From Eutreptiella sp. 'Long Island Sound 2002' (taxonomy: Eukaryota; Euglenozoa; Euglenophyceae; Eutreptiales; Eutreptiaceae): a stretch of DNA of 64,000 bases. Below the pieces are notes generated by a model. It had not been told where the DNA came from, searched no databases, and saw only the letters and a program-made list of their open reading frames with translations. How positions within the stretch are numbered: the stretch's first letter is position 1; each line of letters opens with the position of its first letter. Both the position numbers and the translations under genes were made by a program. Positions 1 to 64,000 of the stretch are shown piece by piece. The stretch covers positions 148,998,961-149,062,960 of the forward strand of contig OZ038382.1 in NCBI GenBank assembly GCA_964036045.1, written 5' to 3'.

Positions 1-1957
1 CCACACCCAGGCAAGGGGCGCCCCCCCCCGGGAACCCTCGTGCCGCCCCCACAGCGCGCAAATCCAGCTCGCAAGAGCGCGCTGTGGGGTTGGTGACAGG
101 TCCCCACGCGGACACCCCCCGCACCCACAGCCAGTGGGTAGTGGGCCCCGGCTTCACGCCCCTAAGGACGGGCGGTCGGGGGTGGGAGAGCGCCCGACCC
201 CCGACGCCCCACACCAAGGCAGCAGGCGCCCCCCCAGGGTGCCCTCGTGCCGCCCCCTCAGCGTGGAAAGCCAGCTCGCAAGAGGGCGCGCAGTGGGGTC
301 AGTGACGGGTCCCCACGCCCGCACTCCCCGCACCCACAAACAGTGGGTAGCGGGCTCCGGCCACACGCCCTAAAGGACAAACGGTCGGGCGTGGGAGAGC
401 GCCCGACCCCGCACGCCCCACACCCGGGCGAGAGGCGCCTCCCCCGGGCGACCTCGTGCCGCCCCCACAGCGCGCAGAGCCAGCTCGCAAGGGCGCGCGC
501 TCTGGGGTTGGTGACGGGTCCCCATGCCCAGCCCCCCCCGCACCCACAGGCAGTGGGTAGTGAACCCCGGCCGCACGCCCCAAAGGACGGGCGGTCGGGC
601 GTGGATGAGCGCCCCACCCCGGACGCCCCACACCCAGGCAAGAGGCGCCCCCCCCCGGGCACCCTCGTGCCGCCCCCATAGTGCGCAAAGCCAGCTCGCA
701 AGAGCGCGCTTTGTCGGGTTGCTGACGGGTCCCCACGCCCGCCCCCCCAGCACCCACAGCCAGTGGGTAGTGGGCCCCGGCCGCACGCCCTAAAGGACGG
801 GCGGTTGGGGGTGGGAGAGCGCCCGACCCTGGTCGTCCCAAACCCAGGCAAGAGGCGCCCCCCCCAGGCACCCTCGTGCCGCCCCCACAGCGCGCAAAGC
901 AAGCTCTGAGGAGCGCGCTGTGGGGTTGTTTGACGAGTCCCCACGCCCACAAACCCCCAATTTACAGCCAGTTGGTAGTGGGCCCCGGCCGCACGCCCCA
1001 AAGGACGGGCCGTCGGGCGTGGATGAGCGCCCGACCCCAGATGCCCCACACCCAGGCAAGACGCGCCCCCCCCCGGGAACCCTCGTGCCGCCCCCACAGC
1101 GCGCAAATCCAGCTCGCAAGAGCGCGCTGTGGGGTTGGTGACAGGTCCCCACGCGGACACCCCCCGCACCCACAGCCAGTGGGTAGTGGGCCCCGGCTGC
1201 ACGCCCCTAAGGACGGGCGGTCGGGGGTGGGAGAGCGCCCGACCCCCGACGCCCCACACCAAGGCAGCAGGCGCCCCCCCAGGGTGCCCTCGTGCCGCCC
1301 CCTCAGCGTGGAAAGCCAGCTCGCAAGAGGGCGCGCAGTGGGGTCAGTGACGCGTCCCCACGCCCGCACTCCCCGCACCAACAAACAGTGGGTAGCGGGC
1401 TCCGGCGGCACGCCCCAAAGGACAAACGGTCGGGCGTGAGAGAGCGCCCGACCCCGCACGCCCCACACCCTGGTGAGAGGCGCCTCCCCCGGGCGACCTC
1501 GTGCCGCCCCCACAGCGCGCAGAGCCAGCTCGCAAGGGCGCGCGCTCTGGGGTTGGTGACGGGTCCCCATGCCCAGCCCCCCCCGCACCCACAGGCAGTG
1601 GGTAGTGGGCCCCGGCCGCACGCCCCAAAGGACGGGCGGTCGGGCGTGGATGAGCGCCCAACCCCGGACGCCCCACACCCAGGGAAGAGGCGCCCCCCCC
1701 CGGGCACCCTCGTGCCGCCCCCATAGTGCGCAAAACCAGCTCGCAAGAGCGCGCTTTGTCGGGTTGGTGACGGGTCCCCACGTCCACACCCCCCGCACCC
1801 ACAGCCAGTGGGTAGTGGGCCCCGGCCGCACGCCCCAAAGGACGGGCGGTCCGGGGTGGAAGAGCGCCCGACCTCGGACACCCCACACACAGGCAAGAGG
1901 CGCCTCCCCCGGGCGCCCTCGTGCCACCCCCACAGCGCGCAAAGCCAGCACACAAAA
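1..1957. repeat. Tandem array of ~209-bp monomers in a 1,045-bp five-monomer higher-order repeat
   Basis: A core around CAGTGGGTAGTGGGCCCCGG recurs near 131, 340, 550, 760, 968 and 1,176, about every 209 bp. Neighbouring monomers differ, but position 1 realigns almost perfectly with 1,046, position 84 with 1,129 and 247 with 1,292, so the array repeats as blocks of five monomers (1,045 bp). It begins before the window and stops near 1,957, directly upstream of a module that also precedes LINE sequence elsewhere. The long GC-rich open frames on both strands here repeat with the array and are compositional, not genes. By analogy with mouse L1, the monomers may be a repeated LINE promoter; that is inference. 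Confidence 0.9.
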
Positions 1958-2830
1958 GCAGGCCTGCCGGCAGGGGGGCGGGGAACCCCAAGCAAGGCAA
2001 GCTAGGGGACGAAGGGACCGGGCCACCCCCTCACGAGCTAAATAGGCGGAGCATGGGACCTTGGCAGGAAACTCGGAGGGGAAACAACCGCCTCGAACGG
2101 CCCTACCGGCGCCCTGCACCGGAACCGCGCGTAGTGCGCGCGCCACACCTACCCGGAGCAGGGGGGAGGCGCGTACGCCGCGGGAGCACAAGCGCACACA
2201 CTCGCAACGGAAACGGGGCGCGGACCCGAAGGGCAACGGCACAGACTGCATGAAATGGCGTACGGCAGGCGAAGGGAAGGGACACCCGGGCGGGACAACC
2301 CACAACACGCACCGCGAGGGACGCGAGGGCAGGGAGGAGCCCAAGGGGAGACGCAAGAACCGGCACCGGCCGCGACCCCCGAGGCCAGCCGCGAGCGCCG
2401 CGCACACACAACCAGGGCACTGCACCCGCCAAGGCAGTAGTAGCACACAGTGCTATGCACCAGCGCCACGGCTAGGCAGCCTCCACGCCAGCCCATGGGG
2501 GTCCCACTGGCGACCAGCCAGTAGCACCGGCGCGCCGGCGCCGGCACCCCGGGCGACCGAGCATCAGGGGGCTGGCCTATCGGGTAAGCGCCTGCAACCA
2601 CGGTTGCTAAGTGACGCACTGACCGGGGAGTGGCGAAATGGGGAAGCCGGGGAGGGACAGGGCTCCAAGCCCTGTGAACCCGGGGGACTCCGCCACCAGG
2701 CAGGAGGTGTGTCATGAAGGGCCCCCGACTAGGTCCCGGTGAGGAGAATATCACCTGGCCAAACCAGGTGGCCCCCCGGGGCCGAAGAACGTCTAGTACC
2801 CGAAATGTCAAACCTCAAACCTCAAACCTC
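1958..2830 (+). other. LINE 5'UTR-like module, copy A
   Basis: This GC-rich block is collinear with 17,895-18,752: matching segments run through both copies, including the stretch with GCCAGCCGCGAGCGCCGCGC and a shared 3' end. That end has a hairpin with 7-bp arms CACCTGG/CCAGGTG (2,752-2,770) followed by three heptamers AAACCTC (2,810-2,830). Both copies follow 209-bp-type monomers, and copy B leads into a recognisable LINE reverse transcriptase. I read it as the 5' untranslated leader of one LINE family. No convincing open frame lies in it. Confidence 0.7.
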
Positions 2831-4236
2831 AACGCAAGGGGCGGCTCACCCGCCGCAACTGACCAAAGCCAGTTGCCCCGCCCGGATGGGGGCGGCAGTG
2901 GGCGAAATCGGCCTGGTGCCCTGCTGGACACGCCTGGTGGGGGTGGTGGTTGGGACGGCGGCGGTACTGGCCCCGGTACTCCCCTCCTGGAGCGGCCCCA
3001 GTGGCGGGACCCCCGACGCGGCTGGAGGGTGTCTATACGCCCACAGCCCACGAGGGCGCCCGAGGGCAAGGCGACCACACTGGGTCCCCTCCGGGGGCGG
3101 GGGCCAGCCTGGGCAGTGGTGCCGCGCCCCAAGCTACAGTGGGGGATTGGCGGTACAACAGGGGGCGCAGCCGCTGCGGCACTGCGGCTCACCCTAGCGC
3201 CACGCGTGGCCGGGACGGCGATCCGGGATCCCCCCCCGCCCCCCCCCCACGAGGGGCAACAAGGACCACGAGAGCCGGGGGGCGACACGTGCTGCCTGCC
3301 CAGGGAGCAAGGGAAATGGGGGACGCAACCCCCCCCCCCCCCGCCCAAATCCCCGGCCCCTAGCGGCCGGGTGCGGCACCCTGTTGACCTGCAGCCCGAC
3401 TGTGTTGCACATGGCGCGTGGACCACAAAGTCTTTGACGGGGACGAGGCCCAGGGCGAGGGCGCGAACACTCAGCCCGCCCCCCCCCTCCCTCCCTCACA
3501 GGACGCCAGCGGCGGCACCACGGCTACTCCCTGGTTCGCTGGTGGTACCGCGAGGTCGTTCTGGTGTACTCGCACCGCCCCCAGCTGTGGGGTTGAGCCC
3601 ACACTGCCTGCGCCCTGGCCCCCCTGGTTGGGCTGCTCCTCGGGGTCCCGCAACTCCAGGACCTCCTGGCGGGGGCCTGCAACAGATGGTGGCACTGCGG
3701 TCACCGGCCCAAGGACAAGGCGATCTAGATCAACGCCGTCCTTGTCCCGAGTGGCCAAGAGTTTGGGACCAAGGGGGCCACTTTGGGCCAGGCTGTGCAG
3801 TGGAGGTACTCTCAGGTCCTCTTAGTGCGCCCCGCGGCCGGATCCCCGGGGCGGCCGCCTTCCGTACACGTGGCGCAAGTTCCTTGCCCCCATGTGGCGG
3901 GAGGAGATGCGTGAGCCTCTGCGGCGGCAGACCGGGGCCCGCCGTGTGGAGCAATGGGACGACCTTCTTCCCTGCTGGTTCCTTCGCCCGCGCCGCCGCC
4001 TCACCCTCTTCGAGGGGACGACGGGCGCCGGCAGGGACCACGCCGTGCGGGTGGACTGGTGGGGCCAGGTCTGGGGGAAACAACTGAGCCCGCTAGCCGC
4101 CCTCCTACCCTGGGCCTGCGGGGGGACATGGAGGGAGGTGGCCTACGCCGTCCACGCCCTCCTCCCTGTCGTGACCGCTGTGTGGTGGGCCGTCCTGCCG
4201 GAGCCGGGGACGTTGACGCAGTGGGCTGTAGCCTGA
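2831..4236 (+). pseudogene. Degraded GC-rich coding remnant after the 5'UTR-like module
   Basis: The position directly after copy A suggests LINE coding sequence, but no intact frame exists. Fragments that look protein-like include one ending RWWHCGHRPKDKAI near 3,690-3,730, interrupted by an in-frame TAG, and a tryptophan-rich open stretch at 3,826-4,236 with PYTWRKFLAPMWREEMREP and DWWGQVWGKQL. Reading needs changes of frame, and many long C runs make indels likely. I cannot assign a domain; an ORF1 or endonuclease-region remnant is possible. 4,237-4,640 continues GC-rich with no gene that I can support. Confidence 0.35.
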
Positions 4237-4629
4237 TACCCTCAGCCGCGCTGGGCCGGGGCCGGTCCAGGACCGCATGTCCGAGCCCTACCGGGAGACT
4301 TTCCGCCTCGCGGGCAACTGGGAACGGGGAGGCCCTGAGCGTGCGCCGCCGCCTGCCCTGCCGGGCGCCTGTGGTGGAACGCCGCTCCCCTAGATGCCGC
4401 CCCCTCCGCCGCCCAGCAGGCCAACCCTTGGATGGGGACCAAGCCGGACTGCTTGACCATGGCGCTGCAGGACTTGGGCCGACAGTTAACGTGCAGGCAT
4501 GCCTGGCTGCTCCACTGACCTCCCTCCCTGCACCCTATGACGGGCGTCAGACAGTCTTGTGCGGGGGGGTGGGGATTACCTCTTTCCCCCCCCACCCTTG
4601 GAACCCGTTTTGCCCATGTAGATGGCGGC

Positions 4630-5100
4630 ACTAGTGTGCAACCCCTGTGATGAAGTGTGACATAGGCCACTTCCACACCGATTGCACACCCAACGCAAAC
4701 CTTCATTTCACCCTCTTTTTTGGCCGTTTTTGGGTGCCACGGAATATCCCATGCCATATTCCATTAGTGTCTTATGACCCAAACCTCTCACATGCCCCCA
4801 AAGTGTGTCCCATACCCATGTAACACCCCCCCCCCGAAATTCCCAAATGCGGGGGTTGTGCAACCGCCCCCTTGCACAACCAACCCCTTCGACATGCCAT
4901 CCTAACCAAAGGGACCGTGCTTCCACGGTTTGCTTGTAATGAATAGGTTGTAGAGAGAGGTGAACCATGTTTTTTACCATCACACACCACAATATTTCAC
5001 ATTGAAAACCGCTTTTTGTCTACCCCCATTGGTGTGTGCAACCCCCCAATTTCACCGGTTGCACTTGTGCAACCGTGTGCAACCGTGTGCAACCACCATG
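4630..5100. repeat. Left cluster of TGTGCAACC/GGTTGCACA motifs
   Basis: TGTGCAAC or its complement occurs near 4,636, 4,683, 4,858 and 4,874, and then densely at 5,034-5,096, where GTGTGCAACC is repeated in close succession. The zone has no coding sequence. Similar clusters lie in the introns of the element's genes and at its other end. Confidence 0.6.
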
Positions 5101-5411
5101 CTACGCGCAGTGCGCGTCGTAGTACAAAAACAGAAGAATCCATTCAATGCGAGCACATGTGGACAATGCACTACAAATCACACATAATACAAGCAAAGAC
5201 GCATGCTCCATCATTGGAATCACATGTCATCAGCACAATGGAACCCCATTTCAAGGAGTCCTTGTGGCACCACGGGCGTCACGCGTGCCCACGATGCACT
5301 CGTGTAGCATACAATAGCATAACGTTCCCCACGCCAACGCGTAGGTCCATGCAAATGATATGCATTGAAGAGGACGCCGGCTCTTGCATCGACCAAGCAT
5401 CCCCATACGAG

Positions 5412-8400
5412 TCACTCCCCCCAATGTGCCCATGCACGGGCCTTGACTTCCCCCCCACCCAAATAACCCGTCGTGAAAAGGTAACCTCCATCGAAATCAC
5501 CAATGGTGATTTCGCTGGTGAGAGCACAATCGTCGTTGCCATGAGTATGAAGGTTCATGGGGGCACTCCCCACGCCATGCACAAGAGCAATGCTTGTGTA
5601 GGACAAATGGGGGAGGTGTTGTCGCACAAAATTATTTATACATCGCATCAACGGCTCCATTTTGGAGGTCCCTGCTGAAATTACAATCTCCTTGCGAAAG
5701 CTTGGAAATGCCTTAACGGCCCCAAGGATGAGCCTCCAGTAGTGAGTGCCATGTCTCTCAATAGTCTCCCAACCCCTTGCATGACGTAGCTTTTGAACGA
5801 GCATGTCGGTTAGTCAATGCGGAGGTGGCGAGCTCCATAGCTTTTGTGTTGCGTCCAAACCCTTCTTGTTCGGCGTGTTCGTCTTGGGTGCCTCATCGCT
5901 CTTCCCCTCTTCCGCGACGGCCACAGTTGTGTCACTTGGGGTGGCGGGCTTGTCATTGACATCCTCCGTGGGCTTTGCCTCTCCTTGCTCTCCCTCTTGC
6001 ATGGGTTCATCCTCTTCCTTCGTGCCTTCCTTTGCGTTGGTACACACCATTTCTTCATCGGCCTTGGTTGGGGACTCCCCTTCGTCCATTGTTTGCAGGT
6101 CACGGTCACCGTCACCATTGGGCTCCATCACGCCTTCGCCGGCCCCACTCGACACGGCAATGCCATCCCCATCGGGTTCGTTGCCACCACCCTTGGCCTC
6201 GGCACCCGGCACCTTCTCTTTTTCTTTGTCCTCGGTGTCTTCCACTACTTTGTCATTGTCCTCATTGGCTACCGCCACTTCCGCATTGTCCTCCTTGTCA
6301 ACGCCCTTGTCCTCGTGCCCCTCGTTCATCTTTTTGAGTGCTTGCACCGCGTCGTCTTCGTTTGTAAATGAGGTCTTTCCCGGGACGACGCATACGGACC
6401 ACATGACGTCCGCCGCCACCTCCTCATCATCTTCCCATTGCGGTGGGATTCGGACCAACTCTTTTCCCTTCTTCGGTTTCTTGTTGCCTTTTTGAGGTTG
6501 GCTTTTGCCGCTGACGGCGAGTCGGTAGCCACCATTCGGTCCGTCCAACAAGCACCATCGTACACAACAACCGGGCGGAAGGCCGAACTTCTTGCACGCC
6601 TCCACACGCTTGTCCGCCGCCTCCTTCCGCCGTTGCCTCGCGAGGTCCTACGAAGGTAAGATGTGCAACCAGTGTGCAAGAGTGTGCAACCGCGCAAAAG
6701 TGAGTGCTTGCACAAGTTGCACAAGGGTTGCACAGTAGCTGCACAAGCTATGTAACATGGAATGGGAGTAAACACGACGGTGTCACACCTCCGCGGCGGA
6801 TGTGGCCTTTTCGAGTGCGGCCGGCTCATTTGGATGCGGTGTGCCATGGTCACTTGCTTCATTTGGGCTCTCCTTCTTTTTTGGATCTTGTTTCGGGCCC
6901 TCTTGCGGTTGTGGTACGCTCGCCTTTGCGCCTTTCTTCTTCTTTGGCGCGTTCGGTTGTACGCTCTTGCCTCCATCTCCCTTGTTTTTCTTCGTGGCGG
7001 GTTTCTCCTCGTATGCCTCACTTCCGGCCGTAGTATCGCTATCCGATTCCACCGCAAGTCCCTTCCGTTTGCTCGAGTTTGCCCCAGACCCGTCTTTCTT
7101 CTTCTTGGTCTTCTTCGTGTCGTTGGCCACACGCTCCTTCAATGCGTGTTGGGCGTTGAGCAACATCATCTTCGGTGAGACGTGGGACGCTTTTTGGCTT
7201 CCTCCTTGCGGAAAGGGCGGTGGCCGGGGGCCTGCGGGCTTCTCTTGCTTCTCCATCTTCATTGGCTTGTGTTCCGTAGGGGGTGCCCAATCACTCTCAT
7301 CCACAATGGGGTTGCCCAACTCACTATCGTTCTCAAACCTTTCCTCGAGCTTCATTGCCAAATCCAATGGAAACTCCGTTGCGGAAGGGAGGTGAGGCGC
7401 GGCCTTGTCCACCCGGACCCGTTGTTGCGGCGTTGCAAAATCCAATGGAAACTCACTTGGGAAAGGGAGGTGAGGCGCGGCCTTCTCCGACCGGATCCGT
7501 GGTTGCGATTTCGTCTCTTGATCCGGGCTTCCCACGCTCCCGTCCAACTCCCGTAGAGCGGCCTTCATATCTTTTTTCCACTTCTTCCTAAATTCCTCCA
7601 CCTTTCTTGGATCCATGGTGAGCTGCCATTCGTCAATGGGGATCGGCTGCCACACTCCACTCACGATCACACCGGGGCCACGCTTGTCGCAAACGAACAT
7701 GGCGGTTGGCACGTCCGTCGCGGTGAGCTGTGGAGGGCGGTTGCACAGGTGCAAGGTGTGCAAGGGTGTGGTTGCACAACACCTCCGCGTTGACAAACAC
7801 CATAGCCAAAATGAACGGATTCATGTGTGAAACCATAAATGGGGCATCCGATGCATGTCCAATAAAGGAATCAATGCTAAACATCACCCTAGTTGCACCA
7901 TGGGCCGCTTACCCACCCGTCCTACAATCATTGACACATGGAGTGTGTGCACGACGGCACTTGCACACCCTTGCACAGCGGTTGCACACCTTCTCAACAG
8001 GGGTGTACGTTGGCGCCATCACATTGAGAGGACTCGGTTTTGTTGGCGGTGCATTGGAGTGTGCCACGGCGCCTACGGTCTTCGCGGTGCGCTGGTTGCC
8101 TCCCGAAATTGTTGCCCCCGCCTCCAATAATGATGGGGGTGACGCACCATATGCCCCATCGTTGTGAATGTCATATACTTTCTCCGAAAAGCCTCCGACA
8201 TCTTGGAAAGAAAAATGAGGGCCATGCCCATGTCCGTGGCCGCCCGCACGGGCTCTTGGGGTGCCGCCGCTGACCCACTTGGCTGCAATGGCCTCTCCCA
8301 AACCAGCCTTTTGCCAGACCACGAATAAGGCATACAAGGCGGCTTCACTGAGCACCATGCATGCTTCCGCGTAGCCTTGCAGGCCAATTCTCAAGATTTT

Positions 8401-8873
8401 CCAATCACTCCACCGCGTGGCGGTGAGGGCGGAGCCTTGCCACGGATACGTGATAATTCCCGAGGGGTCAACTTGCCGGCACTTCTTGAGCCAATGACAC
8501 AATGCGCGCCTATACAAATATTTTGGCGTTACATCGCGAAGCCAAAACCATTCCAAAATGTCATCAGCAAGCGGGGCGTCCATGTGACAACTATGGTGCA
8601 GCATCAACTCGCTTTTACATGGGAAGTGGGATTGCAATCAAGGCGGGGTGGTTTGCTCGGTGGTGAGTTGCTCGCTTGATCATCAATTTGCGGCTTCATC
8701 AGCGTTGTCAAACCACTACTAGTCGATGCTTGACCCCCGCTGCCTTGACTCCCGCTCCCACTTGCTTGTACGGGTCCACTTGGCGCTCCACTTGACGCTC
8801 CACTACCACTCCCGCTCCCACTTGCTTGTAGGAGTTGTAATAATTGTTCGATTTGTTGGAGTTGTGGATCCAT
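5412..8873 (-). pseudogene. Three-exon accessory gene of the 4.6-11.2 kb element, function unknown
   Basis: Exon 1 starts at an ATG in good context (GCGACCATGG, 8,873) and runs to 7,990; exon 2 is 7,727-6,789; exon 3 begins at 6,647. Both introns are phase 0, with donors AAG|GTGTGC and GAG|GTGTGA and acceptors CACAG and CGTAG, and the frame joins perfectly across each, which makes the model solid. The product starts MDPQLQQIEQLLQLLQASGS, a short coiled coil followed by a Ser/Gly linker. It has a globular aromatic part in exon 1, lysine-rich and acidic low-complexity segments in exons 2-3, and PPGCCVRWCLLDGPNGG early in exon 3. Exon 1 has one frame break near 8,640-8,680. A TGA at 5,814-5,816 may be the natural stop, but the frame stays open beyond it to 5,412. 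I recognise no family. Confidence 0.65.
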
Positions 8874-9071
8874 GGTCGCCCATGCGCAACCGCTACGGAA
8901 AGAAAGATGGGAAGAGAGTGTGCAACGTGCGATTGCACAATGCAACAACCCACTTGCACATGTTGCACACCACTTGCACAAGACTTGCGCACGCTCCGCG
9001 TTCGGCGTACATGTCCAGACACATTGCGGTCCAATCGGTTACTAGATGACATGCAACATGAAGAGACACAC

Positions 9072-11025
9072 CTAATCAGCATTTGCACATTGCCATCGAG
9101 GCATCTCCCTGGCGAGGAAGAGACATTCTAGCGCTTGCGTGACGAGGCGCGTGTCGCGTTCCGTTGGAGTGCCTTTCCCTCCTCCCCTAGCCGAAGAGCA
9201 CAAAAAAAGGTCCTTGAAGAGGTAGTTTAGCGACTCGTCAATGTCGCCGCCAAACATACCGCAACCCCAGGGATGCAAATTTTTCAGAACCTCGGGAGCA
9301 TCAAATGGTAGCCATAACAAATATGGCGATCGAATGGTAGGACAAATTGTTCGTTTGAACTTCTTCGCGATAGATTTACAATGGAGGGCGTTCGAATTGA
9401 ACTCCCAACTTTGTAGTGCCGTACGTAAAGAAGCCATTTGTACAACAACATCAATGACATGGTTTGGAAGCTTCATGGCCTTGCCAATATGACGCCAGTT
9501 TGCCAACAAGAGCCATGTCTCTTCCCCATCCGGGGAGGCATGGCCCTTGAGACTAATTTTGGTCTTCGCACGATTGAGGCGATCTTGAACACGATCCCTA
9601 GTGGCCGGCGGAAGGTGCTTGCACTTCTTCCTAATGAAAGTGGTGAGGTAGTCACCAACCCGAATAACAAGATGCAATATGCACATAACCACAAATTTTA
9701 GCGGTTCCTCTATATGCAACAAGGGTTCACTCACACCTTCTTTTGGCAGTGGTACAATCAAACCCCTTCTTATGAAGTTTATATAATTTTTTGTCACTCT
9801 CGGGTGAACGCCGCCACTTTCGGTCCTCCCACTTTCCCTTGACCTCGCACCACGTCATGTAAGTATAAACACGCCCCATGCGAAAAGAGCTTGAAATTCC
9901 TAGCACTTTACGGAGCCATGGGGAGTCACCACCCAACATGACTCGGGCACAACACCATTTTTCACGAATGAGGATCCATCCGGTATTTATAATACTTTGG
10001 ATTCCCTCCAAAGTCTTTGAAAAAAGTGCACGTAGAGCATCGATGTCGTGCTCACTTGTGAGGGCGACATGGATGGTCCAATTATAAGCTAGGGTGCGCG
10101 CCTTCTGACCATGGTTGGCAAACCCAATGGCCAATTGCACCCAGAGGCGAGATCCACAAGGGAATCCGTCACCCCGAACGATCAAAACATATGGTCCTTC
10201 CCCATCCAAAAGCGGAAATGACATTGTATCAAGTATATCGTCTTGAGTTGAGATATACTTAAAAAACTCATCAAGATCCCAACGGACACCTACCTTCCCA
10301 TTGTAATCGCTTGGGACTAGGATTTGCTTGCTCCCAAGCTCCCGCCAAGCAATCTTGAAAGCCTCAAACGATGGAAAGGGGTGCTCTCAATTAGCGGGGA
10401 GGCGCCCCTTCCCATTGTTGCGAAGCTTGGATACCCAACTGATAAGGTTCTTGTACCTAGAAAGGGAGAGGCATATATTGGTAGGTGCACAAGTGCAACC
10501 GTGTGCAAACGGTGCAATAAACTACTTGCACACATGTTTGCACAAAGCGTAACGTTGCCATCATCGCACTATTTTTATGAATGTGGTGTTATACGATGTC
10601 CTAGTGTGCAAGTTATAGTATGTAGGTATCCCGAATGGAGTGAATGACCACATTAGATGATGTATGAGAATGATATGGCTTCGAAAGTGTGCAAGTGGTC
10701 ACTTACACCGCACAAGGAGCGGTTGCACAATGCATCAATAACGCAAAAAAGCAACATAGCAAGAAACATCACCTTTCTTTTGGCATTTCAAGCTCCAAAA
10801 CGAGGCGGACAGCCTCGCTAGGTGTGTAAACCTGACAAATGGCTTCCTTTGCGAGTTTCTTGTATCGTTTTTGCTTATTGATGCTGCATTGAGGCGATCC
10901 AATAGGGCAGTACCCGGTGCCGTTGAGGTAAATAGTCCCACAAGGTCATCCATCAAGTCCTCGCTGCTAAAACTACCGTAGGTAGTTCTAATAAACTTGG
11001 AAATAGCATTTCCCTGCAGAACCAT
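9072..11025 (-). pseudogene. Transposase-like gene, two exons, lightly damaged
   Basis: Exon 1 is 11,025-10,773 (ATG in CAATGG) and exon 2 is 10,456-9,072. The intron has donor AAAG|GTGATG and acceptor TTTCTAG. The protein runs through YKNLISWVSKLRNNGKG, VGVRWDLDEFF, VRGDGFPCGSRLWVQ, VMLGGDSPWLRKVLG, YTYMTWCEVKGKWED and ILHLVIRVGDYLTTF. The spaced GDG and GGD motifs, the WC pair and the LH..IR helix recall a group of transposon-encoded proteins I know from other eukaryotes but cannot name with confidence. D in GDG and GGD would be natural catalytic candidates. Damage is one TGA near 10,390 and one frameshift near 9,770-9,790. The terminal TAG (9,072-9,074) is directly followed by GTGTG, so it could also be a mutated CAG at a splice donor. 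Confidence 0.5.
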
Positions 11026-11109
11026 TGCAAATCTGGCAAATGGCTTGTAAATTTCTTGTGAAGTTTAAGATGCGGCAACGACGGCGGCAGTCGCGACGGC
11101 GGAGCCAGC

Positions 11110-11215
11110 GCAGTTGCACAGGTATTGCACTGTGCAACTGCAGTGCAATTCTGTGCAACTGACAGAAATTAAGTGCAACTGCGTGCAAACATCAATTTTT
11201 CTGTGCAACTCTACC
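11110..11215. repeat. Right cluster of TGTGCAAC/GTTGCACA motifs
   Basis: Seven or more GTGCAA or TTGCAC elements occur in about 100 bp, in both orientations, directly before GC-rich LINE sequence resumes. This mirrors the left cluster and suggests a transposon end with subterminal repeats. Confidence 0.55.
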
Positions 11216-12604
11216 TGGGCAAAACCGGTTCCTAGGACACTGGCTTGGACTTCTGGGGAGGGAACCCCTCCCCCCAGTGCTGGGCCCTCCCTCCCCTGCG
11301 GGAACATGGAGCCCCGACCGGGCCCCATGCGCGTCCCGCTGGCAAACGCCACATCCCTGCGCCTGCATTGGCACACTGTCGCTGACCGGCGAGCGGACGT
11401 GGTGCTAATCTTGGAGATGTGCCTTACGGCGGTGGCGCAGCAGCCGATGCGTGTACAGGACGGGGCATCGGCCTGGCAAGCTTTTTGGGGGGCGCCCTTG
11501 GAGTCTTGTGGGGCGGGGCATCTGGTATGCGCCAGCAGGGGGGGTGGGTATCCTAGTGCGCCAAGGCATTGTAGCCAGACAAATTCTCCCCCCAAATTTG
11601 GGCAGCCCGCACTGAGGCGGACACCCTCACCCAGACGCTCTAGCACTCCATCCGCTGGTGCCACGTCCTGGTTGGCCTCCGGCCGGGGGGCGGATACCCT
11701 GCACACCTAGGGGGCGTACGGCGTCTCGGCCCAGCCAGCCCTCAACCGCACGTTCTGGGACAACGCCACACAGTATGTGGCGCAAGACGGGACGGCCCCG
11801 CAGTGTGGGGGGGGGGGGGGGGGGGGGCTTCAACTTTGACCTGAACTACCCGCTTCGAGCGCCGCCGTCTGTCGTGGCGTCCCTCCTGACTCACCGGCTG
11901 GCGGATGGGGACCTCAAGCTGGCGACTGCCTTTGGGGGGTCCCCTCTGCTCGAACAATGGCCCGGAGGGAACTCAACCCCCGCGCATTGACGGCCCGTTG
12001 GTAGTTACGCGCCTGGCGGCGTTGCTCCATGCGGCGGGGCGGCTGCCGCGGGGGGCAGTCTCGGGGCACATCCCGGTGTATTTTGACATCCCCCTACGGG
12101 GGGCTTCGCAGCGGTTGGTCAAGTTTGTCCGCCCCAAGGCAGTGGTGCCGGCGCAGCGAGAGGAGCACGAACGACTCCTCCTCCTACGCCGCCTGCTCGA
12201 CCCGATGGAGGCGGGGTGGCAGGCTGCTCTGGCTACCAGGCGTGGACCGCGCCTGGGCCTTTTGCACCTCGACCGCAGAGGAAACTCTTCTTGCCCTTGG
12301 TCGCCGCCCTCCCACCTCCCACACACCTGCCGACTCTGCGGAGAATGTGCCACGGTGTCCTCCGCAGCGTCGACAGGCGCCAACAGGTGCGCGCGGTGCG
12401 CCCAGGTAGCCGCGTGCCCCTGGCCCGAACCTCCCGCAGGCCCGCGCAGGCGCACAGAGGAGGAGGCTTTGCGCCGGCGCATCGAGGGGGCACACACCCC
12501 CTCGCACGAACAAGCGGGCCCCGCGGGCGCTGCCCTTCTATGGATCCACGTGCACCTGCAGGACCCCACATCCGTTGCACACCTGTCGCACGTTTTCGCC
12601 CCCT
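11216..12604 (+). pseudogene. Decayed LINE apurinic-like endonuclease region
   Basis: Around 11,355-11,450 the translation reads SLRLHWHTVADRRADVVLIL followed by EMCLTAV, the pattern in which endonuclease/exonuclease/phosphatase domains place a catalytic Glu. The C-terminal half appears near 11,985-12,110 as RIDGPLVVTRLAALL and then GAVSGHIPVYFDI, where SGHIPV stands for the usual SDH-x-P-V. The frame changes between them and a run of 21 G interrupts the sequence. The tail has CRLCGECA and CARCA cysteine pairs. The sequence begins where the AT-richer element ends, so that element may have inserted into this LINE. Confidence 0.6.
11807..11827 (+). repeat. Poly(G) run of 21
   Basis: Twenty-one consecutive G lie inside the LINE endonuclease remnant and break its frame. 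A second run of about 19 G occurs at 26,014-26,032. Confidence 0.95.
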
Positions 12605-12645
12605 AACCCCCACCTGCCGCCGCCCTTTGCAGAGCCCGCAGCACC

Positions 12646-13758
12646 ATGCCACGCCGACGGGGGGATGGGCCGGGGCACACCAAGGCCCGCCGCAGAGCGC
12701 AGGAGGCGGCCGTCCGGGGCCTGGTGGCGGACGCGGTGAAGGAGGCACACGAAGCGCACGCTGCCGCACGGTGTGACCTGGAGGGCAGTGCGAGGGCTTT
12801 TCTCAACGAGACCGCCCTCCCGGCCGTCGGCGCCCTGAACGGAGCGGGGGCCCCTACGCTACTCCCGGCAATGCACCGGATCGTGAACGCCGTCTGGCCT
12901 GGGCTCATCAGCCCGGAGGCGGCCCTCTACGGGCACTGGATGGAGTGGCGCGAGTCCAATCGGTCGGGCCGGCCCCTGTCCATGGGGGACACCCTGCGGC
13001 TGACGGGAGCAGGGTCTGCCATGTCCCTCCGCAGTAGCGCCCCAGCCCTGCTGCACGCCCTCAGGACGCGCTACCCCGGGGACGCGGCCCCGTACCTGAA
13101 CCAGGCGCGGGCCACGTACCCGGGAGGAGTGTCCGAACTGGATGCGGCGCTCCACCTTCTACACCTGCCGGACGAGGACCTGGAGGTGGGCGAGGTCACG
13201 GTGTTCGTGGAAGGCGCGGACGAGGCGTCCGCCCGCCCCCGGCCGACCAACCCGGTGTACGACGGCACCAGGCCTGGCCCCCCGTACGCCGTGGTCTACG
13301 AGGCGTTCCCCAGGGAGCCCACTTGGTGCCCCGCCCTCCCGCCAGCGACGCACGCGCCCCGCGGCTGGGCTAACCCAGACCTGTCCCCCCCCCTCTCCAG
13401 GACCAGGGGTGCCCACCACAGGGGGCGGGTCCTCTGGCAGGAGTGCCCTGGAACCCCCCTGCTCCTCCTCGTCGTCGCGACCCCCGGGGACCCGGGGCGG
13501 ATCCTGGGGATCACCCCCACCCACCTCTATGGGGCAACACCCGTACCCCGCCCCCCCCTCCCGGCACCCGCGGCGCGGGACGGAGTACACACCTTCTTGC
13601 GAACACAGGAGGTCACCGCCGTTACGGGAGTCCACCTGGTGCGGCTGCCCCCGACACCGCTCGACGACCCCCCGGGGCCCAGGGCCCTGGGCCCCGCCCC
13701 AGACTGGGAGCTGTGGTGCGACGCGTGGGCCGCGTGGCTCCCCCGCCTCCCCACCTAA
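12646..13758 (+). CDS. Hypothetical protein, 370 aa, GC-rich element
   Basis: An uninterrupted frame with an ATG in moderate context (GCACCATGC). It starts with a basic segment MPRRRGDGPGHTKARRRAQE and continues with a helical region rich in Ala. There is a globular-looking middle part with PAVGALNGAGAPTLLPAMH and WPGLISPEAALYGHWMEWRE, and a Pro-rich tail with CDAWAAWLPRLP. GC-rich DNA gives chance open frames, but the amino-acid texture here is protein-like. The opposite strand is also partly open, so caution is needed. I recognise no family. It lies 40 bp after the endonuclease remnant and 119 bp before the next frame, so an element-encoded protein is likeliest. Confidence 0.5.
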   Translation: MPRRRGDGPGHTKARRRAQEAAVRGLVADAVKEAHEAHAAARCDLEGSARAFLNETALPAVGALNGAGAPTLLPAMHRIVNAVWPGLISPEAALYGHWMEWRESNRSGRPLSMGDTLRLTGAGSAMSLRSSAPALLHALRTRYPGDAAPYLNQARATYPGGVSELDAALHLLHLPDEDLEVGEVTVFVEGADEASARPRPTNPVYDGTRPGPPYAVVYEAFPREPTWCPALPPATHAPRGWANPDLSPPLSRTRGAHHRGRVLWQECPGTPLLLLVVATPGDPGRILGITPTHLYGATPVPRPPLPAPAARDGVHTFLRTQEVTAVTGVHLVRLPPTPLDDPPGPRALGPAPDWELWCDAWAAWLPRLPT

Positions 13759-13877
13759 TGCCGGTGGATGGCCGCAGGCCCCCGGCCGCGCGGGGCTGAC
13801 GCCACAGCCGGCCCCCCACCCCCTCCCCCCCTCCCCCCCGCAGAGCACCACACGGCACTGCCCACGGCACGGCACTG

Positions 13878-15560
13878 ATGCACCAGGAGGTAGTGGGAAG
13901 GGCGCGCCTGCCACCACGCATGCCTACCAGGGTAACAGTGATGGCAGACTCCGATGGGTCCCTCCAGCGGGACGACCGCCACCACCGCCGGTCCCGCTCC
14001 CGCTCCCCCGTCTCCTCCCCGGAGTGGACGGGGGAGACCCTCGCGGAGCGCGAGGAGCGGAGGCTGGCGGAGGCGGCGGTGCTGGTTGGGCCGCCGCCGC
14101 GGGCCCGGGAGCCTGGGCCAGCCGGGACGGCCGCCCCCGCCGCCCAAGCAGCCAGCCCTGCTGCCCCGCCCCGCCCTGACGCGCAGGAAGCGGAGACCGC
14201 GGCGAGCCACGCCGCGGCCCCGACCGCGGCCCCCGGCACGCCGCCGACACGGGGGGCGGCCCCGGCGCAGGAACCGGGCGCATCGCCGAGGGCCGCCGCA
14301 GCCGCAGAGGAGAACGAGGAGGGCGTGCGAGGGGTTGCGACCGCGGCCACGGGCGCCTCGTCGGTGGCCGCCACGGCAGCGAAGGAGAGCGAGGAGGGCG
14401 CGCGAGGGGCTGCGGCCGCGACCCCGGCGGGCCGCGACACCGCCTCGGCCGGCCACGCCGCGGCCCCCAGCACGCCGCGCAAGCGGGGGAAGAACCCCGC
14501 ACGGGCCGCGGACGCCTCGCCGGCGGCCGCCGCAGCTGCAGCAGTGGGCAGGGGGAGCGCGAAGTACCGCGCCCACGCCAGCCCCACCCACACCCGCACC
14601 AGCCCCCCCAAGCCGTTCCCCCCCAAGCCCTTCCCCCCGGGGCGGGAGCGGCACGTCCGCCCCCCGACGCGCGAGCGCTCGCCGCCGGGCGTCACGCTGC
14701 CGCAGCTGCAAAGGCAGCGGGACGCCCGGCGAGTGGTCCAGGAAGGGCGCAGCAGCGGGGGGGAGCAGGGGGCCGGGAAGGGGCCAGGGCACGGGAAGGG
14801 CGCGCAGGGGCGCGGGCAGGGAGCTCAGGTGCAGGGGGCAGGGCGAGGGGAGGTGGCAGAGCGAGCGGGCCAGGGCGTGGGGGACGGGAGGTGGGACCCG
14901 CGACACGGGCAGGGGGCTGGAAAGGGGCCCAGGGGCAAGGGCAAGGGCGCCGCGGGCCCCAAGGGACAGGCGGGACGGGGCATGGGAGCCCAGGGGGGAG
15001 GACGGGGCGAAGGGAGGGGGGCAGAGGGCGGGGCGCCCCCGCAGCCGGACATGCAGCCGGTGAGGTGCATCCCCCCCGGCATCCAACAGATGCCGGCACA
15101 CCACACCCACCACCAACACCACCACCACCACCACCACCTCTACAACATCGACCCTGAGGCCGGCGAGCTCGTCCCCCCCCAACCCCCGCAACACCAGCAC
15201 CATCACGCCCCCCCCGCGCGAGGGCGGAGCCCGCGCGGATGGCCTCGGCGGAGGGGGGACGGGGCGCGGCATCGGCGCCGCAGGCGCAGGGGCAGCGAGG
15301 GGGGCCGGCACGGGGGGCGGAGGAGGGCCGGCCATGGGACCGGGACTGGGGCGCGGTCCCGGACCCTCTGGGGGAGGAGACCCTCCCCCTGGTGGGGGAG
15401 GTGTACGGGTGGTTGTGCTGGGCCAACCAGGGGACCTCCAGGAGGTCGAGGAACCAGCCCTTCGATGCCGTGCTCCTCCGGAGGGACGGAGGAAACCGAG
15501 AGGTACCCCCGGGGGGCTGGGCAGCCCCAGAGGACCATGAGCGGGTCCTCAGGTCAGTGA
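13878..15560 (+). CDS. Hypothetical disordered Ala/Pro/Gly-rich protein
   Basis: Open for 560 codons from an ATG. An Arg/Ser segment HHRRSRSRSPVSS near the N-terminus and EWTGETLAEREERRLAEA are followed by long Ala/Pro/Gly disorder. A Gly/Lys/Gln-rich stretch (about 14,750-15,030) comes next, then PGIQQMPAHHTHH leading into a poly-His run around 15,095-15,140. Coding texture seems to end near 15,240; downstream the frame at 15,239-15,757 looks more real. RS and basic Gly-rich segments would suit an RNA-binding gag-like ORF1, which is inference. Confidence 0.4.
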   Translation: MHQEVVGRARLPPRMPTRVTVMADSDGSLQRDDRHHRRSRSRSPVSSPEWTGETLAEREERRLAEAAVLVGPPPRAREPGPAGTAAPAAQAASPAAPPRPDAQEAETAASHAAAPTAAPGTPPTRGAAPAQEPGASPRAAAAAEENEEGVRGVATAATGASSVAATAAKESEEGARGAAAATPAGRDTASAGHAAAPSTPRKRGKNPARAADASPAAAAAAAVGRGSAKYRAHASPTHTRTSPPKPFPPKPFPPGRERHVRPPTRERSPPGVTLPQLQRQRDARRVVQEGRSSGGEQGAGKGPGHGKGAQGRGQGAQVQGAGRGEVAERAGQGVGDGRWDPRHGQGAGKGPRGKGKGAAGPKGQAGRGMGAQGGGRGEGRGAEGGAPPQPDMQPVRCIPPGIQQMPAHHTHHQHHHHHHHLYNIDPEAGELVPPQPPQHQHHHAPPARGRSPRGWPRRRGDGARHRRRRRRGSEGGRHGGRRRAGHGTGTGARSRTLWGRRPSPWWGRCTGGCAGPTRGPPGGRGTSPSMPCSSGGTEETERYPRGAGQPQRTMSGSSGQ

Positions 15561-15757
15561 TCCGGGCGGCGTGGCCCGACAGGGAGCCGACGTGGCCGGC
15601 CTTCCTGGAAGGGGGAGCGGTGCTCCGCATCACGGATGCGGACACCAACAATTGGCTCCCCCGGGCTTTGCGCAGCGCCCTCGCCCACTGGCGCTACCGC
15701 CCGCACACCCCGCCGCCACCGCAGCCCCAGCCCCCACACAAGCGGCGGCGCAGGTGA
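15239..15757 (+). CDS. Hypothetical protein overlapping the preceding frame, basic C-terminus
   Basis: The ATG at 15,239 (GCGGATGGCC) opens 172 codons in a different frame from the 560-codon ORF, overlapping its last 322 bases. The sequence looks folded: WDRDWGAVPDPLGEE, LVGEVYGWLCWANQG, ITDADTNNWLPRALRSALAH, ending PPHKRRRR, a possible nuclear-localisation patch. It may be a separate overlapping gene, or the true C-terminus of the upstream protein after a frameshift (mutation, assembly error, or programmed). I cannot choose between these from sequence alone. Confidence 0.45.
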   Translation: MASAEGGRGAASAPQAQGQRGGPARGAEEGRPWDRDWGAVPDPLGEETLPLVGEVYGWLCWANQGTSRRSRNQPFDAVLLRRDGGNREVPPGGWAAPEDHERVLRSVIRAAWPDREPTWPAFLEGGAVLRITDADTNNWLPRALRSALAHWRYRPHTPPPPQPQPPHKRRRR

Positions 15758-17739
15758 AGGCCCAAACGGCGGGTACGGGAGAGCTGGGGGGGGGGGGCTG
15801 GGCCCCCCCGGCACACGCCCCCCCCACGGTACGGCACGACGCAAGAGGGCGCGCCACCTCCTGCGGGAGGGAGTGCGGAGACAACGAGCGCGGGGGGGAA
15901 CCTGCTGCCCCGCAGCCCGCTAACCACTGACCGCTAACCCTCACGGCCACCCCCGACCGGCCGGCGCCGCGCGACAACGGCCGGGGGATGAGGGGCCCCA
16001 GCGAGGGCCTGCGCGAGAATCCGGCTCTCGGTAGAGGGGGGCGGGGAAAGGGCGCGACCCCCCGGCCGATGGCTGGCCCCCGGGGCCAGGACTGCCATGC
16101 CGCCCCCTCCCCCCCGGCCGACAGGAGGCATCACCAGGGGACCAAAGGGCCCCCCCCACTCCCCCCCCCCCCCCTTGGTCCGTTGGCACAACCGACCAAG
16201 GGACAGGGAAGGGAAGGAGTGTGGTGAGGCCGATGGGCACGGTGGCCTACAGAGGGAAAGGCCAGGGGAAGGGAAAGGGGAGGGGAGAGGGAAGGTTAGG
16301 GCAAGGAGGAAGAGGAAGGTCAAAGGGTGGTGAGAAGCTGATGGGCACCACCGCCTATGGAGGGGAATGGTCCATTGGAAGGGCGGCGAATGGCGATCGG
16401 CCAGTAGGCGCCGCCAGCTGCAGACGAAATCATCACACCATGGCGTCAAGCCAAACCCCCCCCCCCTCCCCAGCCCCCTCACTCAGCTTTTATGGCACAC
16501 ACTCCCACACCACCCACCCTGGATAAGACAGGAGACTCTGAATTGCCACTTTCGCCCCCGACCCATGCTAGCCCTGTGAGATACCCGTGCTTCTTCTTTA
16601 CACTTGATTGACCCTGAGGAACACACTCACTGGCCCCCACCCTGGCTTTTTTTTTGATCGCTGCCATAATCCCCCTGGACCACCAACCCATACCCAGTGG
16701 CAGCCCGTGCACCCAGGGTTTTGCAAAGCCTTTGGGTTTCAGCCACGCAATCCCAGCACACATCCATCGTGCGCCCCCCTTCCCCCCCCCCCTCCCACAC
16801 AGGCCCGAGAGCGGGCGGGGGGGCGGCCCCACCACCCCCCCCCCCCCCGCACCCACCTCAGCTGGGGAGCCAAGGGCGCGGTCCTCCGCCCCTCCAGGGC
16901 CGGGGGGGCACCCCCCCCCTCAGGAGGAACGGCGACGCGGTAAGGGCAACGGCAGCTGGGCCTGCTCCCGCGAACCCACACCGGCGTGCAGGAGCAACGC
17001 GCACAACGGAACGGGACGGAGGCCGCGCCCCACATGACCCTCCTGTAACCACAGCCCACTCCGAGGTGACAGAGGGGGGGTTCAGGTCAGCTGGGGCCCC
17101 CGGGGGGGCGGTCCACGGGCTGCCCCCCACCCCCCCCCACCCCGGGGCGGCACTTCAGCCCCGACCGCACGCGCGCGACGGAAGGGAGCGCGCCGGCGAC
17201 ACAGAGAGGGCCAGAAAGAAGTACCGCAGGCCGCCGCCCGGAGCGAGAGCAGGGAGGCCGCGGCGCGACACCCCCCCCCCCCCCGCCCCCCCACCAGCCT
17301 GCCAGCTGCGGGGGCCCCGGCCCCCACCCCCCGAGGCAGGGGGGATGGGCCCGCTTGCCCGAGAGGGGAGCCGGAGTGTGACCCGCCCCCCCGCCCCAGC
17401 CGCCGGCTCACATGGGGGCCGCGAAGAACAAGCGGGCCAACGCCTGCGCACCGGGACGCCGCACAGATCGTACCCAGAGACGCCGGGTGAGCACGAACCG
17501 GAGTGGTATGGGGGGCCACGCCCCCCATGGACAGCACAACACCAGTGACGCCCGCTTTGTTGCCTGCCCAGGGAAGGCAAAGGGACGGAACGAGGCAGAG
17601 CGACCTCCCGCCCTACGGGCCCCGCCCCGGCCGCACAGCCGGAGGAAACGGCGCACGCCCCCCCCCCCCCAGCCCGCCCCCAAGCATAAGAACGCCATGG
17701 ACCCGCCCCGCGGCGCGCAGCCCCCACAGGGACAGAGCA
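15758..17739. other. GC-rich stretch without a supportable gene
   Basis: Contains homopolymer C and G runs and a purine-only tract near 16,255-16,320. A short more balanced patch lies at 16,500-16,760. Open frames on both strands are short or Pro/Gly/Arg-rich and overlap one another, as expected from composition. I see no gene. Confidence 0.5.
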
Positions 17740-17894
17740 GGGCCCCCACACCCGCACGCCCGCGCGCACAACGCGGACCCCGACAGCCCACCCAGTGGAC
17801 GGGCAGTCGGGGGAGGAGGAGCGCAAGACCCCAGACGCCCCACGCAACGGTCTAAGGCACCCCCCCGGGGACGCCCTACCGCCGCCCCCACAAC
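17740..17894 (+). repeat. Degenerate single 209-bp-type monomer
   Basis: The segment around 17,797-17,890 aligns with the monomer array at 1-1,957: GTGGACGGGCAGTCGG, then AGACGCCCCACGC, then CCGCCGCCCCCACA in the same order and spacing. Like the main array, it sits immediately upstream of a 5'UTR-like module, supporting a functional link between monomer and LINE leader. Confidence 0.65.
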
Positions 17895-18752
17895 CCCAAG
17901 CCAAGTAGGGGGGAACCGGGACCGGACCGCCCCCCCCCCCAAGCACGCCAGACGGAGCAAGGGACCGGGGCAGGACACGGGGAGGGGCACGGACCACGTG
18001 GAACGGCCCTACCAGCGCCCAGTGCCGGGACCACGCGAGATGCGCGCGCCACACCACCCAGCGGGGGGGGGAGCTGACACCGCGAGAGCGCGAGCGCACA
18101 CACACGAAAGGGACACGCGGGGACTACCGGAATGGCAACCGGACCGAGCGCGCGGAACGCACAGACCGCATGGAATGGCGTACCAGCGAGCGAGGGTAAG
18201 GGACACCCGGACGGGACGGCCCGCCACACGCAGCGCGGAACACGCGGGGCGGGGAGGGGGAAACGAAAGAGACACGACGCCAGGTGCCGGCCCGAACCCC
18301 CCCGAACCAGCCGCGAGCGCCGCGCACACACAGACGGGGCACTGCGCCCGCCAAGGCAGTAGCGGCGCACAGTGCCAAGCCCCAACCCCTAGGCTAGGCA
18401 GCCTCCGCGCCAGCCCAAGGGGTTCCCACTGGCGACAAGCCAGTAGCACGGGCCCGGCGGCGCCGGCGCCCCGGGCGACCACGCATTAGGGGGGCGACGC
18501 AGTGGGTAAGCGCCCGCAGCCACGGCTGCGAATTGATGCACTGACCGGGGAGTGGCGAAACGGGGACGCCGGGGAAGGACGGGGCTCCGAGCTCTGTGAA
18601 CCCGGGGGACTCCGCCACCAGGCAGGAGGTGCGTCTTGGAGGGCCCCCCACTAGGACCCGGTGGGGAGGATATCACCTGGCCCGACCAGGTGGCCCCCCG
18701 GGGCCGAAAGGCGTCTAGTACCCGCAAAATCAAACCTCAAACCTCAAACCTC
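17895..18752 (+). other. LINE 5'UTR-like module, copy B
   Basis: Collinear with 1,958-2,830. The same hairpin CACCTGG...CCAGGTG (18,674-18,692) and the same three AAACCTC heptamers (18,732-18,752) end the module. Here the sequence that follows is clearly LINE reverse-transcriptase region, which identifies the module. Confidence 0.75.
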
Positions 18753-19519
18753 TTCTTGCCCTAGCCTGCCCGGACATCACTCTGGACACCCTCCCGGCCG
18801 GGGCCACCCTCCCGCGCAACCCTCCCCACCTCCCCCGCGGCAGGGGCACGGACCAACTGCTCCGGGAGGTGCGCCTCTCCTCCAAGCAGCAGGGAGACAC
18901 CAGGGGGGCCTCTGACTTCCCCGGTGGCACGCATCCGGCGGCCCACGGACCCCTCCGAGAGGTCTTATGCTGGCTGGAGTGGGCAGCGCAGGGGCCAGGC
19001 GTGATGCCGCGAGCGGTGTAGCAGGCGTGGACGGCCCTCCGACGCCGCCTGGACAGGCTCCGCGCGCTGGGCCCGGAGTATGCAGACTTTCGGCTGGGTG
19101 GCGCGCCCGGCAGGCTTGCCCCGCTGGCCTCCCTCCATCGTCTCAGCGCAGCGCTGGCGGGGAAGGTCCGGGCAATGCTCCGGGCGGAGGACAAGGACGG
19201 CATCCGGGAGCGGCGCGCCTACACCGCCGTCGCTCCCAAGGAGGGGACGCTGGGGCCCCTTCACACCCGCCCGCCTACTGTCCTGTCCATGGTCTACCAA
19301 CTGTTGGCAGGGGTGCGCCTGGTGGACGATATTGCGTGGCAGGAGGCCCGGGCCCATCCGGCGGCCTTTGATTTCCGCCTGGCCACGAGCGCCCTGCAGG
19401 GGCGGCGGTGACACAGGTCCTCTAGCAGCTGTGTTGCCTTCGGGGGTGGGCCGTCGCGGCGATGAGCATCGATCACGTCAACTGTTTCGATCTGTTCCCC
19501 CAGGCGGTTGTACTGGCCC
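18753..19519 (+). pseudogene. LINE copy L2, region before and at the start of the reverse transcriptase
   Basis: Reads, with an in-frame TAG near 19,018 and frame changes, through REVRLSSKQQGDTRGASD, AWTALRRRLDRLRALGPEY, KEGTLGPLHTRPPTVLSMVY and LVDDIAWQEARAHPAAF. It ends in the first part of the palm around MSIDHVNCFDLF. The same order occurs in L3 at 27,400-27,720. The sequence is cut after GTACTGGCCC by a solo LTR and resumes at 20,231. It attaches directly to 5'UTR module copy B. Confidence 0.7.
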
Positions 19520-20230
19520 AGTAAGAATGAGTCACTGCCATGTCCTTCTTGGAGGACTGGATCCAGGCCCTGCCCACCCTAAAACCCTTTTTCTTCTGCT
19601 CACACCTACTTAATCAGGTTTATCTCTCTTTTGAAGTTTCAAGTACACTTACTCAAAGTAACTAGGGTTATAACCCTAGCCCCCCATGAGGTTCACCCCT
19701 ACCACTCAACTGAGCGGAAGTATCTTCCTTCAGGGAGGTTATACCGAAAGAAACTAGGCACTTCATGCCTAAAGCCTTGTAGGTGAAGCCTAGTGGTCCC
19801 CGACCTCAAGACCCCCATACTCGAATGATTCTACCACTTATTGTGCTTCTACGCTTTAACAATTTCCTGATTCAGTTGCTTGGCCAAGTTATATTCTGTG
19901 TCTGGCCTAACTCTTATGCCCCAGGTTCCTAACCAACTCCATTTCATCCAACAGAGTGCACATGAAGTGCTTGATGCTAATTTTGAGGCCAGAGTCATGC
20001 CACGTTTGACATAAAAATCATTTGTTTTATCCAATTGTGATTCAATCTTTGTACGTAAGCTTGCTTTGTCTATCTGCAGCCCTTCTGTGATACACTGGAT
20101 TTCAAAACTATTCATTGATTCGATCAACATCCTGTTCTTGCTCTACTTGCTGCTTTGGTTCTGTTTTTCAACACCAAAACCTGCAGGATTTCATCAAAAC
20201 TATTAGGGCACAAATCAAGGACATCTTTCT
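19520..20230 (+). repeat. Solo LTR with exact 5-bp target duplication
   Basis: 711 bp of AT-richer DNA interrupts LINE copy L2. It begins AGTAAGAATG and ends ACATCTTTCT, the same AG(T/A)AAG...CTT(T)CT termini as the LTRs of the Ty3-type element at 28,450-56,329. GGCCC lies on both sides (19,515-19,519 and 20,231-20,235), and the LINE reading resumes exactly across it. It is therefore a solo LTR of the same or a sister family, left by LTR-LTR recombination. Its body is only weakly similar to the 28.5-kb LTR. Confidence 0.85.
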
Positions 20231-21530
20231 GGCCCTGGCGTTCGAGCTGGGCATGGACCCCGGCACGTGTGGTGCCCTGGGGGCCATGTACAAGCAGCTC
20301 CGCCGGCGCTTCAAGATCGCAGGGGCCTTCGGCCTATGGTGGCAGGGCACCAATAGCGTCATCCATGGGTGCCCCCTGTGGGTGAGACTTTTTTTTGCTC
20401 TGTGCCTCCCAGCTATCCAAGTGGGGTCTCCTGGACCTTTGGGTGATACTGGTGAATGTGCTCAACACGATCTGGAAACCGGAGGTGGACTCCCTGCGCC
20501 GTCAGGTGTGTGCGCAAACGGCCGCCTTCCCGCCGTCCCTGGACGAGGACGCGGCAGACGACCTGGAACCGGGGGCTCTGCTCCCCTTCAAGCATGCAGG
20601 CCCCGGCTACGCCGCGGTGGGGTTGTTGGGCTACGCGGTCGACACCCAGGCGGTGGCCCTGGGCGCGGCCGCACTCCAGGACACGGTCCCGCAACGGAGA
20701 AAGGGCTACGGATCACGGGGCAGGATGTCCGCGTGGACAAGTCCTGCTCCTGGGTCCAGGGGGAACAAAGCGCCCCGTTGGTGCTGCCCCGGGAGGTCCG
20801 CATCCCGCTGGCGACGACCTTCCGCCAGCTCGGCGTCCAGATTCCCTTTGGGGGCTCCAAGGCCACGGGACCGGTGTTGTACCGACGTTTGGAGGCGGGG
20901 AGGAGCGCCCTGCGTAGCCTGCCCCATCTCTCGACATACGACCGGCGGGAGCGGGCCATCAGCACCCTGGTCACCCTGCTGGCCCTCCATGGGGAGGCGT
21001 TGGTGTAGGTGACGGAGCCCAACCTGAGGGGACTCCAGACCGCGGTGGTGCAGCGCCCATGGGGGCTGGCGCGCGTGTCCCGGGCCAAGGAGGTCATTTC
21101 GACCGTATTTTCGAAGGAGCACCGTGTGTCCCGGATCATGCACACGCGCCATGAGCGCCTTCTTCGGCTGGCCTGCCGGGCTTGCCGGCCGGGGGTCACA
21201 CAGGTCTTCGCCCAGGCTATTCGGGCTTCGGGAGGCCGTTCCCCGGGGACGGAACCGGTGAAGCGCGCGCTCCGCACCGCGGCCTCCCCGGGCTGGGCCC
21301 CGCAGGATAGCTGGTGCTCAGACGTCCCAGGGCACGAGCACACCCTGCACTTCGTGCAGGAGCCGCTGTGCCACCTGCAGCACCAGGTACGGGACAGCCT
21401 ACGCTGCCACTTGTCGCGCCAGTTGGAGGCCCGGTGCCCCGTCCCCTTCGGGGGGCTGAGCAACGGGGCAGATAGCCAGGGCTGCCGCGCAGCGCTGTGG
21501 ACAGCTCCACAGGCAGCCAAGAGGACCGCA
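20231..21530 (+). pseudogene. LINE copy L2, reverse transcriptase and downstream region
   Basis: Continues from the solo LTR with LELGMDPGT-type sequence, MYKQLRRRFKIAGAFGLWWQ, and the catalytic box as LGYAVDTQAVALG, where YADD has become YAVD, so this copy is dead. Downstream are LPHLSTYDRRERAISTLVTL, VTEPNLRGLQTAVVQ and LVQEPL-type sequence matching L3 at 56,340 onwards. A 61-bp insertion flanked by GGGTGA lies at 20,386-20,446. Similarity to L3 ends near 21,530. Confidence 0.75.
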
Positions 21531-24500
21531 GGGCATCATCGGGGAGCGGGAGGTAAAGGGGGGGGGCAGGGGCACCAGTGGCCACGGCCCCAACAGTTGT
21601 TTGGGCAGCCGCCCCTGGGGTCGCCGCCACAGGTTAGGGCATAGGAGGAGAGGGAGGCGCGCCGTTGACAGACACGGCGGTACGAGGCGCTGGCGCACCT
21701 GGAGCACCAGCGCCGTCCTCGGCAGGCTCCATCGCCGGAGCCAAAAACCATTTACCAGCTGGAGATGGGGAGGTGAGGGGCGGAGAACAAAAGAAAAGAA
21801 GGAGGGGGCAGGGGAGCGGCGCGGCGACCAACCCAGTGGAGGTCCACAGGGGGAGGAAGAGAAGGCTGGACGGAGCAGACCGGGGACGCGCGGAGGAAGC
21901 AGCAGGGGACACCCAGAAGGGCAGGCGACAGGGGGAGGAGACGGGCGGGCAGGGGAGGGGGACAGTGCGGAGGCGGGGCGCCATGGCCAGCGGGAAGGAC
22001 GACAGGGGAGCGGGAGGCAGCAAGGGGTGACGGAGGGCGAGAGGGGTACAGGGCACCGAGGAAGAGACAGGGCAAGGTAAGCAAGGTGCAAAAGGTGTGT
22101 GGGCGGGGCTCGGAGGGCGGCAGGGGAAGAGTTGGCCACAAGGGACAGGGGAAGGCAGGGCAGCCAGGAGCGAGAGGCAAGGGGCAGGGGAAGGCAGGGC
22201 AGCCAGGAGCAGGAGGCAAGGCACAAGGGAAGGTGCGCGGAGGAGGGTATATGGGGGCACGGGTGTACCTGGGGAAGGGGGGGCGGGCATTTGGTTGGGA
22301 GGTGTCATCCCACCCTTTGCCCCACCATCGTACCCTGCGGTTATGCCGGTGTACCCCCCCCCCCCACCGATGTCCTGAGTCCGCTGCCGCCGGCACCCAT
22401 GCACCAGCACCCGCAGGCAGTCGAGGCGACGTGGGGGGCGCGGAGAGGGAAGGGGGAGGAGCTCAGGAGGGCATGGGAGAGGGTAGGGGAGGAGGAGAGG
22501 AGGCTGCAGGAGAGGGAGGCACGGGCGATGGGGGAGGTGGCCTGGGCAACAGGGGTGCAAGCAAGGGCGCAGGGCAGTCCGGAGAGAGGAGAGGCGCAGG
22601 CAGTCGAGGAGCTGCAGCGCACGTGGGCGGATATCCGGAGGAGGCTGGAGTCCCCTCGGGCGCAGATGGACGTTGCTCATACTCCGGCCCTCGCTTTGGA
22701 CGTCGACGCCCTCCACCATCTTGTTGTACGCTAGGCATATTCCCCAGAGCCAAGCATGCAGACCAGTCCGCACCGCAGGCCGTCGTCTTGCGGCCTGGCC
22801 GCGCTGCACGCATCAGCCGGCGGTCCTGCATTCTGCCGTCGCGGCCGCTGCGGTCGTTGATCTGATTCCCGGTCTGGCGCAGGGAGTCCATGTGCTCGAT
22901 GTCCGCCTGTCTGTCCTCCTTTTCCCCTTGTGGCCCAACGCAACCTCCACTATGGGCACCATCCCCTCGACCTCCGGGTCCGCCGCATCCCTGTGCCCGC
23001 CCCGTGCATCCGGCATACCCTCCATCCCTCTTCGACCACAGCCCTCGGGTGTCGATACCCCGAGACCACACATCCCGCGAGCCTTGCAGCAGTCCCCCTA
23101 AACGCCCTCCTGCGCCTGCCCTCCCGTCCACCTTTCACTCCTTGTGGGCTGAGCTCTTCATCTTGTTGCCCGTACGAATCCCCCCGCCTCTGCCCCACGC
23201 CGCGCCCTTGCCTTGTCCCCTGCCCCCTTCAGTACCACCCCTCCCTCTGTAGCAGCTCCCTCAGCATCTGCACCCTGGACTTTCTCCCCCGTTCTCTGGG
23301 ACCATCCAGGTCCAACCCCGGTAGCGCCTCCTCAAGCATCCTCCCCCGGCTGTCCTCCGCCATCTCCGGCCCCTTGTGGAGCAGGTGGCGGAACGGGTGG
23401 GTCCCGCGCCACTCCCGTCCGCCTCTCGTCCTCCCTGCACACTTCATGTAGCGGACCGCATCCGCCACCTCCCTTGGTTTCGGCACCCGGACCGTCCCCT
23501 GCTCCCTCTGCGCAGGATGCCGCGCATAATGCCGCGGCACAGGCGTCGCCGAACCCCAGTCCGTGGGTGTTGACTCTTGGCTGGGGCTGGCGGGCTGCGC
23601 CGCCCCCATTGCGCCCGCTGCTCCCTACTCCTCCACCTGGCGCCGCTTTCTCCGCGCATGCCCACCGTCGTCTCCTTCTCCTCTTGCCGGATCTCGGACG
23701 GCGACCGTCCCTCCTCATCTGTGGGGGAAATGTCCCTCCCCAGGTCCGGGATGACCTGGTGCCTCCCGCGGCCCGCCGCCGCCTCCTCCTCCCTCACCCT
23801 GCGCTCCCGCTCCGCCCCCTCCCCTGTCCCTCTCCTCCAGCCTCGCTGCCTCGCCCTGATCCTCTTCCCCTCCGGCGCAATACCTGGCTGCCTGAACGGC
23901 TACACCAGGGGGCGACTCTCTGTCCCCTCGCTCCCCTGCGCCCGTTCCCTCCTGCCCCCCCTGCGCCCGCTGGCTGCAGATGCGGAGACAGATGGAGCAG
24001 TGGGACGGCCCTTCAGGGTGGCCCCCAGCGCGCCCTTTGAGGGCGTGCACACGGAGGAGGCCCGACAGTAGCAACGCCTGGTGGCTGCAGCGTTGACCAG
24101 CGCGCGATGCGTGCAGACTTCTGCGGGAGTCCCACTGGGTGCCATGGGGTGCGTGGCGCTGTGCTCTTCGGTTGAGGCTCACTACTGGGGCTCTGCACGG
24201 TAGGAGTGGCAAACAGGCAGAGAAATCTAATATTCCGACATGCTGGCAGCAGTGTCTTGGCTGGCTGCTCAGCGCGCATTCTCGGAGAGATTGCTGGGAA
24301 AGGACGGGGGCAAAGCTGGTGTTCTCACGTCCGGTGCTGCAGGGCCGCATCTCGGTGGTTGTCTTTTCCATCTGACAGCTGGAGTGTGTGGGCTATCCGC
24401 TGATAGGCTGCTTGGCGCCGTAGTTCTCTGCTTGGCAAGATGGTGCTGCATTTGTACTGTTGGACTTACGCGTGCCCTGCTCTGAGGGTTTGGCCTCGGC

Positions 24501-25190
24501 CGACCTGGAATGCGCCATGCCTTGGGGGCCATGGACTCCATGGAACGGGCTGCGAAGTTGTGCAACAAAGCGCGAACCCTTGGTGACCGAACCGGGACAA
24601 GCACCCATCTGGGGGCTCTGATCTGGTTGGAAAGGCCCCTGTACCGAACCAACGCAGCTGGTCGCTTGGGCTAGACGCCGCTGGTCAACAGTGCAAATGC
24701 AGCCAAAAGAACATCGGCACTCTGGTTGTGTGCCTTCGGAAGATGCCGTCGCTCCAAAGGCCAGGGTGTCAGGCCTGCCTGTTGGGATTGCATGGAATCT
24801 TCCGGGACTTGGGTGTCCTGTGCTATGACTAGCTTCCCAGCAATTCTTCGGCCGTGGGCATCCAAGCCCCACCTCAGCGGAAGCCTGCTTCTCCAGCGGC
24901 CGTGAACCTTGTGCCTCGGAGCGGCCAAACACGCCCGGCCGCGGCTCTTTGATGGAGGCACGGGGCTTCGGGTGTGCCTTCGGGGGCGGCTTGGCTTCAG
25001 TACCCGGGGGTGGGGGGATGGCCAACCAGACACGTCGGCGCCATCCCTGACAGCCACGTGTGGTCTACTCAGGACAGTGTACAGCGCAGGGGAATCTGAC
25101 TGTTTCAATCTAACACCGACCCTCAAGACTGAGATGGCGCGGGGGCGCAAGGGACGTTGGGGTTGGGTGCCTGAGGTCGAGTAAGCCTCT
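21531..25190. other. GC-rich then mixed stretch, no firm gene
   Basis: 21.5-22.3 kb is purine-rich with a 36-bp unit (GGAAGGCAGGGCAGCCAGGAGC core) repeated twice near 22,150-22,210. A frame ending at 22,734 reads ELRRAWERVGEEERRLQERE and EELQRTWADIRRRLESP, a plausible coiled coil, but its start is GTG and the GC-rich opposite strand is open too. 23.1-24.0 kb is C-rich on the plus strand. 24.1-25.2 kb is more balanced, and I see nothing recognisable in it. Confidence 0.4.
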
Positions 25191-26109
25191 ATATATCACA
25201 GGATTGGGAAGAGGGGTGTCGGTAGCGGACAGGGGTGAGAGGACGAGGCACAGAGAGAGGGGTTGAGGCATCAAGGCAGGCAGGGCCACTGTAGCAGGGA
25301 TCAGGGGACACACGCGGGGCGCACGCAAGAGGCGGTGAGCACGGCAGGCGAGGCGCAAAGGGGCGGGGGCAGGCGAAGAAACAGGGCGCACAAAAGAACA
25401 CGCGAAAAGAGGGGCACAGGGGAGAAAGTGAAGCAGGCAAGGGCACCACATCACCCTCGGAAGGACACCGTGCAAAAGACACGCATTGAGCCATACCAGC
25501 CGCCCTGCCCCACCATCAGGGAGCTGATGGAGAGGATGGCGGCAGGGACGGACGACGGAGGAATGGCCCCGAAGGGGTACCTGGGGAGGCTGCCCAAGTC
25601 TGCCTACCGGGAGAAGGATCGCGTGCCGGCGGAGAGGCGCGTGTGGGCAAGAAAGATACAGCCGGTGCGCGGAGAGGAGCAGCGCGGCACACACGGAGCT
25701 GGCGAGGAGCAGTAAGGGGAGGAAGGGCAAGAGGTGTGTGATGAGGGGAGGGGCTGGACGGGGAGCACCAAGGCTGAGACGCAAGGGAATGGTTCCCACT
25801 TGGCATGGCCGGGGACCGCCAAGGGGAAGGCCCCACGGGGGCGAGAGAACGAGAGATGAGACCAGAGAGGAGCCGCAACAACAGACGACCAGTGCAGCAG
25901 TGTGGTGCTTGCATGCACGGAGGAGGGTAACAAAAAACACACAAACAAGAAGAAAGGCAAAACTAAAAAAAGCCACAGGACCCGGCTCAGCAAAGGACAA
26001 ACAGAGGGGGTGTGGGGGGGGGGGGGGGGGGGCCGGCCAACGGGGTGCACACAAGGGGAAGAAGGACCCAAAGAAAAACAAAACAACCAGAAAGCAAGAA
26101 GAGCGCGAA
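25191..26109. other. G/A-rich flank of the 203-bp monomer array, no gene
   Basis: Open frames here are compositional and overlap on opposite strands. A run of about 19 G lies at 26,014-26,032. A short TATATA occurs near 25,192. I see no gene. Confidence 0.5.
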
Positions 26110-26620
26110 AGCAGGGGTACAAATAGGAGCAACCTGTGCAGGGGGTACGAAACGCTCCTTCGGGCCCGCGTCACTGGGTTGCTGGCGGCCCAGTGGGGTA
26201 TAAACACAGGATGAGGGACGGGGCATAAGAAAGAACAGGCACAAGGGGACACAGGGCTCGGATGGGCCAGAAGCCCAGGGCGACCATCCCAGGACGGGGA
26301 GAAGATAGCAGCGACCCGTGCCCGGGGCACCAAATGGTCCCCATATGGATGAGGATCCAGGGGGCCCGCGCCAAGGGGTTGCTGGCGGCCCGCTGGGGTA
26401 TAAACACGGGATGAAGGACGGGGCACAAGAGAGAACAGGCACACGGGGATACGGGGCACGGGGGGGCCAGAGGCCCAGGGCAGCGATCCCAGGATGGGGA
26501 GATAGTAGGAGCAACCCGTGTCAGGGGCACAAAACGGTCCCCGGATGGATGAGCATCGAGTGGGCCCGCTCCAAGGGGATGGTGGCGGCCCGGTGGGGTA
26601 TCAACACGGGATGAGCCCCG
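26110..26620 (+). repeat. ~203-bp tandem monomers with a TATA-like core, 2.5 copies
   Basis: The block GGCGGCCC-x2-TGGGGTATAAACAC recurs near 26,180 and 26,384, and as GGTATCAACAC near 26,585, a spacing of 204 then 201 bp. Flanking blocks (CGGGGCA.AAGA.AGAACAGGCAC; GGGCCAGA.GCCCAGGGC; AACCCGTG or GACCCGTG) repeat in the same order. The array lies 0.7 kb upstream of LINE copy L3. Repeated TATA-bearing monomers could be a tandem promoter, which is inference. Confidence 0.8.
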
Positions 26621-27330
26621 GGAACAAGAGGCGGTGGGAAACAGGGTGCGGGGGCAGGGCCAGAGACGGGATGAGCCGCACGGGAACGGGGTATCCCAAA
26701 GCGATGGGAGCAGACCAAAGCAAAACGGGCGGCAACAGGCGGCATGCAACAGGCCCTGGGATTGGGAAACTGGTCGCCATGGACTCGGGAAACATGGGCC
26801 AACCATGGGGACCCTGGCCACGGGAAGTCCGGAAAATGCCCTGAACTCCGGGAGGGGCATGAGGTGTTTGCAGGGGTGACGGTTGACACTGAGGCCCACG
26901 GGGCAAAGGCCTTAGTACACGTAGGTTCAGGCGTGAGTGGGACCCGGGGGAACGTTGAAAAGGTCACCCCCTGGCCTCCAGCTGCGGATGTACGAAAACC
27001 AAGTGCATCCGGGAGCAGAGTGGGTACTCCTGCCCCTGAGAGATGGGGAGTGGTGGAATGTGGTTGAGAGCAACGGTGTGCTGTCGGTGACGGCTATCCA
27101 CAGGAAACCCGCCCGCAGGAGCCCTAAAGGCTGAGCTGGGGGGGGGAAGGCCAGAGGATCCTTCGACGGGGAACCGGATGGAGCGCGCGTGAGGGCAGCA
27201 ACTGAAGGGAACCTACCACTGGTCAAGCCCCAAGGGAGCCTGGTACAAGTTCTCGGCCGTGGAATGAGACGGCAGGGGAACTGATGTAGGGGAGCTCCCC
27301 TTCCCGCCAGGCACGGCCACAATATAAAAC
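26621..27330 (+). other. Spacer between the monomers and LINE copy L3, no gene
   Basis: No frame is supportable. By position it could be the leader of L3 or unrelated flank. It is not similar to the 5'UTR module of 1,958-2,830 by eye. Confidence 0.35.
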
Positions 27331-28449
27331 AACCAACGGGATGTCAGATGAGGCTGCGGACACGGCTGCCCTTACTTGCCTTACTTACTTACTCTTGCGT
27401 GAGGTGGAGCGACTGGGGAAATGGCGCACCCGCCTGGCTGAGGGGTACACCGCCCCCCTTCGCAAGGAGGGGCCGCTGGGGCCCCTGAACACCGGCCCGC
27501 TCACCGTCCTGTCCATGGTCTACCGACTGTGGGCGGGCTGGCGCCTGGTAGACGCCATTGCGTGGCACGAGGCCTGGGCCCACCCGGCGGCCTTTGGTAT
27601 CTGCCCAGCCAGGAGCGCCCTGCAGGGGCGGCGGTGACACAGGTCCTCTTGCAGCTGTGTTGCCTCCGGGGGTGGGCCGTCGCGGGGATGAGCATCGATT
27701 ACGATGAGTCTTTTGATCTCATCCCCCCAGGCGGTTGTGCTGGCCCTGGCGTTGGAGCTGGGCATGGTCCCGGGCACGTGCCGTGCCCTGGGGACCATGT
27801 AAAAGCAGGTCTGCCAGGCCTTCAAGAACGCAGGGGCCTTTGGCCTATGGTGGCAGGCCATCAACGGCATCCTCCGTGGTCTGCCTCCTGTCGGTGATCC
27901 TGGTGAATGTGCTCACCACGATCTGGAAATGGGAGGTGGACTCCCTGCGCCGTCAAGTATGCGAGCAAACGGCCGCCCTCCCGCCGGCTCTGGACAAGTA
28001 CGCGGCAGACGACCTGGAATCGGGGGCCCTGCTCCCCTTCAAGGATGCCGGCCCCGACTACGCCGTGCTAGGGTTGTTGGACTACGCGGACGACACCCAG
28101 GCGGTGGCCCTGGGCGCGGCCGCACTCCAGGACACGGGCCCCGCAACGGGGAAAGGGCTACCGAACACGGGGCAGGACGTCCGCGTGGACAAGTCCTTCT
28201 CCTGGGTCCAGGGGGAACAAGGCGCTCCGGCGGTGCTGCTCCAGGCGATCCCCATCCCGCTGGCGACGACCTTCCTCCAGCTTGGCGTCGACATCGCCAT
28301 TGGGGGCTCCAAGGCCACAAGACTGGTGTTCTACCGACGCTTGGAGGCGGGGAGGCGCGCCCTGCGTAGCCTGTCCCATCTCTCAACATACGACCTGTGG
28401 GAGCGGGCTGTCAGCACGCTGGTCACCCTGCTGGCACTCCATGGGGTGG
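27331..28449 (+). pseudogene. LINE copy L3, reverse-transcriptase part before the Ty3 insertion
   Basis: Same family as L2: KEGPLGPLNTGPLTVLSMVY, LVDAIAWHEAWAHPAAFG, then after a frameshift LRGWAVAGMSIDYDESFDLI (first palm Asp) and LLDYADDTQAVALGA with YADD intact. Next come DVRVDKSFSWVQGEQGAP and LSHLSTYDLWERAVSTLVTL. The frame is broken at least twice. The sequence stops at CTCCATGGGGTGG, where the LTR retrotransposon enters, and continues at 56,330. Confidence 0.8.
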
Positions 28450-28718
28450 AGTAAGAAAAAGTGTATTTCCCCGCAAAAAGGTTAGCTTTAGTTTTTGTAA
28501 AGAGGCCTAAAGGCATAACACATTTTTATCTTAGTAGTGGCCTATCCAAAAAGGGGTGACAAGACATTTTGACGTATCAAAACCAAGCATTGATCTATGG
28601 ATGTTGTGTGGACCCCTGACACCCCAATTGATTGATCTTATACACCATCTCCTGAACTGACTGAGGCGCTGACCTTGATGCAGAGCCTATACATTTTTCT
28701 ATGTCTTCTCATGAATGC

Positions 28719-28805
28719 TTAGCTATCCTAGTGGTCTGCACCCTAGGGGGCTGAGGCACCTCTTTTTAAGAGGTCCTGGGTTCAATTCCCAGTCAGCCTA
28801 GCTAA
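28719..28805 (+). other. tRNA-like segment with B box inside the 5' LTR
   Basis: An anticodon-type arm ACCTC-TTTTTAA-GAGGT (28,758-28,774) has a perfect 5-bp stem, a 7-nt loop and TTT in the anticodon position. A T-type arm CTGGG-TTCAATT-CCCAG (28,776-28,792) is also perfect and contains GGTTCAATTCC, matching the polymerase III B box. TTAGCTA (28,719) and TAGCTAA (28,799) can pair around the whole. A standard D arm and variable loop are not evident, so it is not a normal tRNA gene. It is probably a tRNA-derived module. Confidence 0.55.
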
Positions 28806-28909
28806 ATAGGAATATCCCATGTGACATGGCAGTGACCTCAGCGCCACAAGCCATGCCCCCTCATCACCTATGGGACCCAAAACAAAGAGCGCGCATCTCT
28901 AGATGACAC

Positions 28910-28917
28910 TATAAAAG
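28910..28917 (+). promoter_or_regulatory. TATA box in the 5' LTR
   Basis: TATAAAAG, conserved in the 3' LTR at 56,014-56,020 as TATAAAA. Confidence 0.65.
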
Positions 28918-29224
28918 AGAAGATGCCCATGTGGGCAGTTTTTCCATGCTTGTAGGATACTTTCTAACTATCTTTTCATAAATCTGTAGTTATTTTGAGT
29001 ATCCATTGTTGCTACATAATCTCCTTTGACTGCAGCCCTTCATGTTGTGGATTTGATCCTGTGGTTCTTTGCCTTGCAACTGTGGGTACTTATTTGGGTT
29101 GATTTCATCAAAGCTTATTTGTTTGGAAAACCTGAACTACATCAAGAAGCAGCAGGAGCAAGCAGGAGCATCAACAAAAAAGTATCATCAAAGCAATCAA
29201 CAGTGAAAGCCTGTTTTAACTTTC

Positions 29225-29241
29225 TGGTAGCAGAGAATTTC
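29225..29241 (+). promoter_or_regulatory. Primer binding site
   Basis: TGGTAGCAGAGAATTTC begins at the last LTR base. TGG matches the CCA end of a tRNA, and TGGTAGCAGAG is close to the initiator-Met type site TGGTATCAGAG common in plant LTR elements. The tRNA identity is inferred. Confidence 0.6.
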
Positions 29242-29320
29242 ATTCTTTGCGTACCTGCAACCCCGTGCAGTACAACCAGTACGTCGAGACCGATTCCACT
29301 GAAAGGCGGAGAAATACAAT

Positions 29321-29816
29321 ATGGACACCAAGGACAGTGCCGAGACGACGGGGCCCTCAGTGGCACCAGCCAAGCCAGCGCCAGCGCCCAAACCTGCTGG
29401 TGAACCTGAACCTGAGGAGCTTGTACCTTCAGTGCCCTTAAGTGGGCTGGAGGATGATTCTCTGGAAGGCTTGAGAGCTGCCTTCAGTGGTCTATCCGTG
29501 CGAGGACCTGAAGGCAAAGAGAAGGAGATGGAGAAGCAAGCAGTGGACATGGGAGCCGAAGAGGTACACCCTGGAGATGGATAGGGACCATCCGACGAGG
29601 CGCCCTTCGAGTACACACCTGTGGAGAGCGCGGCGAACGCCTCCGATTTCCCTGCAGCATCCTCTCCAACAACCACCACACTCCCAGCTACACATCCAGC
29701 TACATCCTTGGCCACAACCACTCCACCTATGGCTGAGGGTCTAGGCTTTACTGGAATGCCTTACCCCATCTATGGTGGGACTCCAGCCGCGACTGTGCCA
29801 TCTATGGCAACTGCAG
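29321..29816 (+). pseudogene. gag N-terminal part before the giant insertion
   Basis: ATG at 29,321 opens MDTKDSAETTGPSVAPAK, a Pro/Ala/Glu-rich gag start. The frame passes into the duplicated segment (from 29,443) and meets a TAG at 29,582-29,584 where the second copy has TAC. Joining 29,321-29,442 to the second copy (45,915 onward) recreates one continuous gag, showing that the material between was inserted. Confidence 0.75.
29443..29816 (+). repeat. Left 374-bp target duplication in gag
   Basis: Pairs with 45,915-46,288, same length and orientation, with about 18 mismatches by eye (about 5%). It ends at CTGCAG, where GTAGGTAGGTAGGT starts. Confidence 0.8.
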
Positions 29817-30319
29817 GTAGGTAGGTAGGTCGACTCGGGACTGGGGTTGCCCCGCCGGGGGGTCTTACCAAGGGGCTTTTGCTCACCCACCCACGGCCCC
29901 CACAAAGTGGCTCCTGCACATGGGGGCAGGGTGCTGTTGCCGCGAGCAGTACCCTACAGCGGGTTCTGCCCAGAGAGGTAACCCATGTTCGACCGAAGTC
30001 TTACATTCCTCTCCTTCGGGCGGATGACACGTGGGGGAGGGTCCCATCGCACATCCTCATCAACCTCCGGATTCTGGGGCCCAGGGGCCGGGAGCCAGGC
30101 CAAAGGCCCTGTCCTGCAGGCACCCCCACCTGGGTTGGTTTTCAGTAGCCGTGAGGCCACTTGAAGAAGCACGTGCTACGGAATTCGTATGCCGTGGCTC
30201 ACACTCGCGCCTCCTGACTCGGTCGAGCTTGCGCTCTCCCGGGGGCTCAGGGGTTCGAAGTAGGTCGTCGTGGTTGGTTGGTCAGTCGTCTATTGGTTTG
30301 GTGTAGTCTGGTGACGTTG
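29817..30319 (-). other. 3' end of the giant LINE with CTAC-type tail
   Basis: On the minus strand the last 14 bases are a tetranucleotide run of ACCT/CTAC type, directly against the gag duplication. Short microsatellite tails are known for several LINE clades. No gene is seen in this 500-bp stretch. Confidence 0.55.
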
Positions 30320-31450
30320 GTCGGTCGGTTGCGTTGCGGCAGAGTCACGGTTTTGTTCGCGGACATGGTCGTTGGCGGGCGTGGCGCACCACCGTGTCGC
30401 CAACCCGATGGACGCCGTTCCCGTTTCAACCCGTGCAGGCCTGGCAGGTTTGGTGTTGGCCGGCTTGCGTGTGGTCTGTTTACGATCAAGTGGCGGCTGC
30501 AGCTGCGGTGTGGTCCGTGCGCGGTTGTCTTGGCCACCTCATGGCCGGCTTGGTCTGCGTGGGTTTCGTTGCCCTGCTGCCGGGGGTCGTATCGGTGAAT
30601 GTTGTTTGTGCAGCCGGCACGTCCGTGTCGGCGCTGGCTAGTTGCGTCTTGGTTGGTCCAAGTGCGGCGTAGTGCAGTTTGTCAACGCTGGTTGGCCCCG
30701 TTCATAATGGTAGAGTTGCGATGTTCTGTTGTGTTCGTGGGCATGGTCGTCAGCGGGCGTGGCGCACCACGGTGCCGCCATCCCGTTGGACGCCGTTCCC
30801 GTCTCCACCCGTGCACGCCTGGCTGGTTTGGTGTTGGCCGGCTTGCGTGTGGTCTGTTTACGGTCATGTGGCGGCTGCAGCTGCAGTGTGGTTGGTGCGC
30901 GGTTGTCGCGGCCGCCTCATGGTGGGCTGGGTTTGTGTGCGTTCCGTCGCGCTGCTGCCGTTGGTCTTATCGTCAAATCCCGCCTGTGTAGCCGGCACAT
31001 CCGTGTTGGTGCTGGTTAGTTGCGTCTTGGTTTGTCCAAGTGTAGTGTAGTGTAGTTTGTTAATGTTGGTTGGTCGCGTCTGCAGTGGTAGAGTTACGGT
31101 GTTGCGCTGTGTTCGTGGGCATGGTGGTCGGCGGGCGTGGCTCACCACGGTGTCGCCAGCCAGTTGGACGCCGTTCTCGTACCGGCCCATGCATGTCCCG
31201 CCAATTGGGTGTTGCCTGGTGTGCGTGCGGTCTTTTTATGGTCACGTCGTGTTTGCTGTAGTGGTTTCGTTGGTGCGCGGTCGTGTTAGTCGCCTCTTGG
31301 TTGGTTTGTTCGGCGTTGGTTCCTTGTCGTTGCAGCGGGCGCCTGCGCAGTCGGATTTATTGCGTGCAGGTGTTCTGCTTGTTGCGGTGTTGGTTGGTGT
31401 CAGTTGCGTGGGGCCGGTACGGTACGTTTTTACTGTGCGCCACCATGGGG
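30320..31450 (-). repeat. 378-bp tandem repeat, three copies
   Basis: GGGCGTGGC.CACCAC preceded by CATGGT recurs at about 30,365, 30,742 and 31,120, a regular 378-bp spacing. Surrounding blocks such as GGCCGGCTTGCGTGTGGTCTG are conserved in the first two copies and degenerate in the third. It lies in the 3' untranslated part of the giant LINE. Open frames inside repeat with the array and are not genes. Confidence 0.85.
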
Positions 31451-32177
31451 GAGAAAAGGAATGATAAGTGGTTGGACCGCTGTAAAAACCTTTTCCAAAT
31501 TCAGTGCCCTTGTCCCTGCCCCATGCACAACCCATCATCTGGTACTTCGCGGTGCTCTGTGGCCGTCCTTCCAGTTTCGCCTGCGCCATTCATATGTACA
31601 CCCCCCGCCGGTGGCAAGGCCCCGCCGGTCCCCCTTGGTGCGTCCCTGTGCTCCCCATGGGAGCCCCAGGGTGCTGTTCCGGCTGGGTGTTGCGGTGCTC
31701 GTGTTCTTGTCTGCCTGCCTGCCGTGCGCCATATCGTGCCGTGTTTTGCGGGTCAGGTGGCTGGCGTGCCTGTGTCGCAGTGCTGAGTTTGGTGGTTAGG
31801 ATGGTTAGGGCGGTTCGGCTCGTGCTGTGGTGCCGGGACGTTCCGTCCGGCGTGGTGAGCTGGGCTTGGCGTAACACATCCGTGCTCGCTGGCAGGGGGT
31901 CGGCGTGGCCCCGTGTGGCGAGCCTGTGGTCCCCCGCGTGCCCCGGGTGGGGTCTCGGACGTGGAGAATACCGGGCAGTGTTGAAGCCCCCCTCCTGCTT
32001 ATTGACGCTGTTAGCTTTCTGCTGGGAGTGTGCCCCTCGTACCATTCACGTAGGTTATATGTGCCGTAACCCCCCCGGCGTTCCAGTCGTTTAACGTTCC
32101 CCGAGGAGATGTGCGCCGGTCCCCGCGGTGCACGTATCCCTGGATGCTCGCCTTGGAAGGTAATACTCTGGACGATT
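31451..32177 (-). other. Between the two 3' tandem arrays, no gene supported
   Basis: A minus-strand frame at 31,590-32,045 is open, but rich in His/Thr/Arg and without recognisable sequence. It is probably untranslated. Confidence 0.4.
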
Positions 32178-33695
32178 ATTCGATAACATTCTCGTGGTCA
32201 TCGGCCCGGCTGTGGGTCCCGGGTGTTTGGCTGGGCCCTTTGCCCGACCCCTTGTGGAACCGGCTCGCGGGAGAGGAGGGTTAGGTGGAAGGTCGGGTCC
32301 GGGTGTGGCGCCGCCCCTTTCTCTGTTGCAGGCGGGTTGCGGGGGTCTGGGAAGCGTGGCCCCCGCCCGGGGGATGTAGGAGGAAGTCGTTGGGTTTTTG
32401 TTCGTGTTCGACACCACGGGCTGCTAAGGCTAGCCTCCACTCTCCGGGTATCTGTTGCATGTGTCGGGCAGGTTGACGTCTTTCCCGTCGGTGTGTCCGA
32501 CCGACAGGCGTTGCTGGGGTGTGTTGCGTGGCCGGGCGTCGTTGGGTTGTACGAGGGGTCCTTTTGGGCGAGGTTGGCTCGCCCGGGGTCGTCGTGGTTT
32601 ATGGCCGAGTGCGCAGCTGTTGGTGTGACGTCCATCGCCCGGCTTTCAGGTGGGAGGAGGTGATCCCGCAGCCGTCGTGTCGTCTCCTCCCTTGCGCATG
32701 GCCGGTGCGGGACTCGCGTTGCGCGTGTGCGGCTGCGCGTCGTCGCTGCAGGTCCTGTGGCCGGGTGCAGCTCAGGGCCCTGGGGGGTTTCCCACGCTTC
32801 GCACAAGGGCGCTGCGGAGGGTAGTGAAGATTTCGTGCACAAGGGCCGTGTGTGCCGCCTGGGCCTCCGTATCAGTGCGGATGGCGGGCTGCAGTCGTTC
32901 GCCCAGCACTAGCGCCCGTATCTGGCGGATCGCGGCGTTCGATAACACCTCCGTGGTCATCGGCTCGTCTGTGGGCCCCGCGTCTTCGGCTCGCCCCTTT
33001 GCCCGGCCCCTCGCGGATCCGTTACGTGGGGGAGGAGGGTCAGGTGGGATGACGGGTCCGGGTGTGGCGCTGCCCCTTTCTCTGTTGCAGGCGGGTTGCG
33101 GGGTCCCGGGAAGTGCGGCCCCCGCCCGGGGCATGTGGGAGGAGGTCGTTGGGGTTTTTTTCGTGTCCGACACCATGGGTTGTTAACACTAGCCTCTACT
33201 CCTCGGGTGTCCGTTGCACGTGCCGGGTAGGTTGACGCCTTCCCCGCTGCTGTGCCCGGTCGACAGGCATTGCTGGAGTGCGTTGCGCGGCCGCGCGTTG
33301 TTGGGTTGTACAAGGGGCTCATATTGGGCGAGGTCGGCTCGCCCGGGGTCATCGTGGTTCTTGGCCGACTCTGCAGTCGTTGGTGTGACGTCCAACGCCC
33401 GGCCCTCCGGCGGGAGGAGACGATCCCGTGGCCGCCGTGCCGTCTCTTCCCTTGCGCATGGCCGGTGCGGGACTCGTGTCGCGCGTGTGCGGCTCCGCGT
33501 CGTCCCTGCAGGTCCTGTAGCCGGCTGCGGCTCAGGGCCCTGGGGGCTTACCCACGCGTCGCACAAGGGCGCTGCGGAGGGCACTGAAGATTTCGTGCAC
33601 AAGGGCCGCGTGTGCCGCCTGGCCCTCCGTTGCAGTGCAGATGGCGGGCTGCAGTTGCCCGCCCAGTGCGAGCGCCCGGATCTGGTGGATCGCGA
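32178..33695 (-). repeat. 759-bp tandem duplication covering the end of the protease ORF
   Basis: CGATAACA at 32,181 realigns at 32,940. GCCCCTTTCTCTGTTGCAGG and the following blocks repeat with the same offset, and GATGGCGGGCTGCAG occurs at about 32,880 and 33,638. The duplicated part includes the C-terminal IRQIRALVLGERLQPAI segment of the Ulp1-like protein, so the 3' end of that gene and its trailer were duplicated together. Confidence 0.85.
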
Positions 33696-34844
33696 AGACG
33701 GGGCACAGGTTGGGCGCATTGGGGGTCTCTGCCGTCTGTTCCGGGATTGCTTCCAACTGCTGCCGGCCGTCAAGGTAGAACCTCCACGTCGCTGACCACG
33801 CCCTGGTGTGTGGCCAGCGGCGTTGCGCCGACCGCCAGAGGCAGTAGAGGGCATGGTCTGGGTGCCAAGTGCCGGCCGTCTACGACATGATGGCCGTCAG
33901 GGGGTCCGGGGGCTGGCCTGGGAGCAGGGGGGTGGGGCTGTCTGGCAGGTCCGTGGTCGCCAGGAGCATGGAGTCGACGGCCTCCAAGCTCCAGTGGCTC
34001 TCCTGCGGGTGCGCGATGATCTGCACTTGGTAGTAATGGCCATTCTCCAACACGGTCATGGCGATGGTGCCGGGGTCACGTTCGCGCGGTGGAGGCGCCG
34101 CGCGCGCCGTCTCTGGGTAGCGTGCTGCCAGGCTCGTGAGGTTGTCTCCCCTGCTACGGGCGGTCCCGCTTTCCCATGCCGCCAGGCCTTCGTACGGCGG
34201 GATACGGAGGGTTTCGGGCCCCGGTGGCGGGGCGGCCCGCTCCCGGCCACCGGTGCTGGGCGCGGGTCTGGGGTCCATCGGCGGCCCAAGTGTGGGACCC
34301 ACACGCCCCCCTGGGCTGGTTGATGGATGTTGAACCACCAGATCCACGCTTCGACAAGGTCGTCAGAGACCTGTGCCCCGGGGATGACGAGCGCCTGAAG
34401 CTGCCGCACAAAGATTTTGGTTGTTGCGGCCTGTGGCAGGGGGACCACGGCGAAGAGGCTGTTCGGGTCGACGTCAGGGAGTTGTTCCCGAAGGGTTGCC
34501 ACCAGCTCGCTCGAGGGTGTGGAAGCGTGGATGCCGTAGAGCGCTCTCAGTTCCGAGTCGTCGAAGGGACCCGTGCCCCTTTGCTGCGGTGGTCGGGGGG
34601 GTGGGGGGAGCCTGGCCACCCGGTCCTGGTCCAGCGCTGCGCTAGCCGGGGAGGGGTGCCATGAGGTGGTGCCAGGGTGTCCCCCAGGCACGTACGCGGT
34701 GGAGGGTTCCTGTTGCTGGGGCACCGAGCAGGGCGTGGCGGCGGGCAGTGGGCCAGCGGACTTCTGAGGGCCAGAAGTCCCTGTCATTTCTGCGTCCGCC
34801 CTTGGGCCGCTCGCGTCGTGCCCCGGTTGCTGCGATGTGCTCAC
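33532..34844 (-). pseudogene. Ulp1/C48-like cysteine protease ORF of the giant LINE
   Basis: Two pieces in different frames join near 34,270. The first reads VSDDLVEAWIWWFNIHQP and GGVWVPHLG. The second reads GTIAMTVLENGHYYQVQII and HPQESHWSLEAVDSM, and after an in-frame TAG (33,880-33,882) FYLDG, IPEQ and NAPNLCPVFAIHQIRALALG. This follows the Ulp1 order: an N-terminal LVEAWIWWFN helix, a His-Trp-x-Leu histidine, an Asp, a Gln and a Cys in an N-x-x-x-C-x-VF context. The usual Asp-Cys-Gly reads Leu-Cys-Pro, so activity is doubtful in this copy. Ulp1-family enzymes cleave SUMO or related modifiers. The family call rests on motif order by eye and needs a profile search. Confidence 0.5.
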
Positions 34845-35938
34845 TGTGGCTTGGCGGTTTCGGGCCTGCGGGGGGGGGCTGTCCCCCCGCTTCTTGCGCA
34901 GGCCATGGGTCGGCCGCAGGCTCCCTTGGTCGCGTGTCCGTGGCGTGTGGTCCCCTCAACAGTGGGTTGGCCGCTGACCCTTGGGGGGGGGGCGGTGGAC
35001 GAGCTGTATGCTCCGCCCACCGCCCGGCGGGGGTCCGTGTGAAGCGCTGCCTGCCGCTCGCGCTCGACCGGCGTGAGAATGGTGGGGATGTGCGTCTGTT
35101 CGGTGCGGGGCCTCTTGGACCGGCGTCGGGGATCGGTGGTAGATGATGTTCGCCGGGCGTGGGGGTCGCAGGGGCCCTCGTGGTCCCTGTCCATACCCTC
35201 ATGGAGGAAAACTCGCCGGGCCGCGGGAGGTGGCGTGCGGCTGCAAGGACGGGATCGGCCAGGGTTCCTTGTCTCTTGGCGTTGTTGCAGCGTGCTGCCT
35301 TGCATCCCCGAGGCGTGGGGACTGCCCGGGCTTCTCTGCGGGGCGAACGGTTGCAGGGGGCTTCTGTATGTGCCAGAGGGGGAACCCATCCCGGGTGGTG
35401 GCCCCCGTGGGCGTTCCGGGGAGTTTCGGCGCGCCGCCTGCCTGAGAGGCTCCGGGACGTCTTGGGACCGCGGCCGCCGGTAGTCCCAGGCGTGTCCTTG
35501 GCAGCCCAGTGACCCAGGGACTTCCCAGATATCATGGTCCTGCATGGTCGCACGGATGCGCAGGGCGGCGCGCTGGTGCCACTGCCAGTGGAGTCTATTC
35601 ATTTCATCCGGGTTGTAGGCCCCCATATGCGCCATGAGCCGTGTGGCCAGATAGTGCAATCGGCCGGTGTGGTCCATGGTGGCGGGGTGCGTGTGCCTCG
35701 TCTGATGGCCAAATGTGACGTCTGCCATGGTGCGGGTTCCGTCTGCGAGGTGGCGGGACCGCGAAGTAAGCAGCCATTGTATGCGGACTGCCAGGGCGAG
35801 CTGCTCCCCTGCGGTAGGCCTGGGGACCCGGAGGCCCAGGTCTTGGGTCGCCGCTTGATCTGCTTGTTCGCCGGGGCGGTTGGCGTCGGCCTTCAAGCGT
35901 GCGTAGTCCAGGTGCCCGATCCCCTAGCACACCAGGGG
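34841..35938 (-). pseudogene. Unassigned ORF of the giant LINE
   Basis: Open from an in-frame TAG near 35,928 to a TGA at 34,841-34,843, about 360 codons. The N-terminal part is protein-like: GIGHLDYARLKADANRPGEQ, EQLALAVRIQWLLTSRSRHL, TGRLHYLATRLMAHMGAYNP and MNRLHWQWHQRAALRIRATM, probably helical. The C-terminal half is Pro/Arg-rich disorder. No ATG was found at the start; the preceding TAG could be a mutated CAG. The stop overlaps the GTG at 34,844 that opens the next frame. No family recognised. Confidence 0.4.
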
Positions 35939-37022
35939 TAGCGCGGGGATGCACAGAGCAAAAGAAAAGAGATCAGGTGCCCCCGCCCCCAGGGCGGGGC
36001 GGTCCCCGGCGGCGGGCCGGTAGGCTCGCTAGCGGTGTTGGTGGCCGCTTCCACGCGCGCACCCTCTCCTGTGGCGCCGCGCTCGTCCGCAGTCCGGTCC
36101 GCCGCGCCGCTCGCGGTCGCCTGCTCCTCACCCACAGCGGTAACCTGCCTGAGGGCGGTGTAATCCCCCGTCGGCCGCGCGCTGGGGCGTGTCGGGTGTG
36201 GCCTCCCGGGTCTCTGACCCCGCGCGGGTTTCCGGTGGACCTTGCTGCGGCGCCTCCCCCGGTGTGCTTGCGTCTGCGCGAAGTGCTAGGTCCGCCAGGG
36301 GGGCGGCGCCCGCGCGATCTGTGGCTGAGGGTCGGTTGAGGCCGTCCTCACACTCGGTGTCCGGAGTTGGTCACTCAGGTTCCCTGTCAGGCTGGTTAGC
36401 GGCCAATGCCTCGCCGCCTCCGTGTGCCGCTATGTTCAGTGGGTCGGCACTCTGCATTGACGGCCGGACCGCCCCCCCTGCCAGGCTCCCCCATTGGTGT
36501 TAGCGTTCGTGTCCGTTGTGGGGGCCCCTGCATTTCTTCCGCGCCCACCGTGGGCTCCCCGCGCTGCGGTTGGGTCGGCAGTGCAGGCGGTTCAGCTTCA
36601 TCGCTCGCCGGTTGCGTTGCCCCCCGGGCGTGGCCTTCTGCCACGGGCGGCAGCTCGGGTCGGCTTCCCGGGCCCGCGGGCTGTGGGGCGCCCGCCGGGG
36701 CGGCGGTGCGTGCCGGGTCTGGGCCGGGGGCCCAGGCCGGGGGCTGGGCGACCGGGAGATGACGGCTCTGCCGGCCGCGCCGTCGGCCGGGTTGGTGGGG
36801 CGTGGTGCCGCTGGGGCGCCAGTCCGTCGTGCGTTGTGGCCAGTAGGTCCTCTGCGCCAGACGTCGCCTGAGCCTGGGGGATTAGGCCCTCGGTGGGGCC
36901 GGGGGTGTGGGGGTGCACGGTGTCCGGAGTGCCGGGTGGTGGTGGTGTCGGTGGGGGTAGCGATGTGTGCCTGTGTGGGGGGGCTGTCGGGCGGCGCGTA
37001 TGCTGGGCCCGTTGCTGGCCGG
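35939..37022 (-). other. Pro/Ala/Arg-rich stretch of the giant LINE, no firm gene
   Basis: Several overlapping minus-strand frames are open but are all low-complexity Pro/Ala/Thr/Arg. It could be a disordered extension of a neighbouring ORF or untranslated spacer. Confidence 0.35.
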
Positions 37023-38375
37023 TCAGGTGTGCCATGGTGCGGGCGGGGATCCGAGTGTGCCTGTGTTGCTGCCGCTTGGCTGGCTGCCGGCCGTGGACCG
37101 TGCGCGGGCGCGACGGGCGGTGTTAGGGGTTGCGGGCTTCCTGTGGGGCTCGGGGCCGGTTCCCTGTGCGGGTGTGCCCACCGCCCCCGTATTCGTGGGG
37201 CTGGGTACGGCTCTGCTCCCGGCAGGTGATGCCCGGTCTCCCCGAATCCCTGTGGCCGTGTGGTGTTGTGTTGGTTGTCGTTGCGCCGCCCGTTTGGATG
37301 CACGCTCTTGTCGGGGGCTCTGTGGCGTGCCGGCCCTCGATGGTGCCGGATCGCCTGTGGTCAGCGTGGCGTCGGTGGCGCGCTGTTGGTGTCGTGCGGC
37401 GACGGGTAGTGGGGGGGCGGAGGTGGACGGGCTGGGGGACGTTGAGGACGTTGCGCCCAATGTTCGGGCCCGTACATTCGTGGCCCTAGTTGCTGTCGAG
37501 GCGCAGGATTGGGGCGGGAGGGTGGTGATGGTCGCGGTGGTTCTCCGGGGGGAATGGGATGAGCCGTCGAGCCGGGTACCTCTGGCCATCTTCCTGGCCA
37601 CTGCCGCATTGCCGTACGTGCCCGGTTGCTGCGGCGGGACGTGCCGCTGCTGGGCACGCTGTACCAGTGGCTGGAGGCTGCGTGGGGGGGGGATGCCCCT
37701 CCACGTGAGGTAGGCCACCATCAGCCTCTCGGTCGCCCCCGGGGTCATGGCCCCGCCGCGGTGGAAGAATTCCCCCCACTCGCCGCCATGGGCGCTGCAG
37801 GCGATGCCCATCGCCCATTCCGCGTCCCCCACCAGCCAGCCGAAGGCGATCGGGAGGCGGGTGGTGAGGGTGACGACGATGGTGCCGTAGTTGTTGTGGT
37901 TCATGGGGGTGACGGGTCGTGGCGCGTCGTCGTAATGTTCCTGGTCGGGGACGTAAATCGTGGGGTCTGCCCCCGGGTCTGGCAGCGCCCAGGTTGGTGG
38001 GCGCCAGGGGGGGCGGGGGGGTGGTGTCGCCGAGTCCTCGTCGGTGACGACGTCCAACCACTCGGCATCGGGGCTGTCCTCCCTGGCGCCGTCGTTCCAG
38101 ACGTTCTGCCGGACCAGAGTGCGCAGTGTCTGGAGTGTGAAGTCTTCGTCTTGCGTTTCGCGCGGCGGCGGAGCTGTGCAGAGTCGATGCGGTCGCCGGC
38201 AGAGTGGGCACGACAACAAGTTCGCGATGCACTGTCTGCAGAACCAGTGCAGCTGCTCAGTTCCGCCGCAGCCGAGGTCATGCCCACGAAGCGGGTTGCC
38301 ATCTTGGTTGTTCACCTCCATGCAGACCCCGCATGGGCTCCCTGGTCGCGGATGTGGAGCTTCACCTTCGGGCAT
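37023..38375 (-). CDS. RING finger protein ORF of the giant LINE
   Basis: An intact 450-codon frame with a true ATG, 83 bp after the end of ORF2. The RING signature near the N-terminus is C15-x2-C18, C36, H43-x2-C46-x2-C49, C56-x2-C59, seen as PCGVCMEV, LGCGGTEQLHWFCRQCIANL and SCPLCRR: a C3HC4 arrangement with a slightly long C-to-H spacing. A second folded-looking region (about residues 150-235) contains NYGTIVVTLTTRLPIAFGWL and WAMGIACSAHGGEWGEFFHR. The rest is Ser/Thr/Pro/Arg-rich. RING domains usually act as ubiquitin or SUMO E3 ligases; the target is unknown. It is the least damaged frame of the element. Confidence 0.75.
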   Translation of the reverse strand: MPEGEAPHPRPGSPCGVCMEVNNQDGNPLRGHDLGCGGTEQLHWFCRQCIANLLSCPLCRRPHRLCTAPPPRETQDEDFTLQTLRTLVRQNVWNDGAREDSPDAEWLDVVTDEDSATPPPRPPWRPPTWALPDPGADPTIYVPDQEHYDDAPRPVTPMNHNNYGTIVVTLTTRLPIAFGWLVGDAEWAMGIACSAHGGEWGEFFHRGGAMTPGATERLMVAYLTWRGIPPPRSLQPLVQRAQQRHVPPQQPGTYGNAAVARKMARGTRLDGSSHSPRRTTATITTLPPQSCASTATRATNVRARTLGATSSTSPSPSTSAPPLPVAARHQQRATDATLTTGDPAPSRAGTPQSPRQERASKRAAQRQPTQHHTATGIRGDRASPAGSRAVPSPTNTGAVGTPAQGTGPEPHRKPATPNTARRARARSTAGSQPSGSNTGTLGSPPAPWHT

Positions 38376-38458
38376 CCTGAGGAGAGGTATTGTTTGTACG
38401 ACGATCGGGCCTCTACACGGGCAGATGCCTGGCGGTCGCCGCGGGCCCTTGCCTGTGG

Positions 38459-41400
38459 CTAGTCGCTAGGCTGTGCATGATGGTAGTGGATGAGGAGGTT
38501 ATAATACATGCGGCGGTCGTGGGATGTTTGTTGTGCTTCCTGTCCGTATACCTGGACGCAGTGCTGTAACTGTGCGTCCGCCCTCTTGATGGCGGTGAGC
38601 TGCATGTGACGTATTGTGGCCCTAGGTTCTGGGGCGTGGTCGGCGACGACCCTGTAGAGCTGGAGTGGCACCGCTCCCCTGAGCACCGCCTTCCTGATCT
38701 CCGGTTGCCGCATCAGGCGCCGAACCTCATTTGCCGGTGGCGTGGCTGGGCCCCATCCGGCATGTTGCGCTCTTGTGTTCTCCGGTGTCCACGTGGCCAG
38801 GTGGTTTTCCCCTTGGGCTAATGGGCAGTGTCTGAAGTGATCCCATGTTTCTGGCTGTTGGAGATGGCAGGGGCATATGGTGTATTCTGGGGGTATGTCT
38901 ATACCTCGCCGGGCCTACCAGCGTGCCACCCTGTCTAGGAGGGGGAGTTGTTCGAGCAAGAGTTGGGCACGTTGTGTCTGCAGATGTACCGGTATTAGGG
39001 ACGGGTCAAGAGCCCAGAAGTAAAATGCGGTGCGCATTGTATGTTGGAGATGGCTCAGAAGGGCGCAGTCAGCTTGGCTGCCCCGAACGTGCGCCATGGT
39101 GCGGACGGGTTGTGGGTAGTGGTATGCCCGTCTTGTGTCGTTATAGATGCGATTGTCTGGCAACCAGGCTGGTGGTTCCCCGGGGCGTGGGACTGGTGGC
39201 ACGTGTTGGAGGTGTGTGTGCATGTGGTCTCGTAGCGGTGGGTCCTCGCTGTCTGGCATATGCTCGGCAAGCTGGTTGCGGGCGTGCAAGTCTATGTGTC
39301 CGTTGCCCAGGCTATACCGATGAGAGTCTTGTTTGACGTGATGTAGGACGACGTGTTTGGGGAGGCGCCGCAAGGCTGTCCAGAGGTGTAGGGCCTGGGT
39401 GCCCAGGCTAGAGTCAGTCGCCTTCTGCAGGGGCTGTGGTGCCGCCATGCGGACGATTTGGAAGTCCACCGCTGCGTCTACCACTACCCATACATGGTGC
39501 GTGTGCTCACGCGGTTCTGGATGGGTGTCATTGACGGCGTCCATGACGATTACCAGTGTCTTCAGTTCCCCGTGAGGTGAGGCCCCGAGGATGGTAGCCC
39601 CTGTGAGGTGGTGTTGGTGCAGTCGGCCTGTCGTGTCTACTTTCAACTCCAGAGCTGCCCCCCCGGCCGCTGGGATGAGGCTTGTAGTGCCGGAGGCATC
39701 CGCGAAAATGTCTGTGTTGTGGTTGTCCGGGTGCGGCAGGCGGCAAGGCATCGTTGGTTGGTAGGCATGGATGTGTGCTCCCCGTTCCGTGGTGGCCCAC
39801 GGCGTGTTGGTGTCTGGTTGGAGTCTCCAGGTAGCATACACGCCCAGCCCCTGGCGGATGATCTCGGTTGCCGCCGGGTTCATGCGGACATAGTCGTTGT
39901 TCCTCTCGTGGCCCTGTGTCAGAAAGCCGTACACATACTGGAGCAGGTACGCTGTCTGCGGGTGGAATGTGGTCCACTCGACCGTCTGCCAGTCCTGTAC
40001 TTGGGAGCATCGGTGTTTGACCGGGTAGGCGGGGGCCTCCGGCGTGGCGCTGCGGTGTTTGGCTAGCACCGGGAAGGTGATGGCCGGGTGTTGGGTGTCC
40101 CACTTTTCCTGGTGGAATCTCCATTCCGCCTCGGCGCTGGGGCCCCACGCCACTGTGGCCGTGTCCCTCTCCGCGGCCCGTTCGAAGTGCGTGTGTAGCC
40201 ACCGGTGTTGTTGCGGGGTAGCGTGGGCCGTTGGCATGGGGTGGTAGCGCGCCAATAACTGGAGGAGGGGCCACGGGGTTGCCAGCGCGTGGGGCCCACA
40301 TCTCCAGCAAGTGGTGGGGGTGCCCGTCAGCTTGTCTTGCGGCAGTGGCGGTGGACAGAAGGGGCGCGCCGTGGGTGGCGGTAGCATCCACAAGTTGCCC
40401 CCTGCTCTGCCCGGCCGCAATGTGCCTTTGAGCCCGTTGGGCGCTAGGTGGAGTACCGCTGGCGGCGTGGCACCGGGTACATATTCCACTTGCTCCAGTG
40501 GCCGTTGGTGGGCCTGGTTCCCTCGCGGTGGGCACGGTAGCAGTGGCCGCTTGTGCGTGTTCCAAAACAGGTTGTACGCCTCACCTACCTCCCCATCGGT
40601 TGGTTGGGGATGCCCTGTTTGGGTGGTCGCACTGCGCATGTGGTTCTCCAGGAGTGATTTGTTTGGCCACTCCGGGTGTTGTAGGAATGGGACGTGGTAT
40701 GTGCTCACTCTTTGGAGGGCTTGCATCTGGTTTGGGGTGACCGGCACGAGGTGAAGGGTGGTGCCCACCAGGTCCCGACTGGTGCTGCTTCCCGTTGGTC
40801 CACCCCCCACATCGGTGTGAAGGACCGCCAGAGGGCCGGTTTCCCTGCACCGATGGTTCGTTTGGATGACGTGCTGGTAGTTGGGTAGCAGGAGTTGTAG
40901 GTGGTTCCATATGCGGTTCTCCACCTTGGTGGGGAGGCCCCGCTGGTGAAGTATGTATTGGGGGCAGGTGTTGCGATGGTATTGGGCCTCCCGCAGCGTC
41001 AGCGTGAAGACCTCTCATGCCTCCGGCTCATGATTGTGCATGAGACGATGCAGCTGGGCCGCAGTGTGAGCTGTGTACGCGTTGTTGACGAGGTGATCGG
41101 TGTTGTCTCCGTAGTACAGTGGCGATGCCGCGCGTACCCTTGCAGGTAGCGATGTGGGCCGGTGGCCGTGGATGGTCCACGCTGGTCGCACTGTGGTAGC
41201 AGCCGCTTGCAGCATGTGTTGGGGCTGCGTTAGGTGCATGGCCTGGAATCCTACAGCTACGTTGGACACGGCTTGTAGGAAGTATGCCAGGGCCTGGGTG
41301 GAGAGTGCCCTGATGCGTGCTATGACCAGTGCCTGTGTCAGCTGCCGTATCAGGTTTGGTGGTAGGGTGACCCCGCCTGCGGTGGCCGCTTGTTGGACCC

Positions 41401-43790
41401 CCAGGTAGGTGGCTGTGTTTACTGGGTTCATGGGCGCGTCCCCGGGGCGGAGGGGCGGCGGCGGTGCATTATGCACCATGGTGGCAGATTTGACGTTGTG
41501 TACCAGCAGCTGGTTGCCCTCCAGATAGGTGGTGACGACGTGGAGGACTTTGGTGGCTCTGGTGGGGTCCGGGGTGGTCGGCAGGGGTTGACTTGCGGTG
41601 GCGGTCACCACCGCCATGTCGTCCGCAAACGCCAGGAGCGTGGTCCGTAGGGGATATGGTGCCACGTCTGGGTATGTGCGTCGGATGTAAAACGCCAGCG
41701 GGAGGGTGACGAGTAGGAAGAGGAATGGGCCTTCCGCACCCCCCTGCGGGACCCCACTGGCGGGGTGGACCCATGGGGTGGTGCCCACGTCGGTTTTTAT
41801 GGCTTACATGCGGGTGGCGAGGTACGCTTGCAGGAAGCCCTGGAAGAAGAGTCCCATGTGCTCCCAGACGGCCCGAAGGAGGCGGTGCGGGGTGTTGGGG
41901 AAGGCCCCTTTGACCTCCAGGGACGTGATGATGAGGCTGATCGGGTCCATGTCCACGACGGCGTCTTACATAAATATGGCCTCCAATGGCGACCTACCCG
42001 GTATGGCCCCCCACATTGTGGGCGGTACAGCCCGGTACACTGCCGGGGCCACCCGTTTGAGGATGAGCATCCATATGAGTTTGGCTTCCGTGGTGGCGCA
42101 CATGATGGGTCTCCAGTTGTCGGGGTTCGCCCAGTCGCCTTTCTTATACAGCGGGTGTAGCAGGTTTGCCCTGTCGGGTGGCACGTCCATTTTCCCGATG
42201 GCGATATCCTACAGGCGCGCGGCCAAGTGCCTCTTCAGGTTCAGCGGGAGCCTACGGTAGAGCTCCACCGGGAGTCAATCCACCCCCGGGGTTTTTCCCG
42301 GTTGTAGTTTTGTACAACACCTCATGGAGCTCGCGAATGGTGAACGGGGTTCGGTGCATGTCTCGTCGCTGTGTCCAGTTGTAGAGTGTCGGCAGGTGGG
42401 ATATCAGTTCCTCTGTGTACGCTGACAGCTCGCCATCCTCAGTGTTGTGTTGGCGCAGGAAGCTGTTGAGGACTTCTTCCAGGACCACCTTGGGATCGTT
42501 GGTCACTGTGCTGTCCTGTAGGCACACCGCTTTGATGCCTCGGTAGCCCATCTCCCCCAGAACCTTGTCCACGTGTTTCAGGGATTTGTAGGGATTGGGG
42601 TTTTGAAAGTGGCGTTGTTGTTCTTGCGCCAGTTCCTTTGCCGGCGGATGTGCCATTCTCTGAGTCGCCGGCGTGTGGTGTCCAGTCGTGCAGCAATTTC
42701 CTGGGCGTCATGTTGGGCTTGTAGGTCATGCGAGTGCACTGCCGTGTGTAGTGCTCGCTTGTCGTGCCATATGGTTGTGACAAGGGATCGTAGGTCTTGA
42801 TGCGGGGTGGTATCGGCCTGTGTTCTGCGTTGTCCGTTGAGGCCGCATGCCGTGGTCGCTTGTCGCATGGCGAGGGTTAGGTCCGTCTTGTCTTGCTGGC
42901 CTAGGATGCGTTGTACCGTGCGGTAGTACGCTACCCATTTGTGGGTGTCGTGCTCTCCTGGCGGCTTGATTATTGGTTGCTCCTCGTGGTCCATGCCATC
43001 CCTGGAGGCCGGGGGTACCTGAAGTACCTTGATTTATATCTCCAGGGGTGGATGTCCGGTGACCTTGGATGGTAGGTCGTGGTATTGCGCCCGTGTTATC
43101 TCGACGTGTGCCGAGTCCGCGTAGCAGAGGTCGATGCAGGAATCTGCCGTGCAAGATTTCGGTGGTCTGTGCGAGGGCTCTCCTCGTAGAGAGGCTGTGA
43201 GGTCCTGCAGGCCCAGGTGCTGCATGGCCACTTGCACCGCTGCGTCCTTGGGCATCTGTCGCCCTCCGCGATCGTCCGCTGATGGGGCTGCCTTGAAGTC
43301 TCCTATTATGACAGTCGGCTTCATCATGGCAAGTTGTCGGTAGGCCTCCATGAGGTGTTCGAGGAATGTCTCTGTGGCGTCTCCAAAGGGGACGTGGACG
43401 TTGATGAGCGTCAGTTGCCACGTTGGGCCTACCAGTTTGTATGCCGCTAGGCGGCCTTCCACCCCGAGGTGGTGGTGGACGTGCACTTGGACTTCACGTT
43501 TGTGGGATAGGGGAAACCCTTGACCCACGTGGTGCGGTATTGGTGTCCCGTCCTGGTGAGGACGGGGGTTAGGTTGGGGCAGACTGCATGGGTTTTCAGG
43601 GCCTGTTCCTGCCACACCATGGCGTTGGGTCGCATTTCGCCATGATAGGTACGTCTTGTAGGTCCGGAGCTTTGGCCGCGTTGTACAGGGCGCCTGGTTC
43701 GTTGAGGGATATGAGACTGACGAGCGCAGTTGTGACCTCGTGGGCGCGCGCCTTGGTGGGCCCTGGGGGGTCCGTGGCGCGGCGTGGTAG
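38459..43790 (-). pseudogene. ORF2 of the giant LINE: endonuclease, reverse transcriptase, RNase H, zinc motif
   Basis: Endonuclease: WQLTLINVHVPFGD, VIIGDFKAAPSADD (catalytic GDFN has become GDFK), SCIDLCYADS and TGHPPL (43,034-43,500). Pre-palm: GYRGIKAVCLQDSTVTNDP and FTIRELHEVLYKTTTGKNPG (42,252-42,656). Palm: PLYKKGDWANPDNWRPI, SLEVKGAFPNTPHRLL, ASGVPQGGAEGPFLF and LLAFADDMAVV (41,015-42,200). RNase H: DIFADASGT, HGELKTLVI, VVVDAAVDF and SLGNGHIDLHARNQLAE. The C-terminal zinc-type motif is ICPCHLQQPETWDHFRHCPL. Stops lie at 43,034 (TAA), 42,209 (TAG), 41,966 (TAA), 41,804 (TAA), 41,015 (TGA) and 38,915 (TAG). Frameshifts lie near 43,530, 42,620 and 42,260. Apart from these shifts, one frame serves all domains. 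Confidence 0.85.
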
Positions 43791-43793
43791 TAG

Positions 43794-45914
43794 TCATTGT
43801 CCCAGGCGCAGTTTGTGGTTGATCGCTCTGGCCACCTTTTGTTCTTCCGGTATATCTGGCTCCTCCAGCCATGTCTGCGGCACGTCACCTGTCCAGATGG
43901 TGCCCGGTGGTACCTGGTTGGCGGGTGTGCGGAGCTGCACCGGGCACTCCGGGAATCGTCTGTCGTCCCAGAGTTCGAGGTTCAAGGTCTCCACTTTTTC
44001 GCCCCACTCTGGGAGTGCTTGCCACTTGATTTTCAACTGTAGGTTGCCATGTTGGCCCTGTGTGGCCAGTCTGCCCTGTATCTTGCCCCGGAACCATACA
44101 AATTGTTTCGGTTGTCCTCTAAGCGTGGCTCCGTACACTCCCTGTACTTCTGCGCCGTCTGGCCATTCGGGGTGCATGGCGGCACGTTCTGCCGGCGTGA
44201 AGAATGGACACGCTGGGGCCTTCGGCTTCGGTTGTGGACCGCGTGGCGATGGCGCTGGGGCCGCTTTGGGCTCCAGTTTGGGCCGTGGCCCCGGGCGGGG
44301 CCTCGGTTTGGGCTGGGGTTGTTCTGGTGCCGGTTTCAGGGCCGGCTTCGGTGCGTCGCGGCAGAATATGCTGTACGCCGGTCCCTGTCCCTCCTGTGGC
44401 CTGTGCATATCTCGAAGCTGATTTGCGTGTTCTTGTAGGCTGGCGGTGCGGAGTTTGAGAGTTCGCTCCGTGTCCGTGGGCCAGGACATCCAGCGCTGCG
44501 CCTGTGCTGTCCCGTGCTTTTGCACATAGACTGCCAGGTTGCCCTTGAGTGTAAGCCAAGTCTCGGGCAGTGTGGTGTCCGTGGCTGGGGCATCCACTGT
44601 CCAGTGCCTCGCCGTTTTGAGGGCCAACCAGTGCGCCATGGGGTGGTTGGTGTGGTGGGTGGAGTGATTAAAGCGGTCCCCAAGTGCCAGTGGGGTCGCT
44701 GGTTTCGCTTCCGGTGTGAATATGTGGACCCTGTCTGTTGTGCCCGTGGCGTTCCACTGTGCTACCCACCATGTGTGTTGGTGGCACGTTAGTGTCACCG
44801 CGGGGGTATCCGGGGGCCTGTCAATAAGACCCGCCGAGTCAGTGACCTTCAGACCTTCGGTTTTCCGGTCGTGCTGCTCCGGTGGACTGGTCAGGGTCAG
44901 CAGATGGTTCACAAGATCCGGCGTCAGGGTGTCTTCTGTGTCCTGTACTCTGTCCTTACGTGCCGTGGGGTGGCCCACGGCAACGTCCCACGCGTCCGTG
45001 GTGGCCGCCAGGGTGTTGGCCGCCAGGGTGATGACAACGTCCGTCAGGCCCTCCACGATGAAGTACTTTTCCCCCGCCAGGGTGGTCGGGAGGCCGGCTG
45101 TGTGTTTCATGGTGAGGTGTAGTAGCGCCCTGTTGGGGCCTGGGGCGTTTGGGTCCATGGGCCTGGGGTCGGGTGTGCCGTGTCTCGCCAATGGGTGCCG
45201 TGGTTTGTCGGTGTTGGGTAGTCGTGGCCCCAGGGCCATGTGGTGTACCTGATCGAGAGGGATGGCTTGGCCCGTGGTTTCGCCCGTCGTGAGGTACACT
45301 CCTTTGGCGCCTGTTGCCGTGTTTAGGTATATACCTGGGAGTGGGGCGGGTTGTGGGGGCAATGGTTGGAACAGGAAGTGGGGGCAGGGGTGGCCGCAGG
45401 GGGGGTCCCCGGGCCTCAGCCGTGGGCAGGGGCCATCCATGCCGTGGGGTACGGGATATAGTATGTAGGGCCCCGCCACCCTGCGTAGTTCTTTGGGGTT
45501 CAGGGTGTTCAACCACCCCCCAGCCTGATGGTGATAGAGCCCTGGTCGATCCAGGTGGCTTGGTCGCGGTCAATGTCTTGGTGTAGGGCCCTTCTGATGG
45601 TGCCCCACGTTCGGCGGTGGGTGGGGTCATCTGAGGTGGGGCACCCCGTGTCTTTGAGAGGCATTCTGGCGTTTGAGAGGGCGGAGTTTATGATGTTTAG
45701 GGGGGGTGGGTTGGCGTGGGTGCCGGTGGTGGTGGTCCCCGCGGGTTTGATGTTCTGGCGTGGTACTCGCCTCCCGTGGAGGGGTTGGTGCCGGGACGAG
45801 TCCGGGTGCCAGATGGGGGCTGGTAGGTCCCTGTATCGTGCCCAGGTGTACACCGTGTATGCCGTGCCCTCAGTGTCGGCCTGCAGTCTGCACGTGGACT
45901 TCCGTGCCTCGCTG
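43794..45914 (-). pseudogene. ORF1 of the giant LINE (gag-like), one frameshift
   Basis: Open from the 5' junction at 45,914 to a stop at 43,794 except for one shift at a run of six C (45,516-45,521). Before the run the frame ends DQGSITIRLGG; after it the next frame continues LNTLNPKELRRVAGPYILYP, so removing one base restores the protein. The product is about 700 residues. It has a globular N-terminal two-thirds (GEKYFIVEGLTDVVITLAAN, TCHQHTWWVAQWNATGTTDR), a Pro/Lys linker (PKPRPRPGPRPKLEPK), then CPFFTPAERAAMHPEWPDGA. No zinc knuckle is seen. It overlaps the start of ORF2. No ATG exists between the junction and the first protein-like sequence. Confidence 0.65.
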
Positions 45915-46288
45915 TAGGCTCGGGGACGATTCTCTGGAAGGCTTGAGAGCTGCCCTCAGTGGTCTATCCTTGCGAGGACCTGAAGGCAAAGAGAAGGAGA
46001 AGGAGAAGCAAGCAGTGGACATGGGAGCCGAAGAGGTACACGCTGGAGATGGATACGGACCATCCGACGAGGCGCTCTTCGAGTACACACCTGTGGAGAG
46101 CGCGCTGAATGCCTCCGATTTCCATGCAGCATTCTCTCCAACAACCACCACACTCCCAGCCACACATCCAACTACATCCTTGGCCACAACCACTCCACCA
46201 ATCGCTGAGGGTCTAGGCTTTACTGGAATGCCTTACCCCACCTATGGTGGGACTCCAGCCGCGACTGTGCCACCTATGGCAACTGCAG
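45915..46288 (+). repeat. Right 374-bp target duplication in gag
   Basis: Pairs with 29,443-29,816. Here the gag frame has no TAG and continues past the duplication into SEPVASSSTYTGAPEPMP, so this copy remained attached to the body of the element. Confidence 0.8.
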
Positions 46289-48312
46289 TCAGCGAACCAG
46301 TGGCATCCAGCTCCACCTACACCGGTGCGCCTGAGCCTATGCCGCGCTGATATGAGGATGGCTATCACAGACCTGCGGCGGGCGTGTACATGACTGGGAT
46401 AACGGGCTATACGGCCCCCCAACCTGGCTACACTATGCAAGCACCTGGTTTCAGTTCCCTGAGTGGTCTACGGGGCCCTGAGTCTCTTGGTGGAAGGAGT
46501 AGAGGATCTGAAAGATCCTCCACCAGGTCCCCGACGCGGTAGGAGATAAAAGAGGCTCTCCGAGGAGCCACTTCTGAACTTGTTGGTGATCTCACTCAAG
46601 AGATTCGGGCCAAACTTGACCCCCTGATTCCTACCCAAGCGTCACCTACCACCGTGGGAGTTTCACCTCATCGAGTACAAGCCAATCACCTGGTGACAGG
46701 GCTGACGAACACCCTGGGAAGCCTGAGGAGGTGACCGATGCCGACCCCCGCTGTGATGCCGAGAAGCCCATTTATACCAAAAACAGCCCAGCCCCCCTAC
46801 ATCCACGTGGAGAATTCCACGAGAGCCGAGCTGGACCGGTTCGGGCTGACAGCTCTAATGGCAATGGTCGATGTGGAGTCCTACGGCTCCAGTGACCTAG
46901 GCGGAGACCCCTCTGGCGATGAGCCGCCGTCCATGACTTCTGCTTCGCCCTTGGAGGACGACGACCTTGAGGACCCTGAGAACCGGATCGGGCGGAAGAA
47001 GAAGAAGAAGAGGAAGACCAAGCGCCCTGAGGGACGCAGGTCCCAGGAGGCTAAGGCAATCGCCACCTCCAAAAATCTGGTGAACTTGCCGGAGTTCACA
47101 GGCAAGGATCTCAGCAGTTCGCTGAGAAATTTGGCCGGTTCCTCAGGATGACCGGCCACCCGTGCTAGTGGGCGAGTCAAGTGCGATCTGCTCCTGCAGT
47201 GTTGCAAGACCAAGTACCTGGAGAAGCAGATCAAGCAGATCATGACGAAGTCCGCCACCTTCGCCGACGTGTTGGTTGCCCTGGAGAGGCAGTACCCGAC
47301 CTACGAAACAGACCTCTCCATCAGGGCCGAGATCCGGAACCTGGCGGTGCTGCCCAACCACCCCAAACCAGCCAGGATCTCCAAGCTACTGGCCGACCTG
47401 GACCACTGGCTGGGGCGACTGACGCCTGGTTCCTACGGCACCAACGAGCTGCTCTTCTGGTTGGTGGCCAAGCTCCCTTGGGAGCTGTGGGACGGGTGCC
47501 GGTCAACGGCAGAGCGCAAGGCAAGAGTCCTCAGTTACGAGGATTTGTCTGTGCTTCTTTTGGAGCTGGCACTGGAGAAAGAAAGCGACCAGCACCTGAA
47601 CGCCTACCGTCATGGAGGGGAAGGCTCTGGGAACCAAGGCCGTGGGTATCAAGGACACCGACGCGGACAGCGGACGACCCCCCAAAGCGCTCGTATCATG
47701 AGCAGTGTTCAGGATCTCTTCTGGTGTGATGCCAGAGACGAGCAGGGTTCTATGCTTCACGCCCCTGACTGCGATCAGCACGATCGCTTCGTGGTCCAGG
47801 GGAAGAAGCAGGAGACCAACACCGGCGGCAAGGCCAAGCTGCAGGACCACTACAGGTGTACCATCACCTGTGCATTCTGCGGGAAGAGGAAGCACTACGG
47901 GGATGAGTGCTACCATAAGCAACGCCTATCGGCGAAGCTTAAGACCGAGAACGCCAGTGGCAAGGGCGGTGGCAAGGGCAACGCCAACAAGGACAATAGC
48001 CAAGGCAAGTCGCAGGGCAATGGCAGAGGGCAAGGTGGCAAACGCAAAGGTGGACGAGGAGGTGGCGACCGCAAGCCTGACAAAGACAGGAACAGAACCC
48101 GTCTGGAGGGAACCCAAATCCTACGCCAGGGGGGAACCCTGAGCCATCTGGTGGGCAACCCAACACGGAACCTACGACTCGTTCCCAGACGCAAGGCCAA
48201 CAAGAAGAGGGGACCAAGCGTGCTAACGAAGATGGGGACCAGTCCAATGCCCGCAAGCGCTCCCGCTTCATGCGCATGGCGCGCAAACTCCAGAAGAAGG
48301 GGTTCGAAGTGA
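45915..48312 (+). pseudogene. gag of the Ty3-type element, main part, with CCHC zinc knuckle
   Basis: A low-complexity N-terminal region (Thr/Pro, Tyr/Gly) is followed by a stop TGA (46,348) and TAG (46,540). A segment with a Lys-rich patch comes next (46,738-47,100). A capsid-like stretch follows, VKCDLLLQCCKTKYLEKQI, DVLVALERQYPTYETDLSI and ISKLLADLDHWLGRLTPGSY, up to about 47,580. The knuckle CAFCGKRKHYGDEC fits C-x2-C-x4-H-x4-C (47,873-47,914) and is followed by a Gly/Lys/Arg-rich nucleic-acid-binding tail. The frame changes between 47,100 and 47,180. The protein would package element RNA. Confidence 0.8.
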
Positions 48313-48362
48313 CCCGCCCCGCGGAGTTCTGACAGGGACGCTCCAGGGGTCCTACAGACCTG

Positions 48363-49175
48363 GTGTTCTGGGTACGTATCTGTCTTGGGGTACGTGAATA
48401 CCTGGGGGTACTGGATACTGGGGCCACTATATCTATTGTGGCCAAGAAAACTTTACCTTGTGGGGACCTGAAGAACATCTTGCCTACCGCAGCCATCTGC
48501 ATGGGGGATGGGCATGTGGTGCACAGTTGTGGGGACTGTGAGGTCGAAGTGCCTATGGGTTCGAGAAGAAGTGCCCATTGGTTGTACGTGATGGACAACG
48601 AGGCCTTCGACTTTGTACCGGGTACCGACTTCTTCGTTGAGCACACCCAGATTCTTTCCCTCACCCTGCAAGCGCCCTACGTCCTCCAAGTGGACCATGG
48701 TGACGGCTGGGAATCTGTACCTCTGGAGCAGTCTGAGCATACGTCTAGCTACCTGAGGGTAGGTACGAGGGAGCCCTCAACCATGATGGTGGCCTCCAAA
48801 ACTGAGGACTATCAGCTCCTGGGGGATGTCCTAGCACAAGGTCTGAAGGAGTTTGGATACTCCCGGGAAGACCTGAACGTGGAGCTATTCGCCAGCGACA
48901 AGCAACATGTCCTGGACCTTTACTGCAGCAAGGGGGAAAATTGCTGCTATAAATTTTACTGGCCCTCTTTCGGGATGGCCTACGGGAACCCAAGATTCAG
49001 TGAGTCGGGGAAGGTCCTGACCAAGGTGGCCCTGGAACTTTGCCGCCTGGTCCTGTGCTCTCTCAATTGGGGAGCCCATGGGGGAAATGAGTACTGGCGT
49101 ACTCTATTGGACAAGCTGACGCTCATCTCCATCCAGCTGCCAGATGACGCCATCTACGTGCCTCTGGGAGCATAA
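48363..49175 (+). CDS. Retropepsin plus VELFAS domain (partial pol)
   Basis: YLGVLDTGATISIV gives the DTGA active site of an aspartic protease, and VPGTDFFVEHTQIL fits the region after the flap. From about residue 150 a second domain reads LNVELFASDKQHVLDLYCSK, KFYWPSFGMAYGNPRFSESG and SLNWGAHGGNEYWRTLLDKL. This resembles the (D/E)LFAS...W..NPPF...W...LL segment that follows RNase H in DIRS-like elements and some other retroelements. Here it sits between protease and reverse transcriptase, an unusual place. The ORF is part of a broken polyprotein, and the first codon is not an ATG. Confidence 0.7.
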   Translation: MFWVRICLGVREYLGVLDTGATISIVAKKTLPCGDLKNILPTAAICMGDGHVVHSCGDCEVEVPMGSRRSAHWLYVMDNEAFDFVPGTDFFVEHTQILSLTLQAPYVLQVDHGDGWESVPLEQSEHTSSYLRVGTREPSTMMVASKTEDYQLLGDVLAQGLKEFGYSREDLNVELFASDKQHVLDLYCSKGENCCYKFYWPSFGMAYGNPRFSESGKVLTKVALELCRLVLCSLNWGAHGGNEYWRTLLDKLTLISIQLPDDAIYVPLGA

Positions 49176-49342
49176 CGCCCATCGGGAACCCTGGATGGAG
49201 AAGTATGCTAAGCGTCGTGGACGGGAGTCTAGCCCCAGTGCCCTGGGAGGAGCTGAAATCTGTTATGGTCCAGGAAATTCTGCGTGAGAGCAGCGGCCTC
49301 ACCCTGGACGTCCGAAAAAGTCAACTACGACCTTGAGACGCC

Positions 49343-49942
49343 ATGGAGACTACCCCTGGGGGAGACGAGTACGTCGTGTCTGACACTGTTGCCCCGAACT
49401 CTCCCTGCCGTGTATCCAATCCTGATGTAATCTCAGAGTGTGGGCTATCCGAGCTACCCAGCTCTATACACTCTGATGACGAGACTGAGCATGACGCCTT
49501 CTTCGTGCAGATGTGCGTGGAGGAAGTGAAGAACGCCGAGTACGCTGCCCCACTGAAACCCCTACTCTCCATGAGGGGACAGGAGCCCTTGGACGAGCAG
49601 TTGGACCCTCGATCCAGGCTGAGAGAGTACTTGGACTACAAGAGGAGATTGGTGGCGAAAAAGCTATGCTACGCTAGGCCTACCCGCCGCTCATGGCCGT
49701 TGAAGCAAGCGTCTATGGGAGATATTTCCCAACTGAAAGAGGACCTAGAACATAAGATTACCACCTGGCAACGAGAGGTGGACTTGAAGCTCATGAAGAG
49801 CGTATGGGGTGCCCATGTGAGGACCCCAGAGCAGGATGAACTCTCAGGGAAATGCGTATGCGAACCCCCTCGAGTCTGCCTATGTTGTCATGAACCACTG
49901 AGACTGTCGAACGTGACCTCCTCTACGCCTACCAAGGACTGA
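49343..49942 (+). CDS. Linker segment of pol, cysteine-rich end
   Basis: ATG-started open frame METTPGGDEYVVSDTVA, an acidic and helical middle (SQLKEDLEHKITTWQREVDL) and a Cys-rich end CVCEPPRVCLCCHEP. It lies between the protease/VELFAS frame and the reverse transcriptase and is probably part of the same polyprotein, separated by mutations. No known domain seen. Confidence 0.5.
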   Translation: METTPGGDEYVVSDTVAPNSPCRVSNPDVISECGLSELPSSIHSDDETEHDAFFVQMCVEEVKNAEYAAPLKPLLSMRGQEPLDEQLDPRSRLREYLDYKRRLVAKKLCYARPTRRSWPLKQASMGDISQLKEDLEHKITTWQREVDLKLMKSVWGAHVRTPEQDELSGKCVCEPPRVCLCCHEPLRLSNVTSSTPTKD

Positions 49943-49969
49943 AGGATACGACCAAGGACGCTGAGCCAG

Positions 49970-51310
49970 TTGAGGATCACCTCCCTGCTTCCCTGCCTCC
50001 CTGCTTGTATACACCAAGGGGCAAGCAATCTACACTCTGACGGGGACATGGAGGACAAGATCAAACTCTTTGACCCTAGAGTACAGAAGCTGATCGGGAC
50101 CTACCTGGAGGTATTCGGAGAACTACCCCCTCCAGCTTCCTGTGACAAGCTGGTACAAATGGACCTCAAGCTGAAGCCCGAGTTCCTGGGTCACAAGATA
50201 AGAAGCAGACCCTACCCGGCTCCTAAAGAGCAGGCCGATGAGAAAGAGCGACAGATACAAGAGTGTATCGACGCTGGCCTGGTCCTGGAGTACAAGGATG
50301 GGGACTACCCCCAACACTACAGCCCCTGTTTCCTGGTGGCTAAGCCTGGGTCTACAGCCAAACAGCTGGTAGTGGACCATGGAGAGCTGAACAAGAAGAC
50401 GTTGAACCACTCAGGGTCCATTCCTAATATGGAGTCAACCCTCGAGAAGATAGCCTCCTGCCGCTACAAGAGAAAGGTGGACAAGCGAAGTGGATTCTGG
50501 CAAGTGGACCTGACGCCCAATGCTCAGGAACTCCTTGCCTTCATCACCCCTCAGGGGAGGGTGTTCAAGTGGAAGGTCATGCCTCTTGGCGTGGCCCATG
50601 CACCCGCTCTTTTCCAAGAGCTGATGAACAAGTTCCTATCCATCCTACGTCGAAGACCTGTGATGCAAGAACTCATATCCCGGGGCGCCCAGATGGAAGC
50701 ACACATGGATGATGTATGCCTGGGCACGAATACCCAAGAGGGCCACCTAATCCTCTTGGGCGAGTTCTTTGCGGTCTGCCAGGAGAACCACACTAGACTC
50801 AAGCTGGAGAATTGTGAGTTCATGCAGGAGACTATGCAGTACCTCGGGTTTGACATTGGCTATGGGTGGTGGACCCCAGCGGCCTCTAAGGCCAAACCCC
50901 TGATGGATGCTAAGGTATGACATGAAGACCCCAAGAAAGAACTATATGATGTACGGAGCTTCATTGGGGCTTGCAACTTCTACCGCCGCCACATCAAGAA
51001 TTTCACCTACACCAGTGCCATCCTGACGGACCTCATGAGAAAGACTACTACCTGGCGCTGTGGCCCTCAACAACGAGAAGCGTTTGACGAGCTCAAGGAC
51101 ACAGCAGCCAACGCTAAGTGCCTGGGTGTGCCTAGAGCACAAGAAGAGATTCTCCTGGTGACTGACGCCAGCAATGTGGGCGGAGGTGGACCGTTGTTCC
51201 AGTGGCCAGCACTAGAGAAGGAGGAGTTCAACTCGGCCATTTCTCAATGGGGTACTGATGGACTCAACCGAGACGGTACTCTCAAGCACAGCTACCCGGA
51301 CGACAAATGA
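49970..51310 (+). pseudogene. Reverse transcriptase and RNase H of the Ty3-type element
   Basis: RT blocks: MDLKLKPEFLGHKIRSRPYP, ECIDAGLVLEYKDGDYPQHY, KVDKRSGFWQVDLTP, WKVMPLGVAHAPALFQEL and AHMDDVCLGT (the x-DD active site reads MDD), then LENCEFMQETMQYLGFDI. A TGA at 50,918 (CGA in the likely ancestor) separates the tether region SFIGACNFYRRHIKNFTYT and RNase H (LLVTDASNVGGGGPLFQW). A further TGA lies at 51,308. The order RT-RNase H-integrase is that of Ty3/Gypsy. Confidence 0.85.
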
Positions 51311-51397
51311 GTCCTGGTTGCCCTGGGTCATTGGAACTAAAAATGAAACCAGGCCCGGGGTAACTACTCTACCTATGAGCAGGAACTGCTCGCGGGT

Positions 51398-52858
51398 ATG
51401 CTGGTGCTATCCTCTCCGTCCCGACTGTTGGGGAGTAACCCAGTGGTTTGGCTGTGCGACCAAGAACCCGTCCGCACCTTCCAGAAGGGACCCCCACCTG
51501 AGAAGGCTAAGCTTCGACGCTGGTGGACCTACCTGAGCCAGCTACGGCTCTCAGTACATCATATCCAGGGCGTCAAGCACGAGTGTTCGCACTACATCAG
51601 TCGCAACAGCTTCGACGACATGATTGGTGCCAGGTCTGAGGAGCTAGCCAAGGAAGCGTTTAGTTGTATGGATGTACACCTGGACTTGAACATGACCATG
51701 ATCAGACCTCTAGATGGACTCCGACAAGCGGAGTACCTGAAGGAAATTGGGGATATCTGCAAAAGCCCAGAAGAGCGTCTGGAACCCGTCCTGGTCAACG
51801 GGGAACAGTGGAAACGGGACAAGACCTACCTCTGGCATGAGGACTCGATAGTTGTGCCTAGCGACAGAATCCCGGCGCTCCTCAAGTGGACCCGCGAGTC
51901 GAGTGGTCATGTGGGGGCCAGCTGTACCCTGAGGCTTGTCAAGCAGTGGTTCCACTCTACGTTGACGGGTGACCAGCTGCGGAAAACCCTCCCACCTATC
52001 GTGGACAATTCCCCGTGTCGGTCCTGTAAACCTGGGGATATCAGGGATAGAGGTCTCTATTGCACTCCCCCTATCCTCCACTGTGCCAACAGTGTTCTCC
52101 ACGTGGACTACACAGAGATGCCTAAGTTCGGGGGCTATGACTTTGCCCTAGTGGTGACCTGTGGGCTGACCAGGTTTACCAGGGTGTTCCCATGTACTAA
52201 ACACATCACAGGCAAGGAGACCATCAAGATACTCCTCGAGGAGTGGTTCTGTGTCTCTGGGGCACCCAAAGAGATCAACTCAGACGAAGACGTCCGAGTA
52301 CGCTCCGACACTGGTTGGTACAAGAGAGTCCTGAGGTCCCTCAATGTCCAGGTGTCAACGGGGATTCCCTATACTCATACGGGTAACCCCCTATGTGAGC
52401 GACAGAATCGTGTTCTCAAGGAGAACGTAAGGATATGGTGCAAAACTGAGCGCACCAAAGACTGGGTGAGACTACTCCCCGTCATATCCTTGATGATGAA
52501 CTCCCAAGAGACTTCGGCAACGGGCTATACGCCCCATGAGCTGTTCATGGGACGCCCGGCGTGGTTCCTACACGCTCCCTATCCTGAGAATTCCTACTCC
52601 ACTGTGGGTAAGTGGGTGAAGGAGCAACGAGACAAGGTGGACAAGGCCAAGGCAATGCTCCAGAGATTGAGGGAGCGCAAGTGGAACAAGAAGAACAAGC
52701 CCAGGGTACCAACCTCCTACCAAGAGGGAGACTGGGTGCTGGTGCACCACAGTCGGTTACCCGCCTGGCCACGCTCCACCAGCAATGACCCCTACTCTGG
52801 TCCCTACAAGATCTTATCTGTGGATGGTCACTGTATCACCGTGCGGTGTTCTCCCTGA
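51398..52858 (+). pseudogene. RNase H end and integrase of the Ty3-type element
   Basis: Starts in the RNase H/linker (VWLCDQEPVRTFQKGPPP, LRRWWTYLSQLRLSVHHIQG). The HHCC zinc region is SSGHVGASCTLRLVKQWFH plus SPCRSCKPGD. The catalytic core has D in HVDYTEMPKFGGYDFALVV, D in NSDEDVRVRSDTGWYKRVL and E in HTGNPLCERQNRVLKENV. A beta-barrel tail follows: YQEGDWVLVHHSRLPAWP and GPYKILSVDGHCITV. This is a 486-codon open stretch, the best preserved part of the element; the stop at the end is probably mutational. Confidence 0.85.
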
Positions 52859-53277
52859 CTAGGGGGGACCCTGGTGTGCGCTGCTCAACAGCTCAAGCGC
52901 TACTACGACCCAGAGGACCTCTGTGGTGAAGAATGGGAACTAAACGACGAGGAGATTGCCGCACTGGACCTACAGGGCGCTGCCAGCCCAATGGAAGTCG
53001 AAGGAGAACACCCCGACATGAATGCCGAGGAGGTGGCTAAGGAAGGCTTCTACCTGGTGAAGTCGGTGGTCCGACACCGCTATCGCCAAGGGTGGCGTTT
53101 TCATCCACCTCTGGGAAGGGTTTGGAGTTGATGAAGCTACCAGGGAACCCTTCCTTCCCTTGGTTTTCCTGAGGGACGCCTGAAATCTGTTCTGGTAGAC
53201 TACTTGTCCCAGAACAACCTAGGAGAGTTGCTGAGGCTCGCTGAGACGCTTGCCTCTCAGAAGAAACCTAAGGACTG
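52859..53277 (+). pseudogene. Chromodomain-like C-terminus of the integrase
   Basis: LKRYYDPEDLCGEEWELNDE continues the integrase. GFYLVKSVVRHRYRQGWRF, followed after a frameshift by LWEGFGVDEATREPF, matches the chromodomain pattern Y-x-V-x2-V-x-H-R...W-G-F-x4-A-T-W-E-P, with Trp replaced by Arg. Chromodomains on Ty3 integrases direct insertion to particular chromatin. Confidence 0.65.
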
Positions 53278-55547
53278 AACCCTTCCTATACCCGCCTACG
53301 TGTGTGTGAGTGTGCTGATCCTAAGGACAATGAGCAAGCTGCAGAAACGGTGTCCTAATTATATTCAAGTCTGCAACCTCTTTTAAACTGGCGGATGTCT
53401 TACCGGTGCCATGGGGTATGCCCCGGGTCTCTCCGCCCCTAGGTGCCCAATTTCTGTGCTGGCACAAAACATCTTTGGTGGAACACCCAGGGATAACGCC
53501 AAGGTATTGGTTTTTCCTACCTGCGTGCCTACTACAGGGGAGGGACGGCCAAACGCTATGAGGCATGAAAACACCTGTTTGCTACGTGGCCAAAACCTAG
53601 ACTACCACTGCCACTGCCCACCAAAACCCAGATGAAATTTCAGGAAACAGGCGGGACAGTGACGCACACACTACAGGTCCTACACTCACTACAGTGGCAC
53701 CAGCCATCGAAGGATGGGCGGGCTCTGAGGCCCAAGCCCTCACCCCTGCTTGCCACACCTACACTCACACGCTACTTGGGGTTGATGCTGAGCATGTCAC
53801 AGGCCCTAGTGGCCTACCTGTGAAAGGAACAAGAGAAAACAGCGCTACTAAGCGACTGTGGCCTAACAGGGACGCCACAACGCGTTTCCCTGTTCGGGCT
53901 TGGAGGAAAGGAGTGCCCAGGTTGCGTGCACAGCGTGGATGTTGAAGAGGTCGGACTGCCCTCGCCACTCCTGGCTGAGGGGCAGTTTGTTGATTGTGTG
54001 ATGAGCGCCCGTTTTAGCTTGGGCATAAAAATGCAAAGTTGCCGAAGGCAACTGCAGCTGCATCAATTCACCCTGACCTGCCGGCCTGTAAAGGAGAGGC
54101 AAATGACTTGGGTTCAAGACTGAGGAACCAAGACAGCCTCCAGGGATTATACGCTTCTCAGGCCGCCCTATAATACGCTGTTCCTGAACCCAAGTAAAAG
54201 CAAGCAAGCTTAAGAAACTCCACTTGTTCTCCTAAAGAACGTAGGGTAGAGCCCCTGGGTAGCCTAAACAAGGGTTTTACTGTGCGCAACACGCGTGGCC
54301 TACCCTTTAACACGTCATGTGAATGCACGGGTATGCACGAAGGTTCGAATCTTTCGTTACAATCACTTTTACCCTACCAATCTACACCTCAATCAAGAAC
54401 TCCACCAGGGGGTGGCCCCTCCTGGGCTTACTTACCTTACCTCCCGCTGGAAAGCGAAGCAAGAGAGAGAAGAAACGGAACACACGCGAAGCAAGCTTTT
54501 ATGCACGAGTGTGTATGTTCCAATCACCCGATCTCACCTCTAATCATCTTGCAGTCTTCTACTCTGTCCCTCTACACTATGTTTGCATTGCTACACTGCA
54601 CGTTCACAAAAACACCAGACAGGCAATGTGCATGCTGCATACGAAGCAAACAAGACCCGTATGTTTATACCTGGTTCTTTGAATTCATTTTGAGTTTCTT
54701 CAATTCTTTCTTCTTTGTTGCTCCTAGAAGCAAAGGTGGAGTTCCTACGATTATTATTCATTGTGTGTCTCGTCATTTCCTTATTACTACCTGACATGCT
54801 GTTATAATCTTATTTTTTACGTCCTTTCCGGCGCCAAATTAGGATGCGCTCCGGCGCGCCGCCTTTCTCGGCGTGTAAATCCAGGAATTTAAAAAATCCT
54901 GTGATGAAAATAAATTGCGTAAAAATGTGCATTCAATGCACATGAAGATTGTCGACATGTGTGTGCCGTCAGAAAGGTTCTAGGCCGTCATTTGACGAAT
55001 TTTGGTGTTTGCGTCGATGGTTGCGTGTTTGTCAGTCCCTCAACCCTTTGTCCTTTCTCTGCAGATATCCTGGGGCGCAAACAGTGGGGTAGGCCGTGTT
55101 CAGGCCGAAGAACTGACCCCTGGATCACTTTCCTGAATCTCAAACCCACATGAGGGTAAATTAATTTTCAACGCACTAAGGACAGATCAGGTCTTTCAGC
55201 AGGTTCATTGAGACCCTAGACAGCGTGCCCTGATCATATCCAGCGTTGCGTTTTGCGTATTGCACTGCGTTTTGCCAATCAGAGGGAGAGGGTTGTGCAC
55301 ACATGAATTGGCATGCCCATTATAACCCCCTACCAAGCCACAGCTGCCCCAGCGACGCCAATGAGCGCAGTGGGAGCTGTAGGTGTTCTTTATGACTCAG
55401 CAGAACCTGGTAACTGCCCTGATGCAGCGCCTTCTTTCCAATGTTAGGGATGTTATAGGAAATTTTAAATAGATGTTGAAGCCATGGGGAGGCCAAACAA
55501 AATTCCCCTTTTCCTTTAAAATGCGACAGTGGTGGCCACCACAGCAC
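53278..55547 (+). other. 3' non-coding part of the Ty3-type element
   Basis: 2.3 kb with no supportable gene. Contains an inverted repeat (54,107-54,194) and a slightly AT-rich second half. This is an unusually long untranslated stretch before the 3' LTR. It may contain unrecognised inserted sequence. Confidence 0.5.
54107..54194. repeat. Inverted repeat with 10-bp perfect arms
   Basis: CTTGGGTTCA (54,107-54,116) and TGAACCCAAG (54,185-54,194) are exact complements, 68 bp apart. Confidence 0.7.
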
Positions 55548-55555
55548 AAGTGGGG
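55548..55555 (+). promoter_or_regulatory. Short polypurine tract
   Basis: AAGTGGGG lies directly before the 3' LTR, the expected position of the plus-strand primer. It is short and contains one T. Confidence 0.4.
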
Positions 55556-56329
55556 AGTAAGAGAAAGTGTACTTCCTGCCATAAGGTTAGCTCTAGTTGT
55601 TATAAAGAGGCCTAAAGGCATAACACATTTTTATCTTAGTATTGGACTATCCAAAAAGGGATGACAAGACATTTTGACCTATAAAACCAAGCATTGATCT
55701 ATGGATGTTGTGTGGACCCCTGATCCCCCAACTGATTGATCTTCAACACCATCTCCTGGACTGACTGAGGTGCTGACATTGATCCAGAGCCTATACATTT
55801 TTCTATGTTTTCTCATGAATGCTTAGCTATCCTAGTGGTTTGCACCCTGGGGGGCTGAGGCACCTCTTTTTGAGAGGTCCTGCGTTCAATTCCCAGTCAG
55901 CCTAGCTAAGTAGGAATATCCCATGTGACATGGCAGTGACCTCAGCGCCACAAGCCATGCCACCTCATCACCTATGGGACCCAAAACAAAGAGTGCACAT
56001 CTTTAGATGGCACTATAAAAGAGAGGATGCCCATGTGGGCGGTTTTTCCATGTTTGTAGGATATTTTCTAACTATCTTTTCATAAATCTGTAGTTATTGT
56101 GAGTATCCATTGTTGCTACATAATCTCTTTTGACTGCAGCCTTTCATGTTGTGGATTTGATCCTGTGGTCCTTTGCCTTGCAACTGTGGGTCCTCATTTG
56201 GGTTGATTTCATCAAAACTTATTTGTTTGGAAAACTTGAAGTACATCAGGAAGCAGCAGGAGCAAGCAGGGGCATCAACAAAACAATATCATCACAGCAA
56301 TCAACAGTGAAGGCCTGTTTGAACTTTCT
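55556..56329 (+). repeat. 3' LTR of the Ty3-type element
   Basis: Matches the 5' LTR. Begins AGTAAGAGAAAG and ends GAACTTTCT, followed by the target TGTGG and LINE L3 sequence. Confidence 0.9.
55823..55909 (+). other. tRNA-like segment in the 3' LTR
   Basis: Counterpart of 28,719-28,805. The anticodon-type stem ACCTC/GAGGT and the TTAGCTA/TAGCTAA pairing are preserved. The T-type stem has one change (CTGCG against CCCAG), and the B-box start reads CGTTCAATTCC. Confidence 0.5.
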
Positions 56330-58290
56330 TGTGGCGGTGGCGTCCGTGACGGAGCCCAACCTGAGGGGACTCGAGACCGCGGTGGTGCAGGGCCTGTGGG
56401 GGCTGGCGCGCGTGTCCCGGGCCAAAGAGGTTGTTTCCACCGTACTGTCCAAGGGGCACCGTGTGTCCCGGATAATGCAAACGCGGTATGAGCGCCTCCT
56501 CTGGCTAGCCTGCCTGCCCTGCTGGCCGGGCGTCACGCAGATCTTTGCCGAGGCTTTTTGGTAGTCTGGCCGCGGCCACCCGGGAATCACCCGGTGGTGC
56601 GGGCGCTCCGCACAGCGGCCTCCCCGGGCTGAACCACACATGCGGGCTCGTGGTGCTGAGACATCCCAGGGTAGGAGCACCCCCTGCACTTTGTGCAGGA
56701 GCCGCTCCGCCGCCACCAGCACCTGGTAAAGGACAGACCACGCTGCCGGCCCTCGTGCCAGCTGGAGGCGCGGCGCCGCATCACCTTCCGGGGGCTGAGG
56801 GACGGGGCAGATGGCCCCGCCTGCTGCACAGCCCTGCTGGCAGCTCCACAGAGTTGGCAAGGCCGCTTCTACGCGGGCTCAGGGCCGGAGCCACGTGGAC
56901 GGCAACCTGAGTGCCCACATTGCGGGGCGGCGCACGAGGACAAGGCCCATATCCTGTGGGACTGCCAAGAGTGGGGCAACGCCAGAGGAACATGGCTTTC
57001 CTGGCTGAACAACACAGCGGGGGCCATCTCCAGCCTAGGGTCACTTAACCGGTGGCCCTCCTGCCTGCGGAAAGCGAGCCTTTTCCCTGGCGCAGGGGGT
57101 GGACCGGGACCTCTTCGAAGAGTTCCTACACCGCCTTTATGGCATGTACTTGGCGGGCCTCGCGGCACCAATGGAGGCTCAGCGCAGGAAATCAGCTGGG
57201 ACACGGCGACTCCCTCTTCCCGGAGCAGCCGCGTTGGCGGCCCCGCAGCCCCTAACTCCTGGATGCCTTCGTTGGCCCCATACCGGGGGATGCCTTCAGC
57301 CAGCAGCCGCGATTGCAGCCGGGATAGCGGGCGGACTGGAGGTAGTCCCAGGATCTCAACCACCACCTGGTCAGGTTGGCACGGGTGCTAGCCCGGGCGC
57401 CGGGGCCAGCGGATGTCCCCTGAGCAGAGCTGGCCCTGGACTATGAGGCCTTCGTGGGGCGGGCGCTCCGGGCCTCTCCGAACCACTGGCTGCGGGCACA
57501 CACCTGCCGCTTGGGGAACCAGGCCAAGTCCTGCGCAAGGCGGTGAAGCTGGCGTAGCGCCACCTGGTAGCCAGTGCACTGCTGGGCGGGGCCCAACTGG
57601 GGCACTGCTGCTGGCTCCATCCCCTTGGGGAGCGCATTTGCGCGGGGATCTTGGCACGGCCATACTTCGCGGCGCGCCATGAGGTCACGTTGCAGCTGAT
57701 CCGCCTGCGGCGCACTGCCGCAACTCGTGGGCCCCGCGCCTGCGGACGCTGACGCGCATGCGGCTGCAGCACAGTGACCGCTGTCTCATGGATTATTTCT
57801 CCCGCCCCCTCAAGGGGGGCCCACCTCTGTTCCCATATGCCCGGCGGCTTCCCCGGGCTCCGGCCCGTAGCGTCCCTCTCGCGGTGCAGCAGCGCAGCTG
57901 CCCCCCAGGTGCGGGCAGCGGCAGGCAGGGCGCGCTCTGCTTGGAGCATGGTGTGTCGTCGTGTCCCCAATGTCGGAGCCTGGGCTAGGGTATCAGCCGC
58001 TGCCGCCAAGCTGGCGACGAAGGCCACACCGGCTCCTTTGGGAGCTCAGCTTGCCCCATGGCCCCGGCCCGGGTCGCGCCATTCCTCCAGGTGCTCGTCC
58101 TTGAGGCCCGACGCACGGGGGCGGCTGCGTTGTCCTCCTGGCCGGCATTCCAAGCTCTCCGAGACTCGGGCCCCCCTGGCGGCAGGCCGGTGCGCGGCCC
58201 CGCCCAGAGTGCTTGGCACGTGCTCTTCTCCTGCCCTGGGGCCGTACACCTGCAGGCCCGCGAAGCGCCGGATGCGTAACCGGGCTGACC
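56330..58290 (+). pseudogene. LINE copy L3, 3' half after the Ty3 insertion
   Basis: Resumes with SVTEPNLRGLETAVVQ, corresponding to L2 at 21,010, and VSRAKEVVSTVLSKGHRVSR. The zinc-type motif CPHCGAAHEDKAHILWDC (about 56,912-56,965) is typical of LINE ORF2 C-termini. WLSWLNNTAGAISSLGSLNR, DRDLFEEFLHRLYGMYLAGL and more GC-rich tail sequence follow. Several stops and frame changes are present, for example a TAG after AEAFW at 56,562. It ends near 58,290. Confidence 0.75.
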
Positions 58291-58530
58291 GGGGGGTAGC
58301 CCGGGGGGCTCACACCGAAGGACGGGGACGGGTAGGGGGGGAGCAGACCCCCTGCCACCCCAGCCAGCGGGGGGGGGGCAGCAGCCCGGATGCGATCCCT
58401 GTGGCTACCTCCGCCCACATGTGGGCGGTGAGGGCACCACCGGGGGGGGGGGGCGGGGGGCAGCACACCTCCTCTCGCCCCAGCCAGGGGGGGAGGAGGG
58501 GGCTATGACCAGCCCCCCCCCCCCAAGTGT
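58291..58530. repeat. GC-rich ~121-bp repeat pair at the LINE 3' border
   Basis: CCCCAGCCAG followed by a G run occurs near 58,358 and 58,479, about 121 bp apart. Between them lies the 18-bp perfect palindrome CCGCCCACATGTGGGCGG (58,411-58,428). Composition changes abruptly to AT-rich after 58,530, so this is probably the outer end of LINE L3. Confidence 0.55.
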
Positions 58531-59637
58531 GCCCAAGCGCTTGCAAAGCAAACAGGTTTTTTGTTTGCGAACGGAGCCACTTTTTTGGACATCTGTGTGC
58601 AGAGCGAAATTTTCTGAAAATTCCATGCTATTGCTTACGAACATTGTACTGTGCAAAACGTGAAACACTGCACTGATTTGGAATTATTTTATGGACATAA
58701 AGAAGATGTTTGGGATGCATTCGGCGCTGTAGAGGGGGTCTGAGGGAGCGCTATTGCACAGGGTGCGTAGGGCATTTTTTTTTACCTTTGCCCCACCAGT
58801 ACAGGGGGTGGATGAAGAGAATGCTTTTAGTGTGTTGCAACTATTTTCGCGTTTGGCCGTATTAGAGACACATATTTTGCGACATTAGGGGCATGATTTT
58901 TTAAGACGTCACAAACTTTATCAGAGTTCTCACAGTGCGTAGATAAGAGCGGGCTATGAACACAGATGCTTTGCATACTATCTACATGACCTTTTCATAC
59001 ATGTGAACTGCACTGACCGGTGTTGAAGACCGTGTCTGGGTGTTGGTGTTGGTTTGGTTGAGGTGCATGAATGTTGGTGTGAGTGTAGGTTGTAGCTTTG
59101 GCTTTCATTAGGCCACCGGTTCACCAAGGTGGTCCCAGGAAGAATTTATCGAAGTGATAAGATAAAAGACTGATAGACTTGGTAGAAAATTGATCCAAAA
59201 TTTCAAGAAATATTATGTGTGACGTTTTTAAGGTCAGTAGCTTAGATAACATACAAAGGAGAGGCTTTAGAAATGCAAAAAATCAGAAATGGCATCACCT
59301 GCAGAAGGTATATCTGAAAATGTTGTGGCTGTGATCTCCATGTTTACTGCATTTGGAAAGCACCCTAGGGGAAAATCAGTGCCGGATCCATACAATGCAG
59401 GCAACAAACAAGCAAGCAAAAGCAAGCAATGGTGTCACCGCAGTGCAATTGATTGCAGTGCACAGAAGTTGCTCTGGAGCAGCCAATATCAGATATACAT
59501 GAAAAGGAACAGCTTTCATGAATAGTCTAGAAATGGATCGACTATAGCAGTTGCATACATCGCAAAAAAGAAGGCCTGCATATATATCGAGCTGCCTGGG
59601 CAGCCATACATATAAGCCTTTAGAAGCACTGACAAGC
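58531..59637. other. AT-richer flank, no gene
   Basis: No supportable frame. A short T run at 58,773 and scattered TATA-like words are the only features. Probably 3' flank of the CCCH gene and host intergenic DNA. Confidence 0.45.
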
Positions 59638-61026
59638 TCAGGTGTTATTGGGTAGTTTGATCAAACCTCTTTCGCAATACATCATTGTAACGAAGTTGTA
59701 CTCAAAGTCGAGAGATTTTTCGTCTATGACGTCCTGTCCGGAGGCACTGCTATCGTGGAGTATTCGGCATCTTTGAGATTCCGCCCATAGGGACTGCACT
59801 TGTGCTGTGTGTTGAGACATAGTTGCTTGGAAGCTGACAATGTGGTATTGAAGGTCGCATAGTGAGTCGAAATCCCTGTCACGAGCATGTACGATGTACT
59901 TGCGTTCTCTTCTCTCATGTTTCTTGCGAATTTCTCTGGCCTGATGTAAGGTCGTCCAAATTTGTCGCTGTACTTCATGACTTGCCTTGGTGAACAGTTC
60001 TTGGAGGTTCCACATGTCCTTGCCTTGTTGCTTGATAATAAAATCCCTGTTGAATTCCTCATTCGTCAGTTGCAGCGCAATCGATCTCTTGATAAATTCA
60101 GAAGCCTCTTGGTCCCCGTGGTTATCGGATGGGTCTTGATACGAAGTGGCCGTTGCTTCTCCGTCACCAGCTTGACAAATAGGGAATGGCTCGGCTTCGC
60201 TGTATTCACCCCATTTGAGTTGTCGGTCGCAAGCGGCTGCTTTGGTACTCGAAATAGGACTGTTGTACTCAGTTTCGCTGCATTCTCTCCTTGTAGGCTG
60301 GCGGTCGTAGGCGGCTGCTTTGGTACTCAGGATAGAGCTGTTGTGCTCAATTTGCGCTGGTGAAGTGGATCTTGAAACGTACCGATTACATACCTTTGTT
60401 ACGGGTTGTACGGCGGCGAGCTTTTGGAATTGCGACTTTCGATCTGCGGTTGTATTGTCGGACATTTTGTATGCTCGGACTTCGGTGTAGTTCCTTGTAG
60501 ACTCGTTGTTTGGCAGAACCGGATGCACTCGTTCTTGTAGGTCACTGTATTCATTTGAGGGCCGCTCGTAACTTCTGGTGTCCTGGTCGTATTCTTCTGT
60601 TTGCGTTTGAGCTTCAGTTCCAGCGTTTTCGTGTCGAAACCAGCAGCGCTGTTGTAGATGAAAAAGGCACCTTGCACCATTCCTGCACGGCACGGAAGCT
60701 CGGTAAGGGGAGCTTTGGACTGCAAAGCGGCGCGTAGGTCTGTATGAGCGTAGAAAGCAGCGTAGAACGTAGATTTCATGTACTGACAGAGGTTGTGGAC
60801 CAGTCTTTTCGAACTGCGGCGATAAGGAACTTTGATCATGCGCCAGATTTGATATCTCTGCAGCTGGCGTTTGGCATCTGGTGCAGCTGGCAGCTGGCGC
60901 CGGAAAGCTCTGACCAGGCTCCAGATCGGTGCGGCGCATATTAACAGGCATGATGCGAAAAACAAAATCGAAAAAAAATGGACACGAAACAAATAGACAC
61001 TCAGGAAGTGACATTATGGGCATCAT
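59638..61026 (-). CDS. CCCH zinc finger protein, 462 aa, possible host gene
   Basis: Uninterrupted frame in AT-balanced DNA. The first ATG is at 61,026; a start at 60,951 (MPVNMRRTDL) would remove a hydrophobic first 25 residues and may be the true one. The finger C114-x5-C120-x7-C128-x3-H132 (PCRNGARCLFHLQQRCWFRH) is an RNA-binding CCCH type with swapped spacing. An imperfect 26-residue repeat follows: LSTKAAAYDRQ and SSTKAAACDRQ, 78 bp apart at DNA level. Then comes a long charged helix (TLHQAREIRKKHERRERKYI). No other domain is seen. Most likely an RNA-associated protein. Unlike every TE frame nearby, it has no stop or shift. Confidence 0.65.
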   Translation of the reverse strand: MMPIMSLPECLFVSCPFFFDFVFRIMPVNMRRTDLEPGQSFPAPAASCTRCQTPAAEISNLAHDQSSLSPQFEKTGPQPLSVHEIYVLRCFLRSYRPTRRFAVQSSPYRASVPCRNGARCLFHLQQRCWFRHENAGTEAQTQTEEYDQDTRSYERPSNEYSDLQERVHPVLPNNESTRNYTEVRAYKMSDNTTADRKSQFQKLAAVQPVTKVCNRYVSRSTSPAQIEHNSSILSTKAAAYDRQPTRRECSETEYNSPISSTKAAACDRQLKWGEYSEAEPFPICQAGDGEATATSYQDPSDNHGDQEASEFIKRSIALQLTNEEFNRDFIIKQQGKDMWNLQELFTKASHEVQRQIWTTLHQAREIRKKHERRERKYIVHARDRDFDSLCDLQYHIVSFQATMSQHTAQVQSLWAESQRCRILHDSSASGQDVIDEKSLDFEYNFVTMMYCERGLIKLPNNT

Positions 61027-61295
61027 TGTTGGCGTTAGCGTAGGTTTTGACCCCCAAGTGTTCTTTTCACTTTTGGACCCTGACGTCCCAAGGGTTTGGC
61101 TCCTTTTTTGGAACTGTCCATGTTGTGTCGAGAAGGCACTATACAATAGGGCATGGCGTAACTTTTTGACAATGAAAACTTCTTACCTTTTTTAAAAAAG
61201 AGAGTAAGAGGTTTTAAAAAGCTTAAATTTGTAATAGAAACTGCTTGAAAATCAAAAAGGTTATTTTCCCAAAAGGTGTAACCGCTTTGAACTTC
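61027..61295. other. Upstream region of the CCCH gene
   Basis: AT-rich with TTTTTTAAAAAA near 61,187. It could hold the promoter, but no specific element can be assigned. Confidence 0.35.
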
Positions 61296-61772
61296 TTATC
61301 TCCGACACCTGTACCTTTTTTTACTATACAAAGGGTGTTTGTTGCATGGCGAAGATCCCATCCCGGAGAGCCAGCCTAGCTCCAGGGTGTTTTGCTTGCA
61401 AGGGTAGCCCAAGGTGCTTACATAGTGCTTCTTACCCTCATTTAGCCTTTTTGAACAGTTGTTGAGGACGAGGAAAGCCACACCCGCGCCTCCACGATGC
61501 AGCGTAACAAAACACCACGTGCATTTTTGTTGTGTGATTCGTTGTTGATACTGGTTCAGATCGCATTTGGTGCACTCTGTCCCATTGGACAGCAATTTCA
61601 GCAATTTGGGGCATAATTTCAACAGAGGTCTGAATGGATGCTTTCCATACTCACCAAAATGGAAGATTTGAAACTTTTTGTTAGGTTTAGCTGAGGCTTG
61701 TTCTGTGTGTGTACGCCTTTCCAGTCTTTTTGGTGGTGTGTGCATACTGTTGTTTCTGCAATGTGTGCCCAT
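61296..61772 (-). CDS. Small hypothetical ORF, 158 aa
   Basis: ATG-started open frame in AT-balanced DNA with a four-cysteine pattern, C-x2-C (ECTKCD) and C-x2-C (KCTWCF) 14 residues apart, that could bind zinc. Otherwise unrecognised. It may be chance; it lies 270 bp upstream of the CCCH gene, on the same strand. Confidence 0.25.
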   Translation of the reverse strand: MGTHCRNNSMHTPPKRLERRTHTEQASAKPNKKFQIFHFGEYGKHPFRPLLKLCPKLLKLLSNGTECTKCDLNQYQQRITQQKCTWCFVTLHRGGAGVAFLVLNNCSKRLNEGKKHYVSTLGYPCKQNTLELGWLSGMGSSPCNKHPLYSKKRYRCRR

Positions 61773-63511
61773 CGACCAAATATCCTACGTGTCTGGCGGT
61801 AATAATGTTAGATGTACCATGTGGATATTGGATTCCACGATCTAACCGGAAGAAGCCTAAGGCAATAAAGGTATATACGTGCATACGCTTCTGTGTGCCA
61901 GTGCTCGAGAAGTACCTTTGGAAACCAAGGTCGTCTTTATCAATGCTATACTGCTAGTCAACATCTATGGCGAAAGCTACCAGCCTTGTGGGGCGTCCTC
62001 CGAAAGGGATGACAAGTGAGACTAGCGCACACATCAGTAGCGCGACTGCACGTTGTGCGATAGGTCAGTCGTGCTTCGCAAGGGAAAGGAATTATTTAGC
62101 CATCTTCGCTTATGAGTCGCGACACGTTAATCTTCCATTGACTGAGATAGGTCAATTATATGGGACGGCGTGTGTTGAACATGTTGTGTACACATGCATT
62201 GGGATCGACATCTTAAACGTGGAGCGAGCACTACGCACTCTGATCCAGATTGTATAATGAAAAGATGAATCGTACACACATACTGCGTGGATAAATAGAA
62301 TGACCAAAGTATTGCGATGTCTTGTGTGCATATGAGTGATATGCTTGTTCGCAGGGCTCCCTTTGTGTGCTCGGATCTTTTTGATGCTTTGGAGACTTCA
62401 GTGACTGGTCCGGAGATCATTGTGGCGTCCCGGTCTGCTGTTCCATTGGTTTGAATGTCAGCACTGTTCTAAACATGTTTCACGATCAGTGCTGTATTAC
62501 CTTTTAGTCAAAATCAGTCTGCAAGTGAGTTGGCAAAGATAGCTCATTGCATAAGTGGAAACCAGACTTGAATAATTGGTAGCAGAGTACACAAACACTG
62601 TGTTCCAAGTAATAAAGCATCGAACAGCATCAGCAGAAGTAAACCATCAGAGCACTTGTTTTTTTGCAGTAAATGTCCACTTTGAGGCGCGTACCGGGCC
62701 CCAAAGGGAAGTTCAGGCTAAACAAGCTGTATGTACATACATGAGCTGACAGGGCTACTTGAGCTGCGCAAGGTTAGCAGGCCAGGCAAACATAAGCAGG
62801 CTGATCAAGCTGGATGCAGCTTTTCTGCACTTTGCATCCACTCAATCCCCGGGGTGCTAGGGGCAGCTGCATGGGGCACTGCGGGCTTGGCGTGACAGGG
62901 TGAATGCCTCGCGTGCTAAGACCGAATAGCTGCGGAGCCTCTGACGTTGCTGAATGGGGAAGAAGGCAGGGGGCAGGGGGCAGAACAGGCTGAGGGCAGG
63001 CACAGGGTAAACCAAGAAACTGGAACACCAGCCTGCCGTGCTCGATGGACTGGAATTAGCAGGGCAGGACCACGACCCGGAGAAGTGGCGCCCCTCGGTG
63101 GGGTTGTGGCGTCGAATCTATGTCGCATGCTGCATGGGAGTGGATATGTGCTGGCTGTGCCTGAGGGTAGAGATGTAGGGACATCGTGGTGGGGGGGGTA
63201 GGGGTTACTCAGTGCGCACGCTCTGTGGCTCCAGAGGACGCCGCGCCCAGTGTGTCATGCGGTGCTGAGACGGTGAGGAAACACGCCCCGATGATGACTG
63301 TAGTTCCCTCGGGGGGGGCTTTCATGCGTGGGGGGGCGGTTGGTGTGTTGTAGCGACAGGCATCGTCCCGCTGAGAAGACATGGATAATCCGGCTGAGTC
63401 GTGTGTGTCATTTTTGAAATGATGTGTAATGTTTGACTGGAGCAACTGACAGAGGTATGCAGTGGAGTACTCACTGAGAGGATCCCTTCTCAGCTAGGTA
63501 GGGACGCAGGT
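61773..63511. other. Unique-looking AT-balanced DNA, no gene supported
   Basis: Short frames on both strands do not show coding texture. I see no repeats or RNA genes. Confidence 0.4.
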
Positions 63512-63640
63512 TTGCAGCAAATTGGATTTGAATTCGGCTGTTTGACTGCAAATTCGTTTGAACTGCAAATTTGCTGCGAATTGGCCGGTAAATTCACAGG
63601 ATTGCAAATTCGTTGCGAACTCCGTCTGCGAATGCGCAGA
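63512..63640. repeat. Cluster of GCAAATTYG-type words
   Basis: GCAAATT or its complement occurs about six times in 130 bp (for example TGCAAATTCGTTTGAACTGC and TGCAAATTCGTTGCGAAC), in both orientations. Nature unknown. Confidence 0.5.
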
Positions 63641-64000
63641 AAGTTATGCCGGCGCCGCTGGTGCCGCATCGGCAATTTTGTCGACTTTTGTTCCGCCGAT
63701 TTCTCCACATTATTTGGGAGTTAAACGCTGAAACTTGGCAGAATTTTAGTTCATTACTAAGTCAAATCTCTGTCACCTCGCCCTCGATTCCGGTGCGATT
63801 TTTCAAATACCAGATGGACGAAAAAATCGTCGCTGAAACAGGAACTGGGACTATAGAAAGCTGCATGTTATCAACAACAATGATTGTGCAAAAAGACAGC
63901 CTCCAAGTCTCAAAGAGTGTGGAGAAATTTGCGAATCAAAAGTCCCTAAATCGTGTTATTTCGTTTCGTAGCCCAACTCCAATGCAATGGTTGAATTGAA

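What the first reader, a model, noticed from the sequence alone, without database searches (positions are those of the whole stretch)
29817..45914. A 16-kb LINE carrying both a RING finger gene and a Ulp1-like protease
Downstream of a standard ORF1 and an endonuclease/RT/RNase H ORF2, the same insertion encodes a C3HC4 RING protein (37,023-38,375), an unassigned protein, and a protease with the His...Asp...Gln...Cys order of the Ulp1 family (33,532-34,844). A retroelement carrying both a putative ubiquitin/SUMO ligase and a putative SUMO-type protease would be a self-contained modifier system, perhaps against host silencing. Flanking duplications argue that the genes travel with the element. 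The functions are inferred from motifs.
Basis: partly seen in the sequence, partly recalled or inferred. Interest (0 to 1): 0.88.

Follow-up and report, generated by a model that had tools for sequence, protein, structure and literature searches.

The report
Giant Euglena LINE with RING ORF3
A very large, repeated jumping gene of a Euglena genome carries, beside the usual copying enzymes, a third giant protein with a RING-like zinc finger that is kept by selection; the second part, claimed to be a SUMO-type protease, could not be recognised as one, and the copies that could be checked sit between unusually long duplications of their target.

Summary
Window 29,817-45,917 (minus strand) is a 5'-truncated copy of a large LINE in a 2.28-Gb genome with 2,580 exact copies of the (recalled) Euglena spliced leader. 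RING and "protease" travel with ORF2: 19 listed RING-protease pairs, none in another arrangement; ORF3 DNA at 18 of 20 sampled ORF2 copies that had no listed partner. The window copy is broken. Both ends of ORF3 show purifying selection (dN/dS 0.40 and 0.46; shifted frames above 1). The Ulp1 reading is not supported: 0 of 52 members match Pfam C48, profile comparison gives probability 1.2%, the named Gln is missing from most copies; yet C48 models find real C48 genes in this genome. His, Asp and Cys are mostly kept, so a far-diverged protease is not excluded. The RING has well-kept ligands but stays below every Pfam cut-off. Both structure models are unusable. New: in the 3 copies with both ends located, target-site duplications are 372, about 840 and 1,406 bp.

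The parts
29817..45917 (-). 5'-truncated copy of a giant LINE; 5' end at about 45,917, 3' end with a short (CCTA)n tail at 29,817
   Evidence: homology of the C20, C8 and C17 copies ends at window 29,815; flanking repeat
29445..29816 (.). target-site duplication, left copy (inside an LTR-type element)
   Evidence: 352/372 identical to 45,917-46,288
45917..46288 (.). target-site duplication, right copy
43794..45569 (-). ORF1, open 591 codons, 5' part lost by truncation; no Pfam match
38459..43981 (-). ORF2: APE-like, reverse transcriptase, RNase H-like (by eye), C-terminal Cys/His motif (by eye); several frameshifts and stops in this copy
   Evidence: RVT_1 1.4e-18 in the C20 copy; LINE-1 ORF2p among the best PDB matches
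37023..38465 (-). ORF3 N-terminal part: RING-like finger C-x2-C-x17-C-x6-H-x2-C-x2-C-x6-C-x2-C, then a linker
34841..37023 (-). ORF3 middle (Pro/Ala/Thr-rich linker and a conserved region, about 35,923-35,600); out of frame in places in this copy
33532..34841 (-).
32179..33700 (-). two tandem copies of a unit of about 760 bp that includes the end of ORF3
   Evidence: families D7 and D9
30350..31405 (-). 378-bp tandem repeats in the 3' untranslated region

Best explanation
This is one broken, 5'-truncated copy of a repeated giant LINE of Euglena (over 16 kb). Shown by sequence: it has ORF1, an RT-bearing ORF2, and a third ORF of about 1,650-1,800 codons whose first Met lies about 120 bases after the end of ORF2 in the two copies where that was measured; the RING-like N-terminus and the C-terminal domain of ORF3 are conserved and under purifying selection; insertions end in a short (CCTA)n tail and, where both ends were located, are flanked by very long target-site duplications. 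Inferred: ORF2 nicks the target and primes reverse transcription at the 3' tail; the second strand is cut or joined 0.4-1.4 kb away, and filling leaves the long duplication. ORF3 is an accessory protein that the element itself needs. Its RING-like finger most likely acts as a ubiquitin- or SUMO-ligase module on host or element proteins during retrotransposition, with the C-terminal domain as a binding or targeting module rather than a shown protease.
For: Order and spacing of ORF2, RING and C-terminal domain. One ORF3. Selection: C-terminal domain dN/dS 0.46 in 18 stop-free copies, 0.30 around the conserved Cys; RING region 0.40 in 20 copies; shifted frames 1.08-1.46 in both. RING ligands conserved; RING models are the commonest weak Pfam matches. 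LINE nature. Ends, tail and TSDs. Host.
Against: No RING model reaches its cut-off, the finger's structure model has pLDDT 40, and one of the three long ORF3s (C1) has lost one ligand. No activity was tested. In the three long copies the whole ORF3 shows dN/dS 0.72, little below the shifted frames (0.86, 1.17), so selection on the linker is not shown. The 30 copies used for dN/dS are the 30 best of 99 scored matches, and two of the 18 stop-free ones (L008, L009) look like copies of one segmental duplication. Two of 20 sampled ORF2 copies had no element DNA at either expected position. TSD length rests on three copies; two more (C17, C9) showed no repeat in the stretches fetched, without both ends being located. 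APE and RNase H lack a Pfam match above cut-off.
Confidence: 0.6

Rival explanations
1. One reading: RING ligase plus Ulp1/C48 protease, together a self-contained SUMO/ubiquitin modifier system against host silencing.
For: His258, Asp279 and Cys369 are mostly kept (141/149, 132/149, 113/120); a Gln pair 18-19 residues before the Cys is nearly invariant (Q350, Q351); hhalign aligns its HW..VDSM stretch to the HW stretch of real C48 proteins with E 0.045; the low-confidence model has three strands before and a helix after the Cys, as in C48 (recalled); dN/dS is low around the Cys. NeSL and Utopia LINEs carry Ulp1-like proteases (PMC4640811, passages).
Confidence: 0.12
2. ORF3 is a structural or nucleic-acid-binding protein (an additional ORF1/Gag-like protein); the zinc finger binds RNA, DNA or its own kind and has no ligase role.
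For: The finger departs from canonical RING spacing and no RING model passes its cut-off; most of ORF3 is Pro/Ala/Thr-rich; LINE ORF1 proteins often carry zinc fingers (recalled).
Against: The commonest weak Pfam matches are RING families; the element already has an ORF1.
Confidence: 0.25
3. RING and protease block are host genes or another mobile element that happened to insert next to one LINE copy.
For: A few gaps are longer (4.5-6.8 kb), some ORF2 hits have a listed partner only at 7-29 kb (5 of 30), and 2 of 20 sampled copies showed none.
Against: Same order and strand in all 19 listed pairs, near-constant spacing in 16; no other arrangement within 30 kb in the lists; ORF3 DNA in 18 of 20 sampled ORF2 copies; homology of copies runs from ORF2 to the 3' tail.
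Confidence: 0.03

Closest known systems
APE-type LINEs with RNase H (I / R1 / Jockey / Tad group; recalled, no tree built)
   Same: ORF1, then ORF2 with APE-like, RT, RNase H-like and a C-terminal Cys/His motif; 5' truncation; short 3' tail repeat
   Different: third ORF of about 1.7 kilo-codons with a RING-like finger; total over 16 kb; TSDs of 372-1,406 bp in the three copies resolved
NeSL and Utopia LINEs with Ulp1-like protease domains (PMC4640811, passages read)
   Same: LINEs for which a protease of this family is described
   Different: there the protease is N-terminal in the single protein of restriction-like-endonuclease LINEs; here the claimed domain is in a separate ORF3 and does not match C48
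Ginger1 and Mutator transposons with Ulp1 or OTU domains (PMC2836005, passages read)
   Same: mobile elements with a de-modifying protease domain proposed to aid transposition
   Different: DNA transposons; recognised domains; no RING in the passages read
RING finger E3 ligases (C3HC4)
   Same: eight conserved Cys/His ligands in C3HC4 order, CPLC end
   Different: six residues between ligand 3 and the His; below all Pfam cut-offs

Membership tests
LINE (non-LTR retrotransposon, APE type) | LINE-type reverse transcriptase | tested here: met
   RVT_1 1.4e-18; PDB: 8c8j 'RNA-directed DNA polymerase' 2.4e-6, LINE-1 ORF2p 4.2e-6, R2 3.2e-4
LINE (non-LTR retrotransposon, APE type) | APE endonuclease upstream of RT | tested here: inconclusive
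   Exo_endo_phos_2 only E 0.042, below cut-off; GDFN- and GHRPL-like motifs read by eye in L107
LINE (non-LTR retrotransposon, APE type) | no LTRs, 3' tail repeat, TSD, 5' truncation | tested here: met
   the long flanking repeats differ between copies (C20 duplication and C8 3' flank have no match in the window), so they are target DNA, not LTRs
LINE with RNase H | RNase H domain | tested here: inconclusive
   no Pfam match; D-E-D and SH...D motifs by eye
LINE clade (I/R1/Jockey/Tad etc.) | position in an RT tree | not tested
   no named reference sequences were gathered
RING finger (C3HC4) | eight zinc ligands conserved in order | tested here: met
   20/22, 20/22, 24/24, 25/25, 25/25, 25/25, 22/24, 24/24
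RING finger (C3HC4) | match above a curated profile cut-off | tested here: not met
   best E 0.011
RING finger (C3HC4) | cross-brace fold | tested here: inconclusive
   AlphaFold2 mean pLDDT 40
RING finger (C3HC4) | E2-dependent ligase activity | not testable with these tools
   needs an assay
Ulp1/SENP protease (Peptidase_C48) | match to PF02902 | tested here: not met
   0 of 52 members; the model works on this genome
Ulp1/SENP protease (Peptidase_C48) | conserved His-Asp-Gln-Cys | tested here: not met
Ulp1/SENP protease (Peptidase_C48) | Ulp1 fold | tested here: inconclusive
   mean pLDDT 36

The most novel reading that the evidence does not exclude
A LINE family has evolved a third, RING-bearing giant protein (possibly with a C48-like fold too diverged to see) that it needs for spread, and it integrates by a form of target-primed reverse transcription in which the two target-strand events lie hundreds to over a thousand bases apart; the RING protein may act on host repair or replication proteins to make that possible.
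Probability: 0.15. Interest if true: 0.8.

Novelty: new variant of a known kind. Interest (0 to 1): 0.55.

Why it matters
If ORF3 is a working ligase, a LINE would encode its own tool to modify host or element proteins, which would make element-host conflict through ubiquitin or SUMO directly testable in a LINE. The long target-site duplications bear on how LINEs complete second-strand cleavage. The element may also account for part of the 'unknown' repeats of the Euglena genome (32.7% unclassified, LINEs 1.5%; PMC11252322, passages read), though its share was not measured here.

Tried and rejected
Not supported: Ulp1/C48 membership. Rejected: three separate genes. Rejected for the copies examined: block not linked to the LINE. 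Led nowhere: structure prediction of the C-terminal domain (pLDDT 36) and of the finger (pLDDT 40), so no fold search was run; Pfam on ORF1, the middle and ORF2 pieces; a viral-contig scan with part of ORF2 (no match); a search for long ORF3 among public proteins (6 hits, lengths 987-1,238, source 'ena', none named). C17 and C9 copies for TSDs: in C17 the element's 5' end probably lies upstream of the point homologous to the window's 5' end, and no repeat was found between 4.8 kb upstream and 3.2 kb downstream; in C9 neither end was found. One search was a faulty dN/dS run (loci on the minus strand not turned) and is discarded. Paper searches; none of the titles and abstract starts listed describes a LINE with a RING ORF3 or this Euglena element; the library is open-licence only.
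Full report
Where it lies. The window is G000:C5:148998961-149062960 of a 2.28-Gb genome in 2,205 contigs. The recalled 26-base Euglena gracilis spliced leader occurs 2,580 times exactly (1,233 + 1,347) and 0 times in the reversed control; three of the six contig ends fetched are TTAGGG telomere repeats. The host is therefore most likely Euglena gracilis or a close relative; a published assembly is 2.37 Gb (PMC11252322, abstract start and passages). The element sits in what looks like an LTR element on the plus strand, with terminal repeats of 784 bp, 92.9% alike (28,448-29,231 and 55,554-56,335). That reading is an inference from these repeats and a CCHC-like motif; Pfam found nothing in the pieces scanned.

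The observation. ORF2 and ORF3 of this copy are broken by frameshifts and stops. RVT_1 is clear and the PDB sequence matches are LINE-1 ORF2p and R2. APE is only a weak match, and RNase H was read by eye and has no Pfam match.

One ORF3, not three genes. In copies C20, C8 and C1 the finger, middle and C-terminal domain lie in one stop-free frame of 1,840, 1,675 and 1,705 codons. C1 ends at the usual stop, C20 runs on past it, and C8 stops about 40 codons early. The first Met lies 119-120 bases after the end of the ORF2 frame in C1 and C20. The other five frames hold 15-34 stops, longest run 421; 500 mononucleotide shuffles of the C20 ORF reached 699 codons. Among the 129 scored finger hits, nine have an open frame above 1,200 codons with no stop inside the match; two of the nine (on C23) have equal scores and may be one duplication. 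One search aligns ten sequences, some partial, over finger, linker and middle.

It belongs to the LINE. The C-terminal-domain search scored 99 of 26,546 first-look candidates and 99 matched; the finger 89 of 97,171 and, with a second query, 129 of 2,948; ORF2 64 of 13,946; the 3' end 40 of 1,807. First-look numbers are not copy numbers. Between the lists of 89 and 99 there are 19 finger to C-terminal pairs within 30 kb, all on one strand and in one order, 16 with a gap of 2,344-2,480 bases and three with 4,485-6,794. Between 129 and 99 there are 26, five of them with long gaps. Of 64 ORF2 hits, the window's own included, 30 have a listed partner downstream, 25 of them at the regular distance and 5 only at 7-29 kb; 34 have none. 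I sampled the first 20 of the 34. Element DNA was at the finger position in 17 (one partial), plus one showing a later part of ORF3; at the C-terminal position in 16 (13 inside that domain); at either in 18; two had none.

Selection. The C-terminal domain in the 30 best-matching copies has dS 0.154, dN 0.067, ratio 0.44; in the 18 stop-free ones 0.46, against 1.14 and 1.32 in shifted frames, lowest at codons 161-200 (0.27) and 361-400 (0.30); the first 40 codons show none (1.01). Two of the 18 (L008, L009) look like one segmental duplication (equal scores). The finger region in 20 copies gives 0.40 against 1.08 and 1.46. The whole ORF3 in only three close copies gives 0.72 against 0.86 and 1.17, which is weak.

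RING. The ligands are C50, C53, C71, H78, C81, C84, C91, C94 (C20 numbering), kept 20/22, 20/22, 24/24, 25/25, 25/25, 25/25, 22/24, 24/24; the region's mean is 0.90. C1, one of the three long ORF3s, has lost C91. Five Pfam RING families match 18, 17, 16, 15 and 11 of 20 members weakly; best E 0.011, none at cut-off. The structure model is unusable.

Ulp1. No C48 match in 10 single proteins, in a long ORF3, in 52 members with max E 10 (filters drop most matches above about 0.1), or in PDB with a profile. PF02902 finds 39 matches in this genome, best 8.9e-23, so the model works here; none overlaps the 292 listed element hits, the nearest is 10 kb from one. A profile of nine of those against the element's profile gives probability 1.2%, E 0.045 over 22 columns that pair an HW stretch of each; the element's alignment has an effective depth of only 1.8, so the test is weak. 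Against my reading: Gln350 and Gln351, 18-19 residues before the Cys, are nearly invariant in A2, and the poor model has strands before and a helix after the Cys. A diverged cysteine-protease fold is not excluded.

Target-site duplications. In C20 the 1,406 bases after the (CCTA)n tail equal (99.6%) the 1,402 bases that end at the element's truncated 5' end. In C8, 839 bases (96.9%) end at the 5' junction, starting 78 bases into the 3' flank. In the window it is 372 bases, 94.6%. So the 3 copies with both ends located have long duplications; C17 and C9 were tried and their ends could not be fixed, and no repeat was seen there. The C20 duplication and the C8 3' flank do not match the window, so these are target DNA, not LTRs. 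For comparison, new human L1 and zebrafish ZfL2-1 inserts in DT40 cells have 15- and 5-bp TSDs (PMC4245944, abstract start in the listing). Longer L1 TSDs in cell culture are recalled, not checked. The window's duplication differs by 5.4%, the surrounding LTRs by 7.1%, as expected if the LINE came second.

Comparison. Utopia-1_TSP and NeSL LINEs of nematodes carry N-terminal Ulp1-like proteases (PMC4640811, passages), and Ginger1 and Mutator transposons carry Ulp1 or OTU domains (PMC2836005, passages). I found no report of a LINE with a RING-bearing ORF3 in the listings, nor of this Euglena element, within an open-licence library only.

Verdict. Observation confirmed; a LINE with a selected, RING-like giant ORF3 is well supported; the SUMO-protease half is not. 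New variant of a known kind.

Noticed in passing
29,445-29,816 and 45,917-46,288; also L033/L034/L105 and L035/L106: Target-site duplications of 372, about 839 and 1,406 bp flank three copies of the LINE, far longer than the 5-15 bp reported for two other LINEs.
   Followed up: partly
27,446-28,436 and 56,333-56,851, compare 19,220-21,512: Another repeat with an RT-like YADD motif appears split by the LTR element: its two parts match nearly contiguous DNA at 19.2-21.5 kb, so three layers of nested insertion seem present.
   Followed up: partly
1-2,000: Tandem repeats with a period of about 209 bp in GC-rich DNA.
   Followed up: no
30,350-31,405 and 32,179-33,700: Two sets of tandem repeats (378 bp, about 760 bp) in the 3' part of the LINE; the larger unit carries a second copy of the end of ORF3.
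   Followed up: partly
L107:1161-1576: In another copy an open frame continues upstream of the point where the window copy begins, so the full element is probably longer than 16.1 kb.
   Followed up: partly
G000, 2,580 places: Of the exact spliced-leader 26-mers, the 100 or so listed (all on C1) lie mostly singly and far apart rather than in arrays, perhaps retrocopied mRNA ends.
   Followed up: no
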